Part shown: in pieces, positions 1-51,575 of the stretch
How positions within the stretch are numbered: the stretch's first letter is position 1
How the letters are laid out: each line of letters starts with the position of its first letter
From: DHVE2 group archaeon
Lineage (GTDB): Archaea; Thermoplasmatota; Thermoplasmata; Thermoplasmatales; Aciduliprofundaceae
Reading direction: 5' to 3'
NCBI GenBank assembly: GCA_026993785.1
Contig: JALWRZ010000011.1
Coordinates: 1-51,575 of the forward strand
Length of the DNA: 51,575 nucleotides
Position numbers and translations under genes: made by a program
Notes under the pieces: model-generated
Database searches by the model: none
The model's input: the letters and a program-made list of their open reading frames with translations, nothing else
Told to the model about the DNA's origin: nothing

Positions 1-234
1 CTATCTGGAACACAGTTATGGTATAATGACAGTGAGGTAGAGAATGGAGTAACATACACCTACTATGTAACGGCAGTGAATTCAGTAGGAGAGAGTAAGC
101 CAAGCAATGAGGTACAAGCAACACCAACCACCATACCAAAGTCCTCAACAGTTTGGATAGTTCTCATAGTAATTTTAATTGTTGTAGCAACGGTGTCCTT
201 GGTGGCAGTATTTCGGAGAAGAAAAGGTAAGTAA
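1..234 (+). CDS. C-terminal end of a surface protein with a fibronectin type III domain and membrane anchor (partial)
   Basis: The reading frame is open from the first base and stops at 232-234, so only the last 77 residues are present. The first 40 match the end of an FN3 domain (TYTYYVTAVNSVGES, then SNEVQATPT). A short Pro/Ser linker follows, then a hydrophobic helix of about 23 residues and a basic tail (RRRKGK), the usual layout for a protein outside the cell held by a C-terminal membrane anchor. The part that would define its function lies outside the window. Confidence 0.85.
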   Translation, partial: LSGTQLWYNDSEVENGVTYTYYVTAVNSVGESKPSNEVQATPTTIPKSSTVWIVLIVILIVVATVSLVAVFRRRKGK

Positions 235-310
235 ACTTGAGGTTCAAAATTACAAATTGCGAGGAAAACGGGTTCTACGCTAATAATATGGCAGATCCCA
301 CCCTATAGAC

Positions 311-320
311 AATTTTAAAT
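311..320 (+). promoter_or_regulatory. TATA box for the ORF at 344
   Basis: AATTTTAAAT is centred about 28 nt before the ATG at 344 with no ribosome binding site between, as expected for a leaderless archaeal transcript. Confidence 0.4.
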
Positions 321-343
321 AGCATCAGAAACGAATCTTTGCA

Positions 344-715
344 ATGAGCTTTAAATATCTAGAGAGAGAAGTATGGAGGATGTGGAAAGAGGACTACGCG
401 CTTCCGAGGATGAGCAGGGAAATATCAAGGCTCACGAATTGGAGTGAATACCTTAGTTTGTGCTTGGTCGTAGATTACCTGCACAGGAGGAAGGGAATAG
501 GTTTCTCCAGAAGGCAATTAAAGTATGCTTTCTCAAAAATCCCGAGAGATGAGGTTGAGGGTTCAAGGGTTGAGGCTTGGAAGTGGCTGCTCCAGTTGGG
601 AGGGTATGACTACAATGAGGGAAAAAAGTCAGGTCCAAGGGTCGCAAAAAACACCCATATTTTGTCCTCTCATAAAGAAAAAATCGCCGATATGGGCATT
701 TCTCTCGGAAGGTAA
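344..715 (+). CDS. Uncertain small protein, possibly a gene remnant
   Basis: A 123-residue frame starts at an ATG placed correctly for leaderless transcription from the TATA box at 311-320. The first 70 residues are charged and helical-looking (YLEREVWRMWKEDY, then DYLHRRKGIGFSRRQL) and plausible as protein. The last third is low-quality and runs antisense through the tail of the decayed ATPase on the other strand, so the original stop may be lost. No family is recognised. It could be a truncated gene read through into unrelated sequence. Confidence 0.35.
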   Translation: MSFKYLEREVWRMWKEDYALPRMSREISRLTNWSEYLSLCLVVDYLHRRKGIGFSRRQLKYAFSKIPRDEVEGSRVEAWKWLLQLGGYDYNEGKKSGPRVAKNTHILSSHKEKIADMGISLGR

Positions 716-1502
716 TGTAATTAATCTCTCCAGGCAAAAACACTCTCAAATCAAAAAGAGCGATTTTCTTATCTCCCACAGCAGCAACATCAATCTCAAA
801 ACTCTCCTTACCTCGCTCCTTTCCTTTATATTTTCTCAAAGCTTTCCCCAGGATCTTTATTTCGAAATTCACAAAATTTTGAGCGAAGGATTCCACAATT
901 GTTCATATTTCCTACTCACATACCCCCTTATCTCCCCTCCCCTGAACTCCACCTGCCCAAGCTCGTATTTGAGATAGCTTTTCCATATCGTTCTGAATCA
1001 AAAATCGATGAGATTCCATGAGATGTAGTACCTGTATTTACCATTGCCAAAAGCATCTTTTCTAAGGGAGATTAACTCCTAGTCGTTGTAAAGAGCATGG
1101 ATGTACTTACTTATATCCGTGCTCCGCAGACCCATATATGATGCAATCTCCCCCCGATAGATGAATTGCCTTCTGCTATAGCTTGAAGGATGCTAAAATA
1201 GGTCTTATATTCTCTACCTACTTCTTTGAGCATCAGCATAACCTCGCTTAGCATTGGATATGGCTCTTCGTAGAACATCATTCTTATGAAGTCCATCATA
1301 GGAACCTTGGATCTCTCTAAGGCCTCATAGTACTTTGCAGGCCACCAAATACAGACCACATTATCACGGCGTCTTCTATGCTGTAGCCTAAATCCTGCCT
1401 AATCTCGTATACTGTGAGGAAGGAGAGCTCTCTGAGCTTTATGGGGTAATCAAACCTGCCATACACTAAACTGCGATAATCCTCAACTATCTTTTTGGAC
1501 AT
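640..1502 (-). pseudogene. Decayed archaeal AAA ATPase (archaeal ATPase family with nuclease-like C-terminus)
   Basis: Pieces of one archaeal-type ATPase appear in successive frames on the minus strand: YRSLVYGR and AVIMWSVFGG (1502-1340), KYYEALERSK to YKTYFSILQAIAEGN (about 1340-1160), GEIASYMGLRSTDISKYI (winged helix, after a shift in a G run near 1150), then IDF(stop)FRTIWKSYLKYELG, and after another shift near 885 a C-terminal domain with FEIDVAAVGDKKIALFDLRV, in the position of a PD-(D/E)XK-like core. In-frame stops at 1079-1081 and 998-1000 both stand where the family has Trp, so TGG became TAG and TGA. The P-loop half is missing. These ATPases are often carried by, or associated with, mobile DNA. 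The exact 3' limit is unclear. Confidence 0.8.
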
Positions 1503-1506
1503 GCTT

Positions 1507-1535
1507 ACCAGCGAGTTCCTTTACCTCCTGCCACC
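1507..1535 (+). repeat. 29-nt segment shared with the tRNA-Pro intron
   Basis: 27 of 29 bases match the sense strand of the tRNA-Pro intron (reverse complement of 22552-22580). It lies just outside the broken 5' end of the ATPase remnant. Confidence 0.6.
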
Positions 1536-1547
1536 AACAAAACTCAT

Positions 1548-1583
1548 GGGGGTTTAGAAAGGGGGCGGAACCCCCTTCGTAGG
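1548..1583 (-). repeat. 36-nt hairpin repeat, copy 1
   Basis: On the minus strand this copy matches 33198-33233 except for one base near the start and a four-base loop (TTCC against CGGA). It forms a G5/C5 hairpin followed by TTTCTAAACCCCC. It marks the point where homology to the ATPase ends. Confidence 0.7.
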
Positions 1584-1665
1584 AAAAGGATTTTAAGGAC
1601 GGTTTCCCTTTACCTCTGTGATGTGTTTAGCCGTCTATCCTGTGAAGCGTAAGAAAATAGGGGGA

Positions 1666-2076
1666 ATGAAAATAAAAGAATTTATGGAGAATTGTTCCGA
1701 GAGAGAGCTTTATTTTCTTGATATAGATGCCTATATGGGCCGAGAGATGAACATAAAGGTTTACAACTCTCTTGCGGGTATATACGATATGTGGATAGAT
1801 GCTGCGCCCCGCAGAGTTGGGGATGTTATGGATCTCCTTATTATGGATGCAAAATATGCGGTAATCAACGATATATATATGCGAAGGGAGGAGATGCAAA
1901 GGGTTCTGGAGCTTACAGATAATGTAATACTCAAGTCATATGATACAAAGAGCATCGAAAAATTTTTGGAGTGGGGTGGAAGAAAGATTCTCACCTCTGA
2001 GAAAATCGCCTCTTATCTAAAAGATGGAGAACTGTATGTATTTCGGGGCAAGGAGGTGTGTCTGTGGAAAAGCTAA
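1666..2076 (+). CDS. HisA-related protein (COG1411-like), short
   Basis: The 136-residue product resembles the archaeal family of proteins related to phosphoribosylformimino-AICAR isomerase: LYFLDIDAYMG (strand with paired acidic residues), YDMWIDAAPRRVGDVMDLL, then AKYAVINDIYM. These correspond to beta/alpha units of a TIM barrel. At this length it can hold only part of a barrel, so it is either a shortened lineage form or not a catalytic isomerase. The ATG at 1666 is preferred because AGGGGG sits just upstream; a GTG at 1618 in the same frame lacks such a site. It overlaps the start of the DUF2240 gene by 13 nt, so the two are probably cotranscribed. The assignment rests on motif resemblance only. 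Confidence 0.6.
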   Translation: MKIKEFMENCSERELYFLDIDAYMGREMNIKVYNSLAGIYDMWIDAAPRRVGDVMDLLIMDAKYAVINDIYMRREEMQRVLELTDNVILKSYDTKSIEKFLEWGGRKILTSEKIASYLKDGELYVFRGKEVCLWKS

Positions 2077-2531
2077 AGCAGCTCATCGCCTATGTGGCCA
2101 AAAGGAAGGGAAGTAGAGAGCTTAAAGAAGAGGATTTTGTTAAAATTCTCTCCTATGAGAGAGGATGGCTCCCACCCACGCAGGCCAGAAGGGCATTTCG
2201 GACCTGCGTGGATGCAAATCTTTTAGAGAGGAGAAATGAGCATTATGAGCCAACCTTCGAGATAAAGGGGTTCATAATCCCCCTTGATTTCATATTCACC
2301 CAGGAAGATTCCGAAAAATACACCATAAAGGAGGATGTTTTCACGATTATCCTTGATCATATATGCCAAACTACAGGAAAGGAGAGAAAAGAAGTTTTGA
2401 TGGATATAAACGCCATAAAAAGAGAGCTTGGAGTAATAACGGTTGAAGTTGCAGCCCTTATTTACTGCAGAGAAAATGGTATAGATTGTGAGCAATTCTA
2501 CAATGAAGTTGAGAAGAAGCTCACGGGCTGA
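2064..2531 (+). CDS. DUF2240 family archaeal protein
   Basis: The 155-residue product has the pattern of the archaeal DUF2240 family: an N-terminal helix (LIAYVAKRKG), then EEDFVKILSYERGWLPPTQAR, a winged-helix-like stretch ending in LLERRNEHYEPTFE, and IKGFIIPLDFIF. The C-terminal 60 residues are charged and helical. The family's function is unknown; the N-terminal part looks like a nucleic-acid-binding helical domain, which is inference. GTG at 2064 is chosen because AGGAGG at 2051-2056 lies 7 nt upstream; an in-frame GTG at 2058 is closer than normal. It follows the HisA-like gene with overlap and converges with the TPR gene, overlapping it by 11 nt. Confidence 0.75.
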   Translation: MEKLKQLIAYVAKRKGSRELKEEDFVKILSYERGWLPPTQARRAFRTCVDANLLERRNEHYEPTFEIKGFIIPLDFIFTQEDSEKYTIKEDVFTIILDHICQTTGKERKEVLMDINAIKRELGVITVEVAALIYCRENGIDCEQFYNEVEKKLTG

Positions 2532-3288
2532 GCTTTGCCGCCATCTCGGTGTATTTCATCCCTTCCTGGATTTTACCCAGCTCCATGGCCACATCTGCAG
2601 CTAGCTCATAGGCCCTTCTCTTTATCTCCACATCCTCCAATTTTTCCACAAGCTCCAGCTCCTTCTCTATAAAGTAGTACGCCTCCTCAAGGTAATCATC
2701 TTCCAGATAGTAGAGGGCAAGGGCATGGAGGGTATCCACCGCTCCCTTTATGTGGCCCTCTTTCTGGAATATATCCAACGCTCTATAAAGATAGTCAAGC
2801 TGCCTCAGATCTTCGTATAACATAGCGAAGTTTGTGTAAAGTGCTGCCAGGGCTATCTTGTTATTAGAATTCCGAAATATCTTTTCTGCCTCCACGAAGT
2901 TCTCCTCTGCGTCTTCCCTCTTTCCTATGAGGTAATAGAGAAGCCCGAGATTGCTTAGCAGAATACCTTTTTTCTCCCTATCATCCTCTTCCTCAAGCCT
3001 CTCTTTTATCTCTTCTATGTCCTGTGTTATTCTCTCAATATAGCGATTTACCTCGTCAATGTTGCCCTGCACCTTGTCGTTCTCGTAACCTTCAGTATGC
3101 TCAAGTGCAATCTCAAAGTACTTGAGTGATTCTTTGGGATAGTGGAGAAAATAGAGACACAGCCCCACAAGATTAGCATTGAACGCTATGTCTTCCTTTG
3201 TTTGAGAGTTTTCCAACTCCTCGAGAAACAGCTCTAGGGCTCTCCTGTAATTTTCACGATTGAAATATTTGAGTGCTAATTCCCTCAT
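2521..3288 (-). CDS. TPR-repeat protein
   Basis: The 255-residue protein is built almost entirely of tetratricopeptide repeats: MRELALKYFNRENYRRALELF, AFNANLVGLCLYFLHYPKESLKYFE, LLSNLGLLYYLIGKREDAEENF, ALAALYTNFAMLYEDLR, and AVDTLHALALYYLEDDYLEEA. There is no signal peptide or membrane helix, so it is a cytoplasmic adaptor whose partner cannot be read from the sequence. ATG 3288 is supported by GGTGGG directly upstream. A TATA-like GAGTTATATCC lies between it and the gyrB stop 36 nt away, so it may have its own promoter as well as readthrough from gyrB. Confidence 0.8.
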   Translation of the reverse strand: MRELALKYFNRENYRRALELFLEELENSQTKEDIAFNANLVGLCLYFLHYPKESLKYFEIALEHTEGYENDKVQGNIDEVNRYIERITQDIEEIKERLEEEDDREKKGILLSNLGLLYYLIGKREDAEENFVEAEKIFRNSNNKIALAALYTNFAMLYEDLRQLDYLYRALDIFQKEGHIKGAVDTLHALALYYLEDDYLEEAYYFIEKELELVEKLEDVEIKRRAYELAADVAMELGKIQEGMKYTEMAAKLSP

Positions 3289-3324
3289 CCCACCGACTAA
3301 TATCTCAAGGGATATAACTCTTTC

Positions 3325-5274
<1,950 letters not shown>

Positions 5275-5300
5275 CTATGTATTGCATAATGCGAACATCT

Positions 5301-5309
5301 ATAAAATTT
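5301..5309 (-). promoter_or_regulatory. TATA box of gyrB
   Basis: On the minus strand AAATTTTAT is centred about 26 nt before a predicted start near 5279, leaving a leader of roughly 23 nt that contains the gyrB ribosome binding site. Confidence 0.5.
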
Positions 5310-5348
5310 CTTTGTCTTTCGATGAATCCAGAAAAAATAATAGAAAAA

Positions 5349-5356
5349 TTTAAATA
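5349..5356 (+). promoter_or_regulatory. TATA box of the gene at 5401
   Basis: TTTAAATA, preceded by an A-rich stretch, predicts transcription from about 5379 and a 22-nt leader with GGTGAT before the ATG. Confidence 0.5.
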
Positions 5357-5400
5357 TTCCCACACACATTAGTCTGACATAGGTCATACAGGTGATAGGT

Positions 5401-5916
5401 ATGGTTTTAGGGATTTCTATAAGGATGGTTATGGAGTACATCTCGAAGAAAAAGGGGGTTGAAGGATTAAAGAAATTTTTCGATTATGTAAACGAGAAGA
5501 GTGTGCTTTTTACCAAGGAATCCGACATAGATGCCAAGGCAAAATACCCAGGCTATTACTTAAGCAGGTCTCTTATGGCAGCTTATAGAGTTCTGGGCGA
5601 TGATATGATGGAAGATTTCGGAAGATACTTTGGTGAGAGAATGAACATCAGTTTCCGTGGTCTTTTGGGCCGATTGCCTCCCCGCACTTGCATGCAGTTA
5701 ATAGTCTTCAACATGAGAAAATATCTTCCCATATTTCACACGGGATACAGGACTATAAGCAAGAGGGTTTACTGGCTTGTGGTTTCCAGGCTGCCAAAGG
5801 AACTCATGGGATTCATAAACGGGATAATGAGCTATCTCTTCGAAAAGCATGGTGGCGTGAGAGATATACAGAAATCGGTGGGTGAAGATAGAATAGAATA
5901 CACAGTAAGGCTCTAA
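5401..5916 (+). CDS. Unknown cytoplasmic protein, 171 residues
   Basis: Not recognised. It is a helical protein with no membrane segment and a conserved-looking centre: YPGYYLSRSLMAAYRVLGDDMMEDFGRYFG, then FRGLLGRLPPRTCMQL. The spacing of G-F-G-R-Y-F-G and L-P-P-R vaguely recalls the V4R/heme-NO-binding-like sensor folds, but this is too weak to assign. ATG 5401 is chosen over GTG 5392 because GGTGAT lies 4 nt before it and a TATA box sits at 5349-5356. It converges on the next gene with a 4-nt overlap. Confidence 0.7.
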   Translation: MVLGISIRMVMEYISKKKGVEGLKKFFDYVNEKSVLFTKESDIDAKAKYPGYYLSRSLMAAYRVLGDDMMEDFGRYFGERMNISFRGLLGRLPPRTCMQLIVFNMRKYLPIFHTGYRTISKRVYWLVVSRLPKELMGFINGIMSYLFEKHGGVRDIQKSVGEDRIEYTVRL

Positions 5917-6260
5917 AATTTCTCTGAGAAAAGGCGGATAACGCTATTCTGTATTATTGTGGAAGAGAGTGCTTCATCTATATTATCAAAATCCACATTA
6001 TCCATCTCCTGCATTTTAAGTACCCTATTTCTCTCCCCAAGAACCCAATGGATCACTATATTTTTCTCCCCCTGAATCTCAAGATAACCCTCGGGAACCG
6101 TGGGGGACCAGTGATGAATCGCATATCCTTTAAAAATAGATTTAAAGAAATTTTCTAACCTCGTGGGCCCGTATGTGGTTGTAATGTCTACCCATATCCA
6201 ATCTTTTTTAGAGGCGTCGGCGAATCTCCTGAGTTCTTCAATCTCCTCTTGGGAAAGCAT
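5913..6260 (-). CDS. Unknown protein, 115 residues
   Basis: Not recognised. It begins with an acidic helix (LSQEEIEELRRFADASK) and continues as an alternating strand-like domain (WIWVDITTTYG, GYLEIQGEKNIVIHWVLGE). No signal peptide or membrane helix is seen. The ATG at 6260 is preferred because it nearly abuts the stop of the 55-residue gene upstream (translational coupling) and has GGAG at a suitable distance; the longer frame to 6296 would use a TTG inside the upstream gene. Confidence 0.65.
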   Translation of the reverse strand: MLSQEEIEELRRFADASKKDWIWVDITTTYGPTRLENFFKSIFKGYAIHHWSPTVPEGYLEIQGEKNIVIHWVLGERNRVLKMQEMDNVDFDNIDEALSSTIIQNSVIRLFSEKF

Positions 6261-6261
6261 T

Positions 6262-6429
6262 TCACAGGACTCCTTCAAACTCCTGCTGTAGCTCAATCAT
6301 TACCTGGTCCAACACTTCGTCGAAAGATGAGCCCTTATACTCTCTCAGGCCTCCCAGCGGACTTTGAAGCTTGGCAATAAAAACACCGTTTTCCTCGAGA
6401 AACTCTATCGTGCATAGCACTTCTTCCAC
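6262..6429 (-). CDS. Small acidic protein, 55 residues
   Basis: A complete short gene: GTG at 6429, stop at 6262-6264. GGTGATATAA immediately precedes the start and a TATA box lies at 6461-6468. The product begins MEEVLCTIEFLEENGVFIAK and continues SPLGGLREYKGSSFDEVLDQ, a beta-beta-beta-alpha pattern rather like the small HicB/UPF0150-type fold, which is inference from pattern only. It forms a two-gene unit with the 115-residue protein, whose ATG overlaps the end of this gene's coding context. Confidence 0.65.
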   Translation of the reverse strand: MEEVLCTIEFLEENGVFIAKLQSPLGGLREYKGSSFDEVLDQVMIELQQEFEGVL

Positions 6430-6460
6430 TTATATCACCGTGGTGGCTATATCTCAACCC

Positions 6461-6468
6461 TATAAAAA
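6461..6468 (-). promoter_or_regulatory. TATA box of the 6429/6260 gene pair
   Basis: On the minus strand TTTTTTATAGGG, predicting a start near 6438, just before the GTG at 6429 and its GGTGAT site. Confidence 0.5.
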
Positions 6469-6599
6469 AGTTATGGTTTTAAGAACTGATTCCCCGCCTT
6501 AACCTCTTCCAGAGTCTCTTAAAGCATACATCACGCAAGAGAAATTGTAATTTTTTCTGAAAATTCAAGGAAAATCTACAGGGTAACTACCACGAAAAG

Positions 6600-6607
6600 T
6601 TTATATA
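6600..6607 (+). promoter_or_regulatory. TATA box of the giant surface protein gene
   Basis: TTTATATA is centred 26-27 nt before the ATG at 6630, so the mRNA is probably leaderless. Confidence 0.6.
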
Positions 6608-6629
6608 TGGGTGATATGAGCTAACTCCT

Positions 6630-9600
6630 ATGAAAAAGTTCGTGAAGAAGGAAGGAGGTGTATCTGAAGTTTTAGGTAGCATACTGATACTTCTAATCAC
6701 CGTGGTGCTGTTCTCCTCGGTGTTTTACTATGTATCCACGATACCAACACCTAAATCTCATGTTTACGCCCAGTTTGATGCTCATCTGGAGCTCGTGAAT
6801 GTTACAGAGAATGGAGAAAGCCACTTATATGCAAATATCACCGTGAAGAATATAGGAGGGGAGAGCTTAGATGATTGGAGAACCATGTTCATTGTGGTTA
6901 TAGATTTTACAGCCAAGCAACATATGTTATCTGAAGGAAAAATAGCCTCTCAACCCTTTGATAAGGATGGCAAATTTTCACAGGGAGAAAGCTTCTATTA
7001 TAATTCCTCGTGGGATAATCTGGAGGTAACACCCTATTCTGACATAAGCATCACCCTGTTTGATAAATCCAATGGAAAGGTCATCTGGTCAGCCAAATTG
7101 AGGGGAAGGGCTAATATGCCTCCTGTGCTAATAAGCTTTATATCATCACCCTCACCCATAGTTCTGAATAAGAGAGCTACTCTTAAAGCTACGGTGTTTG
7201 ATCCTGATAATCCCGAAGATGTTGGAAATTATAAGGTGGGGGTAGACCTATCAACCCTCTCCAATGCCATAACGACTCAAGAAAATCCAACAATAACCAA
7301 TCCATCCTATGTTCCACTCCATTATTCCGGTAAATCCATCTTTGTGTCACCCTCCATTTATTTCAAGGACATAGCTTCCTTGGATTTGAGGAAACCCTAC
7401 AAAGTTATGGTGTGGATAGACGATAACCGGGGAAACAATATAAGCTATCCGGCCTATCTTTTCCTCAGCAGGGGCACAGGTATAACCGGACCAGATCTAT
7501 ACATAGATCCAACTCTCATAATGCTTAGCACCACCAATCCAACGCATATGGACGATGTAACTGTAAGCGTAACTGTGCAGAATTTCGGAGGCACTGGTGC
7601 AAGTTTCAAGTTAAGGGTCTACGATATATATCCAGGCTACGAAGGTAAGCATGGGTATACCACAGATAGTATTTTCATATCCACAAATTTTGGAAGCTCT
7701 TCAGAGTTGCCATCATCCACCAAGAATTACACCGTGGCAGCCGCAGGTCAGACAACAATATCCTTTATATGGAAGAATGTGGGTACCGATGACCAAGGCA
7801 ACAATTTCGCCCACATAGCGGGCACTCATCAATTAAGGTTTGAGATAATTGATATAAGCCCAGAGGAGGATCCTAACGCTAAATATCCGGATCAGACTAT
7901 AATAAATATCACTGTAATGCCCAGAATACTTCTTGTGGATGACGATCATGCTCCCGAAGGCTCGCCCTACGACACTGGGAGGTATTATCGGTATATCCTT
8001 GACACCTGTAGCTATTCCTACGATATGAAGAAGGGCGAGGGTGGAATTTCCCGTGATGTGCTGGAAGAGTATGATATTGTGCTCTGGGAGACAGGATATA
8101 ATACGGATCCTATTTCTCCTGGTCAAGCGGCGGCACTTAACCAGTTTTATGATGATGGTGGCGCTCTTTGGCTCAGCAGCCAGGGAATTACTCAGGATCG
8201 TCTAACCCAGATTCTGGGCACCTCGACAAATATATTTAAAGATACTAGGAGTTTAGCGATTAAGGGTATTCCAAACACCCCAATAGATTTGACTTTAAAT
8301 AATGGCTCACAGGTCTCGGATATTCTTATAAACAGAGACAACGCAGAAAATGGGAATCAAACAGTTACCTTCAATACTATTCCATCGGGATATCATCCCT
8401 TTATTACAGATAATAGAAGCTCCACGGTTGGGATATACTCCACCAACAATAATGGTGGAAAGATCGTATACACAGGGTTTGAGCTATCAAGGGTGAAACA
8501 TTACTATAACCAGAATTTCATAGCATACCGCATATTGAAATGGCTCGGTAATCTCAGTGGCAGAACGGGCAACGATCTAGCCATAGAGGATATGCTCATA
8601 GAACCGAGGGAGCCTCTTTACAAGGAACCTGTGAAGATTACTGTGGTGGTTTCCAACAACGGCGGCTCTCCCATCTCCAGTGAGGTACTTCTGAAGGTTG
8701 ATGGAGTTACATCATTAGACATCAATACAACCAATCCCAACGGTACAGGCACTATCCCCCCCAATGGAGGCTTTGTTTATGTTAATTTCACCTGGATTCC
8801 TTCTGTGCCAGGTAAGCATGTGCTCACCGCCATGGTAGATCCATATAATGTGATAAAGGAAACCAATGAGGAGAACAACATAGTGAATAGTGAGATTATA
8901 GACACTGAAGTGTATGTGCATTTCTCAACTCTTGTGGTGTATAACTCAACCTCAATTACAACGGAGGCTCAGAATATAATTAGTACTTTAGATTCTTTGG
9001 GCTATAAGTATACCGTTTTGAATCTCCACAATGGTGCACCTTCTGGCTACTCAGATGGCTCATATTTCTCAAGATACAATCTAGTTATATGGGCAAACAC
9101 CCAGATAGGCAAGAGAGATGCCAATGCCATTGTCAGCTCCATGACAAATTACCCAAACACCGGGCACTTCTTTATGGGCACCCAGATAACCCAAGAAATA
9201 GCCGGTTCTTCCACTCTTCGCGACTTCTTAGGGGTGACCATAAATTCCCTAACCCTGTCTTCTCCATCGGTGGTATTTGGGGTAAATAATGAGGAGAGTG
9301 TTACTAACGGCCTGGCTTTTATAGTGAATCAGGTCAATACTTTCACAATAAGTGGTTCTGAAGCTCAGGCGCTATTTAGAGGTGCGCTCCCCACCACCAC
9401 AGATTACTCCACTTTGGAGGAGTCCTATGCCACCTATAGCGATGAGTTGCCTGAGGAGGGAATAGGAATTGCTTCCCTTTCACCTTCCAAATTTATGATT
9501 CTTCCGATTGATTTAGAAAACGTGGATGGAATTTTTGGACTCAAGAACAGCACTATCGCTCTTCCATATCCCGGAAGCTATGCATTGCAGGCAAGAGCAC

Positions 9601-12600
9601 AGCTCCTGTATCGCCTTTTCAAGTTCTTTGGTCATCAGGATCTGATGCCCGAGTTGGCAACATATCCATCGGATATCCAGATAATATATGGGGGAGATAA
9701 CCCTGAGCTACCACCTCTTGTAGGCCGCTCTTATATGCTCCGTACCACCATTTACAATTACGGCTCTGTGGGCACCACTGCCATAGTACGCTTTTACGAT
9801 GATTTTGAGTGGCTCGGCAGCCAGTCTGTGTACCTACCACCAGCCAATGTAACCAATGATAATATTGTGCTCCCTAGCACGGCGAAGATAGAGATCGTGT
9901 GGACTCCCATGTTCGCAGGGCATTGGAGGCATATTCGCGTCATCGTCGATCCTCTCAATGAAGTTAAAGAGACTCTGTGGAACGGTACCACCAAGGAAAT
10001 TCTGAATTTCAACAATGAAGCCATAATAACCAAGACGGTTTACTATTTCTGGGATAATATGGAGCATGGAGATGAAAACTGGGATCACGAGGCCACTGTG
10101 ATGAACATAAATGGAGAATCTCCACTTGATTTCCTGAACCGCAGAGATGTGAGCACTAAGGTCATAGGAGATTGGGATTGGTCTCTAAGTGGAAGCAGTA
10201 GCAATGATGATAGTTCCTTCTTACAGGATGTTAATGTTTTTGACACCAATGACACTCGTGTAGCAGAATTTACCGCTAACGCGCATCATTCGGCGCCTCA
10301 TGCCTTCTGGATGCCGGAAACTCCTAGAGTTACAGGCAAGCGCAAGCCCATTGATTTAATTCTTGTGATCGATACTTCTGGAAGTATGGGGTGGGATGAT
10401 GGTACAGGCACTGGAAACACTAGATTAGATGATGCTAAAGCAGCTGCTAAGGAAGCGGTTGGATTATTGAGAGAGGGAGATCAGATTGCCATATTTGCCT
10501 TTAACGGTAATAGAGATAGCGGCCCTAAGCAAATATTGCCATTTACACCAACTGATACAAAATCAGAAAGACAAGCAATTAATGACACTATAGATGGACT
10601 TACAGCTAATGGTGGAACACCACTCTTTGATACAATAGCTGTAGCAGTAGAGTACATGGATAGCAGTGCTAGACCGGACTCCGTGAAAGGATTGATAATC
10701 CTTACAGATGGTGTTAGCAACAGTGATGACGATTACGAGACCTATGCGCCTGGTGAAGGAAATGGTGATGAACCAGATGAACCTGGTCCAGTATGGAACT
10801 ATACTCCACAAGGAGATGGGTTGTGCAACATACCTTATAATGTATTCACTGTCTCTATCGGTGATGAACCCGATGCCCGCCTTCATGCCATTTCAGCAAC
10901 TTCAACAGCCAAAATCCATTATGGAGTATACACATCCGACGCTTCTAAGCTTACTGAACTATTCCGCATGTTCGTTGAATCCCTTGTGCAAGCAAGTACT
11001 GGAGGTATAAGAGCTACGCCTCCGGTGCCTGGAAGATCAGAGAATTTCGGTGCCACCACTGTCCAAGATGTTCCCTTTGTAATATTTGCAGATGGTTTTC
11101 TCACGGGTAAATATTATAATGAGATACCTCAGTGGTATGCGCCTGGGTATGGAGAATGGTTGCAACATACCTATTGGGAACCCGATAGTGACACTATAAC
11201 AGTAACAACAGGTGGAAATCATATAGACGGTGAATATAAAGAACTTCTCTATGCATCTCCACCCTCTAATAAAAAAGCTGACTTAGAAATAGAGGTATAT
11301 CCTTTAAGCACCCTTTCGAATCTCCCTGGTACATATACTACTGTGAAATATAGAGTTACATATTTGGCATCTGTTCAAAGCGGACATTTATATTTCCAAG
11401 TGAGTGCAGATGGTATCACATGGCAAACGATCTCCACTACCGCTTTAGGCCCTATTCCTTCATGGTGGTATACAAATCCAGGAGCATATTATATGGGCGA
11501 CTTTGATAATCCTGCAGGTGGTAACAATCCATTTTACATAAGATTTGTTACTGATTCAGGAAGTGAGGTTTACCTCGACGACATCATCGTAACAGCGGTA
11601 GTGGATTACACGCCGCCCAGCAGCAGTGCCGGGGGATATGTGCCTCCTGGCTATTCTAGCAACATAAATATGCAGCTGAATTACTCATACTTCATCACAC
11701 CACAGATTAATATTACCCAAGCCAGAAAAGCGATTCTAAGTTTCTGGACCAAGTACTGGATGACTGAGGGTACCAATGGAGGTATAATGTATCTCTGGGG
11801 CTCTGATGATGGTAAGACATGGACATGGGACCAAGATCATAGATATTACCTCACACCCATACAGTCCTACACGGGTAACCTGGATCCCAAGTATCTCAAC
11901 CCAAATAATCCAGATAATGTGATATCCTCAGGAGGACCGGTAATCAATGGACAGCAAACAGGAATGGCTGATGCAACCTATACAGGAAGTGGCATTAAAG
12001 GTTTGCCGTACTGGTGCTTCAACGGTAGAAGCGGAAACGGTGCGTTCACGTGGGAATATGTGGAGGTAGATTTAACACCATACATATCTCATTTCAAAGC
12101 TATCAGAATAGTATTCATGCTGGTGCAGTGGGGAGGACTCACTCCAGATCTTGGATGGGATCCTGCCATGGGATGGTATCTTGATGACATTAAGGTGGAG
12201 ATAACCAGTGATGGCGTGCATGATCTCTGGCATCTACAGAGATTTGCAGGTAATCCCGGTGCACTTGCTGCGCATAGTGGCCATTATGCGTGGGTATATA
12301 GAGACAAAAATGGAGATTTACCAGAAGGTATAGATTCCTCACTAATTACCAAGCAGATAGATTTAAGTACGGCAAGGAGTGCAAGGCTACTCTTCTGGAT
12401 AAGGTTTAACTTAAATCCAGCGGCAGGTGTGCCGCCCGCAACGGTTAGAGTGGAGGTAAGCAGCGACAATGGTATGACATGGCAATCCATAACATATGGC
12501 GTGAGAATAGGCTGGGGTTCAAGCGGCTATGGAGGCCTTTCTGGAATACCGGATAACGGAAACGCAAATCACTATGACTGGGTTCGTTCAACTACTCTTG

Positions 12601-13082
12601 TGAGGATTAACTGCGACCTTAGCGGCTGGGCAGGACAGAGTATCCTAATAAGGTTCCGCGTGGTGACCAACGCAACTATAAATCCCGAAACTGATAATCC
12701 CTATCCTACGTGGGATCCAGAACATCCCGGAGATCCCCATGGCGTCTTTATAGATGATGTGGTGGTTTATGGCGAGGGATATGCAGAGCTCATAAATACC
12801 TCCCAGGATTATTATCTCTGGGAAGGTGGACTTGGATTAGCTTCCCAAAATAATGAAGAGCTGAGTCATCAGACTACAGGCGTTTCCAATAATCTTGCAA
12901 ACACACAAAGCAATGACTCAGGAAAGGTTGCTAAGAAGGAAATATCTCCAGGGATGTTCATTATGTATTATCCATCTGTGCACCTGGATATCGGGGAACC
13001 ACGCAATCCAGTGAATCTGTGGGGAACATATACCAAAGAGGACTTTGCCGCGGAGGCTATATGGAAAATGAGAATATGGTGA
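6630..13082 (+). CDS. Giant secreted surface protein: pilin-type signal, CARDB, GATase-like, vWA and jelly-roll domains (2150 residues)
   Basis: The N-terminus (KKEGGVSEVLGSILILLITV) is an archaeal type IV pilin-like signal, so export and possibly a filament-like N-terminal helix are expected. Domains by eye: CARDB-like near 288-430, 649-760 and 1004-1130; two Rossmann/GATase-like segments near 432 (ILLVDDDHAPEGSPYDTG) and 761; a jelly-roll/MAM-like domain from about 1139; a vWA domain near 1241-1454 with intact MIDAS (DTSGSMG, NGGTPLF, LTDGV); resumption of the jelly roll near 1668; and another jelly roll from about 1862. There is no C-terminal anchor. Many N-x-S/T sites suggest glycosylation. 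The substrate or partner is unknown; the vWA domain suggests metal-dependent adhesion. Confidence 0.85.
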   Translation: MKKFVKKEGGVSEVLGSILILLITVVLFSSVFYYVSTIPTPKSHVYAQFDAHLELVNVTENGESHLYANITVKNIGGESLDDWRTMFIVVIDFTAKQHMLSEGKIASQPFDKDGKFSQGESFYYNSSWDNLEVTPYSDISITLFDKSNGKVIWSAKLRGRANMPPVLISFISSPSPIVLNKRATLKATVFDPDNPEDVGNYKVGVDLSTLSNAITTQENPTITNPSYVPLHYSGKSIFVSPSIYFKDIASLDLRKPYKVMVWIDDNRGNNISYPAYLFLSRGTGITGPDLYIDPTLIMLSTTNPTHMDDVTVSVTVQNFGGTGASFKLRVYDIYPGYEGKHGYTTDSIFISTNFGSSSELPSSTKNYTVAAAGQTTISFIWKNVGTDDQGNNFAHIAGTHQLRFEIIDISPEEDPNAKYPDQTIINITVMPRILLVDDDHAPEGSPYDTGRYYRYILDTCSYSYDMKKGEGGISRDVLEEYDIVLWETGYNTDPISPGQAAALNQFYDDGGALWLSSQGITQDRLTQILGTSTNIFKDTRSLAIKGIPNTPIDLTLNNGSQVSDILINRDNAENGNQTVTFNTIPSGYHPFITDNRSSTVGIYSTNNNGGKIVYTGFELSRVKHYYNQNFIAYRILKWLGNLSGRTGNDLAIEDMLIEPREPLYKEPVKITVVVSNNGGSPISSEVLLKVDGVTSLDINTTNPNGTGTIPPNGGFVYVNFTWIPSVPGKHVLTAMVDPYNVIKETNEENNIVNSEIIDTEVYVHFSTLVVYNSTSITTEAQNIISTLDSLGYKYTVLNLHNGAPSGYSDGSYFSRYNLVIWANTQIGKRDANAIVSSMTNYPNTGHFFMGTQITQEIAGSSTLRDFLGVTINSLTLSSPSVVFGVNNEESVTNGLAFIVNQVNTFTISGSEAQALFRGALPTTTDYSTLEESYATYSDELPEEGIGIASLSPSKFMILPIDLENVDGIFGLKNSTIALPYPGSYALQARAQLLYRLFKFFGHQDLMPELATYPSDIQIIYGGDNPELPPLVGRSYMLRTTIYNYGSVGTTAIVRFYDDFEWLGSQSVYLPPANVTNDNIVLPSTAKIEIVWTPMFAGHWRHIRVIVDPLNEVKETLWNGTTKEILNFNNEAIITKTVYYFWDNMEHGDENWDHEATVMNINGESPLDFLNRRDVSTKVIGDWDWSLSGSSSNDDSSFLQDVNVFDTNDTRVAEFTANAHHSAPHAFWMPETPRVTGKRKPIDLILVIDTSGSMGWDDGTGTGNTRLDDAKAAAKEAVGLLREGDQIAIFAFNGNRDSGPKQILPFTPTDTKSERQAINDTIDGLTANGGTPLFDTIAVAVEYMDSSARPDSVKGLIILTDGVSNSDDDYETYAPGEGNGDEPDEPGPVWNYTPQGDGLCNIPYNVFTVSIGDEPDARLHAISATSTAKIHYGVYTSDASKLTELFRMFVESLVQASTGGIRATPPVPGRSENFGATTVQDVPFVIFADGFLTGKYYNEIPQWYAPGYGEWLQHTYWEPDSDTITVTTGGNHIDGEYKELLYASPPSNKKADLEIEVYPLSTLSNLPGTYTTVKYRVTYLASVQSGHLYFQVSADGITWQTISTTALGPIPSWWYTNPGAYYMGDFDNPAGGNNPFYIRFVTDSGSEVYLDDIIVTAVVDYTPPSSSAGGYVPPGYSSNINMQLNYSYFITPQINITQARKAILSFWTKYWMTEGTNGGIMYLWGSDDGKTWTWDQDHRYYLTPIQSYTGNLDPKYLNPNNPDNVISSGGPVINGQQTGMADATYTGSGIKGLPYWCFNGRSGNGAFTWEYVEVDLTPYISHFKAIRIVFMLVQWGGLTPDLGWDPAMGWYLDDIKVEITSDGVHDLWHLQRFAGNPGALAAHSGHYAWVYRDKNGDLPEGIDSSLITKQIDLSTARSARLLFWIRFNLNPAAGVPPATVRVEVSSDNGMTWQSITYGVRIGWGSSGYGGLSGIPDNGNANHYDWVRSTTLVRINCDLSGWAGQSILIRFRVVTNATINPETDNPYPTWDPEHPGDPHGVFIDDVVVYGEGYAELINTSQDYYLWEGGLGLASQNNEELSHQTTGVSNNLANTQSNDSGKVAKKEISPGMFIMYYPSVHLDIGEPRNPVNLWGTYTKEDFAAEAIWKMRIW

Positions 13083-13222
13083 TTCTATCACCTTAGTTAA
13101 TTATACCTCTATTCCTATTTTTCTGAAATACTCCCTGAAGATGTCTCTTTTATCAAATAAAGAAAAAATTTAATTATCTCTAAATTATCCTCTAATATCC
13201 AAGGCATCAAAGGGTGGTAGAT

Positions 13223-15784
13223 ATGAAAAAAGGTAAGAGGAGATATGCGGCAGCAATAGTGCTCATTTTTCTGCTTCTCGGTGCTCTCTCTGTTGGATTT
13301 ATAGGCAGTTCTCTGGGATACAAAAGCTCTGAAAAACTCGTGGCCCATGGAAAGATAAGGATCAATAGCAATGTGCAGTTCAAAATACTGGCCCAGAAGG
13401 AAGGATGGCCGGGCAACGGCACACCCGATGACCCTTATATTATCGAGGGATACAGCATAGACGCCCATGCTTCGGGACCTGCAATATATATAGCTAACAC
13501 CACCGTGTATTTTATTCTGAGAAATAACACGATTTACAACGTATCCTCTAAGCTGCTAATTGGTAACATGGTTATGTCTCTTTATAAGGTTCCTTACGGG
13601 ATTATGTTAATCAATGTGAAGCATGGCACGGTGGAGAATAATACTTTGAGGGATAGCTTCGTTGGAATCTCGCTTTACTCTTCGTCACAGAATGTTATAC
13701 GTGGAAATAATGTATCACGTGCGGCGATGGGTATTTATCTGGACATTATGAGTAGTAATAATACTGTGGTTAATAATATCTGCGATGTCATTTATAGCGG
13801 GATAAATATAGGCTATGATAGCAACAGCAATGTTGTAAAGGATAATGTGATCAGGGGAAGCGTGTATGGCATATCCATCTCCGGTGGGAATAACAATGTG
13901 TTTTACAATAATTCAATGAGCTATGGAGGAATAGTATTTCCTTCTCTTTTGGTGTCTTCCCCAGAAAGCCTAACCACCCAAGAAATAGCGGCAAATAATA
14001 CCCTGAATGGCAAGCCGGTGTATTATTACAAGAATAATTTGACAGGAGGTGAGGTACCTCAGGATGCAGGAGAGGTTATTGCCATAGAAGCCAAGAATCT
14101 CAAAATGGAGAATATCAAGTTCAATACCACCACCGCCGTTTACCTTTATGGCGTATCCAATTTTAGCGTGGAGAACTGCAGCTTTTCTTCGCCTCTCAAG
14201 CTTTCCTGGAATGTTACCAGCATACTTTTGGGCTTTTCCTATGGTATTATGGTGCAATCTTCCCAGAATGTGACAGTGAGCAACAGCACCTTTGAAAATG
14301 TGATCTTTGGAGCTTATATCTCTTATTACTCCTCTAATATTACCCTGAGCGACAATGTCTTTCGGGATATTATAGGCCCGATCTCCGTCGAGAATTCATA
14401 TCACATTAAACTCAGGAGAAATGCCATGAGCAATGGAAGCATCGTTATTTTCGGAGATTTTGCAACATACACCACGCAGAATATCACCTCGGATAACACG
14501 GTGAATGGCAAACCAGTATATTACTATAAAAACAGGGATCTGAAGAATGCAACGGTGCCCAGGGATGCAGGCGAGGTAATCCTGGGTAATGTGAGAAACT
14601 TAATCATTAAGGACATGGTGTTCTCCAATGAATCGGGAGCCATCTTTGCCGGCTATTCCTCAAATATCCTCGTGGAAAATGTGACAGCTTATAACACCCT
14701 CACGCCACTGACGTTCCAGTATACCAACGATTCTCGGATCTGGGATGGAGAGTGGTACTCCAATGAGATGTATGGTCTTTATCTTATAAGCTCATATAGA
14801 AACACGATCGAGGGAAATGTGTTTCATGACCAGGCATATGGAATAGGAATTTTTACAGGGAGTATTACTGGGGAGGCTTCCTTTACCACGATTAAAAATA
14901 ATACCTTCTACAACAATACCTATGGTGTATATCTCTGGGGCGATAGGAATGTTGTGGAGAACAACAGTTTTACCGACAACAAATACGGAATAGCCATAGA
15001 ATTTGGCAATTACAACAAGCTCAGGGGAAATGTGATGAAGAATGATGGAATAATGATAGATGGATACTCTTCCTTCTCCACCCAGGATATAGATACCAGC
15101 AATACCGTGAATGGCAAGCCAGTGTATTATTACAAGAACCAGGATATGCATAACGCAGTAATATCCGTTGATGCGGGAGAGATAATAGTGGGCAATGTGA
15201 CAAATATGCGCATAGAAAATGTGGAGATAAGTAATGCCAGCATCGGGATACTTGTAGGCACATCCACCAACATTGTGATAAGCAATACCACGCTGACGGG
15301 CAATGGTGTGGGAATTCTACTCGATATCTCTTATCAAATAACTGTGGAAAATAACAGGCTCACGGGCAACGGAGAAGGAATAAATATGATGAGTACAGAT
15401 AACTCTGTGATCCGCAATAATGTGATTTCCTACAGCAAAGGTTATGGAATAAATGTCACCGGGTTCCAGAATCTGATTTACGGTAACTATTTCTACTACA
15501 ACCATGGCAGCGGAGATGTTTACGATCCCGCGCATATTCAGGCATGCGACAACGGATTCTTTAATAAGTGGAACACAACGAGCAGGGGCAACTACTGGCA
15601 GGATTGGCAGGCTCCAGACAATAACGGAGACGGAATAGTAGACTTGCCCTACGTGATAGATGGTTATGCCAAGGCCAAGGATTATTTACCTATGACCCAG
15701 AACAATATACCCGAATTTTCCGCGCTTCTACCTTTGCTTATCATCGTGGCTACGGTGCTTGTGTACAGAAAAAGAAAAAGATAA
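13223..15784 (+). CDS. NosD-like parallel beta-helix surface protein with PEF-type C-terminal anchor
   Basis: A secreted 853-residue protein. A hydrophobic signal segment (AAIVLIFLLLGALSVGF) follows a basic start. The body is dominated by right-handed beta-helix coils of the NosD/periplasmic copper-binding type, seen as runs like NNTVVNNICD and ENNTLRDSFVGISLY. A block starting NTLNGKPVYYYKN recurs three times (near residues 258, 424 and 628), each followed by DAGEVI and a fresh set of coils. The C-terminus reads IPEFSALLPLL, a membrane helix, then RKRKR, like the PEF-CTERM sorting signals processed by archaeosortases. ATG 13223 is preferred over GTG 13214 because GGTGGT lies upstream. Ligand or substrate unknown. 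Confidence 0.85.
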   Translation: MKKGKRRYAAAIVLIFLLLGALSVGFIGSSLGYKSSEKLVAHGKIRINSNVQFKILAQKEGWPGNGTPDDPYIIEGYSIDAHASGPAIYIANTTVYFILRNNTIYNVSSKLLIGNMVMSLYKVPYGIMLINVKHGTVENNTLRDSFVGISLYSSSQNVIRGNNVSRAAMGIYLDIMSSNNTVVNNICDVIYSGINIGYDSNSNVVKDNVIRGSVYGISISGGNNNVFYNNSMSYGGIVFPSLLVSSPESLTTQEIAANNTLNGKPVYYYKNNLTGGEVPQDAGEVIAIEAKNLKMENIKFNTTTAVYLYGVSNFSVENCSFSSPLKLSWNVTSILLGFSYGIMVQSSQNVTVSNSTFENVIFGAYISYYSSNITLSDNVFRDIIGPISVENSYHIKLRRNAMSNGSIVIFGDFATYTTQNITSDNTVNGKPVYYYKNRDLKNATVPRDAGEVILGNVRNLIIKDMVFSNESGAIFAGYSSNILVENVTAYNTLTPLTFQYTNDSRIWDGEWYSNEMYGLYLISSYRNTIEGNVFHDQAYGIGIFTGSITGEASFTTIKNNTFYNNTYGVYLWGDRNVVENNSFTDNKYGIAIEFGNYNKLRGNVMKNDGIMIDGYSSFSTQDIDTSNTVNGKPVYYYKNQDMHNAVISVDAGEIIVGNVTNMRIENVEISNASIGILVGTSTNIVISNTTLTGNGVGILLDISYQITVENNRLTGNGEGINMMSTDNSVIRNNVISYSKGYGINVTGFQNLIYGNYFYYNHGSGDVYDPAHIQACDNGFFNKWNTTSRGNYWQDWQAPDNNGDGIVDLPYVIDGYAKAKDYLPMTQNNIPEFSALLPLLIIVATVLVYRKRKR

Positions 15785-15796
15785 ATTCTTTATTTT

Positions 15797-18622
15797 TTAT
15801 TCTATATAAATCGCGGGCTTTAGAGGGAGAGCGTATCTTCTCTTATTCTTCGGATCATAATTCCCGTTGATTATTATTTCAGCACCTATTTCTGAGGATA
15901 TGTATTGCTTTGCCTCTTCAAGCACCCTCTCTTCATCCATCTCCCTGTAGCTCATCTTCTCCTTCAGAAGCCGCTTCACAAAATCCACAGTGCTTTTATC
16001 CTTTCTTATACCCATGGCAATTTTTATTGCATCCTTGGGCGGAGCATCTTTTATGGCGCGGAATATCTCCCATTTCCAAGGCTCTGCAGTGTATAGATAA
16101 ACTTTATTTGCCTTAATCTTTGTGACTTCTATAATCTCCTTTATGTCCTCTATGAGCTCCTGGATGTACTGCTCCTCAAATTCTATCCCCTCATCTATAT
16201 ACTCTTCCTTTATCTCTCGCAGCTTCTCCAGGGAGATATAGGTATCGTGTCCCAGTCTGTGCCAGAACTCCTCGCAGATGTGCGGTATCACTGGAGATAG
16301 AATAAGAAGCCAGTCTTCCAGGATAAGCTTCACTATCATCTTTCTCTTTTCCACGCCTTCTCTTTTCTCATAGTAGCGTATATCGTTGGGGAAATGGATG
16401 AGCATGTTGAGCATCGCATCCCTTATCTTTAGATTCTCGAAATGCTCTACGCTCTCTTTCATAAGGCGATAGAAGCGGGATAAAAGCCATCTATCCATCC
16501 TGCTTAGCCGCTCTGGTTTTTTGGCGTGCAGGCTCTCCTCCACAATTTTTACGAATTTCTCAAATCTCCTTCGGAGAGATGCAATCTCACTCTCACGCCA
16601 GTCAACCACGCTATCAAGGTCCGCGTTTATGGCGCAGTACAGCCGGAAGAGGTCTACGCCATACTTATCGGCCACATGGGCCAGCGGGATGACGTTGCCC
16701 TTGCTCTTGGAGATCTTGGCACCTTCACGAATCATAAGTCCGTTTAGAGTTATGCTGCGGGGCCAGTATTTCTCAGGAAATATTGCGGCATGGTGCATTA
16801 TGAAGAATGCCAGATGGTTGCTGAGATGCGGTGGTGCCGTATGGCGCTGGTCATTGGGGTACCAGTAGGTGAATTCCCTGCGCATCTCTTCCACAAGCTC
16901 TTTTTTTATGCCTGTGGCTGCAGCTACTTCATCGGCATTGCCTTTTCCAAGGAAAACATAATCAAAGAACTCCTCCTTCAAACTATCCGCGGGTATGTTT
17001 TCCCTCCTTATTATATGGGCTATCGTGTAGAATGCCATATAGATGGTGGAATCACTAAGACTTTCTATAATCCACTCCCTGTTCCAGGGAAATCTCGTTC
17101 CCAGCCCCCTTTTTCTGGCACAGGGCCTCTTTTCCAGCCAGTCTATGATTCCGTGCATCATCTCTTTGTATTTAGTGGGATAGAAGAACATCTCATCCAC
17201 AAGCTTGTGACCACGCTCTTTCCACCAGGAGGGTGTGTAGTCTATGAACCATTGGTCCTGGATGACAGCTACGATAACTTTATGCCCATTACGGGTAACC
17301 GCCTTTCTGGAAGTCTCATAGATAATATCCGCCTTGCCCATATTGCGCAGCCACTGTTTTACCTCCTCCTTTATCTCGCTTATCTTTATGCCTGCGAATT
17401 TGCCGCATTTTTCGTTGAGCACTCCGCTGTAGAACTCATCCTTATAGATAATTTGTGTGGCTTCCTCCAAGCGGGGATCTCTCTGATCCGCGATGTTCAT
17501 CCTCTCGCAAATTTCCTTAGCAGGGATATCGTAGCCCGGAATATCTATTATCTTTATGGGTTCAATTCTTCTCACATCTTCCACATCTATCCCGTATCTC
17601 TCAAGATATTCTGGATTCTTTTTGAGATCTTCGAGGGCTTGGTAATCGTAGGGAGCATGAGCTGGCACGGAATATACAACACCTGTTGCATTGTCAGGAT
17701 CCACGAATTCGGCGGGAAGAATCAATATGCCCCTCCTATCTACAGGCTCTTTGGCATATTTGCCCACAAAATACTCTCCTTTCATGCATCCGCATATCTT
17801 GACATTCTCCTTCTGATACTTTAGCTTCTCCGCAGCCTCTTTAGAGACAAACCAGACTTCTCCATCTATTCTTAGTTTGCAGTATTGAGCTTGAGGATTG
17901 ATCCATAAATTGGTTACACCAAATATGGTTTCGGGTCTTAGAGTTGCCGCCACCAGATAGCCGTCTTCAAACTTGAATTTTATAGCCACGAATTCCATTA
18001 TGGTTACCTTATTGATGTCTCCGTCCTCAATGTCATCCTCTCCCACAGGATTGCCGTCCTCTATGCTGTACGTTATGGGATATTTACCCCTCTTTATAAC
18101 ACCTAGCTCGTAGAGTTTCTTGAACTGCCATTCCACGAATTTGTTGTATATGGGCTCTGCGGTGTGAAACTTCCTGCGCCAATCTATGCTGTAACCCATC
18201 CCTATGAAATCCTGCTGCGTTTTCTCCGCGAAATATTTAGCGATGTTCTCGGGATTAACGAAGGATCGAACAATCTCCTCCACCTTTTTCTCATCATTTT
18301 CATAAATTCTTACATATTCTTTATACAACTTGATTGTTTTTTCATCTCCTGCGGCGATGCTATCCGCTATCGCCAGCACGGGAGTTCCAGTAACATGGAA
18401 CGCCATGGGAAAAAGAACGTTGTAGCCCTGAAGCCTCTTAAACCTGGCAATTATATCTCCCGTGGTGAAAGTTCTACCATGCCCTATGTGCAAGGAACCC
18501 GACATATATGGATAGGGCACGGTTATAAAGAATTTCTTCTTTCCCTCTTCAATCTTGGGCTCGAAAATCCTATCTTCCTGCCATCTTTTCTGCCACTTGC
18601 GCTCTATAGCTGCAAAGTTCAT
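15797..18622 (-). CDS. leuS: Leucyl-tRNA synthetase
   Basis: Charges tRNA-Leu with leucine in the cytoplasm. The 941-residue product has the class I signatures: YMSGSLHIGHGR (HIGH motif, near residue 45) and KISKSKGN (KMSKS motif, near 636). A large editing domain lies between them (the stretch with LRPETIFGVTNLWI) and an archaeal/eukaryal-type C-terminal region follows. Length and the FPMAFHVTGTPVLAIAD sequence fit the archaeal form. ATG 18622 has AAGGGGCT directly upstream. It is the last gene of a minus-strand run, 12 nt after the THUMP gene. Confidence 0.97.
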   Translation of the reverse strand: MNFAAIERKWQKRWQEDRIFEPKIEEGKKKFFITVPYPYMSGSLHIGHGRTFTTGDIIARFKRLQGYNVLFPMAFHVTGTPVLAIADSIAAGDEKTIKLYKEYVRIYENDEKKVEEIVRSFVNPENIAKYFAEKTQQDFIGMGYSIDWRRKFHTAEPIYNKFVEWQFKKLYELGVIKRGKYPITYSIEDGNPVGEDDIEDGDINKVTIMEFVAIKFKFEDGYLVAATLRPETIFGVTNLWINPQAQYCKLRIDGEVWFVSKEAAEKLKYQKENVKICGCMKGEYFVGKYAKEPVDRRGILILPAEFVDPDNATGVVYSVPAHAPYDYQALEDLKKNPEYLERYGIDVEDVRRIEPIKIIDIPGYDIPAKEICERMNIADQRDPRLEEATQIIYKDEFYSGVLNEKCGKFAGIKISEIKEEVKQWLRNMGKADIIYETSRKAVTRNGHKVIVAVIQDQWFIDYTPSWWKERGHKLVDEMFFYPTKYKEMMHGIIDWLEKRPCARKRGLGTRFPWNREWIIESLSDSTIYMAFYTIAHIIRRENIPADSLKEEFFDYVFLGKGNADEVAAATGIKKELVEEMRREFTYWYPNDQRHTAPPHLSNHLAFFIMHHAAIFPEKYWPRSITLNGLMIREGAKISKSKGNVIPLAHVADKYGVDLFRLYCAINADLDSVVDWRESEIASLRRRFEKFVKIVEESLHAKKPERLSRMDRWLLSRFYRLMKESVEHFENLKIRDAMLNMLIHFPNDIRYYEKREGVEKRKMIVKLILEDWLLILSPVIPHICEEFWHRLGHDTYISLEKLREIKEEYIDEGIEFEEQYIQELIEDIKEIIEVTKIKANKVYLYTAEPWKWEIFRAIKDAPPKDAIKIAMGIRKDKSTVDFVKRLLKEKMSYREMDEERVLEEAKQYISSEIGAEIIINGNYDPKNKRRYALPLKPAIYIE

Positions 18623-18634
18623 AGCCCCTTAATA

Positions 18635-19075
18635 TTACCCTTTCACATAAATATTTTCCTCATAGAGTAGGTAGTAGCTGCCCTTCTTCTCCACCCGTAT
18701 CTTTATATCCGGATTGCTGAGATTTACCTTTAGATGGAGAGAATTTACCACATCCGCACCTATCCTCTCTGCCAGGGTGTGAGAGTTGGATTCTATTGCG
18801 AAGCTCTCTTTCCCACGAACTCTCTCTAGGATATTCTCCACTAGCGCTTGGTAATCATCAAAAATCCTTACCCTGTAGATGCCACGAAGCCCCTTTATTT
18901 TTTTAATGAAATCCAAAATTTCAGAGGTGGAAAAGAGGATAATCCTTCCATCGAGTGAGTTTATAATGCATTCTAACTGTCGCTCCATGCATTCATTGAG
19001 AATAATTTCTTTAATGCGCTTTATAACTGTATCGGTGCGTCTCGGCAATTTTACCCTGAGAAGATAAGCTTCCAT
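18635..19075 (-). CDS. Stand-alone THUMP-domain protein
   Basis: The last 60 of 146 residues match a THUMP RNA-binding domain: ESFAIESNSHTLAERIGADV, then HLKVNLSNPDIKIRVEKKGS. The first 80 residues form the ferredoxin-like half normally found before THUMP in ThiI and tRNA methylases. No catalytic domain follows, since the stop is 12 nt before leuS, so it probably delivers or positions a separate tRNA-modifying enzyme, as stand-alone THUMP proteins such as yeast Tan1 do for cytidine acetylation. That role here is inference. ATG 19075 has GAGGAGCT upstream, and the gene starts 6 nt after ridA. Confidence 0.8.
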   Translation of the reverse strand: MEAYLLRVKLPRRTDTVIKRIKEIILNECMERQLECIINSLDGRIILFSTSEILDFIKKIKGLRGIYRVRIFDDYQALVENILERVRGKESFAIESNSHTLAERIGADVVNSLHLKVNLSNPDIKIRVEKKGSYYLLYEENIYVKG

Positions 19076-19081
19076 AGCTCC

Positions 19082-19462
19082 TCACTTTTCAATGTATGCG
19101 ATGGCATCCATCTCAATCCTGGCGTCCTTGGGAAGAGATTCTACGGCTACGGCCACTCTTGCAGGAGCTATTTCTCCAAAATATTTCTCGTAGACTTTGT
19201 TCATCTCTCCAAAGTCATCCATATCCTTAAGATACACGGTTACTCGAACGATATCCTGTAACGAGGCGCCTGCGACTTTGAGAATCGCTTCAATATTTTT
19301 TATCGCCCTCTCCGTTTGGGATGCAATATCCTGGGCAAGCTCACCAGTAACTGGATCTATTCCCAACTGTCCGGATACAAAGATAAAATTCCCGGCTTTT
19401 ACGGCCTGGCTGTATGGCCCCACGGGGTTTGGTGTTTCTTTGCTGTAAATCTGCGTTTTCAT
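19082..19462 (-). CDS. ridA: RidA/YjgF family 2-iminobutanoate/2-iminopropanoate deaminase
   Basis: A 126-residue RidA protein that hydrolyses reactive enamine/imine intermediates from PLP enzymes. The family pattern is complete: [20 protein letters not shown], then [19 protein letters not shown], and the C-terminal signature [20 protein letters not shown] with the Arg that binds the carboxylate. The frame extends upstream to 19543, but family alignment starts at MKTQIYSKE. An A/T-rich TATA-like element about 26 nt before 19462 (minus-strand AAATAAATCC) supports a leaderless start there. Confidence 0.93.
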
Positions 19463-19539
19463 AAAAGTGCGTAAATTTTCCTTGGATTTATTTTTTTCCC
19501 AGAGCTTATAGGAGAGAAGCTTGGGAGCTGGAACATTCC

Positions 19540-20160
19540 TCACTTCTTTAACCCAAACTCTTGACCCAATTCAAGTCCGAATCTTTCAGGCGTGGTATGC
19601 TTCAAATATATGGCTCCAGGAATGGCCACAATGACACCGCCGATGAGATCGAAAAAGAGGTCTGACATGGTATCAATGTTGCTAAGCTGGGCATGGGTAC
19701 CAAATAGCAGGTCAGACGCGAATTCGAAGAATTCCCATATCATCCCTATAGCCAGAGAGAAAATGATGATGAAGAATATGAGGAGAGGAGTATTAAATTT
19801 AATCGCTGGAGTGTAAGCATCTATTATCGCCATGCTTATGAATGCGATAAGGGAAATTACCGTTGTGCTTAAAAAGTGGGTAATATGGTCCCATCCAGGA
19901 ATCTGGTGATAGGCATTTAGGGTCCCACCTCCCGAGTGGAGAAAAAGGGCAAGAACTATGAGAAGCTCTAGCTCCACGGGGATATGAATATTCCACCGCC
20001 GCTGGAGAATCATGGGAGCCATACATACTATGAGAGAAAGAAGGCAACCCAAGGCCCATATATATTCCCCCTTATATATGCTCCAGAAAAATAGCCCTAG
20101 AATTGCGAGTTTGAGAATGAGGGAGATTATGTGCTCCATCTCTTCAATATACTTCCCCAT
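19540..20160 (-). CDS. Membrane protein of the DUF2238/VanZ-like type
   Basis: A 206-residue integral membrane protein with about six hydrophobic helices. The conserved core matches DUF2238-like proteins: [16 protein letters not shown], then [18 protein letters not shown] and [16 protein letters not shown], with buried His, Asp and Glu residues. Function is unknown in this family. ATG at 20160; an inner Met at residue 8 is possible. It is the first gene of the minus-strand run that leads to ridA, the THUMP gene and leuS, but ridA appears to have its own promoter. Confidence 0.75.
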
Positions 20161-20217
20161 AGAGGAGGTATGCCTTTTGTGGGATATTAAATTAATTCCT
20201 CTTCTTGAGGAGAAAGA

Positions 20218-20225
20218 TTTATAAG
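20218..20225 (+). promoter_or_regulatory. TATA box of tRNA-Thr
   Basis: TTTATAAG is centred about 27 nt before a start at the tRNA 5' end. Confidence 0.65.
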
Positions 20226-20249
20226 AAAAAGGAATATTTCACCTTCGCT

Positions 20250-20381
20250 GCCACCGTAGCTTAGCCCGGTAGAGCGGCTGATTCGTAAAAGCCCCTTTCT
20301 TAGGAAGATAGATGCTTTACCCCCCAAAGAAAGGGGCTTCGGGTGATCAGCAGGTCGGGGGTTCGAATCCCCCCGGTGGCT
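20250..20381 (+). tRNA. tRNA-Thr(CGT), with intron
   Basis: Acceptor arms GCCACCG (20250-20256) and CGGTGGC (20374-20380) pair, with U as discriminator base. The anticodon stem GCTGA/TCAGC (20277-20281 and 20347-20351) encloses TTCGTA, giving anticodon CGU at 20284-20286. The T arm GGGGG-TTCGAAT-CCCCC is complete. No CCA is encoded. A 58-nt intron interrupts after position 37. Confidence 0.95.
20288..20345 (+). other. tRNA-Thr intron (58 nt) with bulge-helix-bulge splice motif
   Basis: The splice site folds as a canonical hBHBh: outer helix GCTGA/TCAGC, 3' bulge TGA, central 4-bp helix TTCG/CGGG (two G-U pairs), 5' bulge TAA, inner helix AAGCCCCTTTCTT (20289-20301) with AAGAAAGGGGCTT (20327-20339). 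Cutting between the second and third bulge bases gives exactly this intron. Confidence 0.92.
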
Positions 20382-20387
20382 TTTTTT
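20381..20387 (+). terminator. T-tract terminator after tRNA-Thr
   Basis: Seven T residues begin at the discriminator base, the usual archaeal termination signal. Confidence 0.5.
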
Positions 20388-20415
20388 AAAAAAATAAAAA
20401 AGGACGATGGTTGAG

Positions 20416-20796
20416 CTACATTGGTGGCGGGGGAATTGGTGCTCTTTGGGGAGGTTTCCATGAAAGTGCAAGCGCTCCACCAATAACTCCCAGAATGAGA
20501 GTTAGGAAAAATGGTCCTATTCCTAAGATGGAGGCGATGAGGCCCAATATTCCACCATTGTGCACTTTCTTCGGGTCTCCACTGTGCACCCATATGGCTG
20601 CAAGGATTATCAGTATTCCCATTATCAGGAACCAGGCAAAGCATATTCCCACAACGGCTCCTGCAATATGAGAGGCATAGGATGCTGCGAAGGAGAACAT
20701 AGTTCCCAGGAAAATCATTGGTATGCCTACCAAGAGCTCTAATATCCCCGCTATCAGCAGAAGGGCAAAACCAGCAGCTGGATATTCTCTAGCCAT
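20416..20796 (-). CDS. Small four-helix membrane protein (DUF4064-like)
   Basis: A 126-residue membrane protein: MAREYPAAGFALLLIAG opens the first of four hydrophobic helices, with WVHSGDPKKVHNGGILGLIA between helices 3 and 4 and a proline-rich tail (PIPPPPM). The arrangement, including the short polar loop before a Gly-rich last hairpin, resembles DUF4064 proteins. Function unknown. ATG 20796 is chosen over the longer frame because GGTGAT lies 3 nt upstream and a TATA box is at 20827-20835. Confidence 0.75.
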   Translation of the reverse strand: MAREYPAAGFALLLIAGILELLVGIPMIFLGTMFSFAASYASHIAGAVVGICFAWFLIMGILIILAAIWVHSGDPKKVHNGGILGLIASILGIGPFFLTLILGVIGGALALSWKPPQRAPIPPPPM

Positions 20797-20826
20797 CCCA
20801 TCACCCGGTGCTAATTTGCATCTGGC

Positions 20827-20835
20827 TATAAATAA
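20827..20835 (-). promoter_or_regulatory. TATA box of the small membrane protein gene
   Basis: Minus-strand TTATTTATA predicts a start near 20805, just at the GGTGAT site before ATG 20796. Confidence 0.55.
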
Positions 20836-20950
20836 TTTTCTCTCTCTAATAAAAGTTGGATAAATCAGAAAATTCTCAAAAAAGGAATTTTGTCTCAGCA
20901 TATTCCATCCTTATTTCCTGAGTAATTTCTCATTCTGCACTTATGAAAAG

Positions 20951-20959
20951 ATTTATAAA
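20951..20959 (+). promoter_or_regulatory. TATA box of the rpl18e operon
   Basis: ATTTATAAA with a purine-rich BRE-like flank predicts a start near 20981 and a leader of about 26 nt that carries GGAGGAG before ATG 21007. Confidence 0.6.
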
Positions 20960-21006
20960 GGGAATCCCCATGGCACTTCTCAGTTGCAATGTCGGAGGAG
21001 TCAGAT

Positions 21007-21366
21007 ATGGCGCAAAAAAAGAGCAATCCGGAACTGGTCCTGCTGATAAAGGACCTGAAGATACATGCGAAGAAGCACAACACGCCTATCTGGCGAGACA
21101 TTGCGGAGCGTCTTGAGAGGCCTCTGCGTGTCTGGCCTGAGGTAAATGTGAGTAGGATCGAGAGATATGCCGAAGATGGAGAGACCATAATCGTGCCGGG
21201 CAAGGTGCTTGGCTCGGGGGTGCTCACCAAGAAGGTTAGCGTAGCGGCCTGGCGATTTTCAAAGAGTGCAAGGGAAAAGATAGAGAAAGCTGGAGGTAGA
21301 GCGCTGAGCATTCGGGAGCTGATGATGGAGAACCCCAAGGGCAGCAATGTGAGGATTATGGGGTGA
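21007..21366 (+). CDS. rpl18e: Large-subunit ribosomal protein L18e
   Basis: A 119-residue archaeal/eukaryal L18e of the large ribosomal subunit. It shows SNPELVLLIKDLKIHAKKH, IWRDIAERLERP, the central ETIIVPGKVLGSGVL and the C-terminal NPKGSNVRIMG. The in-frame ATG at 20989 is possible, but GGAGGAG (20993-20999) lies 7 nt before ATG 21007, and the family start fits MAQKKSNPE. First gene of the L18e-L13-S9-RpoN operon, with a 5-nt gap to the next gene. Confidence 0.95.
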   Translation: MAQKKSNPELVLLIKDLKIHAKKHNTPIWRDIAERLERPLRVWPEVNVSRIERYAEDGETIIVPGKVLGSGVLTKKVSVAAWRFSKSAREKIEKAGGRALSIRELMMENPKGSNVRIMG

Positions 21367-21371
21367 TATAG

Positions 21372-21788
21372 ATGGTTGTGATAGATGCAGAAAATATGGT
21401 TCTCGGAAGACTTGCTAGTGTGGTGGCTAAGAGGCTTTTGAAAGGCGAAGAGATAGTGATTGTGAACGCAGAAAAAGCTGTGATCATTGGTAACAGAAGC
21501 TTCATAGTAAACAAATATCTTGAGAGGAGAAATATAGGGAGTGTCCGAAAGGGTCCATATTATCCCAAGATGCCCGATAGAATACTAAGGAGAACGGTTA
21601 GGGGAATGCTCCCTATGAAGAAGAGCAGTGGAAAAGAGGCCTATAAAAGGCTCAAGGTTTATATGGGTGTGCCCAAGGAATTTGAGAATGCTAAAATGGA
21701 GAAGATAGAAGAGGCAAAAAATAATAAGCTTGAAGGCTTTATAACGCTGAAGGAATTATCCATCCAGCTTGGAGCAAATCTGAGGTGA
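21372..21788 (+). CDS. rpl13: Large-subunit ribosomal protein L13
   Basis: A 138-residue archaeal L13. The family start MVVIDAENMVLGRLASVVAK is followed by GEEIVIVNAEKAVIIGN and the rRNA-binding segment RTVRGMLPMKKSSGKEAYKR, then KVYMGVPKEF. The start codon has GGTGATATAG directly upstream. The neighbours are standard for Archaea and suggest translational coupling from L18e. Confidence 0.97.
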   Translation: MVVIDAENMVLGRLASVVAKRLLKGEEIVIVNAEKAVIIGNRSFIVNKYLERRNIGSVRKGPYYPKMPDRILRRTVRGMLPMKKSSGKEAYKRLKVYMGVPKEFENAKMEKIEEAKNNKLEGFITLKELSIQLGANLR

Positions 21789-21792
21789 TAGG

Positions 21793-22191
21793 ATGAAGGT
21801 GGCCATAGGAAGTGGAAAAAGAAAGACTGCGATTGCGAGGGCTGTTGTTAAGGAAGGTAAGGGAAGAATAAGGATAAATAGGGTTCCCGCCGAAATATGG
21901 GAGCCTGAGCTTGCGAGATTGTCTATTCTGGAGCCCCTATATCTCGTGGGAGATAAGGCAAATAAAATTGATGTGGAGATAAAGGTGAGGGGAGGGGGCG
22001 TTATGAGCCAGGCTGAGGCCTCAAGAACCGCAGTGGCCAGGGCAATCCTTAACTATTTTGATGATCCTGAGATAGAGAAGATATTCAAGAGCTACGATAG
22101 GACCCTGCTCGTGAATGATGTAAGGAGAAAGCTTCCCAAGCTGCCTCTTGGAAGAGGAGCAAGGAAGAGGAGACAGAAATCATATAGGTGA
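21793..22191 (+). CDS. rps9: Small-subunit ribosomal protein S9
   Basis: A 132-residue S9. It opens with SGKRKTAIARAVVKEGKGRI; the middle has VRGGGVMSQAEASRTAVARA, and the C-terminal tail LGRGARKRRQKSYR is the conserved basic extension that reaches the P-site tRNA. GGTGATAGG precedes the ATG, 4 nt after the L13 stop. Confidence 0.98.
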   Translation: MKVAIGSGKRKTAIARAVVKEGKGRIRINRVPAEIWEPELARLSILEPLYLVGDKANKIDVEIKVRGGGVMSQAEASRTAVARAILNYFDDPEIEKIFKSYDRTLLVNDVRRKLPKLPLGRGARKRRQKSYR

Positions 22192-22197
22192 GAGAAA

Positions 22198-22419
22198 ATG
22201 ATGATTCCTGTGAGATGTTTCTCCTGTGGCAGGGTTATCGCCTCGGATTATATTGCCTTTGTTAACCGGATAAACCTCATTCGCGAGACTGAAAACAGGG
22301 AGCCTACCCCTGAAGAGATAAAAAAAATATTCGATGAAATTGGAGTTAAGCGCTACTGCTGCCGCAGGATGATTCTCAGCCATGTGGATTTAATGGAAGA
22401 TGTTATGCCTTTCGATTAA
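22198..22419 (+). CDS. rpoN: DNA-directed RNA polymerase subunit N (Rpb10)
   Basis: A 73-residue zinc-binding assembly subunit of archaeal RNA polymerase. The start MMIPVRCFSCGRVI and the distal KRYCCRRMILSHVDL provide the CxxC...CC zinc site typical of Rpb10. GGTGAGAG lies just upstream. Last gene of the ribosomal operon, as in many Euryarchaeota. Confidence 0.97.
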   Translation: MMIPVRCFSCGRVIASDYIAFVNRINLIRETENREPTPEEIKKIFDEIGVKRYCCRRMILSHVDLMEDVMPFD

Positions 22420-22507
22420 AGGCTAAATTCCACACATTTTCCTAATTTTTTCTTTGAGGTAAAAAGCGATTGCCTCGATTTATAAGAAAAAAGAGCAACA
22501 GGGTCAA

Positions 22508-22628
22508 TGGGGCCGCCCGGATTTGAACCGGAGTCACCGGCTTTTCTGGAGGGTTGCAGGAGGTAAAGGAACCCGCTGGTGGTTCCTCGCCCAAAGCCGG
22601 TAGGATAACCAAGCTACCCCACGGCCCC
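22508..22628 (-). tRNA. tRNA-Pro(TGG), with intron
   Basis: Acceptor arms GGGGCCG (22628-22622) and CGGCCCC (22515-22509) with A as discriminator. The anticodon stem CCGGC/GCCGG encloses TTTGGG, giving anticodon UGG at 22593-22591. The T arm CCGG-TTCAAAT-CCGG is intact. A 47-nt intron interrupts after position 37. Confidence 0.94.
22543..22589 (-). other. tRNA-Pro intron (47 nt) with bulge-helix-bulge splice motif
   Basis: Outer helix CCGGC/GCCGG, 3' bulge AAA, central helix TTTG/CAGA (one G-U pair), 5' bulge GGC, inner helix GAGG/CCTC. The standard cut between bulge bases 2 and 3 gives these borders. The intron also folds GGAACC with GGTTCC, and 29 nt of it recur at 1507-1535. Confidence 0.9.
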
Positions 22629-22649
22629 GTGTGTGGGAGTATTACTACC

Positions 22650-22658
22650 TTTATAATT
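22650..22658 (-). promoter_or_regulatory. TATA box of tRNA-Pro
   Basis: Minus-strand AATTATAAA is centred 26 nt before the mature 5' end. Confidence 0.6.
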
Positions 22659-22709
22659 AATTTTTTGTCCATTAGGGAGGGGAGAGAAAAATTCTAATAT
22701 CGTAAAAGT

Positions 22710-22728
22710 TTGTTCGATATTCGAACAA
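22710..22728. promoter_or_regulatory. Perfect 19-bp palindrome upstream of the mbx promoter
   Basis: TTGTTCGA and TCGAACAA are exact inverted arms around TAT. It ends 6 bp before the TATA element, where it would touch BRE and TFB, so it is a good operator candidate for a dimeric regulator of the whole operon. Confidence 0.65.
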
Positions 22729-22734
22729 TTAAAA

Positions 22735-22742
22735 TTAAATAT
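22735..22742 (+). promoter_or_regulatory. TATA box of the mbx operon
   Basis: TTAAATAT predicts a start near 22765, leaving about 21 nt including GGTGAT before the TTG at 22786. Confidence 0.55.
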
Positions 22743-22785
22743 GCAACCGTAGATTACGGGTCAGAACTTGAAGAAGGTGATATGC

Positions 22786-23310
22786 TTGGAAAATGCAAGC
22801 AAGTTGAGCCGCTTCCTGTATGCATTCATAATCTACATCATCATATGGTGCATATTCATCTATTCTCCAGGGATGGATAGTCAGCACTTCCTTCAGGAGT
22901 TTTCCGTGGGGATTATTTTCGCGCTAATAGCTTCTGGGTTCAGCTACACACATCTTTCAACGCGAGGTCTGAGAAATCTATCTCCCCGGAGAATTGGATG
23001 GGCTATAGCCTATGTTCCTGTATTTCTGTGGGCAATGATAAAAGCAAATCTTGATGTGGCTTACAGAGTTCTTCATCCCAAGAGACCCATAAAGCCGGGT
23101 ATAGTGAGGATAAGAACCCATCTAAAGAATCCAGTGGGCAAGTTAGCTCTTGCAAATTCTATAACCCTTACGCCGGGAACAATGACCATGCAGATAGTGG
23201 ATGATAAGTATTACATTCACTGGATATATGTGAGAAGCGAGGATGAAGAGGAAGCCGGGAAGGACATCAAGGGAAGTTTTGAGAAGTACCTGAAGGAGGT
23301 GTTCGATTGA
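22786..23310 (+). CDS. mbxA: MbxA: MnhE/MrpE-like antiporter subunit
   Basis: First gene of the 13-gene complex. The 174-residue product has two membrane helices near the N-terminus (FLYAFIIYIIIWCIFIY and FSVGIIFALIASGFS), a third at AIAYVPVFLWAMIKANLDVA, and the soluble C-terminal domain of MrpE/MnhE (PGIVRIRTHLKNPVGKLALA, NSITLTPGTMTM). These Mrp-type subunits form the Na+/H+ translocating part. The start is uncertain: TTG 22786 is 4 nt after GGTGAT and downstream of the predicted transcription start; TTG 22768 and GTG 22777 are alternatives. It overlaps mbxB. Confidence 0.85.
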   Translation: MENASKLSRFLYAFIIYIIIWCIFIYSPGMDSQHFLQEFSVGIIFALIASGFSYTHLSTRGLRNLSPRRIGWAIAYVPVFLWAMIKANLDVAYRVLHPKRPIKPGIVRIRTHLKNPVGKLALANSITLTPGTMTMQIVDDKYYIHWIYVRSEDEEEAGKDIKGSFEKYLKEVFD

Positions 23311-23573
23311 TCTGCCCAATTAGCCTCTGCGCAGTTTTCATAGGAATAATTGCGGTGGCCACATTCCTCTCCATTGTTAGAGCCATAAAGGGACCAACAG
23401 GCGCGGATAGACTAGTTGCCCTTGATGTAATGACAAATATAACAATTGTTCTGCTTGTGCTTCTTGGCTACTATTTCCAGAGATTCATATATCTCGATAT
23501 TGCCCTTGTGTATGGTATCCTATCCTTCGTGGGCGTAATCGCAGGAGCACGCTATCTGGAGGGAGGCCTATGA
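23307..23573 (+). CDS. mbxB: MbxB: MnhF/MrpF-like antiporter subunit
   Basis: An 88-residue protein with three membrane helices and the MrpF signature RAIKGPTGADRLVALDVMTN, ending IALVYGILSFVGVIAGARYL. It starts at a TTG that overlaps the mbxA stop, with GGAGG 8 nt upstream. It overlaps mbxC by 4 nt (ATGA), consistent with equal production of the small subunits. Confidence 0.88.
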   Translation: MICPISLCAVFIGIIAVATFLSIVRAIKGPTGADRLVALDVMTNITIVLLVLLGYYFQRFIYLDIALVYGILSFVGVIAGARYLEGGL

Positions 23574-23914
23574 ACTGGATAGACCTATCACTTTCAATCC
23601 TGGGATATATCTTCATTGGAATCGGTTCCTTCTTCCTTCTTTTAGCTTCAATTGGTCTCCTCAGAATGCCCGATGTGTATAATAGGATGCAGACAGCTAC
23701 CAAGGCCACCACCCTGGGTGCTTTAAGCGTTCTATTCGGTGTTGGACTTCTTAACTTACACTGGATGCCTAAGAGCATGGTTATTGCGCTTTTCATTCTT
23801 CTCACCGCACCTGTGGGTGCAAGTGCCCTCGCCAGGGCAAGCTACAAGAGCGGCATAGCTCTGTGGAAAGGTAGTGTGGTTGACAAATACAAGGAAGAAA
23901 AGGAGGAGGAATGA
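23570..23914 (+). CDS. mbxC: MbxC: MnhG/MrpG-like antiporter subunit
   Basis: A 114-residue MrpG-type protein with three membrane helices and the family motif LASIGLLRMPDVYNRMQTAT, followed by KATTLGALSVLFGVGLL and APVGASALARASYKSGI. Translationally coupled on both sides through 4-nt overlaps. With MbxA and MbxB it forms the small-subunit part of the ion-translocating module. Confidence 0.9.
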   Translation: MNWIDLSLSILGYIFIGIGSFFLLLASIGLLRMPDVYNRMQTATKATTLGALSVLFGVGLLNLHWMPKSMVIALFILLTAPVGASALARASYKSGIALWKGSVVDKYKEEKEEE

Positions 23915-24165
23915 AAATGGATCTCTTCATGGTAGTATCTCTCATACTCATCATCGCGATGCTCATCGCCGCTTTAGTGGCCGCGGAATCTAGGGATCTT
24001 ATATCGGCGGCGATAGCCATGGGTGTCGTGAGCCTCATAGCTTCAATCCTATTCTATATGCTGCAGGCTCCAGATGTAGCTATCACCGAGGCGTCCATAG
24101 GTGCAGGTTTGAGCCTGGCGATTATGATATTTGCCATAAAACATACTGTGAGGTGGGAGAAATGA
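23911..24165 (+). CDS. mbxD: MbxD: DUF4040 (MbhD-like) membrane subunit
   Basis: An 84-residue membrane protein with three helices. The pattern LVAAESRDLISAAIAMGV, then YMLQAPDVAITEASIGAGL, is the DUF4040/MbhD signature also found at the end of large MrpA proteins, where a conserved Glu in the EAS segment lies on the ion path. ATGA-type overlaps join it to mbxC and to the next gene. Confidence 0.88.
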   Translation: MKMDLFMVVSLILIIAMLIAALVAAESRDLISAAIAMGVVSLIASILFYMLQAPDVAITEASIGAGLSLAIMIFAIKHTVRWEK

Positions 24166-24893
24166 AGCGTGCTGTGGCCGCAATACTGGCAATCCTCATA
24201 TTTATTGTCCTGGGACTTGCCTTCGCCAAGATACCCTTTGGTAATGTGAATCTGGAGGATTATCACTATTACAATCCCATACAGGATAAGCAAACCTCCG
24301 ATTCTGTGCCAGCGCATTATCTCAAAGAAGGAAAAAATGAGACGGGATCTACAAATATTGTAACTGCCGTGGTTGTTGATTACAGGGGTTTCGATACCTT
24401 AGGTGAGGTCACCGTGCTTTTCCTTGCCTCCACAGGAGTTGGGTCTGTGATGTACATATTTGAGAAGGAGAAGCGCAGAAAGGTGCGTCGCGCCAATGCT
24501 GTGGTTGAAACCGCTTCTAAATTGCTGTTTGGATTCATCATTCTTTTTGGCGCCTACATTTTCGTGCATGGGCATCTCACCCCCGGAGGCGGTTTCCCGG
24601 GAGGCGCTGTCATAGCTTCCTCCTTCCTTCTTCTCTATCTGGCGTATCCTAAATTCCACGCGGAGCACAAGAGTCTAAATGTGGCGGAGAGCCTTGCAGG
24701 TCTTACCTTCGTGGGCGTGGGTTTAATTGGTCTGCTCGTGGCAAGCTATTTCCTCTACAATTTCCTGCCATTTGGGTTGCCCACCTACCTATTCAGTGCA
24801 GGCGTAATCCCCATAATCTACGTGGCGGTTGGAGTTAAAGTTGGAAGCGAGCTAACGGGTATAGTGGATGCTATGATGGGGGTGAGAGAGTGA
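24162..24893 (+). CDS. mbxF: MbxF: fused MbhE-like and MbhF/MnhB-like subunit
   Basis: A 243-residue membrane protein that joins two modules which are separate genes in mbh-type clusters. Residues 1-105 match MbhE (SGSTNIV-type stretch TNIVTAVVVDYRGFDTLGE, then VTVLFLASTGVGSVMYIFE). Residues 115-243 match MrpB/MbhF, with the invariant FVHGHLTPGGGFPGGAVIA and VKVGSELTGIVDAM. ATG 24162 overlaps the mbxD stop; the longer GTG start at 24153 is less likely. The order (D then F, no separate E) matches the Thermococcales mbx arrangement. Confidence 0.85.
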   Translation: MKRAVAAILAILIFIVLGLAFAKIPFGNVNLEDYHYYNPIQDKQTSDSVPAHYLKEGKNETGSTNIVTAVVVDYRGFDTLGEVTVLFLASTGVGSVMYIFEKEKRRKVRRANAVVETASKLLFGFIILFGAYIFVHGHLTPGGGFPGGAVIASSFLLLYLAYPKFHAEHKSLNVAESLAGLTFVGVGLIGLLVASYFLYNFLPFGLPTYLFSAGVIPIIYVAVGVKVGSELTGIVDAMMGVRE

Positions 24894-25228
24894 TTCCCTA
24901 TTACTACATTGCATCCATAGCTTTGATCGCATTGGGCTTCTACATAGTGATTGCCAAGAAGAATCTCATAAAAATAATAATCGGATTAGATATGATGGAT
25001 ACTGGTGTTAATCTTCTGCTCATATCCATAGGGTATGTGAAGGGTGGTACAGCGCCTATAGAAAACGGAAATTATCCCATTTATGTGGATCCGATCCCCC
25101 AGGCTCTTGTGCTTACGGCCATAGTCATAGGGGTCTCCGTCATGGCCCTTGCCCTTTCTATTGCGATAGGATTATACAAGAATACCGGAACGGTGGAGAT
25201 AGATGAGATAAGGAGGTTGAGAGAATGA
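24890..25228 (+). CDS. mbxG: MbxG: MnhC/NuoK-like subunit
   Basis: A 112-residue protein with three membrane helices and the MrpC/NuoK pattern KKNLIKIIIGLDMMDTGVNL, followed by PIYVDPIPQALVLTAIVIGV and VMALALSIAIGLYK. It begins at a GTG overlapping the mbxF stop. In related complexes this subunit sits between the antiporter-like large subunits and the small ones. Confidence 0.9.
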   Translation: MIPYYYIASIALIALGFYIVIAKKNLIKIIIGLDMMDTGVNLLLISIGYVKGGTAPIENGNYPIYVDPIPQALVLTAIVIGVSVMALALSIAIGLYKNTGTVEIDEIRRLRE

Positions 25229-26646
25229 TACATCCGGTGCTTCTTATAGCAATTCCTCTGTTCTTCGCATTCCTTCTTCCCTTGATTAGCCTGTGGTCCA
25301 AGAAATCCCTGCCCTATGTGACCACAGCCGTTATGGGATTGAACACCATTATCGCTATTCTCGTATTCTTGGAGGCTATGAAAGCTCCCATATTCGATAT
25401 AATCGGCGGCTTCCAGCCACCTCTGGGCATAGTTCTCATGGTGGGACCCCTGGGTGGGTTCCTGGCCATGATAATAAATACAGCCGCTTTGATCATCTCC
25501 ATCTATAGCATGGAGATGAAGAAGGAGCCTCTTCTCAAATATTACATGCTAACGCTCCTCCTTCTAATGGGAACCAACGGAATGGTTCTTACGGGAGATA
25601 TATTCAATTTATTCGTATTTCTGGAGGTTACATCCATCGCCTCCTACGGACTTGCCTCTTATAACAAGGATCTCAAGGGATTTGAAGGAGCACTCAAGTA
25701 CGTGATTCTCGGCTCCATAGGAAGCACCTTCGTACTTATTGGTATAGCGCTAATCTATTCCCAGCTCAGAACATTGAACATGCTGGACATCGCCAGAAGA
25801 TTGGGCGAGATGGACCCCTACACAAAGATTGTGGCATTCGCCTCACTCTTCCTAGGCTTTGGCGTGGAAGCAGAGATGTTCCCCCTGAATACCTGGGTTC
25901 CTGAAACATATGATGGTGCGCCGCATCCCGTAACTGCCATGTTCTCATCCATGTCCGCCAAATCGGGGATATTCGCCCTGGCGAGGGTGATATTCACCAT
26001 CTTTGCCTTTGCCAACTATTTATGGTTCGTGGTCATAATGGGTCTCCTCACTGTATTCTTTGGAGAAATCGTAGCATATGTGCAGAAGGATATAAAGAGA
26101 ATGCTGGCCTATTCATCCATCGGTCAGATGGGTATGATAATAATGGGTCTCGGCATAGGAACAACTATCGCTGTGGAAGGTGCGTTTTTCCAGATGTTCT
26201 CCCATGCCATGGGTAAGGCACTGCTCTTTATCGCTGCAGGCTATATGATTTATGCGGCACAAACTGAGAAGATGAGCGAGATGAAGGGCATAGGCAGAAA
26301 CCCGCTTATAGGAATACCCCTTCTCATAGGAATTCTCTCCATAATGGGCATGCCGCCCTTCATAGGCTTCTATGGAAAGTTCTACATCCTTATGGGCGGC
26401 TTCTCCCAGGGTTATTACGCTATCATAGCCCTTTTCCTCGCAGCCAGCATAGTGGAAATCGCATACTACGCAAGATTCATAAAGATCGTGTTCCAGCCAT
26501 CCACCAAGAACTATCCAGCGCCTAGAAGCACGGTGTATGTGCCACTCATACTCTTTGCCATCATAATAGTGCTATTTGGTGTGTACCCACAGCCTGTGTT
26601 TGAAGTCCTGAAACATGTGGCCGCATTCCTGGCAGGAGGTGCATAA
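25225..26646 (+). CDS. mbxH: MbxH: MrpD/NuoN-like antiporter subunit
   Basis: A 473-residue, about 14-helix proton-pumping antiporter-like subunit (proton_antipo_M family). Key residues of the ion path are visible: the Glu in FVFLEVTSIASYG (TM5), Lys in MSAKSGIFALARVIF, and the charged DIKRMLAYSSIGQMG loop followed by the His-rich FFQMFSHAMGKALLF. It overlaps mbxG by 4 nt and lies 2 nt before mbxH', both being antiporter-like, as in Mbx/MBS clusters. Confidence 0.94.
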   Translation: MIHPVLLIAIPLFFAFLLPLISLWSKKSLPYVTTAVMGLNTIIAILVFLEAMKAPIFDIIGGFQPPLGIVLMVGPLGGFLAMIINTAALIISIYSMEMKKEPLLKYYMLTLLLLMGTNGMVLTGDIFNLFVFLEVTSIASYGLASYNKDLKGFEGALKYVILGSIGSTFVLIGIALIYSQLRTLNMLDIARRLGEMDPYTKIVAFASLFLGFGVEAEMFPLNTWVPETYDGAPHPVTAMFSSMSAKSGIFALARVIFTIFAFANYLWFVVIMGLLTVFFGEIVAYVQKDIKRMLAYSSIGQMGMIIMGLGIGTTIAVEGAFFQMFSHAMGKALLFIAAGYMIYAAQTEKMSEMKGIGRNPLIGIPLLIGILSIMGMPPFIGFYGKFYILMGGFSQGYYAIIALFLAASIVEIAYYARFIKIVFQPSTKNYPAPRSTVYVPLILFAIIIVLFGVYPQPVFEVLKHVAAFLAGGA

Positions 26647-26648
26647 TA

Positions 26649-28466
26649 ATGGAAATATGGAGCGCCTTTGGAATATTCGTCCTCGTTCCCTTAATAGGTG
26701 CTTTGCTCTCATACCTAGCGAGAAAATATGCTGTTTATTTAGGATTAATATTCGCATTGGTTCCTGCGATTGCACTCTATCCGTTCTATGGCAAGGAAAT
26801 GAGCACTGTCGTTAATATAGGCGTGAAACTGAACTTGGCCTTTGATGTAACTACGTGGTTCTTCATGCTCATGCTCGATACCGTAGCTCTGGCATCCATG
26901 CTATTTGCCACAAGCTATGTTAGGAAGGGCGAAGGGGGTTTCTCCACTCTCATGCTCCTTGGTTTAGCTGGTGCAAATGGCGTTTTGATGGCACGGGATT
27001 TTCTAACCCTGTATATCTTCTGGGAGATGATGTCCTGGTCCGCGTATATCCTCGTTCTTCGCAGCTCCGGAGAGTATGCCCGGCGCTATATGCTCTTTGC
27101 AGTTCTATCTGCGTATCTTCTAATCATGGGCATAGGCATCTATTACTACTATACTGGTAGCTTCCTTTATAGCGCGGCAAGTGGCATTCCTCTCTCCGGC
27201 TGGGCATGGATCCTTCTCTTTCTCATTCTGGGATTCGCCGTAAAGATGGCCGTGTTTCCCCTGCATGTATGGGCTCCCTACGCATATCGCTCCGAGCAGC
27301 CCTTTGTGGCATTTCTATCCGGCGGACTCAGCAAGCTTGGAACCTTCGGGATCTTTATGGCCATGTATTCCATAGCTGGAGTAGCTATACTCCAGGGATT
27401 TGGAACCTTTAGAAGCATATCCCTCTTTGGATATCCCTTCGCTGTGTTAGGCGCGTTTACTGCGTTCATAGGCACAATCCTCGCAATTTTCCAGGACGAT
27501 CTTCGCAAATTGCTGGCATATTCCTCCATCGGACAGCTTGGGTATGTTATGGTAGGCCTCGGTCTAGGAACCCCGCTGGCTGTGGGCGGTGCTTTGTTCC
27601 ATGCATTCAATCATGCGTTTTTCAAGGCCATTCTCTTCCTTGGCGCAGGAGCTGTGATTTACAGAACAGGGAAATATAGGATAAGCGAGCTCGGAGGCCT
27701 TGGATATCGCATGCCCTTCACCTTCCTATTTGTACTTTTTGCAATCTTTGCTCTTGCAGGCATACCCATCACCTCGGGGTTCATATCCAAATGGATGCTC
27801 TATGAGGCAGCCATTGAAAAGAAATTTGTGCTTATTGCACCGCTCATGCTCATTGCCTCGGTAGGTGCTTTCCTCTACTGTTTCCGAATACTCTACGGCG
27901 TGTTTCTGGGGCAGCTTGATAAAGAGCATGAGAATGTCAAAGAGGCCCCGGCACCCATGCTTGCAGCCATGGCTCTTCTCATGCTTCCTCTTCTCATATT
28001 CGCAATCTTCCCTGGCTGGATACTTAAGTGGATTAACGAAATACTCACAGGGGCGAATATAGGCACCCTGAAGTATGATACCTATGCCTACTACTCCTCC
28101 ATCGGTGGTGCGGACATGCTGGTGTTCTGGATTACTTTCATGCTCCTCTTCATGATATCCATGTATCTTTTCACAAGGAAGCGCAAGGTGACGAAAGTCG
28201 TAGATCAATATGACAACTATCTTGCAGGAGAAACGCCACCATATGTTCAGCTGCATGCGGCCCACAACTTCTATAAGCCCCTGAGAGATACTTGGGCTCC
28301 CTTGTTAAGATATAGCGTGGACAGGGCCTATGAGAAATTCGTTAAATTCTTCATAGAGGGCTTCGAGGAAATTAAGAAAATGTACACGGAGAATCCGCAA
28401 GATTATGCTGCATATCTTGGAATTGCGTTTCTCATATTCCTCCTGGTAGGATGGTGGTTACTATGA
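26649..28466 (+). CDS. mbxH': MbxH': second antiporter-like subunit with C-terminal extension
   Basis: A 605-residue antiporter-like subunit. The family core is complete: the Glu in YIFWEMMSWSAYILV, Lys in FAVKMAVFPLHVWAPYAY, DLRKLLAYSSIGQLG and FHAFNHAFFKAILF. A tail of about 110 residues (VVDQYDNYLAGETPPYVQ, then HNFYKPLRDTWAPLLRY and a final membrane helix) resembles the lateral-helix tail that anchors this subunit to the MbxM side in related complexes. Two antiporter subunits (H and H') are characteristic of mbx and not of the Thermococcales mbh hydrogenase cluster. Confidence 0.92.
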   Translation: MEIWSAFGIFVLVPLIGALLSYLARKYAVYLGLIFALVPAIALYPFYGKEMSTVVNIGVKLNLAFDVTTWFFMLMLDTVALASMLFATSYVRKGEGGFSTLMLLGLAGANGVLMARDFLTLYIFWEMMSWSAYILVLRSSGEYARRYMLFAVLSAYLLIMGIGIYYYYTGSFLYSAASGIPLSGWAWILLFLILGFAVKMAVFPLHVWAPYAYRSEQPFVAFLSGGLSKLGTFGIFMAMYSIAGVAILQGFGTFRSISLFGYPFAVLGAFTAFIGTILAIFQDDLRKLLAYSSIGQLGYVMVGLGLGTPLAVGGALFHAFNHAFFKAILFLGAGAVIYRTGKYRISELGGLGYRMPFTFLFVLFAIFALAGIPITSGFISKWMLYEAAIEKKFVLIAPLMLIASVGAFLYCFRILYGVFLGQLDKEHENVKEAPAPMLAAMALLMLPLLIFAIFPGWILKWINEILTGANIGTLKYDTYAYYSSIGGADMLVFWITFMLLFMISMYLFTRKRKVTKVVDQYDNYLAGETPPYVQLHAAHNFYKPLRDTWAPLLRYSVDRAYEKFVKFFIEGFEEIKKMYTENPQDYAAYLGIAFLIFLLVGWWLL

Positions 28467-29434
28467 CGGATTGGGCAAATATACTGATTAATGCGGGCTT
28501 AACGGCGCTTTACCTCTTCCTTGCAATATGCGTAGGCTTACTCTTTATGGGTATCGCAAGGAAGGTTACCGCGAGGATACATAACAGGGTAGGCCCTCCA
28601 ATTTATCAGAACTTCCTGGACGTAGGAAAATTGCTGGCCAAGAAGAGCAATATTAAGCACAACTGGATATTTGATTTTGCGCCTCTCTTCGCCTTGGCTG
28701 GAGTGCTTCTTGCCTTGGCATATCTTCCCATGGGTGGCTACAGATTGCTGAGCGGCGATGGTGACCTTATATTGCTTCTCTACATCCTTGTGATTCCAGC
28801 GCTGGGCTTTGCTTTAGGTGCCGGAGCTTCCGCAAATCCAAACGCAGGAGTGGGCGTTATGAGGGCTCTTACTCTAATGCTCTCCTATGAGATGCCCTTC
28901 CTCCTAGTTCTTCTCTCTCTGATGATTTACTATAACACCGCCTCACTCACAACGCTTCTGGAGAAGCAGATGCATTCCGTATGGGCCATAGATGTGCTTC
29001 CAATCTCTGCGCTGGCAGCAGATATAGCGCTGCAGGGTATGATGATGGAAAAACCCTTCGATATACCCATAGCCCCCCATGAAATTGCATCAGGACCCCT
29101 TGTGGAATTTGGAGGCAACTATCTGGGGATGCTCATGCTTTACTCTGCTGGAAGCATCGTTGTGGAGACCTCCCTCTTCGTGGACCTATTCCTAGGGGGA
29201 GGTATAGTTCTCAATCCCGCTGTTTATGGCATCCTCGCCTATGTGGTAAATTACATTGTGTGGTTCGCTCTTATATTCGTAGTATGGATGATCGCCATAT
29301 TCATCAATGCAGTGTTCCCAAGGTTCAGGATTGAGCAGGCTTTCAAATTCTACTGGAAATGGCCTACTTTGATAGCTGCATTGGGACTCGCGCAGGCATA
29401 TATAATGTCTGTGATTCTGGGGGTGAGCGTGTGA
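28451..29434 (+). CDS. mbxM: MbxM: NuoH-like membrane subunit
   Basis: A 327-residue protein of the respiratory-chain NADH dehydrogenase subunit 1 family, which anchors the peripheral arm. Signatures are NRVGPPIYQNFLDVGKLLAK and FDIPIAPHEIASGPLVEFGG, plus the acidic MSYEMPFLL-like MLSYEMPFLLVLL. About eight helices. The GTG start at 28451 lies inside the end of mbxH' (16-nt overlap); an ATG at 28463 is also in frame. Confidence 0.93.
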   Translation: MVVTMTDWANILINAGLTALYLFLAICVGLLFMGIARKVTARIHNRVGPPIYQNFLDVGKLLAKKSNIKHNWIFDFAPLFALAGVLLALAYLPMGGYRLLSGDGDLILLLYILVIPALGFALGAGASANPNAGVGVMRALTLMLSYEMPFLLVLLSLMIYYNTASLTTLLEKQMHSVWAIDVLPISALAADIALQGMMMEKPFDIPIAPHEIASGPLVEFGGNYLGMLMLYSAGSIVVETSLFVDLFLGGGIVLNPAVYGILAYVVNYIVWFALIFVVWMIAIFINAVFPRFRIEQAFKFYWKWPTLIAALGLAQAYIMSVILGVSV

Positions 29435-29982
29435 CTCCGGAGAATCCTAACCCACTGCCAAGCATAATACCTGAAAAGGATTGGAAGAAGATACAGAGAA
29501 TGCTATCCAAGCGCTCCCTCTGGATGGTCCACTTCTGCACAGGATGCGGTGCCATGGAAATGCCCCCAACCATGACGTCCCGCTACGATATGGAAAGATT
29601 TGGAATAATACCCATGGCCACACCCAGGCAGGCAGATTTGCTCCTGGTGACGGGTTATGTGGCCGTTAAAACCCTCAAAAGGATTGTGCGAGTCTATGAG
29701 CAGATGCAGGACCCAAAATACGTGATTGCCTTTGGCTCCTGCCCAATTAACGGCGGTATATACTGGGACTCTTATAACACCATAAAGCGATTGGATAAGT
29801 ATATCCCCGTGGATATGTACATTGCAGGATGTATGCCAAGGCCCGAGGCAATTATGGACGCGTTTCTCAAACTTATGAAGGATATAGATGAAGGCCGTGC
29901 GGATGGCTGGCTACGATACAAGAAGTATTACGAGAAGTACAAGGCCAATCAGAGGCGAGTATTCAAGAGGTGGGATGAATGA
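29431..29982 (+). CDS. mbxJ: MbxJ: NuoB-like [4Fe-4S] small subunit
   Basis: A 183-residue small subunit of the NiFe-hydrogenase/complex I NuoB family carrying the proximal cluster. The four Cys ligands are visible: HFCTGCGAME (two), AFGSCPINGG and IAGCMPRPEA. The GTG at 29431 overlaps the mbxM stop as GTGA and follows GGGGGTGAG; the longer frame from 29359 reads inside mbxM and is not used. It should sit between MbxL and the membrane part. Confidence 0.93.
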   Translation: MTPENPNPLPSIIPEKDWKKIQRMLSKRSLWMVHFCTGCGAMEMPPTMTSRYDMERFGIIPMATPRQADLLLVTGYVAVKTLKRIVRVYEQMQDPKYVIAFGSCPINGGIYWDSYNTIKRLDKYIPVDMYIAGCMPRPEAIMDAFLKLMKDIDEGRADGWLRYKKYYEKYKANQRRVFKRWDE

Positions 29983-30476
29983 ATGCCGTTGGTATATTCA
30001 AGGAACTGGGAATCGAGTACGAGGAGATGAAGGTCAAGGGAAACAAAGACCCGAGATATCGGGCAAAGGTGGATCCCGAGAAACTGGAGGATATAATTCT
30101 CAAGTTCAAGAACAATGGGTTCCGGCACTTCGTGGCCCTGAGCTGTGTTGACTGGATAAAGGAGGGTAATATGGAGCTCATCTACCATCTATTCAGCTAC
30201 GATAACCTGGAGGATGTTTTCCTAAGCATATATTTACCGAGGGATCAGCCAAAATATAAGAGTTTGAGGCATCTGTTCCCTCAAATAGAGACCTATGAGC
30301 GGGAGATACATGAGATGTTTGGAGTGGAGTTCGAGGGCAATGATAGACTTGGCGAATTCATCTTGGAGGACTGGGAAGATATGCCACCCATGCGCAAAGA
30401 CTTTGACACGGAAAAATATGCGAAGGAGAAGTATGGGAGCGTGCCCCTTGTAGAGGAAGGGGGTGAAAAAGAATGA
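29979..30476 (+). CDS. mbxK: MbxK: NuoC-like subunit
   Basis: A 165-residue homologue of the 30-kDa complex I subunit (NuoC). The family motif is seen in LPRDQPKYKSLRHLFPQIE, YEREIHEMFGVEFEGND and RLGEFILEDWEDMPPMRKDF. The ATG overlaps the mbxJ stop and the 3' end overlaps mbxL by 4 nt. It is expected to pack against MbxL in the peripheral arm. Confidence 0.92.
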   Translation: MNAVGIFKELGIEYEEMKVKGNKDPRYRAKVDPEKLEDIILKFKNNGFRHFVALSCVDWIKEGNMELIYHLFSYDNLEDVFLSIYLPRDQPKYKSLRHLFPQIETYEREIHEMFGVEFEGNDRLGEFILEDWEDMPPMRKDFDTEKYAKEKYGSVPLVEEGGEKE

Positions 30477-31600
30477 AAGAATTCGAGTTATTTGTGGGTC
30501 CACAGCACGTGGGCGTTACCGGAAACATGATGTATCATCTATGGGTTGATGGTGATACGGTAGTTAAGGCGGAGACCCATGTAGGTTATCTTCATCGAGG
30601 CTTTGAAAAATTAATGGAGCGGCGCTCCTGGCTCATGAATGTTGCTCTTATACCCAGAATATGCGTTCCTGAACCCGATGTGAATGAGGCAGTTTATGCC
30701 ATGGCTGTTGAGAGTCTTATGGATTGGGAAATACCCGAGAGGGCAAAGTATATCCGTGCTATGGTTCTCGAGCTTGCCAGATTAAGCGCGCATCTGCTTG
30801 CCATAAGCGGCTATGCTGGAACCATAGGTCTTTACACCATTCCCCAGTGGCTCATAGGTGACAGGGATTACATTCTCGATCTCTTTGAGCAGCTCACAGG
30901 GGCCAGGGTTTATCACATATACATATTCCCCGGCGGTGTGCGCTGGGACCTGCCAAATGGATTTCTGAGAAAGCTGGAGAAGGTGCTCAATTATCTGGAA
31001 TCTCGTTTCAAGCTGTACGATGATTTGCTATTCCAGAACAAGATATTCTTCGACAGGGCCCCAGATGTGGGCGTAATTCCCAAAGAGAAGGCCATAGAAT
31101 GGGGCGTTACAGGTCCAAATTTGAGGGCCTGCGGCTACGCCTACGATGTGAGAAAGGTAGATCCCTATGCCGCATATCCAGATCTCGATTTTGAGATACC
31201 TCACTATCCCAAATTTGGAGATTTCGAAGTTCTCGGTCACGGATGCGACTGCTACTCCCGCATGGTTGTAAGGAGATTGGAAATGGAGCAGAGTATAAGA
31301 ATCTTGAGACAGATTATAAAGAAGATACCGGATGGCCCGCACACCTTAAAGCTGCCAAATCCGTTGGCATGGAAGGTTCCTGCAGGGTATGCCTATGCCC
31401 GGGTTGAGAGCTCCAAGGGAGAATATGGATATCTTGTAATAAGCGACGGGGGCAAGATGCCATACAGAGTCCATGTTAGAGGTCCCTCCTATACCCATGG
31501 AATAAACGTTATTGAGAAGATTGCCCCGGGATTGAATATTGCGGACTTTGCACAGACAGCATTTAGCCTGGATGTTTGCCCACCGGATATTGAGAGGTGA
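30473..31600 (+). CDS. mbxL: MbxL: NiFe-hydrogenase-like large subunit lacking half of the metal-site cysteines
   Basis: A 375-residue large subunit of the NuoD/hydrogenase group-4 family, with GPQHVGVTGNMMY and ETHVGYLHRGFEKLMERR at the N-terminus. Where hydrogenases have RxCGxCxxxH it has PRICVPEPDV (single Cys64), and where they have DPCxxCxxR it has SLDVCPPDIER (single Cys369). So a NiFe centre cannot be ligated in the normal way. This one-plus-one Cys pattern is the hallmark of MbxL/MbsL of the Thermococcales membrane-bound sulfane sulfur reductase. The substrate is therefore probably polysulfide or sulfane sulfur. Confidence 0.93.
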   Translation: MKEFELFVGPQHVGVTGNMMYHLWVDGDTVVKAETHVGYLHRGFEKLMERRSWLMNVALIPRICVPEPDVNEAVYAMAVESLMDWEIPERAKYIRAMVLELARLSAHLLAISGYAGTIGLYTIPQWLIGDRDYILDLFEQLTGARVYHIYIFPGGVRWDLPNGFLRKLEKVLNYLESRFKLYDDLLFQNKIFFDRAPDVGVIPKEKAIEWGVTGPNLRACGYAYDVRKVDPYAAYPDLDFEIPHYPKFGDFEVLGHGCDCYSRMVVRRLEMEQSIRILRQIIKKIPDGPHTLKLPNPLAWKVPAGYAYARVESSKGEYGYLVISDGGKMPYRVHVRGPSYTHGINVIEKIAPGLNIADFAQTAFSLDVCPPDIER

Positions 31601-31604
31601 TAAT

Positions 31605-32081
31605 ATGAGCATAGTTAAGCCCTTTAAGGCATTAAAGCATCTTGCGAAGCATCCCCATACTGTTAGGTACCCATATCAAAAGCATACAGATATAGAAGGC
31701 ACCGATTTACCTACGGAGCGCTATCGTGGCTTTCATTCCAATAACATTGAGACCTGTATAGGTTGTCAGCTCTGTGCCAAGGTCTGCCCTGCCAACGCCA
31801 TCACCTATGTAAAGATTGAGAACGCAGGAAAGAAGGGGCTCAAGTGGAGACCTGTAATAGATTACGGGCGCTGCTGCTACTGCGGTTTCTGCACCGATAT
31901 ATGCCCCACCAAATCGCTTATTCTTACTCCCAGGTACGAGCTGGTAACGGAGAAGATAGAGGAGTTTAAGTTCATTCCCACGCTCCAGGTTAGGGAGAAG
32001 AAAGATAAAGCTATAGATATTAGCGAGGTTATATTCTCCCCCGAAGAGTACAAGCCACCACAGGAGAAAGCGAAAGATTAA
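31605..32081 (+). CDS. mbxN: MbxN: NuoI-like ferredoxin subunit
   Basis: A 158-residue protein with two [4Fe-4S] binding motifs, TCIGCQLCAKVCPANAI and CCYCGFCTDICPTKSL, which relay electrons (probably from reduced ferredoxin) toward MbxJ/MbxL. The tail ISEVIFSPEEYKPPQ is charged. ATG 31605 has GAGGTGAT just upstream; the longer frame to 31539 overlaps mbxL and is rejected. Last gene of the operon. Confidence 0.94.
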   Translation: MSIVKPFKALKHLAKHPHTVRYPYQKHTDIEGTDLPTERYRGFHSNNIETCIGCQLCAKVCPANAITYVKIENAGKKGLKWRPVIDYGRCCYCGFCTDICPTKSLILTPRYELVTEKIEEFKFIPTLQVREKKDKAIDISEVIFSPEEYKPPQEKAKD

Positions 32082-32084
32082 TAA
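32077..32084 (+). promoter_or_regulatory. TATA-like element for the gene at 32107
   Basis: ATTAATAA is centred about 26 nt before ATG 32107 with no ribosome binding site, predicting a leaderless transcript. Confidence 0.4.
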
Positions 32085-32106
32085 CCTTCTTTTTATCCTT
32101 TGTTCT

Positions 32107-32400
32107 ATGCGGCTTTACGATTTCAAGAGAGGACATAAAAAAGATCTTGAGGGGATTGAAGCCATAATGAAAGAGCTATTCGGAGAAGTAAAGCGTGAGG
32201 GTGAGCATCTTATAGCCTCTTTCGGTTCGTTGAAGAGGATAGAGGTATGGCTCGAAGGCGGCAAGATGGCCGCAGTAACAGAATCGGAAAAGGGAAAGAG
32301 CCAGGATGCCCAGGAAACCCTCAAGAGATGGAACGAGTTCCTATTCAGGGTTACGGGCTACACGGCCAAGGAAAGAAAGAAAAAGATGACAAAAACATAG
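32107..32400 (+). CDS. Small archaeal protein (DUF5611-like)
   Basis: A 97-residue cytoplasmic protein: MRLYDFKRGHKKDLEGIEAI, then HLIASFGSLKRIEVWLEGGK, and FLFRVTGYTAKERKKKMTK. This start and the TGYTAKERKKKM ending resemble the archaeal DUF5611 family of unknown function; the family label is from memory and moderate. A leaderless start is supported by the TATA-like element at 32077. It converges with the RHH-proteasome gene, the stops being 1 nt apart. Confidence 0.75.
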   Translation: MRLYDFKRGHKKDLEGIEAIMKELFGEVKREGEHLIASFGSLKRIEVWLEGGKMAAVTESEKGKSQDAQETLKRWNEFLFRVTGYTAKERKKKMTKT

Positions 32401-32401
32401 C

Positions 32402-33136
32402 TCATTGGAGAATTTCCGATAGAAGATAGTCTTTGGGTCTTCCCAGGGACTCTAGTGCGAGATTGAGTGCTTCCTCTCTGCTCATCTTCTCCTCGTACTT
32501 ACTATTTAGATACGCGATGATATCTCCGTTTCCATCGCCCAGTGCAGCAAATTTTGAGATGGTGTAAGCACCCGATGGGTCGTAGCACACAATTTTCTGA
32601 GATTGCGATGAACCGAGCATTGTTGCGGCTCCAAGCGGTCTCAGATCCGCTGCCACAGTATGACGCCAGTAAATCTTGGAAATGTAATAAATCAGTTCCT
32701 CATCATTATCAAATTTTCTTGCCAGAACACTGTGGATTATGTGATATGCATCCGCGGCCAGGCCTGAAAATGTAATGAGATATCTCTTTCCAATGTTGAA
32801 AATTTTTCTGTGCTCTACGCCTTTAAGCACCTTCCCGTTGTTATCCCTCTTCTCCTCTATCTTGGCCAGAAAGAGTATACCATGACGATGCACTATACCT
32901 ACAACGGGAGCACCTCTATATGAGGCCTCCATCGCATACTCCAACTGATAAATTCTGCCCTCAGGGGAGAAGATTAGCCTGTTATCGTATTCTCTGGCTA
33001 TTGAGGATACCCTGTCCAGATACTCCATAAGCGCAGCCCTGAGAAGCTCTGCCTTGGTGGAAAACATACCCGTTCTTGCCAGGGATTCAATGTACCGATC
33101 CACCTTATCCGGAAGCATCACCCTAACTTCACCCAT
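32402..33136 (-). CDS. Ribbon-helix-helix DNA-binding domain fused to a proteasome alpha-subunit domain
   Basis: A 244-residue two-domain protein. Residues 1-45 are a ribbon-helix-helix domain (GEVRVMLPDKVDRYIESLAR, FSTKAELLRAALMEYL): basic strand, turn, two helices, as in CopG/NikR-type regulators. After a linker of under ten residues comes a full proteasome alpha domain: the signature FSPEGRIYQLEYAMEASYRG, then HRKIFNIGKRYLITFSGLAA, RPLGAATMLG and YDPSGAYTISKFAALG. Like alpha subunits it has no N-terminal catalytic Thr. The RHH domain replaces the gating N-terminus of a normal alpha subunit. ATG 33136 is chosen because GGAGGT lies 7 nt before it. Likely a DNA-binding regulator with a ring-forming or ligand-sensing alpha domain; its role is unknown. 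Confidence 0.9.
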   Translation of the reverse strand: MGEVRVMLPDKVDRYIESLARTGMFSTKAELLRAALMEYLDRVSSIAREYDNRLIFSPEGRIYQLEYAMEASYRGAPVVGIVHRHGILFLAKIEEKRDNNGKVLKGVEHRKIFNIGKRYLITFSGLAADAYHIIHSVLARKFDNDEELIYYISKIYWRHTVAADLRPLGAATMLGSSQSQKIVCYDPSGAYTISKFAALGDGNGDIIAYLNSKYEEKMSREEALNLALESLGRPKDYLLSEILQ

Positions 33137-33152
33137 TTTTATTACCTCCATT

Positions 33153-33185
33153 TTAATGGATATTTCATGTATATTTTATGGATAT
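33153..33185. promoter_or_regulatory. Three tandem 11-bp direct repeats, probable autoregulatory operator
   Basis: Consecutive units TTAATGGATAT, TTCATGTATAT and TTTATGGATAT follow each other without spacing. They run from the TATA box to the expected transcription start of the RHH-proteasome gene. RHH dimers commonly bind tandem short sites, so autorepression is likely. Confidence 0.75.
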
Positions 33186-33192
33186 ATTTAAA
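33183..33192 (-). promoter_or_regulatory. TATA box of the RHH-proteasome gene
   Basis: Minus-strand TTTAAATATA predicts a start near 33161, inside the direct repeats, and a leader of about 25 nt. Confidence 0.6.
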
Positions 33193-33197
33193 CCTTT

Positions 33198-33233
33198 CCT
33201 AAGAAGGGGGCGGAGCCCCCTTTCTAAACCCCC
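33198..33233 (+). repeat. 36-nt hairpin repeat, copy 2
   Basis: AAGGGGGC-GGA-GCCCCCTT hairpin followed by TCTAAACCCCC. It matches 1548-1583 in inverted orientation except at one base and the loop. Confidence 0.7.
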
Positions 33234-33430
33234 GGAGGGGGCTGACGCCCTCTCTCTACATCCCCATAAAGATAAGGGAGGAGGGTAGAGGAGAGAACGA
33301 GCATCGGAAGATGCGAGCTTGCCCTCGGCAGAGGGCTAAACGAGCAACGAGCGAAGTGAAATGCGAGCCAGCCCTGCGTCTGCAGGGCGCTACGTAGGTG
33401 TCCCCTTGCCCCCACAAAAAGGAAGGGGGT
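33204..33430. repeat. GC-rich cluster of perfect hairpins, possible structured RNA or mobile-element remnant
   Basis: Successive perfect stems: AAGGGGGC/GCCCCCTT (33204-33222), CCCCC/GGGGG (33229-33241), GCATC-GGAA-GATGC (33301-33314), GCCCTC-GGCA-GAGGGC (33321-33336), GCCCTGC-GTCT-GCAGGGC (33371-33388) and CCCCC/GGGGG near 33409-33426. The middle part is a duplicated module: ACGAGCA...ATGCGAGC followed by a GCCCT hairpin, twice. It is much more GC-rich than the flanks and holds no credible ORF. Confidence 0.65.
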
Positions 33431-33650
33431 GGAGGAGAGTGGCTGCGGGAAATAATAGAAACATTTTGTGAATTTCGTAGATTGTGGATATGGGGTAAGG
33501 TGATCTCTGGCCCTTTGGTTCGCTTGCTAAAGAGTGCTGAGTTGTTCTATGCGGGGCCAAAAAGAGGATTAAGTTAGAGTGGGGAGACTGAAGAAGGGTG
33601 GTAGGTATTACCCAATGGAGGAATTTCTCAATAGTTATCCAAAATACAAA
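33431..33650. other. Intergenic stretch with no recognisable feature
   Basis: Between the hairpin cluster and the mannosidase promoter I see no ORF, tRNA or clear repeat. Only the matching ends GGCCC and GGGCC about 65 nt apart (near 33510-33565) hint at structure. Confidence 0.4.
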
Positions 33651-33654
33651 ATTC

Positions 33655-33661
33655 TTTTATA
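33655..33661 (+). promoter_or_regulatory. TATA box of the alpha-mannosidase gene
   Basis: TTTTATA is centred about 26 nt before ATG 33683, predicting a leaderless mRNA. Confidence 0.6.
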
Positions 33662-33682
33662 GGTTGGAAGAAATGGCTTCCC

Positions 33683-36190
33683 ATGGGTGGGTGGAAAATA
33701 CACATTGTGTCGCATACCCACTGGGATAGAGAGTGGTATCTACCCTATCAGGTTTTCCGCGCAAAACTCGTGGAGATGATAGATTCGCTCCTAAATATCC
33801 TTGAAAGAAAGAAGAATTTTCGCTACTTCACCCTGGACGGACAAACAGTAGTTCTCGAGGATTATCTGGAGCTCAGGCCGGAAAGACTGGAAGAGTTGCG
33901 GAAATGGATAGGGGCAGGGCGTGTGTTTATAGGTCCCTGGTACACACTTCCTGATGAATTTCTGGTTAGCGGAGAATCGCTCATAAGAAATCTTTTAATG
34001 GGGGAGAGAATCGCAGAGAGATTCGGGCACGTGATGAAGGTGGGCTATCTGCCGGATCCCTTTGGACATATACAGGAGATACCCCAGATACTACAGGGAT
34101 TTGATATAGACAACATCGTCTTCTGGAGAGGATATTCTGTGGATGAAGAGCACAAAAGCGAGTTCATATGGGTGGCCAAGGATGGAAGTCAGGTAATAGC
34201 CATAAATTTGCCCGATGGATACTTTAATGCCTTTCACATCACCAAGAAGGGCTTTGAGGAATTCAAGAGGATGGTGGAGGGGAAGTTTTCGAGGCTTGCG
34301 CGCTATGCCACAACCCAAAATGTGCTTCTTATGAATGGCGAAGACCATCTTTTCCCCGAGGAGTTGCTTGGAGATTACATAGAGATGGCAAAAGATCCAA
34401 GATTGATGCACAGCAATCTTGAAATATTCGTGAAGGAGATAAGGAAAAATAGAGCAAATTTAAAGAAGCTCAGTGGAGAACTCAGGGATTGCAGAAGGTC
34501 TCCAATTCTTTCCGGGGTGCTCTCCTCAAGAATGTATCTTAAGATAAGAAATCACAGATATGAGGCTCTTCTGGAGAAGTATGTGGAGCCTCTGAGTGTA
34601 ATCGCGTATCTTCAGGGAATGCTGTATCCGGCACATCTGATTCGGCAGGCATGGAAATATCTGCTTCAGAATCAGACCCATGATGGCATATGCGGCACCT
34701 CAGTAGATGAGGTGCATAGAGAAATGCTCACAAGATATGCATGGATAGAAGAAATATCGGATTATGTGATAAAGAAGGCAATAGCCTTCATATTTGGAGA
34801 GGAAAAAGGAAATAAGCGGGAGTATATGGTTTTCAATCCCCTGAACTGGGAGGTGAAGGAGAGAATAGAGATACCTGTGTCTGGGAATTTAAAGTTGCAT
34901 CCTCTCACGGAAAAGGATGATGAGATTCCCAGCGATGTTGTGGATGGCCACCTGATCTTTGTGGACTCATTCCCACCCCTGGGTTACCGTGTTTATCGCC
35001 TTGAAGAAGAGAAAAACAGTTCCAATGTGCCACCCAGTGAAGCAGGAGAAGGCAGTATAGAGAATGAGTATTTGAAGATAACAGTCAAGGGGAACGGAAG
35101 CGTGGATATGGAAGACAAGAGAACAGGGAAAAGATATAAGGGGCTGAATCTCCTCGTTGATGAGGGCGACGCGGGAGATGAATACAACTTCTCCCCGCCC
35201 GAAGAGGATTATGTTGTAACAAGTTCAGCTCAAAGGGCAAAAATCAGAATTTTAAGGGGGAATGTTATCTCCAGAATTTATGTGGATTTTGATTTACCAC
35301 TCCCAGAAAGTCTAACCGCAGATAGGAAAAGGAGGAAGAGGAGAAGGATAAGATGCCCTGTTAAAATAGTTTATTCTCTTTATCGGGGCATCCCCCGGCT
35401 GGATGTCAAAGTTACCATTATCAACAAGGCGAAGGATCACAGGTTACGGGTTCTTTTCCCAACAGGTATAAAGGTGGAGAAGGTTGTGGCAGCATCGCAT
35501 TTCGGCGTGATAGATAGAAAGGTGGACGTGGAGAGATGGGACGATTCCTGGATCGAGGTGCCTCAGCCCACCAAACCCCACAAGGGATGGATAGATTTGA
35601 GCGATGGCTCCTCAGGTTTTATGATCGCCACCAAGGGACTTCCAGAATACGAGGCCACAGGCGATGGAAATCTCTATATCACCCTTCTAAGAAGTGTTGG
35701 GTGGCTATCCCGTAGCGATTTGAGAACCAGGAAGATAAGGGCCGGGCCGGAGATCGAGACCCCAGAAGCCCAGTGCATTGGCAGGCATGAATTCGAGTAC
35801 TCTCTCATCCCTCATAAAGGCAACTGGGAAAACGCATATGCCCTTGCAAATCAATTTATCTACTCTCCCCAAGCATTTCCCATAGCATCTGAGAAAAATA
35901 TTCCCAAAGAGTTCTCTCTTCTCTCACTTAACCCGCCCCTAATTCTCTCGGCTCTTAAGAAAAGCGAAAAAGATGAAAATATTATCGTTAGATTTTACAA
36001 TCCCACGGATAGAGAAATTACGGGAGAGATGGTGCTCTCATTTCCTATTGCAAATGTTTCTGTGGTGAATCTCAGGGAAAGAGAAGTTCAGGACCCAGGG
36101 ATTCGTATTCTTTCTAAGGAGAGGGAAAGAATAAAACTGGTGGTGAAGCCCTACAAAATCGTAACCTTAAAGCTAACGCCGAAAAATTAG
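33683..36190 (+). CDS. GH38 family alpha-mannosidase
   Basis: An 835-residue glycoside hydrolase family 38 enzyme that releases alpha-linked mannose, probably cytoplasmic because no signal peptide is seen. The zinc site HTHWDREW is at residues 10-17; the nucleophile Asp lies in GYLPDPFGH; FWRGYSVDEEH follows; a further zinc-ligand His is in QTHDGICGTSVDEVHREM. The central helical bundle and C-terminal beta domains (from FNPLNWEVKERIEIPV) are complete. It could turn over the cell's own N-glycans or stored mannosides. Transcribed alone from a leaderless promoter; convergent with ppdK. Confidence 0.95.
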   Translation: MGGWKIHIVSHTHWDREWYLPYQVFRAKLVEMIDSLLNILERKKNFRYFTLDGQTVVLEDYLELRPERLEELRKWIGAGRVFIGPWYTLPDEFLVSGESLIRNLLMGERIAERFGHVMKVGYLPDPFGHIQEIPQILQGFDIDNIVFWRGYSVDEEHKSEFIWVAKDGSQVIAINLPDGYFNAFHITKKGFEEFKRMVEGKFSRLARYATTQNVLLMNGEDHLFPEELLGDYIEMAKDPRLMHSNLEIFVKEIRKNRANLKKLSGELRDCRRSPILSGVLSSRMYLKIRNHRYEALLEKYVEPLSVIAYLQGMLYPAHLIRQAWKYLLQNQTHDGICGTSVDEVHREMLTRYAWIEEISDYVIKKAIAFIFGEEKGNKREYMVFNPLNWEVKERIEIPVSGNLKLHPLTEKDDEIPSDVVDGHLIFVDSFPPLGYRVYRLEEEKNSSNVPPSEAGEGSIENEYLKITVKGNGSVDMEDKRTGKRYKGLNLLVDEGDAGDEYNFSPPEEDYVVTSSAQRAKIRILRGNVISRIYVDFDLPLPESLTADRKRRKRRRIRCPVKIVYSLYRGIPRLDVKVTIINKAKDHRLRVLFPTGIKVEKVVAASHFGVIDRKVDVERWDDSWIEVPQPTKPHKGWIDLSDGSSGFMIATKGLPEYEATGDGNLYITLLRSVGWLSRSDLRTRKIRAGPEIETPEAQCIGRHEFEYSLIPHKGNWENAYALANQFIYSPQAFPIASEKNIPKEFSLLSLNPPLILSALKKSEKDENIIVRFYNPTDREITGEMVLSFPIANVSVVNLREREVQDPGIRILSKERERIKLVVKPYKIVTLKLTPKN

Positions 36191-36202
36191 AGAAAAAAGG
36201 GA

Positions 36203-38941
36203 TTATTTTCTTGGATGCCTTATCTGCGCCTGAGCTGCCGCAAGCCTGGCTATTGGAACCCTGTAGGGAGAGCAGGAAACGTAGTCGAGACCTGCAAGGT
36301 GGAAGAATTCGATGCTCTTGGGATCTCCACCATGCTCGCCGCAGATTCCAACCTCAAGCTTGGGGTTTGCCTTTCTTCCCTTTTCAACGCCCATTTTAAC
36401 TAACTGACCAACACCATCCCAGTCCAGGCTCTTGAATGGGTCATCCTTAAGTATTCCCATCTCCACATACTTCTTCAGGAACTTGGCCTGGGCATCATCG
36501 CGGGAGTATCCGAAGGTCATCTGCGTTAGATCATTTGTGCCAAAGGAGAAGAACTCCGCGTACTGCGCAATCTCATCAGCTGTCAGCGCAGCTCTGGGTA
36601 TCTCTATCATGGTGCCAAACATGTATTTGATTTCCTCGCCTTCCTTCTCCATCTCTTCCTTTGCAACCTTCTCAAGCTTCTCCTTGAGAATCTTCAGTTC
36701 ATTTACATGTCCTATTAAGGGTATCATTATCTCGGGATAGATTTCCTTGCCCTCACGTTTCACCTGTATGGCGGCTTGGATAATTGCGCGAACCTGCATC
36801 TCGTATATCTCGGGATATATTATTCCAAGGCGACAGCCGCGGAATCCCAGCATGGGATTGAACTCGTGAAGCTCATTCACCACTTCCAGAATTCTCTTCT
36901 TCTCGTTGAGCTTGCTCAGCAGAGAATCCATTTCCCGTAGACTTTTTGCTTCCTTCAGCTGCATCTTTAGCTCATTTATCTCATCCATAAGCTCTTCGCG
37001 ATTGGGCAGGAATTCATGAAGTGGCGGGTCAAGAAGGCGGATTATCACGGGGTATCCTTCCATGGTGCGGAAGAACTCTACAAAGTCTTCGCGCTGCATT
37101 GGAAGCAATTTGTCAAGAGCTTTAACCCTCTCTTCCTTGGTGCGGGCCATTATCATCTCCTGCATTATGGGTAGCCGCTCCTCACCGAAGAACATATGCT
37201 CGGTTCTTGCGAGCCCTATACCCTGCGCTCCGAATTCCCTGGCCTTCTTCGCCTGTTCTGGGGTATCTGCATTGGCCCTCACTCCCAGCACTCGAATCTC
37301 GTCGGCCCACTGGAGAATCTTCTCAAGATTTCCGCTAAGCGATGGAGGAAGCAGAGGTACCTCGCCCAGATAAACCTCGCCAGTGGTTCCGTCTATGGTT
37401 ATAACATCGCCCTTGGAAACCTTGTTGCCTCTGGCCACAAAATATTCTTCTTTCATGTTGATGCTTAGCTCCTCGCAGCCCACCACTGCCGGTTTGCCCA
37501 TAGCTCTGGCGACTACTGCCGCATGGGAGGTCATTCCACCTCTAGCGGTTAGTATACCCTGAGCAGCATTCATTCCATGGATATCATCAGGCGTGGTCTC
37601 AGGTCGCACAAGTATGACCTTCTCACCCTTCTCGGCGAGCTCAACGGCTTCATCGGGATCAAAAACTACCTTACCCACGGCTGCTCCGGGGCTGGCAGCA
37701 AGACCCTTAGCAATGGTGATCTTCTTTGCCTTGGGGTCTATCTGGGGATGAAGAAGCGTATCCACATTCTCAGGGGTTACACGCATTATGGCCTCTTCCT
37801 TGGTTATCAGACCCTCATCAACCATCTCAACGGCGATGCGCACCGCTGCTATGGCTGTTCTTTTTCCCGTCCTTGTCTGAAGGAGATAAAGCTTACCCCG
37901 CTCTACGGTGAACTCTATATCCTGCATGTCGCGATAGTGCTTCTCAAGAAGCTCAGCGACTTCCTTCAGCTGCTTGTAAACATCGGGCATGACTTCCTCC
38001 ATGGTGGGTAAATCGCGATTGGCATCCTGCTTGCTGTACTCATTTATTGCATGGGGTGTTCTTATTCCAGCTACCACGTCCTCACCCTGTGCATTGGGCA
38101 GAAACTCACCGTAGAGATGATTCTCACCTGTTCTTGGATCTCTTGTGAAAGCCACGCCTGTGCCGCTATCCTCGCCCATGTTACCGAATACCATGGTTAC
38201 GATATTCACCGCAGTTCCCATGTCATCGGGTATCTTGTTGATCTTGCGATAAACTATAGCCCTGTCATTATTCCATGAATCAAACACCGCTTTTATTGCC
38301 ATTCTCAGCTGCTCATAGGGATCTTGCGGGAACTCGTAGCCATGCCTCTTGTAAACATTCTTATATGCCTCAACGAGCTCTTTAAGGGCATCAACGCCAA
38401 GATCTACGTCCTGCTTAGCGCCATACTTCTCCTTTATCCTGTCCAGCTGCTCTTCGAACTCCTCATGGGGGATGCCCAGCACCACATTGCCAAACATCTG
38501 GATTAGGCGGCGATAGGCGTCCCAGGCGAATCTTGGGTTGGATGTCTGCTTTGCGAGGCCCTCCACGCTTTGATCCGTTAACCCCAGATTCAGAATGGTG
38601 TCCATCATCCCGGGCATGCTCACAGGCGCTCCTGACCTTACTGATACAAGCAGGGGATTTTCATTGCTTCCAAACTTCTTACCTGTATGCTTCTCAAGCT
38701 TCTCCATAGCATCAAGAACATCCTCCCAAAGACCCTTGGGAAATCCTCCTTCTTCAAAATACTTAATGCATGTCTCCGTTGTTATTGTGAATCCTGGAGG
38801 AACTGGAAGACCTATGCGGGTCATCTCTGCAAGACCCGCACCCTTGCCACCCAGAAGCTTCTTCATCTCCTCCATTGTGGGTGCTCTCTTCTTCAATTCT
38901 TCGATATCTTCCTTCAGGAAATAAGCATATATGTACTTCAT
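36203..38941 (-). CDS. ppdK: Pyruvate, phosphate dikinase
   Basis: A 912-residue PPDK interconverting pyruvate + ATP + Pi with PEP + AMP + PPi. The N-terminal ATP-grasp domain has LLGGKGAGLAEM and VSVRSGAPVSMPGMMDTILN; the swivelling phosphohistidine domain has GGMTSHAAVVARAMGKPAV (catalytic His near residue 470); the PEP/pyruvate barrel has LGFRGCRLGI, FGTNDLTQMTFGYSRDDA and GICGEHGGDP. It serves gluconeogenesis or glycolysis. ATG 38941 is 4 nt after GGTGAT; ATG 38947 overlaps that site and is less likely. It shares a TATA region with the divergent gene at 39002. Confidence 0.97.
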   Translation of the reverse strand: MKYIYAYFLKEDIEELKKRAPTMEEMKKLLGGKGAGLAEMTRIGLPVPPGFTITTETCIKYFEEGGFPKGLWEDVLDAMEKLEKHTGKKFGSNENPLLVSVRSGAPVSMPGMMDTILNLGLTDQSVEGLAKQTSNPRFAWDAYRRLIQMFGNVVLGIPHEEFEEQLDRIKEKYGAKQDVDLGVDALKELVEAYKNVYKRHGYEFPQDPYEQLRMAIKAVFDSWNNDRAIVYRKINKIPDDMGTAVNIVTMVFGNMGEDSGTGVAFTRDPRTGENHLYGEFLPNAQGEDVVAGIRTPHAINEYSKQDANRDLPTMEEVMPDVYKQLKEVAELLEKHYRDMQDIEFTVERGKLYLLQTRTGKRTAIAAVRIAVEMVDEGLITKEEAIMRVTPENVDTLLHPQIDPKAKKITIAKGLAASPGAAVGKVVFDPDEAVELAEKGEKVILVRPETTPDDIHGMNAAQGILTARGGMTSHAAVVARAMGKPAVVGCEELSINMKEEYFVARGNKVSKGDVITIDGTTGEVYLGEVPLLPPSLSGNLEKILQWADEIRVLGVRANADTPEQAKKAREFGAQGIGLARTEHMFFGEERLPIMQEMIMARTKEERVKALDKLLPMQREDFVEFFRTMEGYPVIIRLLDPPLHEFLPNREELMDEINELKMQLKEAKSLREMDSLLSKLNEKKRILEVVNELHEFNPMLGFRGCRLGIIYPEIYEMQVRAIIQAAIQVKREGKEIYPEIMIPLIGHVNELKILKEKLEKVAKEEMEKEGEEIKYMFGTMIEIPRAALTADEIAQYAEFFSFGTNDLTQMTFGYSRDDAQAKFLKKYVEMGILKDDPFKSLDWDGVGQLVKMGVEKGRKANPKLEVGICGEHGGDPKSIEFFHLAGLDYVSCSPYRVPIARLAAAQAQIRHPRK

Positions 38942-38976
38942 TTTCATCACCTATATTTTGGGGGAATATTGAAACC

Positions 38977-38985
38977 ATATAAATA
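38977..38985. promoter_or_regulatory. Shared, nearly symmetric TATA element between ppdK and the gene at 39002
   Basis: ATATAAATA reads as a TATA box on both strands. It lies about 26 nt before a ppdK start near 38955 and 21-26 nt before ATG 39002. Confidence 0.5.
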
Positions 38986-39001
38986 CTCTTCTTAGAAAAG
39001 A

Positions 39002-39481
39002 ATGACAAAATTGACGCGGGGAGAAATCTTTTATATAGACTGGAAGCATCCACCATCCATGGATGCTCGGATTAAGAGACTTCTTGAGTTCTGCGTGGAA
39101 GACCCTCAGAGTATTCTTGTTACACCCTGCGAGCTTAAGGAAGAAGAATGGTTCAAGGATTTGGAGTTCGTAAAGGATATCAGATGCACCTCCACAAGAT
39201 GCGAGGAAGGAGATAAAAATTGCATAAAAATGGATCCGCAGGGAGTGTTTCTTCCTTTTGAGAAATTCAATATCTGGCTCATAAATCTTGAGGAGTTTCC
39301 CTACTCTCCAGGCTATGCCTTCTATCTTGGCTATGAATCCCTGAAAGATTTTGGAATTATAGCCATAGTAAACAAAGTGGATGAATCCATGGACTCTGTC
39401 GCCCTGAGCTACGGTTTTCAAATTCTATATCATGGCGCATGGCATTATTATCTCAAGGCCGGAAAAAGAAAAGAATTGTGA
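39002..39481 (+). CDS. Unknown cytoplasmic protein, 159 residues
   Basis: Not recognised. No membrane helix or signal. It begins LTRGEIFYIDWKHPPSMDAR and contains four Cys (FCVEDP, TPCELKE, IRCTSTRCEEGDKNC gives further ones), so a metal or disulfide site is possible. The centre GYAFYLGYESLKDFGIIAIV alternates strand and helix. Its ATG is positioned for leaderless transcription from the TATA element shared with ppdK. The 3' end converges with the PAPS-reductase-like gene, 5 nt apart. Confidence 0.7.
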   Translation: MTKLTRGEIFYIDWKHPPSMDARIKRLLEFCVEDPQSILVTPCELKEEEWFKDLEFVKDIRCTSTRCEEGDKNCIKMDPQGVFLPFEKFNIWLINLEEFPYSPGYAFYLGYESLKDFGIIAIVNKVDESMDSVALSYGFQILYHGAWHYYLKAGKRKEL

Positions 39482-39486
39482 ATCAG

Positions 39487-40743
39487 CTAAACTTCCCTTA
39501 GTTTGGGCGGTAGGTTGTTCCATCTCCACTTTCCATCCATTATTTCCTCTTCCCCATAACCCTGCTTTTTTAAATACTCGAACCATCTCCTGAATAGCTG
39601 GGGATGCGTCTTCTTCATCCTGTGAAACTCTGCGTTTAGCATGGAAGGACAGGTATAGCAACCTAATCTTTCGAAGCCCATATCGTATAGGGGATTATAT
39701 GGAAGTCCACGATAATGAATGTAAAGCCACACATCCAAAGATAGCCAGTTGAAGAGGGGATACACGGTTCGCAGCCCACCTATCCTCCTGGTGGAGGGAG
39801 CATGCATTCTTCTCAGGGACTCGTATTTTCTCATACCATCCACGATCACGCCTCGAAGATTCCTAAGCTGCTGCAATTTGAGATACTTGGTGCACCATCT
39901 TCTATCCTTGGTGGGAATACCCCTTTCATCCACCACTTCCCAGAAGGATTTTGGAGGTGAAAGTTCTATAAGCTCCACTCCCAGAAAATCTGCGAAATTG
40001 TAAACAAATCTCTGAGTCTCAGGAAACTCGAGTCCTGTATTGAGATAAACGGCCTTCTTGACTCCTGCCAGATGCGCAAGATAAAGGGCAACTTCACTGT
40101 CTTTACCTCCACTGAAGGCTACATAATTGGCGTGACTCCTTTTTATCTTTTCAACTGCTTCCTTCTCAATCTTTTCCAGGAAAAACCTATTCCCCTGAAC
40201 AGCATTCCTCATATCGCTTCTTTTTTTAGTAGCTATGCGACCGCAGTAAACATCCTTTATCTTGGCACCCCTTTCCTCCTTCACAGCTACTCCTGTGCAT
40301 GCATTTATCTTAATTATCGCCCAATCACCGCTCACCTCTTTCTCTATTTTCTTTCCCTTCATATGCCCCTTGCCCCTGAGCTCAAAATCAATGTGAGAGG
40401 TAAGACCATAAATCAACGCTGCTCCTTTACCCGTGGGAACAAATCTCCAGCGCCATTTTTGAGATTTTATGTATTCCAGCGTGCCGAATTTAAAGCCATC
40501 AAGAAAAACATCCTTTCTGTAATCCAATCCGGGCTGCCTGGCAAGGAGAATTATGCGTCGAGAAATATAACTGCGGATTTCCTTAAAGGGAATAAGCTTG
40601 GATAGCAATCCCCTCTCATATTTTGAAGCGGGTCTAATGTCTCCCAATTCATGGAATCTTAGAGAGTAGGGGTGCGCGTTGCATATATCGCATCTTTTTC
40701 CGCGAAGGGGTATGTTGCAGCGGGGGCAATAGCCTATCTCCAT
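39487..40743 (-). CDS. PAPS-reductase-like PP-loop protein with zinc ribbon and PUA-like domain
   Basis: A 418-residue archaeal protein of the COG0175 type. The N-terminal zinc ribbon is CPRCNIPLRGKRCDIC (residues 6-21). A middle region ending GDWAIIKINACTGVAV resembles a PUA RNA-binding domain. The adenylyl-transfer PP-loop YVAFSGGKDSEVALYL is followed by VYLNTGLEFPETQRFV, DRRWCTKYLK and the C-terminal GCYTCPSMLNAEFHRMKK. The zinc ribbon plus PUA suggests tRNA thiolation or another nucleotide-sulfur chemistry more than assimilatory sulfate reduction; that is inference. The ferredoxin domain of some homologues is absent. Confidence 0.85.
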   Translation of the reverse strand: MEIGYCPRCNIPLRGKRCDICNAHPYSLRFHELGDIRPASKYERGLLSKLIPFKEIRSYISRRIILLARQPGLDYRKDVFLDGFKFGTLEYIKSQKWRWRFVPTGKGAALIYGLTSHIDFELRGKGHMKGKKIEKEVSGDWAIIKINACTGVAVKEERGAKIKDVYCGRIATKKRSDMRNAVQGNRFFLEKIEKEAVEKIKRSHANYVAFSGGKDSEVALYLAHLAGVKKAVYLNTGLEFPETQRFVYNFADFLGVELIELSPPKSFWEVVDERGIPTKDRRWCTKYLKLQQLRNLRGVIVDGMRKYESLRRMHAPSTRRIGGLRTVYPLFNWLSLDVWLYIHYRGLPYNPLYDMGFERLGCYTCPSMLNAEFHRMKKTHPQLFRRWFEYLKKQGYGEEEIMDGKWRWNNLPPKLREV

Positions 40744-40779
40744 CGAAGCCTCTAATACCCCGTGCCATATATTTTTTTG

Positions 40780-41424
40780 CTACTCCAAGAATCTCAGGGT
40801 GCCAGCCATGATTCTCTTTCTCTCCCCACCCGTGTTAAGGATGAGAAAACCCTCCTCATCGATATCCTCCGCCACGCCTTGTAGCTCTTCGTCCACGATT
40901 ACTTTTCTTCCCAGGGTGCACTGATATTTCCTCCACTCCTCGAGTATATCCTTTCTTCCTTTCTTCAGTTCCTTCTCCAGGATTTCCAGGAAAAGAGGAA
41001 GAAAAGCATCCCTTTGGATATTGGGAAGATTTATGGCTATTTCCCTGAGCTCTTCTGGAATTTCATTCTCAAGATTGAGCCCTATGCCTAGAAGAACAAA
41101 ATTTTCATACGCTTCTCCAAGAATTCCGCAAACTTTTTTTCCTTTTACGAGGATATCATTGGGCCATTTTATCTCCGCTTTAACCCCCATTTTTTTCAGG
41201 GCCTTAACCATAGCCACGCTGGCTTTAAGCGTGATAAGCTGTGGCTCTTCACTCTTAAGTATTACAGTCATCCATAGGCCACCCGGTGGGGAGAACCACA
41301 CCCTACCTTTTCTACCCCGCCCGTTTTTCTGCTCATCTGCCAGAATAACCACATTGTCGCGGAGAATCATCCTGGCAATCTCCTGGGTAGAAGAAACAGA
41401 GGTGAAATGCAAAATCTCAAACAT
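40780..41424 (-). CDS. birA: Biotin--[protein] ligase
   Basis: A 214-residue biotin protein ligase without the DNA-binding domain of E. coli BirA, so it should be an enzyme only. Motifs: VSSTQEIARM, ADEQKNGRGRKGRVWFSP (biotinyl-AMP loop GRGRKGR), GLWMTVIL, IKWPNDILV and KVCGILGEAYENFVLLGIG; the small C-terminal SH3-like domain ends LNTGGERKRIMAGTLRFL. Its ATG stands 2 nt after the 3' end of tRNA-Val with no promoter or ribosome binding site of its own between them. Confidence 0.95.
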   Translation of the reverse strand: MFEILHFTSVSSTQEIARMILRDNVVILADEQKNGRGRKGRVWFSPPGGLWMTVILKSEEPQLITLKASVAMVKALKKMGVKAEIKWPNDILVKGKKVCGILGEAYENFVLLGIGLNLENEIPEELREIAINLPNIQRDAFLPLFLEILEKELKKGRKDILEEWRKYQCTLGRKVIVDEELQGVAEDIDEEGFLILNTGGERKRIMAGTLRFLE

Positions 41425-41426
41425 AG

Positions 41427-41499
41427 TGGGCCCGCCCGGGTTCGAACCGGGGACCTTCGCCTTGTAAGGGCGACGTCATAACCACTAGACCACGGGCCC
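41427..41499 (-). tRNA. tRNA-Val(TAC), no intron
   Basis: Acceptor arms GGGCCCG (41499-41493) and CGGGCCC (41434-41428), discriminator A. Anticodon stem TCGCC/GGCGA with loop CTTACAA gives anticodon UAC. T arm CCCGG-TTCGAAC-CCGGG. No CCA encoded. Confidence 0.96.
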
Positions 41500-41525
41500 G
41501 TGCTGTTTCCCCTAAACTCCAATTA

Positions 41526-41536
41526 CCTTATAATTT
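41526..41536 (-). promoter_or_regulatory. TATA box of tRNA-Val (and birA)
   Basis: Minus-strand AAAATTATAAGG predicts a start near 41505, just before the tRNA. It is also the nearest promoter upstream of birA. Confidence 0.6.
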
Positions 41537-41551
41537 TTTCTTTTCCATCCC

Positions 41552-42271
41552 TCAGGATACACTAAAATAGATATGCACATTGGTGTAAAATTTGCCGTCA
41601 ATGAATAAATCAAAGGAGGCAAGATTCTCACCCTTCTTCTCTGCATTGGCATAGAAAATAATATCCTTTGATTCTCCCTGAAGAACTGTAAGGCTTTTAT
41701 TTTCAATGCTCCTGTTGTTGAGAGAGAAAAGTATGTGAAACTCACCATCTTTGCAATTCCAGTTTTTGATGTAGATGACGAAAATAAGGGTGGAATTCAG
41801 GGTTGCATTGTGAGGCCAATCTTTGATGGCCATATCTACTTCGAAGTTTCTCTGCTGCGAAGTGCGATATCCTGCATAGAGCCATGCGCCCATGGTGATG
41901 AGCATCAAAGCGAGAAGCAGGGATATCATTTTTTCGGGAGGATGAAGAGGTATCCTTCGAATTTCTGTGGGTTTTGCAAGGAGATAAGAGGCAACTATGA
42001 TTGCCGCCATGACCACAAGCATGGACTCTCGGGAGAGCATGGAAAAGGCGGCAAGGAAAATAGCCACAAGACCAGTTATTCCCAGGCTTACGGGAGCCGC
42101 CAGCAGCAAAGATTCTTCCGCAGCCACATTTTTATAAATCTTCACAATGAAAAATCCCGGAGAAAAGAAGAGGATAAATGCTACGGAAATGAATTTCAGC
42201 ACGGTGGAGGGGAGAAAGTAAAGAAGGAAGAAGAGTAGCGTTAGAAGGGCAACGAGGTCCTTATCTCTCAT
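41552..42271 (-). CDS. DUF1616-like membrane protein
   Basis: A 239-residue protein: about six membrane helices in the first 140 residues (ALLTLLFFLLYFLP, AFILFFSPGFFIVKIY, SLLLALMLITMGAWL), then an extracytoplasmic beta domain with N-glycosylation sites (NATLNSTLIF, NNRSIENKSL) and a strand pattern like CARDB/NEW3. The layout and SPGFFIVKIY resemble DUF1616. ATG 42271 overlaps the end of the ABC ATPase gene, with GGTGGG upstream, so the two are coupled and the protein probably belongs to the same envelope system. Confidence 0.75.
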   Translation of the reverse strand: MRDKDLVALLTLLFFLLYFLPSTVLKFISVAFILFFSPGFFIVKIYKNVAAEESLLLAAPVSLGITGLVAIFLAAFSMLSRESMLVVMAAIIVASYLLAKPTEIRRIPLHPPEKMISLLLALMLITMGAWLYAGYRTSQQRNFEVDMAIKDWPHNATLNSTLIFVIYIKNWNCKDGEFHILFSLNNRSIENKSLTVLQGESKDIIFYANAEKKGENLASFDLFIDGKFYTNVHIYFSVS

Positions 42272-42914
42272 AGAGAATCCCACCTTCCAGGGTGTACTTC
42301 TTATCGCCCAGCTCTCTTATGCGTATATCGTGGGTGGCTATTATTATGAGAGTTTCCATATCCTCCCTTATTTTCAAAAGAAGCTCTACAAGATTTTTTG
42401 CATTTTCATCATCCAGGTTAGAGGTGGGCTCATCCGCAATGAGTATCCTGGGTGAGTTGGCAAGGGCCCTGGCAATCTCCACTCTCTGCTTCTCTCCCCC
42501 GCTAAGCGATGGGGGATATGCGTATTTAAGTTTCTCTATGCCAAAATATCGAAGCAGGGAGTCTACACGTTCTTTCCACCTCTTACCGGCAAGTTTTAGA
42601 GGCAGGGCTATGTTTTCCATCACATTTAGATCCTCGATAAGGGTGCTGCTCTGAAATATTATTCCTATCTTGTGGAGCCTTACTCTTGCCCTTTCATCCT
42701 CGTTCATCCTTGTGATGTCTCTCTTTTCGATGAAAACATTCCCTCTATCGGGAAGATCTATCCCAGAAAGTATGTTGAGGAGTGTGGTTTTACCCACACC
42801 GGATGGGCCCTGGATGAGAACTATCTCTCCCTCCTCCACCTTGAGATTTACCCCCTTCAAAATTTCCCGGGTACCATAGGCTTTGTGTATTCCTATTGCT
42901 TCCAGATAGGACAC
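42261..42914 (-). CDS. ABC transporter ATPase, LolD/MacB-like
   Basis: A 217-residue ATPase of the LolD/FtsE group: Walker A GPSGVGKTTLLN, Q-loop IIFQSSTLIEDLNVMENIAL, signature LSGGEKQRVEIARAL, Walker B ILIADEPTSNLDDEN, H-loop IIATHDIR. It should energise the two divergent FtsX-like permeases. The start is a GTG at 42914. A TATA box at 42936-42944 is centred 26 nt upstream, so it is probably leaderless. Confidence 0.93.
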   Translation of the reverse strand: MSYLEAIGIHKAYGTREILKGVNLKVEEGEIVLIQGPSGVGKTTLLNILSGIDLPDRGNVFIEKRDITRMNEDERARVRLHKIGIIFQSSTLIEDLNVMENIALPLKLAGKRWKERVDSLLRYFGIEKLKYAYPPSLSGGEKQRVEIARALANSPRILIADEPTSNLDDENAKNLVELLLKIREDMETLIIIATHDIRIRELGDKKYTLEGGILYER

Positions 42915-42930
42915 GGGGAGTAAAGTTAAT

Positions 42931-43971
42931 ATGGCTATATATTTTTTACTGCTTAAGATGATTGCACCTCTAAGGTATGTTATCTCTCTTCATAAACGTT
43001 CCATACTCACTGTTGTTGCTATCGCTGTAGTTGTGATGTTTCTCACCTCCATTACCGTTGTTATCTACAGCTTCGAGATGAGCAACCGAGCTCTTGTTGA
43101 GAGATTCCAGACAGACTATTATGTTATCTCTTCCACTGAAGATTTATTGAAGAGCAGGGTTCCAGAAGAGCTTGTGGGCAATAAGGGCGCTTATGTTACC
43201 ATTCTGAATGCGCGGATAAACAATGTTAGCACCTATATTGTTGGAATATATGATCCAGGCAACATACTGGGAAAAAGATATCAATGCTCAGCTGGAGAGA
43301 TTATTCTGGGCAAATACTACAGCAACAAGCTCATCGCAGTGCATGTTGCCTGGAGAAATGGAAGTGAAGTGTTGAAGGTGAAAAGAATCACGAATCTCAA
43401 TTTTTTCCCCCAATACTGGGCCGTGGCAAATTTCTCCTTCGTGAAAAACCAGACCCATAGGGTGAATTTCATAATCACCAAGGGGAAGATAAATGTCCAG
43501 GGTTATGAGATTTACAGCATGACAAAGCTCAACGATTTCTATGTGAAAAATATAGGGGAAATAACCTGGGACCTCTTCTTTCTCGAGGCAATTTCCATTG
43601 TGGTGATTTATATTTTCACTAACACTTTACTTAACATGGAAATACGGGAAAATGTGCGCAAGATAGGAATAATGAAAGCAGTTGGATCGTCCAAGAAGAA
43701 CATCGCAGCTCTCTATCTCCTCCGCTCAATTTTTGTGGGCTCCGCGGGAATGCTTCTAGGCTTTTCCCTGGGAGTTATACTCTCCTACCTTCTCATTTCC
43801 TTCATCCCTCTCCTGGGACTTTCAACCTATTTCTTTATCTACATTCCTCCAATGGTTTTTCTCATCGATCTCCTCATAGCCATTGCAGGTGCAGCCATCG
43901 CCGCTGTAGGGCCAATCAGGAGGGCTGTACGAATAGATATACTCCGGGGCATGAGGGGTGCTATGATATGA
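42931..43971 (+). CDS. FtsX-like ABC permease
   Basis: A 346-residue MacB/FtsX-type permease: N-terminal helix (ILTVVAIAVVVMFLTSITV), an extracytoplasmic domain of about 170 residues, then three helices at the C-terminus with the family coupling motif NVRKIGIMKAVGSSKKNIAA and the ending GPIRRAVRIDILRGM. It overlaps the second permease by 4 nt. The start is unclear: ATG 42931 (GGGGAG 10 nt upstream) overlaps the divergent promoter; ATG 42958 would give a shorter and equally complete protein. Confidence 0.9.
   Translation: MAIYFLLLKMIAPLRYVISLHKRSILTVVAIAVVVMFLTSITVVIYSFEMSNRALVERFQTDYYVISSTEDLLKSRVPEELVGNKGAYVTILNARINNVSTYIVGIYDPGNILGKRYQCSAGEIILGKYYSNKLIAVHVAWRNGSEVLKVKRITNLNFFPQYWAVANFSFVKNQTHRVNFIITKGKINVQGYEIYSMTKLNDFYVKNIGEITWDLFFLEAISIVVIYIFTNTLLNMEIRENVRKIGIMKAVGSSKKNIAALYLLRSIFVGSAGMLLGFSLGVILSYLLISFIPLLGLSTYFFIYIPPMVFLIDLLIAIAGAAIAAVGPIRRAVRIDILRGMRGAMI
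42936..42944 (-). promoter_or_regulatory. TATA box of the ABC ATPase gene
   Basis: Minus-strand AATATATAG lies 26 nt before the GTG at 42914. The element is within the first codons of the divergent permease frame. Confidence 0.55.
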
Positions 43972-46900
43972 TTATAGGAAAGAATACCGCGGTTCCTGTT
44001 CTCATTCTTTTAATACTCTTCACGTCCCTCTTCGTATCCATAACTTCCATATCCCAGATGCCCGACAAGATAATGGGAGGCAAGGATATCTATGTGCTCA
44101 CCTCTTCTACAGATAGAAATCCGCTGCGAAGCAATCTGGATATAAATATAGCCTATGGTCTGGAGAATATGAGCTATGTTAGCGAGGTAAGCCCGGAGAT
44201 CTTTGTTTTTACAACCATAAACGGTAGGCCAATAACCATTCGCGGGGTGATTTTCTCAAAGCTCCTACACCTGGAGAACGGGAACATCGTTGAGGGGCAT
44301 TTTCCTCGCAATGAGTATGATGCACTGATAGGTTATCGAGCACAAAGATTCTTGGGTGTGAAGATAGGGGATAGGCTCACGCTCCTTGGAGGTTTTACTG
44401 CCTCCATGGCTATAGTAAATATAACGGGAATCTATAAAAGTGGATATCCCACAGATGATGAGTTAATAGTGTCTCTCAGCACGGCAAGAAAGCTTGCAGG
44501 CATTGGAGATAATCAGATTTCCATAATCAGGGTAAAGAGCAAGGAAAAGAGGATGCTGGAGGAGTTTATGAGTCCTCGATATCCAAAATTCTCCGCCACC
44601 CTAAATGTAACGGATCATGCCTATCCCGGGCAGAGAATAAATGTAACGGTAAATATAGAGAATATGGGCACTGTAGGCGGAAGATGCAATCTTACCCTCT
44701 TATGGAACAACCAAAGCTGGAGATATGAGGATATCCCTGTAACAACGGAGAGAAAGATTACAGCCACAATCACTGCACCATCACCTGGAAATTATACCCT
44801 TATTGCCAGGGTGGAAAACTATCTCCTCCACTACACGATTTCCCAGGAAATTGAGATATTAAAGAAACCCATTTTCATAAAAGGTCCATCGCAGTTAATG
44901 GCAAATTCAGCAGCTATGTTTTATGCGACTTCGTTTAACAATGAGAATCTCAGGAATGTAAAGGTGAGCATCTATGGAGAAGGATATTCTGATAATTTTG
45001 TTAGCGATTCACCGATTCAAATCAAAATTCCCCAGAGCGGAAATTTCACTGTGAGATTCTCCAAGGTGAGATATAAGACCAGCAGCATAGAAGTAAGGGT
45101 TTACCAAAAAGGCAATTTTAACTCTCTCGCCTCGGTAGAGCCACTCTACGGGGATTTAATACTCCTAAAGAAAGGGGAGTCTGTTCATATAAAAAGTGAT
45201 GGAGACATCTATTACTCACTGGATTCTTCCTCTCCAAGAAAAACTTCTGGAGTTATAAAATTTCCACCCTACATAATTGGGGAGCACAGGCTAAAGGTTC
45301 TCGTGATAAGAAACGAAACCATGGCAAGCAGGAATTTCACGGTGTACATCTTGGAGAAATACCATCCGGAAATTATCGCAACGAATAACCAATCCTCTGT
45401 GTACTATGGGAGCGAGATAACATTTCAGCTAAGGGACGAGGTACCCATTATAAATGCCACCGTCCATTATGGAAATGAGATAAGGGAGTATCAAATCGAG
45501 CAGCAATTTGAACCCGAGAAAAAGGAATATGTGTATAATATAACCCTACGGATTGAAAAATCTCGCTGGATCAGAATTTTCTTCTCCGATCTCTTGGGCC
45601 AAATATACAATGAAAGCTTCAGGTACAAGATAATATACCAGCGGGACATATTTCCGCCGCAAATCATACTACCCAAGAATCTGAGGATATGGAGCGGGAA
45701 TACAAGTGTAGTAGAGGCGAGAGATAATGTGGCCGTCGCCAATATATCCGTGGAGATATTTGGCAGATATTTCAATGCCACATCCTCCCAGGTGAGGATA
45801 CCAACCGAGTTTATGATTAACGGCACTCCTTATTTTATGCCCGTAGGCGCATATCCCGCAAAAGTTATCACATACGATGTAAATGGTAACCGCAATGAAA
45901 CTTCCTTCACCCTGATCATCGATAATAGCAACGAGAAAATTCCTCCCATCATACTGGGACCGCGCTACTGGAATATGAGCCTTGGAGCCGCGATCTTCAG
46001 AGCTTATGATAATGTGGGCGTGCGATATATAGAATGCTACGAGAATACGACTCTGCTAAAAAAGGTCAACGGCTCTTCCTTAGTTTTGAATAGCAGCGAA
46101 ATTCTCCCAGGGCCCCATTCTCTCTTAATAATCGCGGGGGATATCAATGGAAATATTGCATCTTTTTCCTCCTATGTTTTCAAGAACTACACCGATGGGG
46201 AAAAGCCCAGAATAATAATCAAGAAAACCACTGTGTGGAGTGGAAGCTTTGTGATGGTAACCTCCAAGGACAATACTGAGGTAGCGAAAATAAAGGTTTA
46301 TTTCCCCTATAATGGAAAATATTATACGGGAAGCACTTCCGTGAATATTCCTACCATGCAGATAGAGGGAGATAATGTTTCCTATATGCCTGAGGGAAAC
46401 TACACATTGGAGGTATGGGCCTGGGACATCTTTGGCAACTGCAATCACACCTCCTTAAATTTTACCATAAATAACTCCGGAGAGAGAGTCCCCCCAATAA
46501 TCTTTGGAGATTTTTACGCGGATTTGAGCAATACCTCTCACATTTACAGAGCCTTTGATAACGTTGGTATTAAGGAAATGCTCCTAATCATAGAGAATCA
46601 AGCAATAATTAGGGTAGAAGGAAATAATATTACCTTAAATCTATCCGAGATACCACGCAGATATGCTGGAGATATCCCGGCAGATATCCTTGCCGTGGAT
46701 GTGAACGGAAATATGGCATCTCTTGGTATTCTTCTCCATGTCCCAGATCGTGCATCGCCGCAAATCATACTACCCAAGAATCTGAGGATATGGAGCGGGA
46801 ATACAAGTGTAGTAGAGGCGAGAGATAATGTGGCCGTCGCCAATATATCCGTGGAGATATTTGGCAGATATTTCAATGCCACATCCTCCCAGGTGAGGAT

Positions 46901-48107
46901 ACCAACCGAGTTTATGATTAACGGCACTCCTTATTTTATGCCCGTAGGCGCATATCCCGCAAAAGTTATCACATACGATGTAAATGGTAACCGCAATGAA
47001 ACTTCCTTCACCTTGATCATCGATAATAGCAACGAGAAAATTCCTCCCATGATCCTGGGTCCGGAATTCTATGCCCTGAGCTTCAATTCCACGGTGAGAT
47101 ATGATGCGTATGACAACTCCTTCGTGTCTAGGATGTGGGCAGAGGAAGGGGGAGTAACCTTTTCTTTATCCTATGGAAAACATCTCATTCTGCGTTACCG
47201 GGATTTGAAGGAGGGCTATCACAACATCACTATTTTTGCCAAGGATATCCATGGAAATGTGGGCAAAATGAATGTAACTCTGTTTATCGAGTATGGCCCT
47301 AAACCCACAGTATCCCTCTATTTGCCCAAGAGTGAAATTTCCCCGGATACCACGGGCATTTTAACGGTTACCCTGAGCAACGGTGAAGTTGCAGGCTATT
47401 ACAATCTCACCTTAATCATCGATGGAAAAGTTGCCAAAAGCAAGCTTGTCTTTCTCAGGCCAGGAGAGATCAAGAACGTCTACATATCCATTCCGCCCCT
47501 TAAACTCGGCACCCATGTTTTGAGTGTGGAAAATCAGAGCGTAGAGCTTAAGGTGGTGGAGAAAAAAGAGCTTATACCCATTGATACTGTATTGAAATAC
47601 ACCAAGAATTTAAAGCTGAGTGGCAGCAGTGATGTCATCTATAGGGGCTTTGAAATCTCCGAGGGAAATGTGATCCTAACCTTTGCATCGCTCATAGCTA
47701 TCACGGTAATTCTCGTTTTCTTGGGCATATATTATTCTCTCCTGAAGGGAATGAAGCTCTCGACGATAGGAGTGCTCCGAGCCATAGGAGCCACTAAGAG
47801 CGATATAAGAAAATTGATATGGAGAGATGCATTCAAATACCTCCTGCCAGCGATGATTGGGGGCATAATTTTGGGATACGCTATTACGATAATTCTCAAT
47901 CAGCTGCAGATTCTACGTGCTTTCGGGCATCAACTGATAATAGGGGCATCGCTATCAACCATAGCCCTTATCATAGTAACATCGCTCCTCTTTCTTCTGC
48001 TCTCTCTCCATCTCCTCATCTCCCGGGTTACCGGTGCCAGGGTGATCCATCTCCTAGGAAGAAGTAAGGAGGAGAGAATAGTAAAGCTTGAGGAGGTGCT
48101 TTCTTGA
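43968..48107 (+). CDS. FtsX-like permease with a giant Ig-like ectodomain (1379 residues)
   Basis: The N-terminal helix and MacB-type periplasmic domain (to about residue 200, with GYRAQRFLGVKIGDRLTLLG) and the C-terminal three helices with LSTIGVLRAIGATKSDIRKL make this an FtsX-family permease. Between them is an insertion of about 1000 residues of Ig/CARDB-like beta domains rich in N-x-S/T sites (for example HAYPGQRINVTVNIENMGTV). Residues about 563-661 and 930-1028 are nearly identical copies. The first 220 residues of the insertion look like a CARDB domain. It probably contacts the S-layer or partners outside the cell; cargo unknown. Confidence 0.88.
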   Translation: MIIGKNTAVPVLILLILFTSLFVSITSISQMPDKIMGGKDIYVLTSSTDRNPLRSNLDINIAYGLENMSYVSEVSPEIFVFTTINGRPITIRGVIFSKLLHLENGNIVEGHFPRNEYDALIGYRAQRFLGVKIGDRLTLLGGFTASMAIVNITGIYKSGYPTDDELIVSLSTARKLAGIGDNQISIIRVKSKEKRMLEEFMSPRYPKFSATLNVTDHAYPGQRINVTVNIENMGTVGGRCNLTLLWNNQSWRYEDIPVTTERKITATITAPSPGNYTLIARVENYLLHYTISQEIEILKKPIFIKGPSQLMANSAAMFYATSFNNENLRNVKVSIYGEGYSDNFVSDSPIQIKIPQSGNFTVRFSKVRYKTSSIEVRVYQKGNFNSLASVEPLYGDLILLKKGESVHIKSDGDIYYSLDSSSPRKTSGVIKFPPYIIGEHRLKVLVIRNETMASRNFTVYILEKYHPEIIATNNQSSVYYGSEITFQLRDEVPIINATVHYGNEIREYQIEQQFEPEKKEYVYNITLRIEKSRWIRIFFSDLLGQIYNESFRYKIIYQRDIFPPQIILPKNLRIWSGNTSVVEARDNVAVANISVEIFGRYFNATSSQVRIPTEFMINGTPYFMPVGAYPAKVITYDVNGNRNETSFTLIIDNSNEKIPPIILGPRYWNMSLGAAIFRAYDNVGVRYIECYENTTLLKKVNGSSLVLNSSEILPGPHSLLIIAGDINGNIASFSSYVFKNYTDGEKPRIIIKKTTVWSGSFVMVTSKDNTEVAKIKVYFPYNGKYYTGSTSVNIPTMQIEGDNVSYMPEGNYTLEVWAWDIFGNCNHTSLNFTINNSGERVPPIIFGDFYADLSNTSHIYRAFDNVGIKEMLLIIENQAIIRVEGNNITLNLSEIPRRYAGDIPADILAVDVNGNMASLGILLHVPDRASPQIILPKNLRIWSGNTSVVEARDNVAVANISVEIFGRYFNATSSQVRIPTEFMINGTPYFMPVGAYPAKVITYDVNGNRNETSFTLIIDNSNEKIPPMILGPEFYALSFNSTVRYDAYDNSFVSRMWAEEGGVTFSLSYGKHLILRYRDLKEGYHNITIFAKDIHGNVGKMNVTLFIEYGPKPTVSLYLPKSEISPDTTGILTVTLSNGEVAGYYNLTLIIDGKVAKSKLVFLRPGEIKNVYISIPPLKLGTHVLSVENQSVELKVVEKKELIPIDTVLKYTKNLKLSGSSDVIYRGFEISEGNVILTFASLIAITVILVFLGIYYSLLKGMKLSTIGVLRAIGATKSDIRKLIWRDAFKYLLPAMIGGIILGYAITIILNQLQILRAFGHQLIIGASLSTIALIIVTSLLFLLLSLHLLISRVTGARVIHLLGRSKEERIVKLEEVLS
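45655..45949 (+). repeat. Internal duplication, copy 1 (295 bp)
   Basis: Identical to 46756-47050 except C at 45912 (T at 47013). The offset is 1101 bp, exactly 367 codons, so the frame is kept. Confidence 0.97.
46756..47050 (+). repeat. Internal duplication, copy 2 (295 bp)
   Basis: Second copy; the flanking Ig-like repeats on either side are only distantly similar, so the identity is limited to this block. Confidence 0.97.
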
Positions 48108-49669
48108 GGGGAAAATGGGTATTTTTACTCATTCTCTACCTTCTTTCGGTTGCAGTGAGGATATATCCCATTTTTGTCACACCCATTCCCTACAATGTGG
48201 ATGCACTTTTGGATGTTCGTGCCTCCCAGTTTATAGCATCTCATGGAAATCTCCACTTCCCCACCAATGCCAGTTACAACAATCACCATACACCAGTTAC
48301 GCTCCTTTTAAACGCATTATCGGCGGCAATCTCACAACTTACCGGGGTGGAGGTTATTCGCTTCATCCCCTATTTCTTCCCCTTCATTACATCCCTCTCC
48401 GTCTTGGGCTGGTATCTTCTCCTGAAAAAAATAACGGGGAGGGAGGAGATAGGTATCATATCGGCTCTTCTATTCTCTCTAAGCGGCACATATGTGCTTC
48501 AGACCTCGCTGGTTTGGAAGGAGGCGATAGGATTTGTGCTCATGCCCTTTGCCATCTATGGATATAAGAGAAGGAATTACCTCGCCCTCTTCCTTCTCTT
48601 CATGCTACCCCTCACCCATCACTATGTATCGCTGATAACTTATCTGCTTATAAGCTACGCTACGCTCTATGATTACTACAAAAAATACAGGGAGCATCTT
48701 CCGTTAGAAAGGGAGGATTACCTCTGGATATTTGCAATGCCTATTCTATGGCTTTATATGGCCGCGTACTACGCAGCCCTTCATTTCAATCGTCTCAGCG
48801 AGCTCTCTCCACAGGGTGGACTTTGGCTCTTTGTGGCCCTCTTCATCCTCCTCTCTATAGGAGGCATCAAAATTTTGAGATCCTCCTACAGAAAACTGGG
48901 CTGGAAGCATTATATCCTCATAGCTTTGCCCCCCTTAATTTTCTACGTATCTTACTTTTTCCTGCCCCTTTTTTCCGATACCATGAAATTCAATTTCACC
49001 ACCCTGCTTTTCACGCTGGGTTACATTCTTCTACTTCCCCTTATCACTTCAGGGATGTATATACTACTCACCACAGAATATGACGGAAGAAGAGAATTTC
49101 TATCTTCGCTGCTTGCTCCACTGCACATGATTCTCTTCTTTTTCCTGAGGGGCATAGACCTCATTTCCTATGTCTCCCTGAGCAGAACCTTTGATTTCCT
49201 CGACCCCGTGATAAATGGTTCTGTGGCCACAGAAGTGACCAGAAGGAAAAGAAAGCTTGCATCCATAGCTATTATCTTTCTTGTTATTGCAACAACCACA
49301 CCTCTTGCCTATCATACCGCGGAGGCCTTTGGAGTCACCTATTTCATATATCCCCAAGAGTGCCATGCGGCGCAGTGGATAAGTGAGAATTATCACAATT
49401 ATACCGTCTATACCGATGATAAGTTAGGACTCGTAGCAAGGAATGGATATGATTTGAACGTCTCCCGCGGATTACCTCTTCTTTTAGAAAATGGCAGAGA
49501 AAGGGGCAATATATGGCTTCTTGGAGATTACTGGAACCGTGGAGCACAGATGTCACCCATGGCACCGGTAAGGGTGGATGTGCAGCAAGTTCTATCAAAT
49601 AACTCTGTGATTTTCTCCTCCGGAACTACTTATGTTGTTCTGAATGGGAGCGCAGATAATGTTTCATAA
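48104..49669 (+). CDS. Multi-spanning membrane protein, GT-C glycosyltransferase-like
   Basis: A 521-residue protein with about 11 membrane helices and a short C-terminal extracytoplasmic part. The first loop (PIPYNVDALLDVRASQFIAS, with paired acidic residues after helix 1) and HHTPVTLLLNALSAAIS are typical of GT-C enzymes that use lipid-linked sugars; LPLTHHYVSLITYLL adds His residues. A catalytic role is plausible but not proven. It begins with TTG overlapping the permease stop, preceded by GAGGAGGTG. The end overlaps the convergent gene by 44 nt. Confidence 0.75.
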   Translation: MRGKWVFLLILYLLSVAVRIYPIFVTPIPYNVDALLDVRASQFIASHGNLHFPTNASYNNHHTPVTLLLNALSAAISQLTGVEVIRFIPYFFPFITSLSVLGWYLLLKKITGREEIGIISALLFSLSGTYVLQTSLVWKEAIGFVLMPFAIYGYKRRNYLALFLLFMLPLTHHYVSLITYLLISYATLYDYYKKYREHLPLEREDYLWIFAMPILWLYMAAYYAALHFNRLSELSPQGGLWLFVALFILLSIGGIKILRSSYRKLGWKHYILIALPPLIFYVSYFFLPLFSDTMKFNFTTLLFTLGYILLLPLITSGMYILLTTEYDGRREFLSSLLAPLHMILFFFLRGIDLISYVSLSRTFDFLDPVINGSVATEVTRRKRKLASIAIIFLVIATTTPLAYHTAEAFGVTYFIYPQECHAAQWISENYHNYTVYTDDKLGLVARNGYDLNVSRGLPLLLENGRERGNIWLLGDYWNRGAQMSPMAPVRVDVQQVLSNNSVIFSSGTTYVVLNGSADNVS

Positions 49670-50045
49670 CACTGGCAGGGTATCGCAGTGCTATGGCAAA
49701 GAGCATAAGCACAAGAAGCGGGAAGTAATCGATGGCGAAATTTATTCCCTCATAGCTCACATTTATTCTTCCGCCTCCCAGCACAAAGTATGTCCAGAAT
49801 AAGACCAGGGTGATGGCAAGACATTCTGACGCGGCCCTCATCTTCCAGTTCTCCAGGGCTTCAGATAGGAAATAAAGTATCACTAAAGGTATGCCCACCA
49901 TGAGCACGATATTGCGGAAATATTCAAAGGTATATGGCAGAATTCCAGGAAAATTCTGGTCCACAAAGTATACAAGATAGAGCGGTACCGCAATGAATCC
50001 GATGAATCTGAGTATTGCAAACACTGTGGGTTTGACAATTTTCAT
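49626..50045 (-). CDS. Four-helix membrane protein, 139 residues
   Basis: Not recognised. Four hydrophobic helices: VFAILRFIGFIAVPLYLVYF, IVLMVGIPLVILYFLSEALE, ECLAITLVLFWTYFVLGGG and FPLLVLMLFAIALRY, with a basic/His-rich tail. It starts with an ATG overlapping the stop of the secreted protein gene by 4 nt, so the two are coupled and probably work together in the membrane. Confidence 0.7.
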   Translation of the reverse strand: MKIVKPTVFAILRFIGFIAVPLYLVYFVDQNFPGILPYTFEYFRNIVLMVGIPLVILYFLSEALENWKMRAASECLAITLVLFWTYFVLGGGRINVSYEGINFAIDYFPLLVLMLFAIALRYPASVMKHYLRSHSEQHK

Positions 50046-51118
50046 AGATTAATCACCTCCTGGTAGCTAAGATGCGTGGTTGTGTCATAGAAAGAGATAA
50101 CCACCTTGTTGAACTTCTGCGCGGGTATATTCACCCATTGATTTACTTCTTCCCCGGAATGCACATTTATCTCCTTCTGCTCCCTTTGCACTAGGGTTCC
50201 ATCATTGTAATAGCTTACATTCACAAGGAGGTGCAGAGAGAGAGGTGCCTCATTTTTGAAGTAGTAGTGAAATTCATTTCCATCAATCTCATAGCTAAGA
50301 TTGGCCAGAGGTGCACCCCAGTGATATTTCCATTTTAGCGGAAAAGTGAAATTGAAAAGCGTGATATTACCCTGCAAATCAATGTCCTTTGAGTGGGTGA
50401 GCAGCGGGGCGTAGTTCCATATATGCAACAGCATCTCCCCGTGATATACCTCCCCAAGCTGCGCCGAGGCGTTCATTGCACCCACCTTCTCTCCTGACTC
50501 TAACAAATACCCTTTCAAAATGGCATTACCCCATAAATAGCTCTGGGTATCGAGAACAAAGGGCACATTTACGTATATGCCTGAGGAGTTCATTAAGAAA
50601 CTGTAGTCCTTGCCTATGGAATAGCCCTTAACAGGGGGTTTCCATGTGATTGTTGTATTGTATCTTGTGGTAACGGACACCATATTGAACAGATACTTAA
50701 GGCTCAGGGTAAAATTCGCCTTGAACTTATCATAGTGGAAGAAATGGTAAAAATTGGGGGATTCCATCTCGTAAAGCTTTGTAAGGTTGATCTCCACGGG
50801 CAGGGGTATCACGGCTACCTCCCCGCCATTAACATCGCCAAGGTATTCCGTGGCCTCTAAAAATTCCGCGCTGGAATTCCTGAGTTGATATTGAAGGGTT
50901 ATATCCTTTATGTCAAATAACCCCTCATTGGCGATTTTAACTGGAACTTTCAGGATTATGCTGCTCCCGTCAAAGGTGATGTCTGGCTCGCCTATTTCCT
51001 CCACCCGCACCTGTTGCGATGCCACAAAATATACCGCGAGAAATATGAGAAGAATGAGAGCTACTTGGAAAACGGCTATAAATACTCGATAGGCAGTGAG
51101 CATACCCTTTAAGCTCAT
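50042..51118 (-). CDS. Membrane-anchored extracytoplasmic beta protein
   Basis: A 358-residue protein with one N-terminal membrane helix (FQVALILLIFLAVYFVASQQ) followed by an all-beta exterior of LEA14/CARDB-like segments (IILKVPVKIANEGLFDIKDI) with many N-glycosylation sites. No enzyme motif is seen. The frame runs on into the 16S gene, but the start is placed at ATG 51118, which lies 26 nt after a TATA box (leaderless). It is coupled to the four-helix protein. Confidence 0.75.
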   Translation of the reverse strand: MSLKGMLTAYRVFIAVFQVALILLIFLAVYFVASQQVRVEEIGEPDITFDGSSIILKVPVKIANEGLFDIKDITLQYQLRNSSAEFLEATEYLGDVNGGEVAVIPLPVEINLTKLYEMESPNFYHFFHYDKFKANFTLSLKYLFNMVSVTTRYNTTITWKPPVKGYSIGKDYSFLMNSSGIYVNVPFVLDTQSYLWGNAILKGYLLESGEKVGAMNASAQLGEVYHGEMLLHIWNYAPLLTHSKDIDLQGNITLFNFTFPLKWKYHWGAPLANLSYEIDGNEFHYYFKNEAPLSLHLLVNVSYYNDGTLVQREQKEINVHSGEEVNQWVNIPAQKFNKVVISFYDTTTHLSYQEVINL

Positions 51119-51141
51119 GGGGGAAAATAAGCAGGGAAGGA

Positions 51142-51150
51142 TAATAAACT
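51142..51150 (-). promoter_or_regulatory. TATA box of the secreted protein gene
   Basis: Minus-strand GTTTATTAT is centred about 27 nt before ATG 51118. Confidence 0.5.
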
Positions 51151-51202
51151 TTTTCCTGTGAGACGCTCGATAGATAATGTGCCCGCGGCCTGCCGCAAAC
51201 TT

Positions 51203-51575
51203 AGGAGGTGATCCATCCGCAGGTTCCCCTACGGATACCTTGTTACGACTTAACCCTCCTCGCTGACCCCAGGTTCGACCCTGCCCAGAGAACAGGGCCT
51301 CACCTAGAGCCAACTCGGATGGTTTGACGGGCGGTGTGTGCAAAGAGCAGGGGCGTATTCACCGCGGGATGTTGACCCGCGATTACTACGGAATCCAGCT
51401 TCACGAGGGCGAGTTACAGCCCTCGATCTGAACTACGGACGGGTTTCGGGATTAGCTCCCCCTTTCGGGGTCGCAACCCATTGTCCCGCCCTTTGTAGCG
51501 CGCGTGTAGCCCGGGGGATTCGGGGCGTACTGACCTACCGTTGACCCCACCTTCCTCCAGCTTAGCGCTGGCGGT
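51203..51575 (-). rRNA. rrs: 16S ribosomal RNA, 3' end (partial)
   Basis: The last 373 nt of 16S rRNA. The 3' end carries GGATCACCTCCT (the anti-Shine-Dalgarno sequence), preceded by the universally conserved GTAACAAGGTATCCGTAGG and CAAACCATCCGA-type regions seen here as TTGTTACGACTT and GGCGGTGTGTGCAAAG on the plus strand. Downstream comes a short GC-rich hairpin (51185-51196) and then a protein gene, with no tRNA-Ala or 23S. The 5' part lies beyond the window. Confidence 0.98.

Follow-up and report, generated by a model that had tools for sequence, protein, structure and literature searches.

A gene of a DHVE2 group archaeon encodes a ribbon-helix-helix (RHH) DNA-binding domain fused in frame to a proteasome alpha-subunit domain, and its product, here called RHH-alpha, is probably an autogenous regulator that was built from a duplicated proteasome alpha subunit and that controls itself as well as the genes co-transcribed with it. 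Autoregulation via the predicted operator, three 11-bp direct repeats in the promoter of the gene, is strongly supported at the level of sequence. Few parts of the cell are as strongly conserved as proteasome subunits, and the conversion of one of them into a DNA-binding regulator is unreported in the open-access literature searched; likewise, no published description of a protein of this design was found there, in agreement with the sequence-only reading of this DNA, to which no characterized protein of the kind was known.

Domain Organization of RHH-Alpha

The gene is a single uninterrupted reading frame on the minus strand (33136-32402) of the window, which is the whole stretch of 51,575 nucleotides that was analyzed, and it has only one good start, the ATG at 33136. 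A second in-frame ATG (33151) precedes the ribosome-binding site. The features of the gene and its product are as follows:

32402..33136 (-), RHH-alpha gene, 244 amino acids plus stop, ATG at 33136
33002..33136 (-), RHH (CopG-type) domain, residues 1-45, with ribbon 3-8, helix A 10-22 and helix B from 28
32978..33010 (-), helix B extended through the linker, residues 43-53 (AlphaFold model)
32924..32989 (-), proteasome alpha N-terminal signature, residues 50-71, YD...FSPEGRIYQLEYA, helix H0 (Pfam PF10584, E 6e-10)
32444..32917 (-), proteasome alpha body, residues 74-231, with a shortened H1-H2 hairpin (PF00227, Foldseek, PsmA alignment)
32405..32443 (-), C-terminal tail, residues 232-244, a single predicted strand (AlphaFold model, PsmA alignment)
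33144..33149 (-), ribosome-binding site GGAGGT (read from the sequence)

The in-frame fusion, as it had been read from the letters, is borne out by the single reading frame, by Pfam and by an AlphaFold model. Proteasome_A_N matches residues 50-71 (E 6e-10) and Proteasome (PF00227) matches residues 74-231 (E 1e-17, 64.9 bits against a cut-off of 22.4), the latter over profile positions 3-170 of 189, ending before the end of the profile. RHH_1 matches residues 7-42 with 20.2 bits, marginally under its cut-off of 20.5, when the whole protein is scanned, and reaches 24.3 bits, above the cut-off, when the RHH domain is scanned alone; the RHH profile is matched by 9 of 17 relatives. The model was calculated with 39 homologues (mean pLDDT 89.8), superseding an earlier one from six sequences in which the RHH was of low confidence, and consists of helices 10-22 and 28-53, H0 (61-72) and then the alpha sandwich, with 20S alpha subunits as the top Foldseek matches and nearest PDB folds. 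The RHH ribbon is a coil in this monomer model because the ribbon forms in the dimer only, and linker residues 43-53, which have the lowest pLDDT (about 62-63), are modeled as a continuous rod from helix B into the alpha domain. The model finishes with one strand, while PsmA goes on to a further strand and a C-terminal helix, and the H1-H2 hairpin is ∼9 residues shorter than in PsmA. The alpha domain, which had been called complete, is without its C-terminal end, and its match stops at 170 of 189. Similarly, replacement of the alpha N-terminus by the DNA-binding module applies to the gate tail before YD, but not to YD, the turn SP(D/E)G or helix H0, all of them retained and among the best-conserved segments of the protein.

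Distribution and Origin

The host genome (G000; 1.66 Mb, 99.8% complete) carries an ordinary PsmA (C13:32420-32974, in an exosome gene cluster) and a PsmB (C10:213203-213748), hence RHH-alpha is an additional alpha-type protein; that it might be the sole alpha subunit of its genome, which the sequence-only reading had named as a finding that would overturn its proposal, is thereby ruled out. The same reading had suggested a search of other archaeal genomes for the architecture, and the initial profile already found full-length relatives outside the family. With a 13-row profile, 39 carriers (host genome counted) were identified among 400 genomes of the class, every match beginning at the RHH. 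A first sample of a second phylum, to which the Marsarchaeota locus L035 belongs, yielded two RHH-alpha and the class concerned has six in 257 genomes, so that the fusion is present at full length in 39 class genomes and six of this other phylum, in a sample which spans these two phyla and in which many genomes are incomplete MAGs. The six second-phylum proteins comprise 273-281 residues and have a complete alpha C-terminus; in the class, the last strand and the C-terminal helix are absent from 39 of 39 members. Trees of the alpha domain alone place RHH-alpha on one side of a branch and PsmA on the other (SH-aLRT 100), and this branch retains an SH-aLRT of 95 with the second phylum added, whose members branch nearest PsmA. 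Many close relatives are without RHH-alpha, e.g., three genomes of the same genus. A single fusion, followed by truncation in the class and by many losses, explains these observations most simply, while transfer of RHH-alpha between phyla is conceivable as well.

RHH-alpha was found neither in viral contigs nor in plasmids, the latter containing ordinary PsmA only, and a contig search with a single RHH-alpha sequence returned ordinary alpha subunits only. Genome G011 has a second, partial and slightly different copy at a contig end, which is treated as a strain mixture or assembly effect. In two RHH-alpha genes of the second phylum, at loci L161 and L169 (G773 and G1172), ATA or ATT stands where relatives have ATG, near base 1497 on the coding strand, with an in-frame stop just upstream; it is possible that these two genes use a non-standard start codon.

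Predicted Operator and Regulon

Two further features lie upstream of the gene:

33151..33183 (-), predicted operator, three 11-bp direct repeats ATCCATAAAAT ATACATGAAAT ATCCATTAAAA (lag test, motif fit)
33185..33192 (-), TATA-box-like TTTAAATA, directly upstream of the predicted operator (read from the sequence)

The repeats were first spotted by eye in an upstream alignment (ATACGT/ATACAT/ATCCAT), and the sequence-only reading had guessed a DNA site at 33153-33185, which coincides with the predicted three-repeat operator. A motif fit returned three consecutive units with the consensus ATACRTtaaaa, present in 32 of 39 RHH-alpha loci and mostly fixed at -47 to -15, with p-values that are optimistic since these 39 loci had also served to train the motif model; 0.01 matches to the three-unit site are expected by chance in the window. 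An unbiased measure is given by a lag test, i.e., the frequency at which base i matches base i+p inside each upstream region. Across the 39 loci, identity is raised at lags 11 and 22 (z 12.7 and 7.2, respectively), and when each of the 20 genera is represented by a single locus the values are 10.9 and 6.8, neither of which is reached in any of 1000 shuffles, while none of the remaining lags from 5 to 40 exceeds 2 in the 20 genera. No repeat signal was seen in 19 psmA upstream regions (lag 11, z -0.4). With an 11-bp period, all units lie along a single side of the double helix, as they do for other RHH proteins that bind contiguous repeats (PMC2812701; PMC9499535). One member has five units, and a clear three-unit site is missing from 7 of 39 (G630, G599, G502 and G455, with weak sites in G383, G152 and G430), G599 and G630 being among the loci with an MFS neighbor (see below). 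In the six second-phylum genes, one unit-like TATCCRT, not three, precedes the start. A scan for bacterial promoters and terminators gave nothing above chance, as expected in an archaeon.

The reach of the predicted operator was followed by exact-pattern scans, for which the reversed pattern served as the control and which may overlook divergent sites in AT-rich genomes. In 24 whole genomes, matches to the three-unit pattern fell on the own promoter six times; elsewhere they were few, about as frequent as in the control, and included the G352 array described below. The two-unit pattern, scanned in 16 genomes, matched 22 times, 12 of these at the own promoter, while the other 10 equal the control level (10); a broad regulon was rejected on these grounds. 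A scan with three mismatches was swamped by background, its control lying above the signal in AT-rich genomes. Neither psmA and psmB of the host genome nor the PAC2 genes tested have an operator site. The proposal of a regulator of proteasome genes is thus not supported, given this result for the two proteasome genes and an enrichment of the site at the own promoter only. Because of this enrichment, the regulon as seen consists of the RHH-alpha gene and the genes co-transcribed with it. Five tandem 11-bp TACGT repeats occur at L118:1478-1540 (G352:C134:12186-12234), downstream of a PKD-like ORF; this array was considered as a second target and rejected, there being no clear gene start behind it.

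Genomic Neighborhood

In the window, an operon for a Mrp/hydrogenase-type membrane complex (22768-32400, plus strand) stands tail to tail with RHH-alpha and ends one base before its stop, a mannosidase gene at 33683 faces it 5′ to 5′, and no gene is co-transcribed downstream. The downstream gene varies by lineage. At 9 of the 39 loci (families f1, f7, and f64), an MFS transporter gene on the same strand begins at the RHH-alpha stop or just past it; these genes belong to more than one MFS subfamily, and an MFS remnant is found in G012. In family f16, the gene that overlaps the stop or directly adjoins it encodes a PAC2 protein (E 5e-46), and four complete proteins of this family carry a strict HbYX tail, VMYG, unlike the common PAC2 paralogues examined, whose tail is GYIG or a similar YIG. 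One such gene is listed here:

L074:9974-10756 (+), third PAC2 paralogue beside RHH-alpha, ending in VMYG, with relatives in f16 (G455, G463, G471)

PbaB of archaea docks on the 20S particle and opens it via its HbYX motif (PMC3605417). Ribosomal-protein, TyrRS and TldD/TldE genes (the last recognized by eye) are neighbors at other loci. In G714 of the second phylum, an MFS-like gene (L165:7244-8512, minus strand) adjoins RHH-alpha but is convergent, not co-transcribed. Elsewhere in the window, a 300-nt direct repeat (45655-45954 and 46756-47055, 99% identical) within a 1379-aa ORF (43968-48107) is a recent internal duplication.

Residue Conservation and Alternative Explanations

Over the 39 class members, the alpha N-terminal signature is the most conserved stretch of the protein, with a mean information content of 3.44 bits per column, followed by the RHH (3.14), the alpha body (2.07) and the C-terminus (1.90). 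RHH residues E3, R5, G23, F25, K28, A29, E30, R33, and A35 are invariant in the 39, of which E3 and R5 presumably face the major groove, by comparison with Arc and CopG; a glutamate is unusual where an RHH ribbon faces the DNA.

In the alpha domain, the residues retained and those lost bear on a rather unlikely explanation, namely that RHH-alpha is a variant 20S alpha subunit which joins PsmA in alpha rings, so that the RHH sits over the pore and plugs, marks or tethers the particle while also regulating its own gene. Tyr8, Asp9, Pro17, and Tyr26 stabilize the open gate of the archaeal 20S particle (PMC6696185), and D9, P17, and Y26 are invariant in RHH-alpha, with Y or F at position 8 in 39 of 39; the pocket lysine K66 is retained in 32 of 39, and the f16 operon with its HbYX-tailed PAC2 recalls the binding of PbaB to the 20S particle through HbYX (PMC3605417). 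However, K66 is Cys in the G352 group, which has the PAC2 neighbor, and the arginine of YDR is lost in 39 of 39. Y126 and the GG loop are lost and residue 12 is deleted in 39 of 39, according to the alignment to PsmA. The ∼9-residue shortening of H1-H2, the missing last strand and C-terminal helix in all 39 class members, the absence of RHH-alpha from many close relatives and a score of 96.7 bits, far below the cut-off of 287.35 of the archaeal PsmA equivalog TIGR03633, speak against a working subunit as well. This pattern would fit an alpha domain that kept the alpha-to-alpha contact surfaces near H0 and lost other features of the 20S subunit.

Somewhat less probable still is moonlighting of the kind known from PutA, in which the alpha domain would be a scaffold or chaperone away from the DNA and the RHH would only set the level of the protein itself. 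Such a role would accord with an operator essentially restricted to the own promoter and with the many loci, the window included, that have no co-transcribed partner, yet the alpha body is the least conserved beside the RHH and the signature (about 2 bits against 3.1-3.4), which is unexpected for the main functional part, and MFS and PAC2 partners recur.

Some RHH domains work chiefly via protein contacts, and the RHH_1, ParD and VapB antitoxin profiles match weakly, but a protein-dimerization module or antitoxin-like part without a role in transcription is very improbable, as the predicted operator is conserved with its 11-bp period and no toxin gene, the expected neighbor of a type II antitoxin, lies beside RHH-alpha in this window, where the hydrogenase-type operon and the mannosidase gene flank it. 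Finally, an artifact, be it two genes fused by a sequencing frameshift (a concern raised in the sequence-only reading) or a decaying pseudogene, can be dismissed with near certainty given the same full-length, one-frame architecture with invariant junction residues in 39 + 6, i.e., 45, genomes.

Proposed Mechanism

The best-rated explanation is that of an autogenous transcription factor which uses the alpha fold for oligomerization or sensing; this use of the alpha fold by a transcription factor was one of several roles considered from the letters of the DNA. N-terminal RHH dimers would bind the three 11-bp repeats that lie downstream of the putative TATA box and ahead of the start codon, a step that is strongly supported by the conserved repeats. 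As the position of the site suggests, the occupied operator would then block RNA polymerase, so that RHH-alpha represses itself and the co-transcribed genes, which encode MFS transporters in several lineages and, in one other, a PAC2 protein with an HbYX tail. The alpha domain is probably no longer a working part of the 20S particle; its retained N-terminal signature, the organizer of alpha-alpha contacts in the 20S, may instead serve side-by-side cooperative binding. Signal sensing would likewise fall to the alpha domain, and, more speculatively, the contacts might change and repression be lifted in response to a ligand or partner, conceivably a substrate of efflux, a 20S protein or a PAC2 protein.

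Eleven base pairs span ∼37 Å, which is near the spacing of adjacent alpha subunits in the ring, a match that is suggestive only. Tentatively, and with a rather small chance of being right, the operator-bound alpha domains might join side by side, as in the proteasome ring, to form a DNA-bound arc or ring whose assembly answers to the state of the 20S system of the cell (PsmA in free form, or proteins with HbYX, the linked PAC2 among them); if true, a proteasome-derived transcription factor would read proteasome status directly. As a probable autogenous regulator, RHH-alpha would be a test case for the reuse of a ring-forming subunit in cooperative DNA binding: its predicted operator is still legible in the DNA across many genera, and the system supplies the promoter, the protein and candidate targets (an MFS pump and a proteasome-binding PAC2 protein).

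Comparison With Known Systems

RHH-alpha shares with archaeal PsmA (PF10584 plus PF00227) the alpha N-terminal signature, helix H0 and the alpha sandwich, but differs in the gate tail, in place of which it has the RHH, in the YDR arginine, the Y126 loop, the full H1-H2 and the C-terminal end, and it forms a separate clade. Trifunctional PutA carries an N-terminal RHH on a larger proline-oxidizing protein and is an autogenous repressor (PMC5293562). Both proteins have an N-terminal RHH on a large unrelated domain, and the autogenous control of PutA is predicted for RHH-alpha too, whereas the partner domain is a flavoenzyme in PutA and a proteasome alpha fold in RHH-alpha, whose promoter has three 11-bp direct repeats. 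NikR-type regulators combine an RHH with a C-terminal ACT domain for sensing and oligomerization, and respond to nickel; the overall plan would be shared, with the alpha fold of RHH-alpha in contrast to the ACT domain and nickel of NikR. In RelB and in Omega/ParB of pSM19035, adjacent RHH dimers occupy contiguous repeats over their own promoters (PMC2812701; PMC9499535), yet these repeats are hexads or 7 bp long against 11 bp for RHH-alpha, for which the toxin or ParA partner is absent. As to the archaeal PAC2 proteins PbaA and PbaB, the operon-linked PAC2 of f16 has a PbaB-like HbYX tail and represents a partner in one lineage, not a homolog of RHH-alpha.

Follow-up and report, generated by a model that had tools for sequence, protein, structure and literature searches.

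A three-unit array of 11-bp direct repeats, a putative autoregulatory operator, at the promoter of an archaeal RHH-proteasome-alpha fusion gene

Three tandem 11-bp units at the promoter of an archaeal gene that joins an RHH domain to a proteasome alpha-type domain very probably form an operator through which the fusion protein controls its own promoter. The array lies in a 51,575-nucleotide stretch of DNA from an Aciduliprofundum-like archaeon, which was analysed as a whole and is referred to here as the window. It has an exact period of 11 bp, it is unique, and it is conserved with the fusion gene only. We propose that the fusion protein itself would bind the array and that the effect of binding would be repression. 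Operators of this kind are already known from RHH autorepressors that act on tandem sites. What is new is that the candidate tandem operator belongs to a paralogue of the proteasome alpha subunit and that the two have been retained as a pair throughout a class of archaea, in addition to the canonical alpha; in our literature search we came across no report of a protein that joins an RHH domain to a proteasome alpha subunit. The fusion and its putative operator offer a direct route to asking by what means archaeal cells sense or adjust their proteasome subunits, for which few regulators are known, in a small and fully specified system of one protein and one 33-bp site.

Promoter architecture and uniqueness of the array

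The fusion gene lies on the minus strand of the window, with the following features.

33185–33199, minus strand: core promoter as read from the sequence, with a BRE-like GGAAAGG and the TATA box TTTAAATA; across loci an AT-rich box lies directly 5′ of unit 1
33173–33183, minus strand: putative operator unit 1, ATCCATAAAAT on the gene strand, just below the TATA box; its position at −47 from the ATG is kept in orthologues
33162–33172, minus strand: putative operator unit 2, ATACATGAAAT, the middle unit and the best conserved in the family
About 33163, minus strand: predicted transcription start, between units 2 and 3, placed 25 bp from the centre of the TATA box, as is usual
33151–33161, minus strand: putative operator unit 3, ATCCATTAAAA, lying just past the predicted transcription start
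33144–33149, minus strand: Shine-Dalgarno sequence GGAGGT, conserved in all six close orthologues
32402–33136, minus strand: RHH-proteasome-alpha fusion gene, 244 aa, ATG at 33136, with Pfam RHH_1, Proteasome_A_N and Proteasome
33002–33136, minus strand: RHH domain, aa 1–45, a strand of the form xE[VIL]Rxx[IVL]P followed by two helices
32405–32989, minus strand: proteasome alpha-type domain, aa 50–244, without the canonical C-terminal helix, from Pfam and alignment to alpha subunits

The first-pass annotation had reported three contiguous 11-bp direct repeats at 33153–33185, and these are confirmed: the 11-mers TTAATGGATAT (33153–33163), TTCATGTATAT (33164–33174) and TTTATGGATAT (33175–33185) agree pairwise at 9, 9 and 10 of 11 positions, or 28/33 overall. 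The gene-strand units listed above (33183–33151) are the same repeats shifted by two bases in register. The repeats had also been described as spanning the TATA box to the predicted start. They do reach the predicted start and in fact pass it, but the TATA box lies outside the array, which begins at the downstream edge of the best TATA match (TTTAAATA, 33185–33192, minus strand), crosses the predicted start and ends at the Shine-Dalgarno sequence. Translation starts at the ATG at 33136 (MGEVRV...) rather than at 33151.

Six fusion genes were found in the sample of the window's family (G000, G006, G007, G011, G012 and G013), the five other proteins being 47–63% identical to the window's copy. 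All six promoters keep the array, its middle unit always at exactly 37 nt upstream of the ATG (−36 by the numbering of the motif search), and in each of them the best self-match falls at period 11; the third unit is degenerate in the A. boonei-type promoters (TAGCCAATAAA). The upstream neighbours are a GH38 mannosidase gene behind a dispersed repeat in the window, an endonuclease-like gene in G006, pyrG in G012 and a TldD peptidase gene in G007, G011 and G013. Since these neighbours are unrelated among the six loci, the array belongs to the gene and not to its neighbour. Conservation of the promoter would by itself be insufficient as proof of an operator, because 4 of 32 control promoters are conserved equally well between G000 and A. 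boonei, and the argument for an operator therefore rests on the exact periodicity. Outside these six genomes the fusion gene was not detected in G001–G005, G009 and other genomes of the family, some of them at least 94% complete, an absence from several close genomes that suggests repeated loss or transfer.

Two other explanations of the leader were rejected: an upstream ORF or leader peptide, since the ATG inside the middle unit is not conserved across the six family promoters, and an RNA element, since an Rfam search gave no match near the cut-off. Just upstream of the promoter, positions 33196–33460 of the window hold a GC-rich dispersed repeat with 54 matches in the genome, many of them 75–87% identical. 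This repeat adjoins the BRE, and promoter conservation ends there for that reason; we pose as a question whether it is MITE- or REP-like.

A period-11 scan of 431 kb of the window's genome and 400 kb of A. boonei found three 11-mers at the 28/33 level at the fusion promoter only, a masked run of N aside. Searched across the whole 1.66-Mb genome with up to three mismatches, a two-unit pattern matched the array and one poor site, and with at most one mismatch all of its matches in the six fusion-bearing family genomes fall at the fusion promoter. Eight family genomes in which the fusion was not detected gave two stray two-unit matches with at most one mismatch, not above the reversed pattern; at two mismatches the excess over background is gone. 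The first-pass annotation had named random scatter of the same repeats through AT-rich intergenic DNA as a result that would speak against an operator, and the pattern searches of genomes did not show such scatter.

Recurrence of the array with the fusion gene

Searches with a profile of the first 75 residues, run on 389 genomes of the phylum, recovered a further seven fusions beyond the family, each of them from the same class, and the fusion is present in 39 of 400 Thermoplasmata genomes, distributed over ten families (f1, f7, f16, f18, f20, f22 and f64–f67). When the first seven distant orthologues were scored with a matrix built from the six close promoters only, four reached p ≤ 0.004 relative to dinucleotide shuffles; in three of these the match lay at the same −37 position.

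We assembled a non-redundant set of 32 fusion promoters, any two of which share less than 60% identity. Self-identity in this set stands out at two lags, 11 (z = 10.8) and 22 (z = 5.6), with all others at or below 2.5; lag 11 has 61 T[AC]C pairs and lag 22 has 32, compared with about 4 at other lags; and a free-start motif search scores 646 for period 11 against 281–375 for periods 9, 10, 12 and 13. The consensus of the gene-strand unit is ATACRT(T/C)AAAA with T[AC]C as its core, and more than half of the arrays start exactly at −47 from the ATG. Units flanking the three have mean scores of −7 (before) and −9 (after), compared with +8 to +9 inside, and the array is therefore three units long in most loci, the few longer exceptions being L144 with five units and L146 and L147 with four.

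Two or more T[AC]C cores spaced by exactly 11 bp occur in 28 of the 32 fusion promoters but in only 55 of 977 controls (Fisher 1e-28). For at least three tandem cores the counts are 19/32 and 0/977 (Fisher 4e-32), the control set leaving out six fusion genes that carried three units, and the fraction is 16/28 when the window's family is set aside (Fisher 7e-28). The repeats might be thought to have arisen by chance or to be a general feature of AT-rich promoters or of leader RNA, such as an initiator or a translation signal, and in keeping with this the context is AT-rich and the Shine-Dalgarno sequence and TATA box are conserved too. We regard this explanation as extremely improbable, because three cores at 11 bp are found in none of the 977 control promoters and none of the 29 canonical alpha promoters, because the period is single, and because the array is kept in GC-rich genomes as well (L119, L121 and L154).

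The array is found at fusion promoters in nine of the ten fusion-bearing families, with period 11 only. This recurrence is an independent line of evidence and supports the original proposal that the repeats are a strong candidate for an operator to which the fusion protein itself would bind, as does the absence of the array from control and canonical alpha promoters and the fact that it goes with the gene rather than with the neighbours. The operator could alternatively serve another DNA-binding protein, either a different RHH protein or an unrelated one, with the RHH domain of the fusion acting only in dimerisation or on other targets. The window's genome has nine Pfam RHH_1 matches, and binding by the fusion protein is something that we infer. 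Nevertheless, the site is present at one gene only, in fusion-bearing genomes, across nine families and beside differing neighbours; a second regulator would need an identical distribution and a single target, and we consider it unlikely that one exists. Binding by the fusion protein is thus the reading that we prefer.

Four of the 32 promoters (L118, L143, L150 and L152) do not show a pair of exact T[AC]C cores 11 bp apart. In L143 the array is visible only by the matrix, and in L118 it is missing; L150, L152 and their relative L159 apparently have no 11-bp array, although E3 and R5 of the protein are kept, and the operator in these three may be altered or gone. A sequence, ACCCACCAAAATGGAG, is common to the upstream regions of L150, L152 and L159.

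The first-pass annotation had further looked ahead to a regulon at proteasome, chaperone or mbx promoters. This expectation found no support: with two- and three-unit patterns, searched in sets of 14, 4 and 33 genomes, matches away from the fusion gene were no more frequent than those of the reversed pattern, with the single exception of a five-unit array in G351, a fusion-bearing genome. The tandem 11-bp TACGT units of that array (L178, about 1495–1560; G351:C134:12186–12240) lie far from the fusion gene, between a gene for a PKD-repeat surface protein and gyrB, and could represent a second target or a minisatellite.

The fusion protein and its downstream partners

The RHH domain is recognised close to the Pfam threshold, with RHH_1 scoring 20.2 bits in the protein search (cut-off 20.5) and 23.1, above the cut-off, in the genome search. 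A structural model places helices at residues 10–21 and 28–46 of this part with low confidence (pLDDT 34–50, 5 sequences), and when the RHH part alone was searched against PDB sequences, nothing significant matched. The DNA-touching residues of an RHH strand are those at positions 3, 5 and 7 (PMC5569661). E3 and R5 are invariant in all 39 fusion proteins, and residue 7 is V, I or A in 34 of them. Viral contigs yielded only a distant, partial match at 37%.

The remainder of the protein resembles a proteasome alpha subunit. The model as a whole has a pLDDT of 76.5, the RHH part being low, and matches alpha subunits in the PDB (Foldseek 1ya7_A, E 2.6e-15). Proteasome_A_N scores 39.1 bits, above its cut-off of 27.7, and equivalog-level scores are missed (NCBIfam alpha scores 97 and 105 against cut-offs of 287 and 219, the first being TIGR03633 at 96.7). 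Alignment of the alpha-type body with archaeal alpha subunits begins at Tyr8, and we conclude from where the alignment begins that the RHH domain replaces the N-terminal gate tail. In common with T. acidophilum alpha (1PMA/1YA7) the fusion has the alpha-type fold and the N-terminal signature. It keeps the canonical positions D9, P17, G19, Y26, G80, D84, R130 and P131, and K66, the lysine of the HbYX pocket, is K in 32 of the 39 fusion proteins. It differs from T. acidophilum alpha in having an RHH domain where that protein has its gate tail, and in the loss of R10, L58, E65, R86, Y126 and about 25 C-terminal residues. Besides the T. acidophilum reference, the comparison of these residues drew on the canonical alphas of 25 loci. 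A canonical alpha gene is present in addition to the fusion.

In family f16 a PAC2-family gene directly follows the fusion gene at seven loci (L117, L138, L140, L142, L145, L146 and L148), starting between 4 nt before and 12 nt after its end. All six complete copies of the PAC2 protein that were checked have the HbYX motif MYG at their C-terminus, and archaeal PAC2 homologues can bind proteasomes via this motif (PMC3605417). The gene order and this motif suggest that the two genes are co-transcribed in f16 as a proteasome-related operon. The fusion protein probably keeps a proteasome role, because in this one family the co-transcribed PAC2 protein ends in HbYX. In f1 and f7 the gene directly downstream of the fusion is often that of an MFS transporter (G006, G013, L122, L123, L143, L150 and L159, with a remnant in G012); in the locus maps it lies at 5749–6918 in L034, 5659–6897 in L036 and 2220–3222 in L122, and also follows the fusion in L123 and L143, with a degraded remnant in L035.

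A more far-reaching possibility is that the fusion protein makes up a proteasome alpha ring or enters one, with RHH arms at the gate, such that the promoter would read the state of proteasome assembly. With seven members, such a ring would provide three RHH dimers and one spare, matching the exactly three units, and free or ring-assembled RHH-alpha would sit on the operator until released when beta subunits or the HbYX-bearing PAC2 protein engage the ring. Assembly of a seven-membered alpha ring with beta is uncertain, since the protein no longer has the C-terminal helix or some of the canonical positions, and we think it rather improbable that the promoter works in this way.

A candidate autoregulatory circuit and its relatives

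We favor a model of autorepression, in which RHH dimers of the fusion protein would fill three successive major-groove sites on the same face of the DNA, occupying it from about −22 to +11 as counted from the predicted start. The occupied array would block the loading of TBP, TFB and RNA polymerase, and by this promoter occlusion no initiation complex would form. Through such negative autoregulation the fusion gene would hold its own product low, an effect that would extend to the co-transcribed downstream gene, PAC2 or MFS transporter, where one is present. The alpha-fold part might serve to oligomerise the protein or to sense how proteasome assembly stands.

Binding by the fusion protein could instead activate transcription or tune it without repression, for example by recruiting or stabilising TBP, or the array could tether proteasomes. 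Unit 1 abuts the TATA box and the position of the array is nearly fixed with respect to both promoter and ATG, which would fit such roles, but activators usually sit upstream of the BRE. Moreover, known archaeal RHH factors whose sites overlap the start or the TATA/BRE mainly occlude the promoter (PMC5569661), and we judge activation, tuning or tethering to have little chance of being the function of the array.

The preference for repression draws on analogy with archaeal viral RHH repressors that work by occlusion, of which F55 of Sulfolobus spindle-shaped virus 1 (SSV1) is the closest. F55 is an archaeal RHH factor that represses through multiple 11-nt units lying over the transcription start or BRE, its own promoter included (PMC9608457, PMC5569661). 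The fusion gene likewise has tandem units at its own promoter that overlap the predicted start and TATA region. The F55 unit, ATAGATAGAGT, is not the unit of the fusion array (ATACRTTAAAA), and F55 is a stand-alone 55-aa protein with several viral targets, whereas the RHH domain described here is linked to a proteasome subunit and has three units at one target.

A bacterial parallel is ParR on parC of plasmid partition systems, whose tandem repeats are about 10–11 bp long, with 11 bp in R1. In the ParR/parC systems of R1 and pSK41, an RHH protein binds tandem direct repeats at its own promoter and the array represses the operon (PMC5016525). The parC arrays are long (ten repeats in R1) and act as a centromere with ParM, whereas the fusion array has three units; no ParM or ParA partner gene was found beside it, the neighbours being MFS, PAC2, L7Ae, DUF389, GH38 and TldD genes.

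SvtR, CopG and MetJ also resemble the proposed system, in that their RHH dimers occupy the major groove and bind cooperatively at their own promoters. CopG and MetJ operators are of the inverted type or consist of 8-bp met boxes, and neither protein has an alpha-fold domain. SvtR differs from the fusion in the same two respects, with an inverted-type operator (PMC5569661) and no alpha-fold domain.
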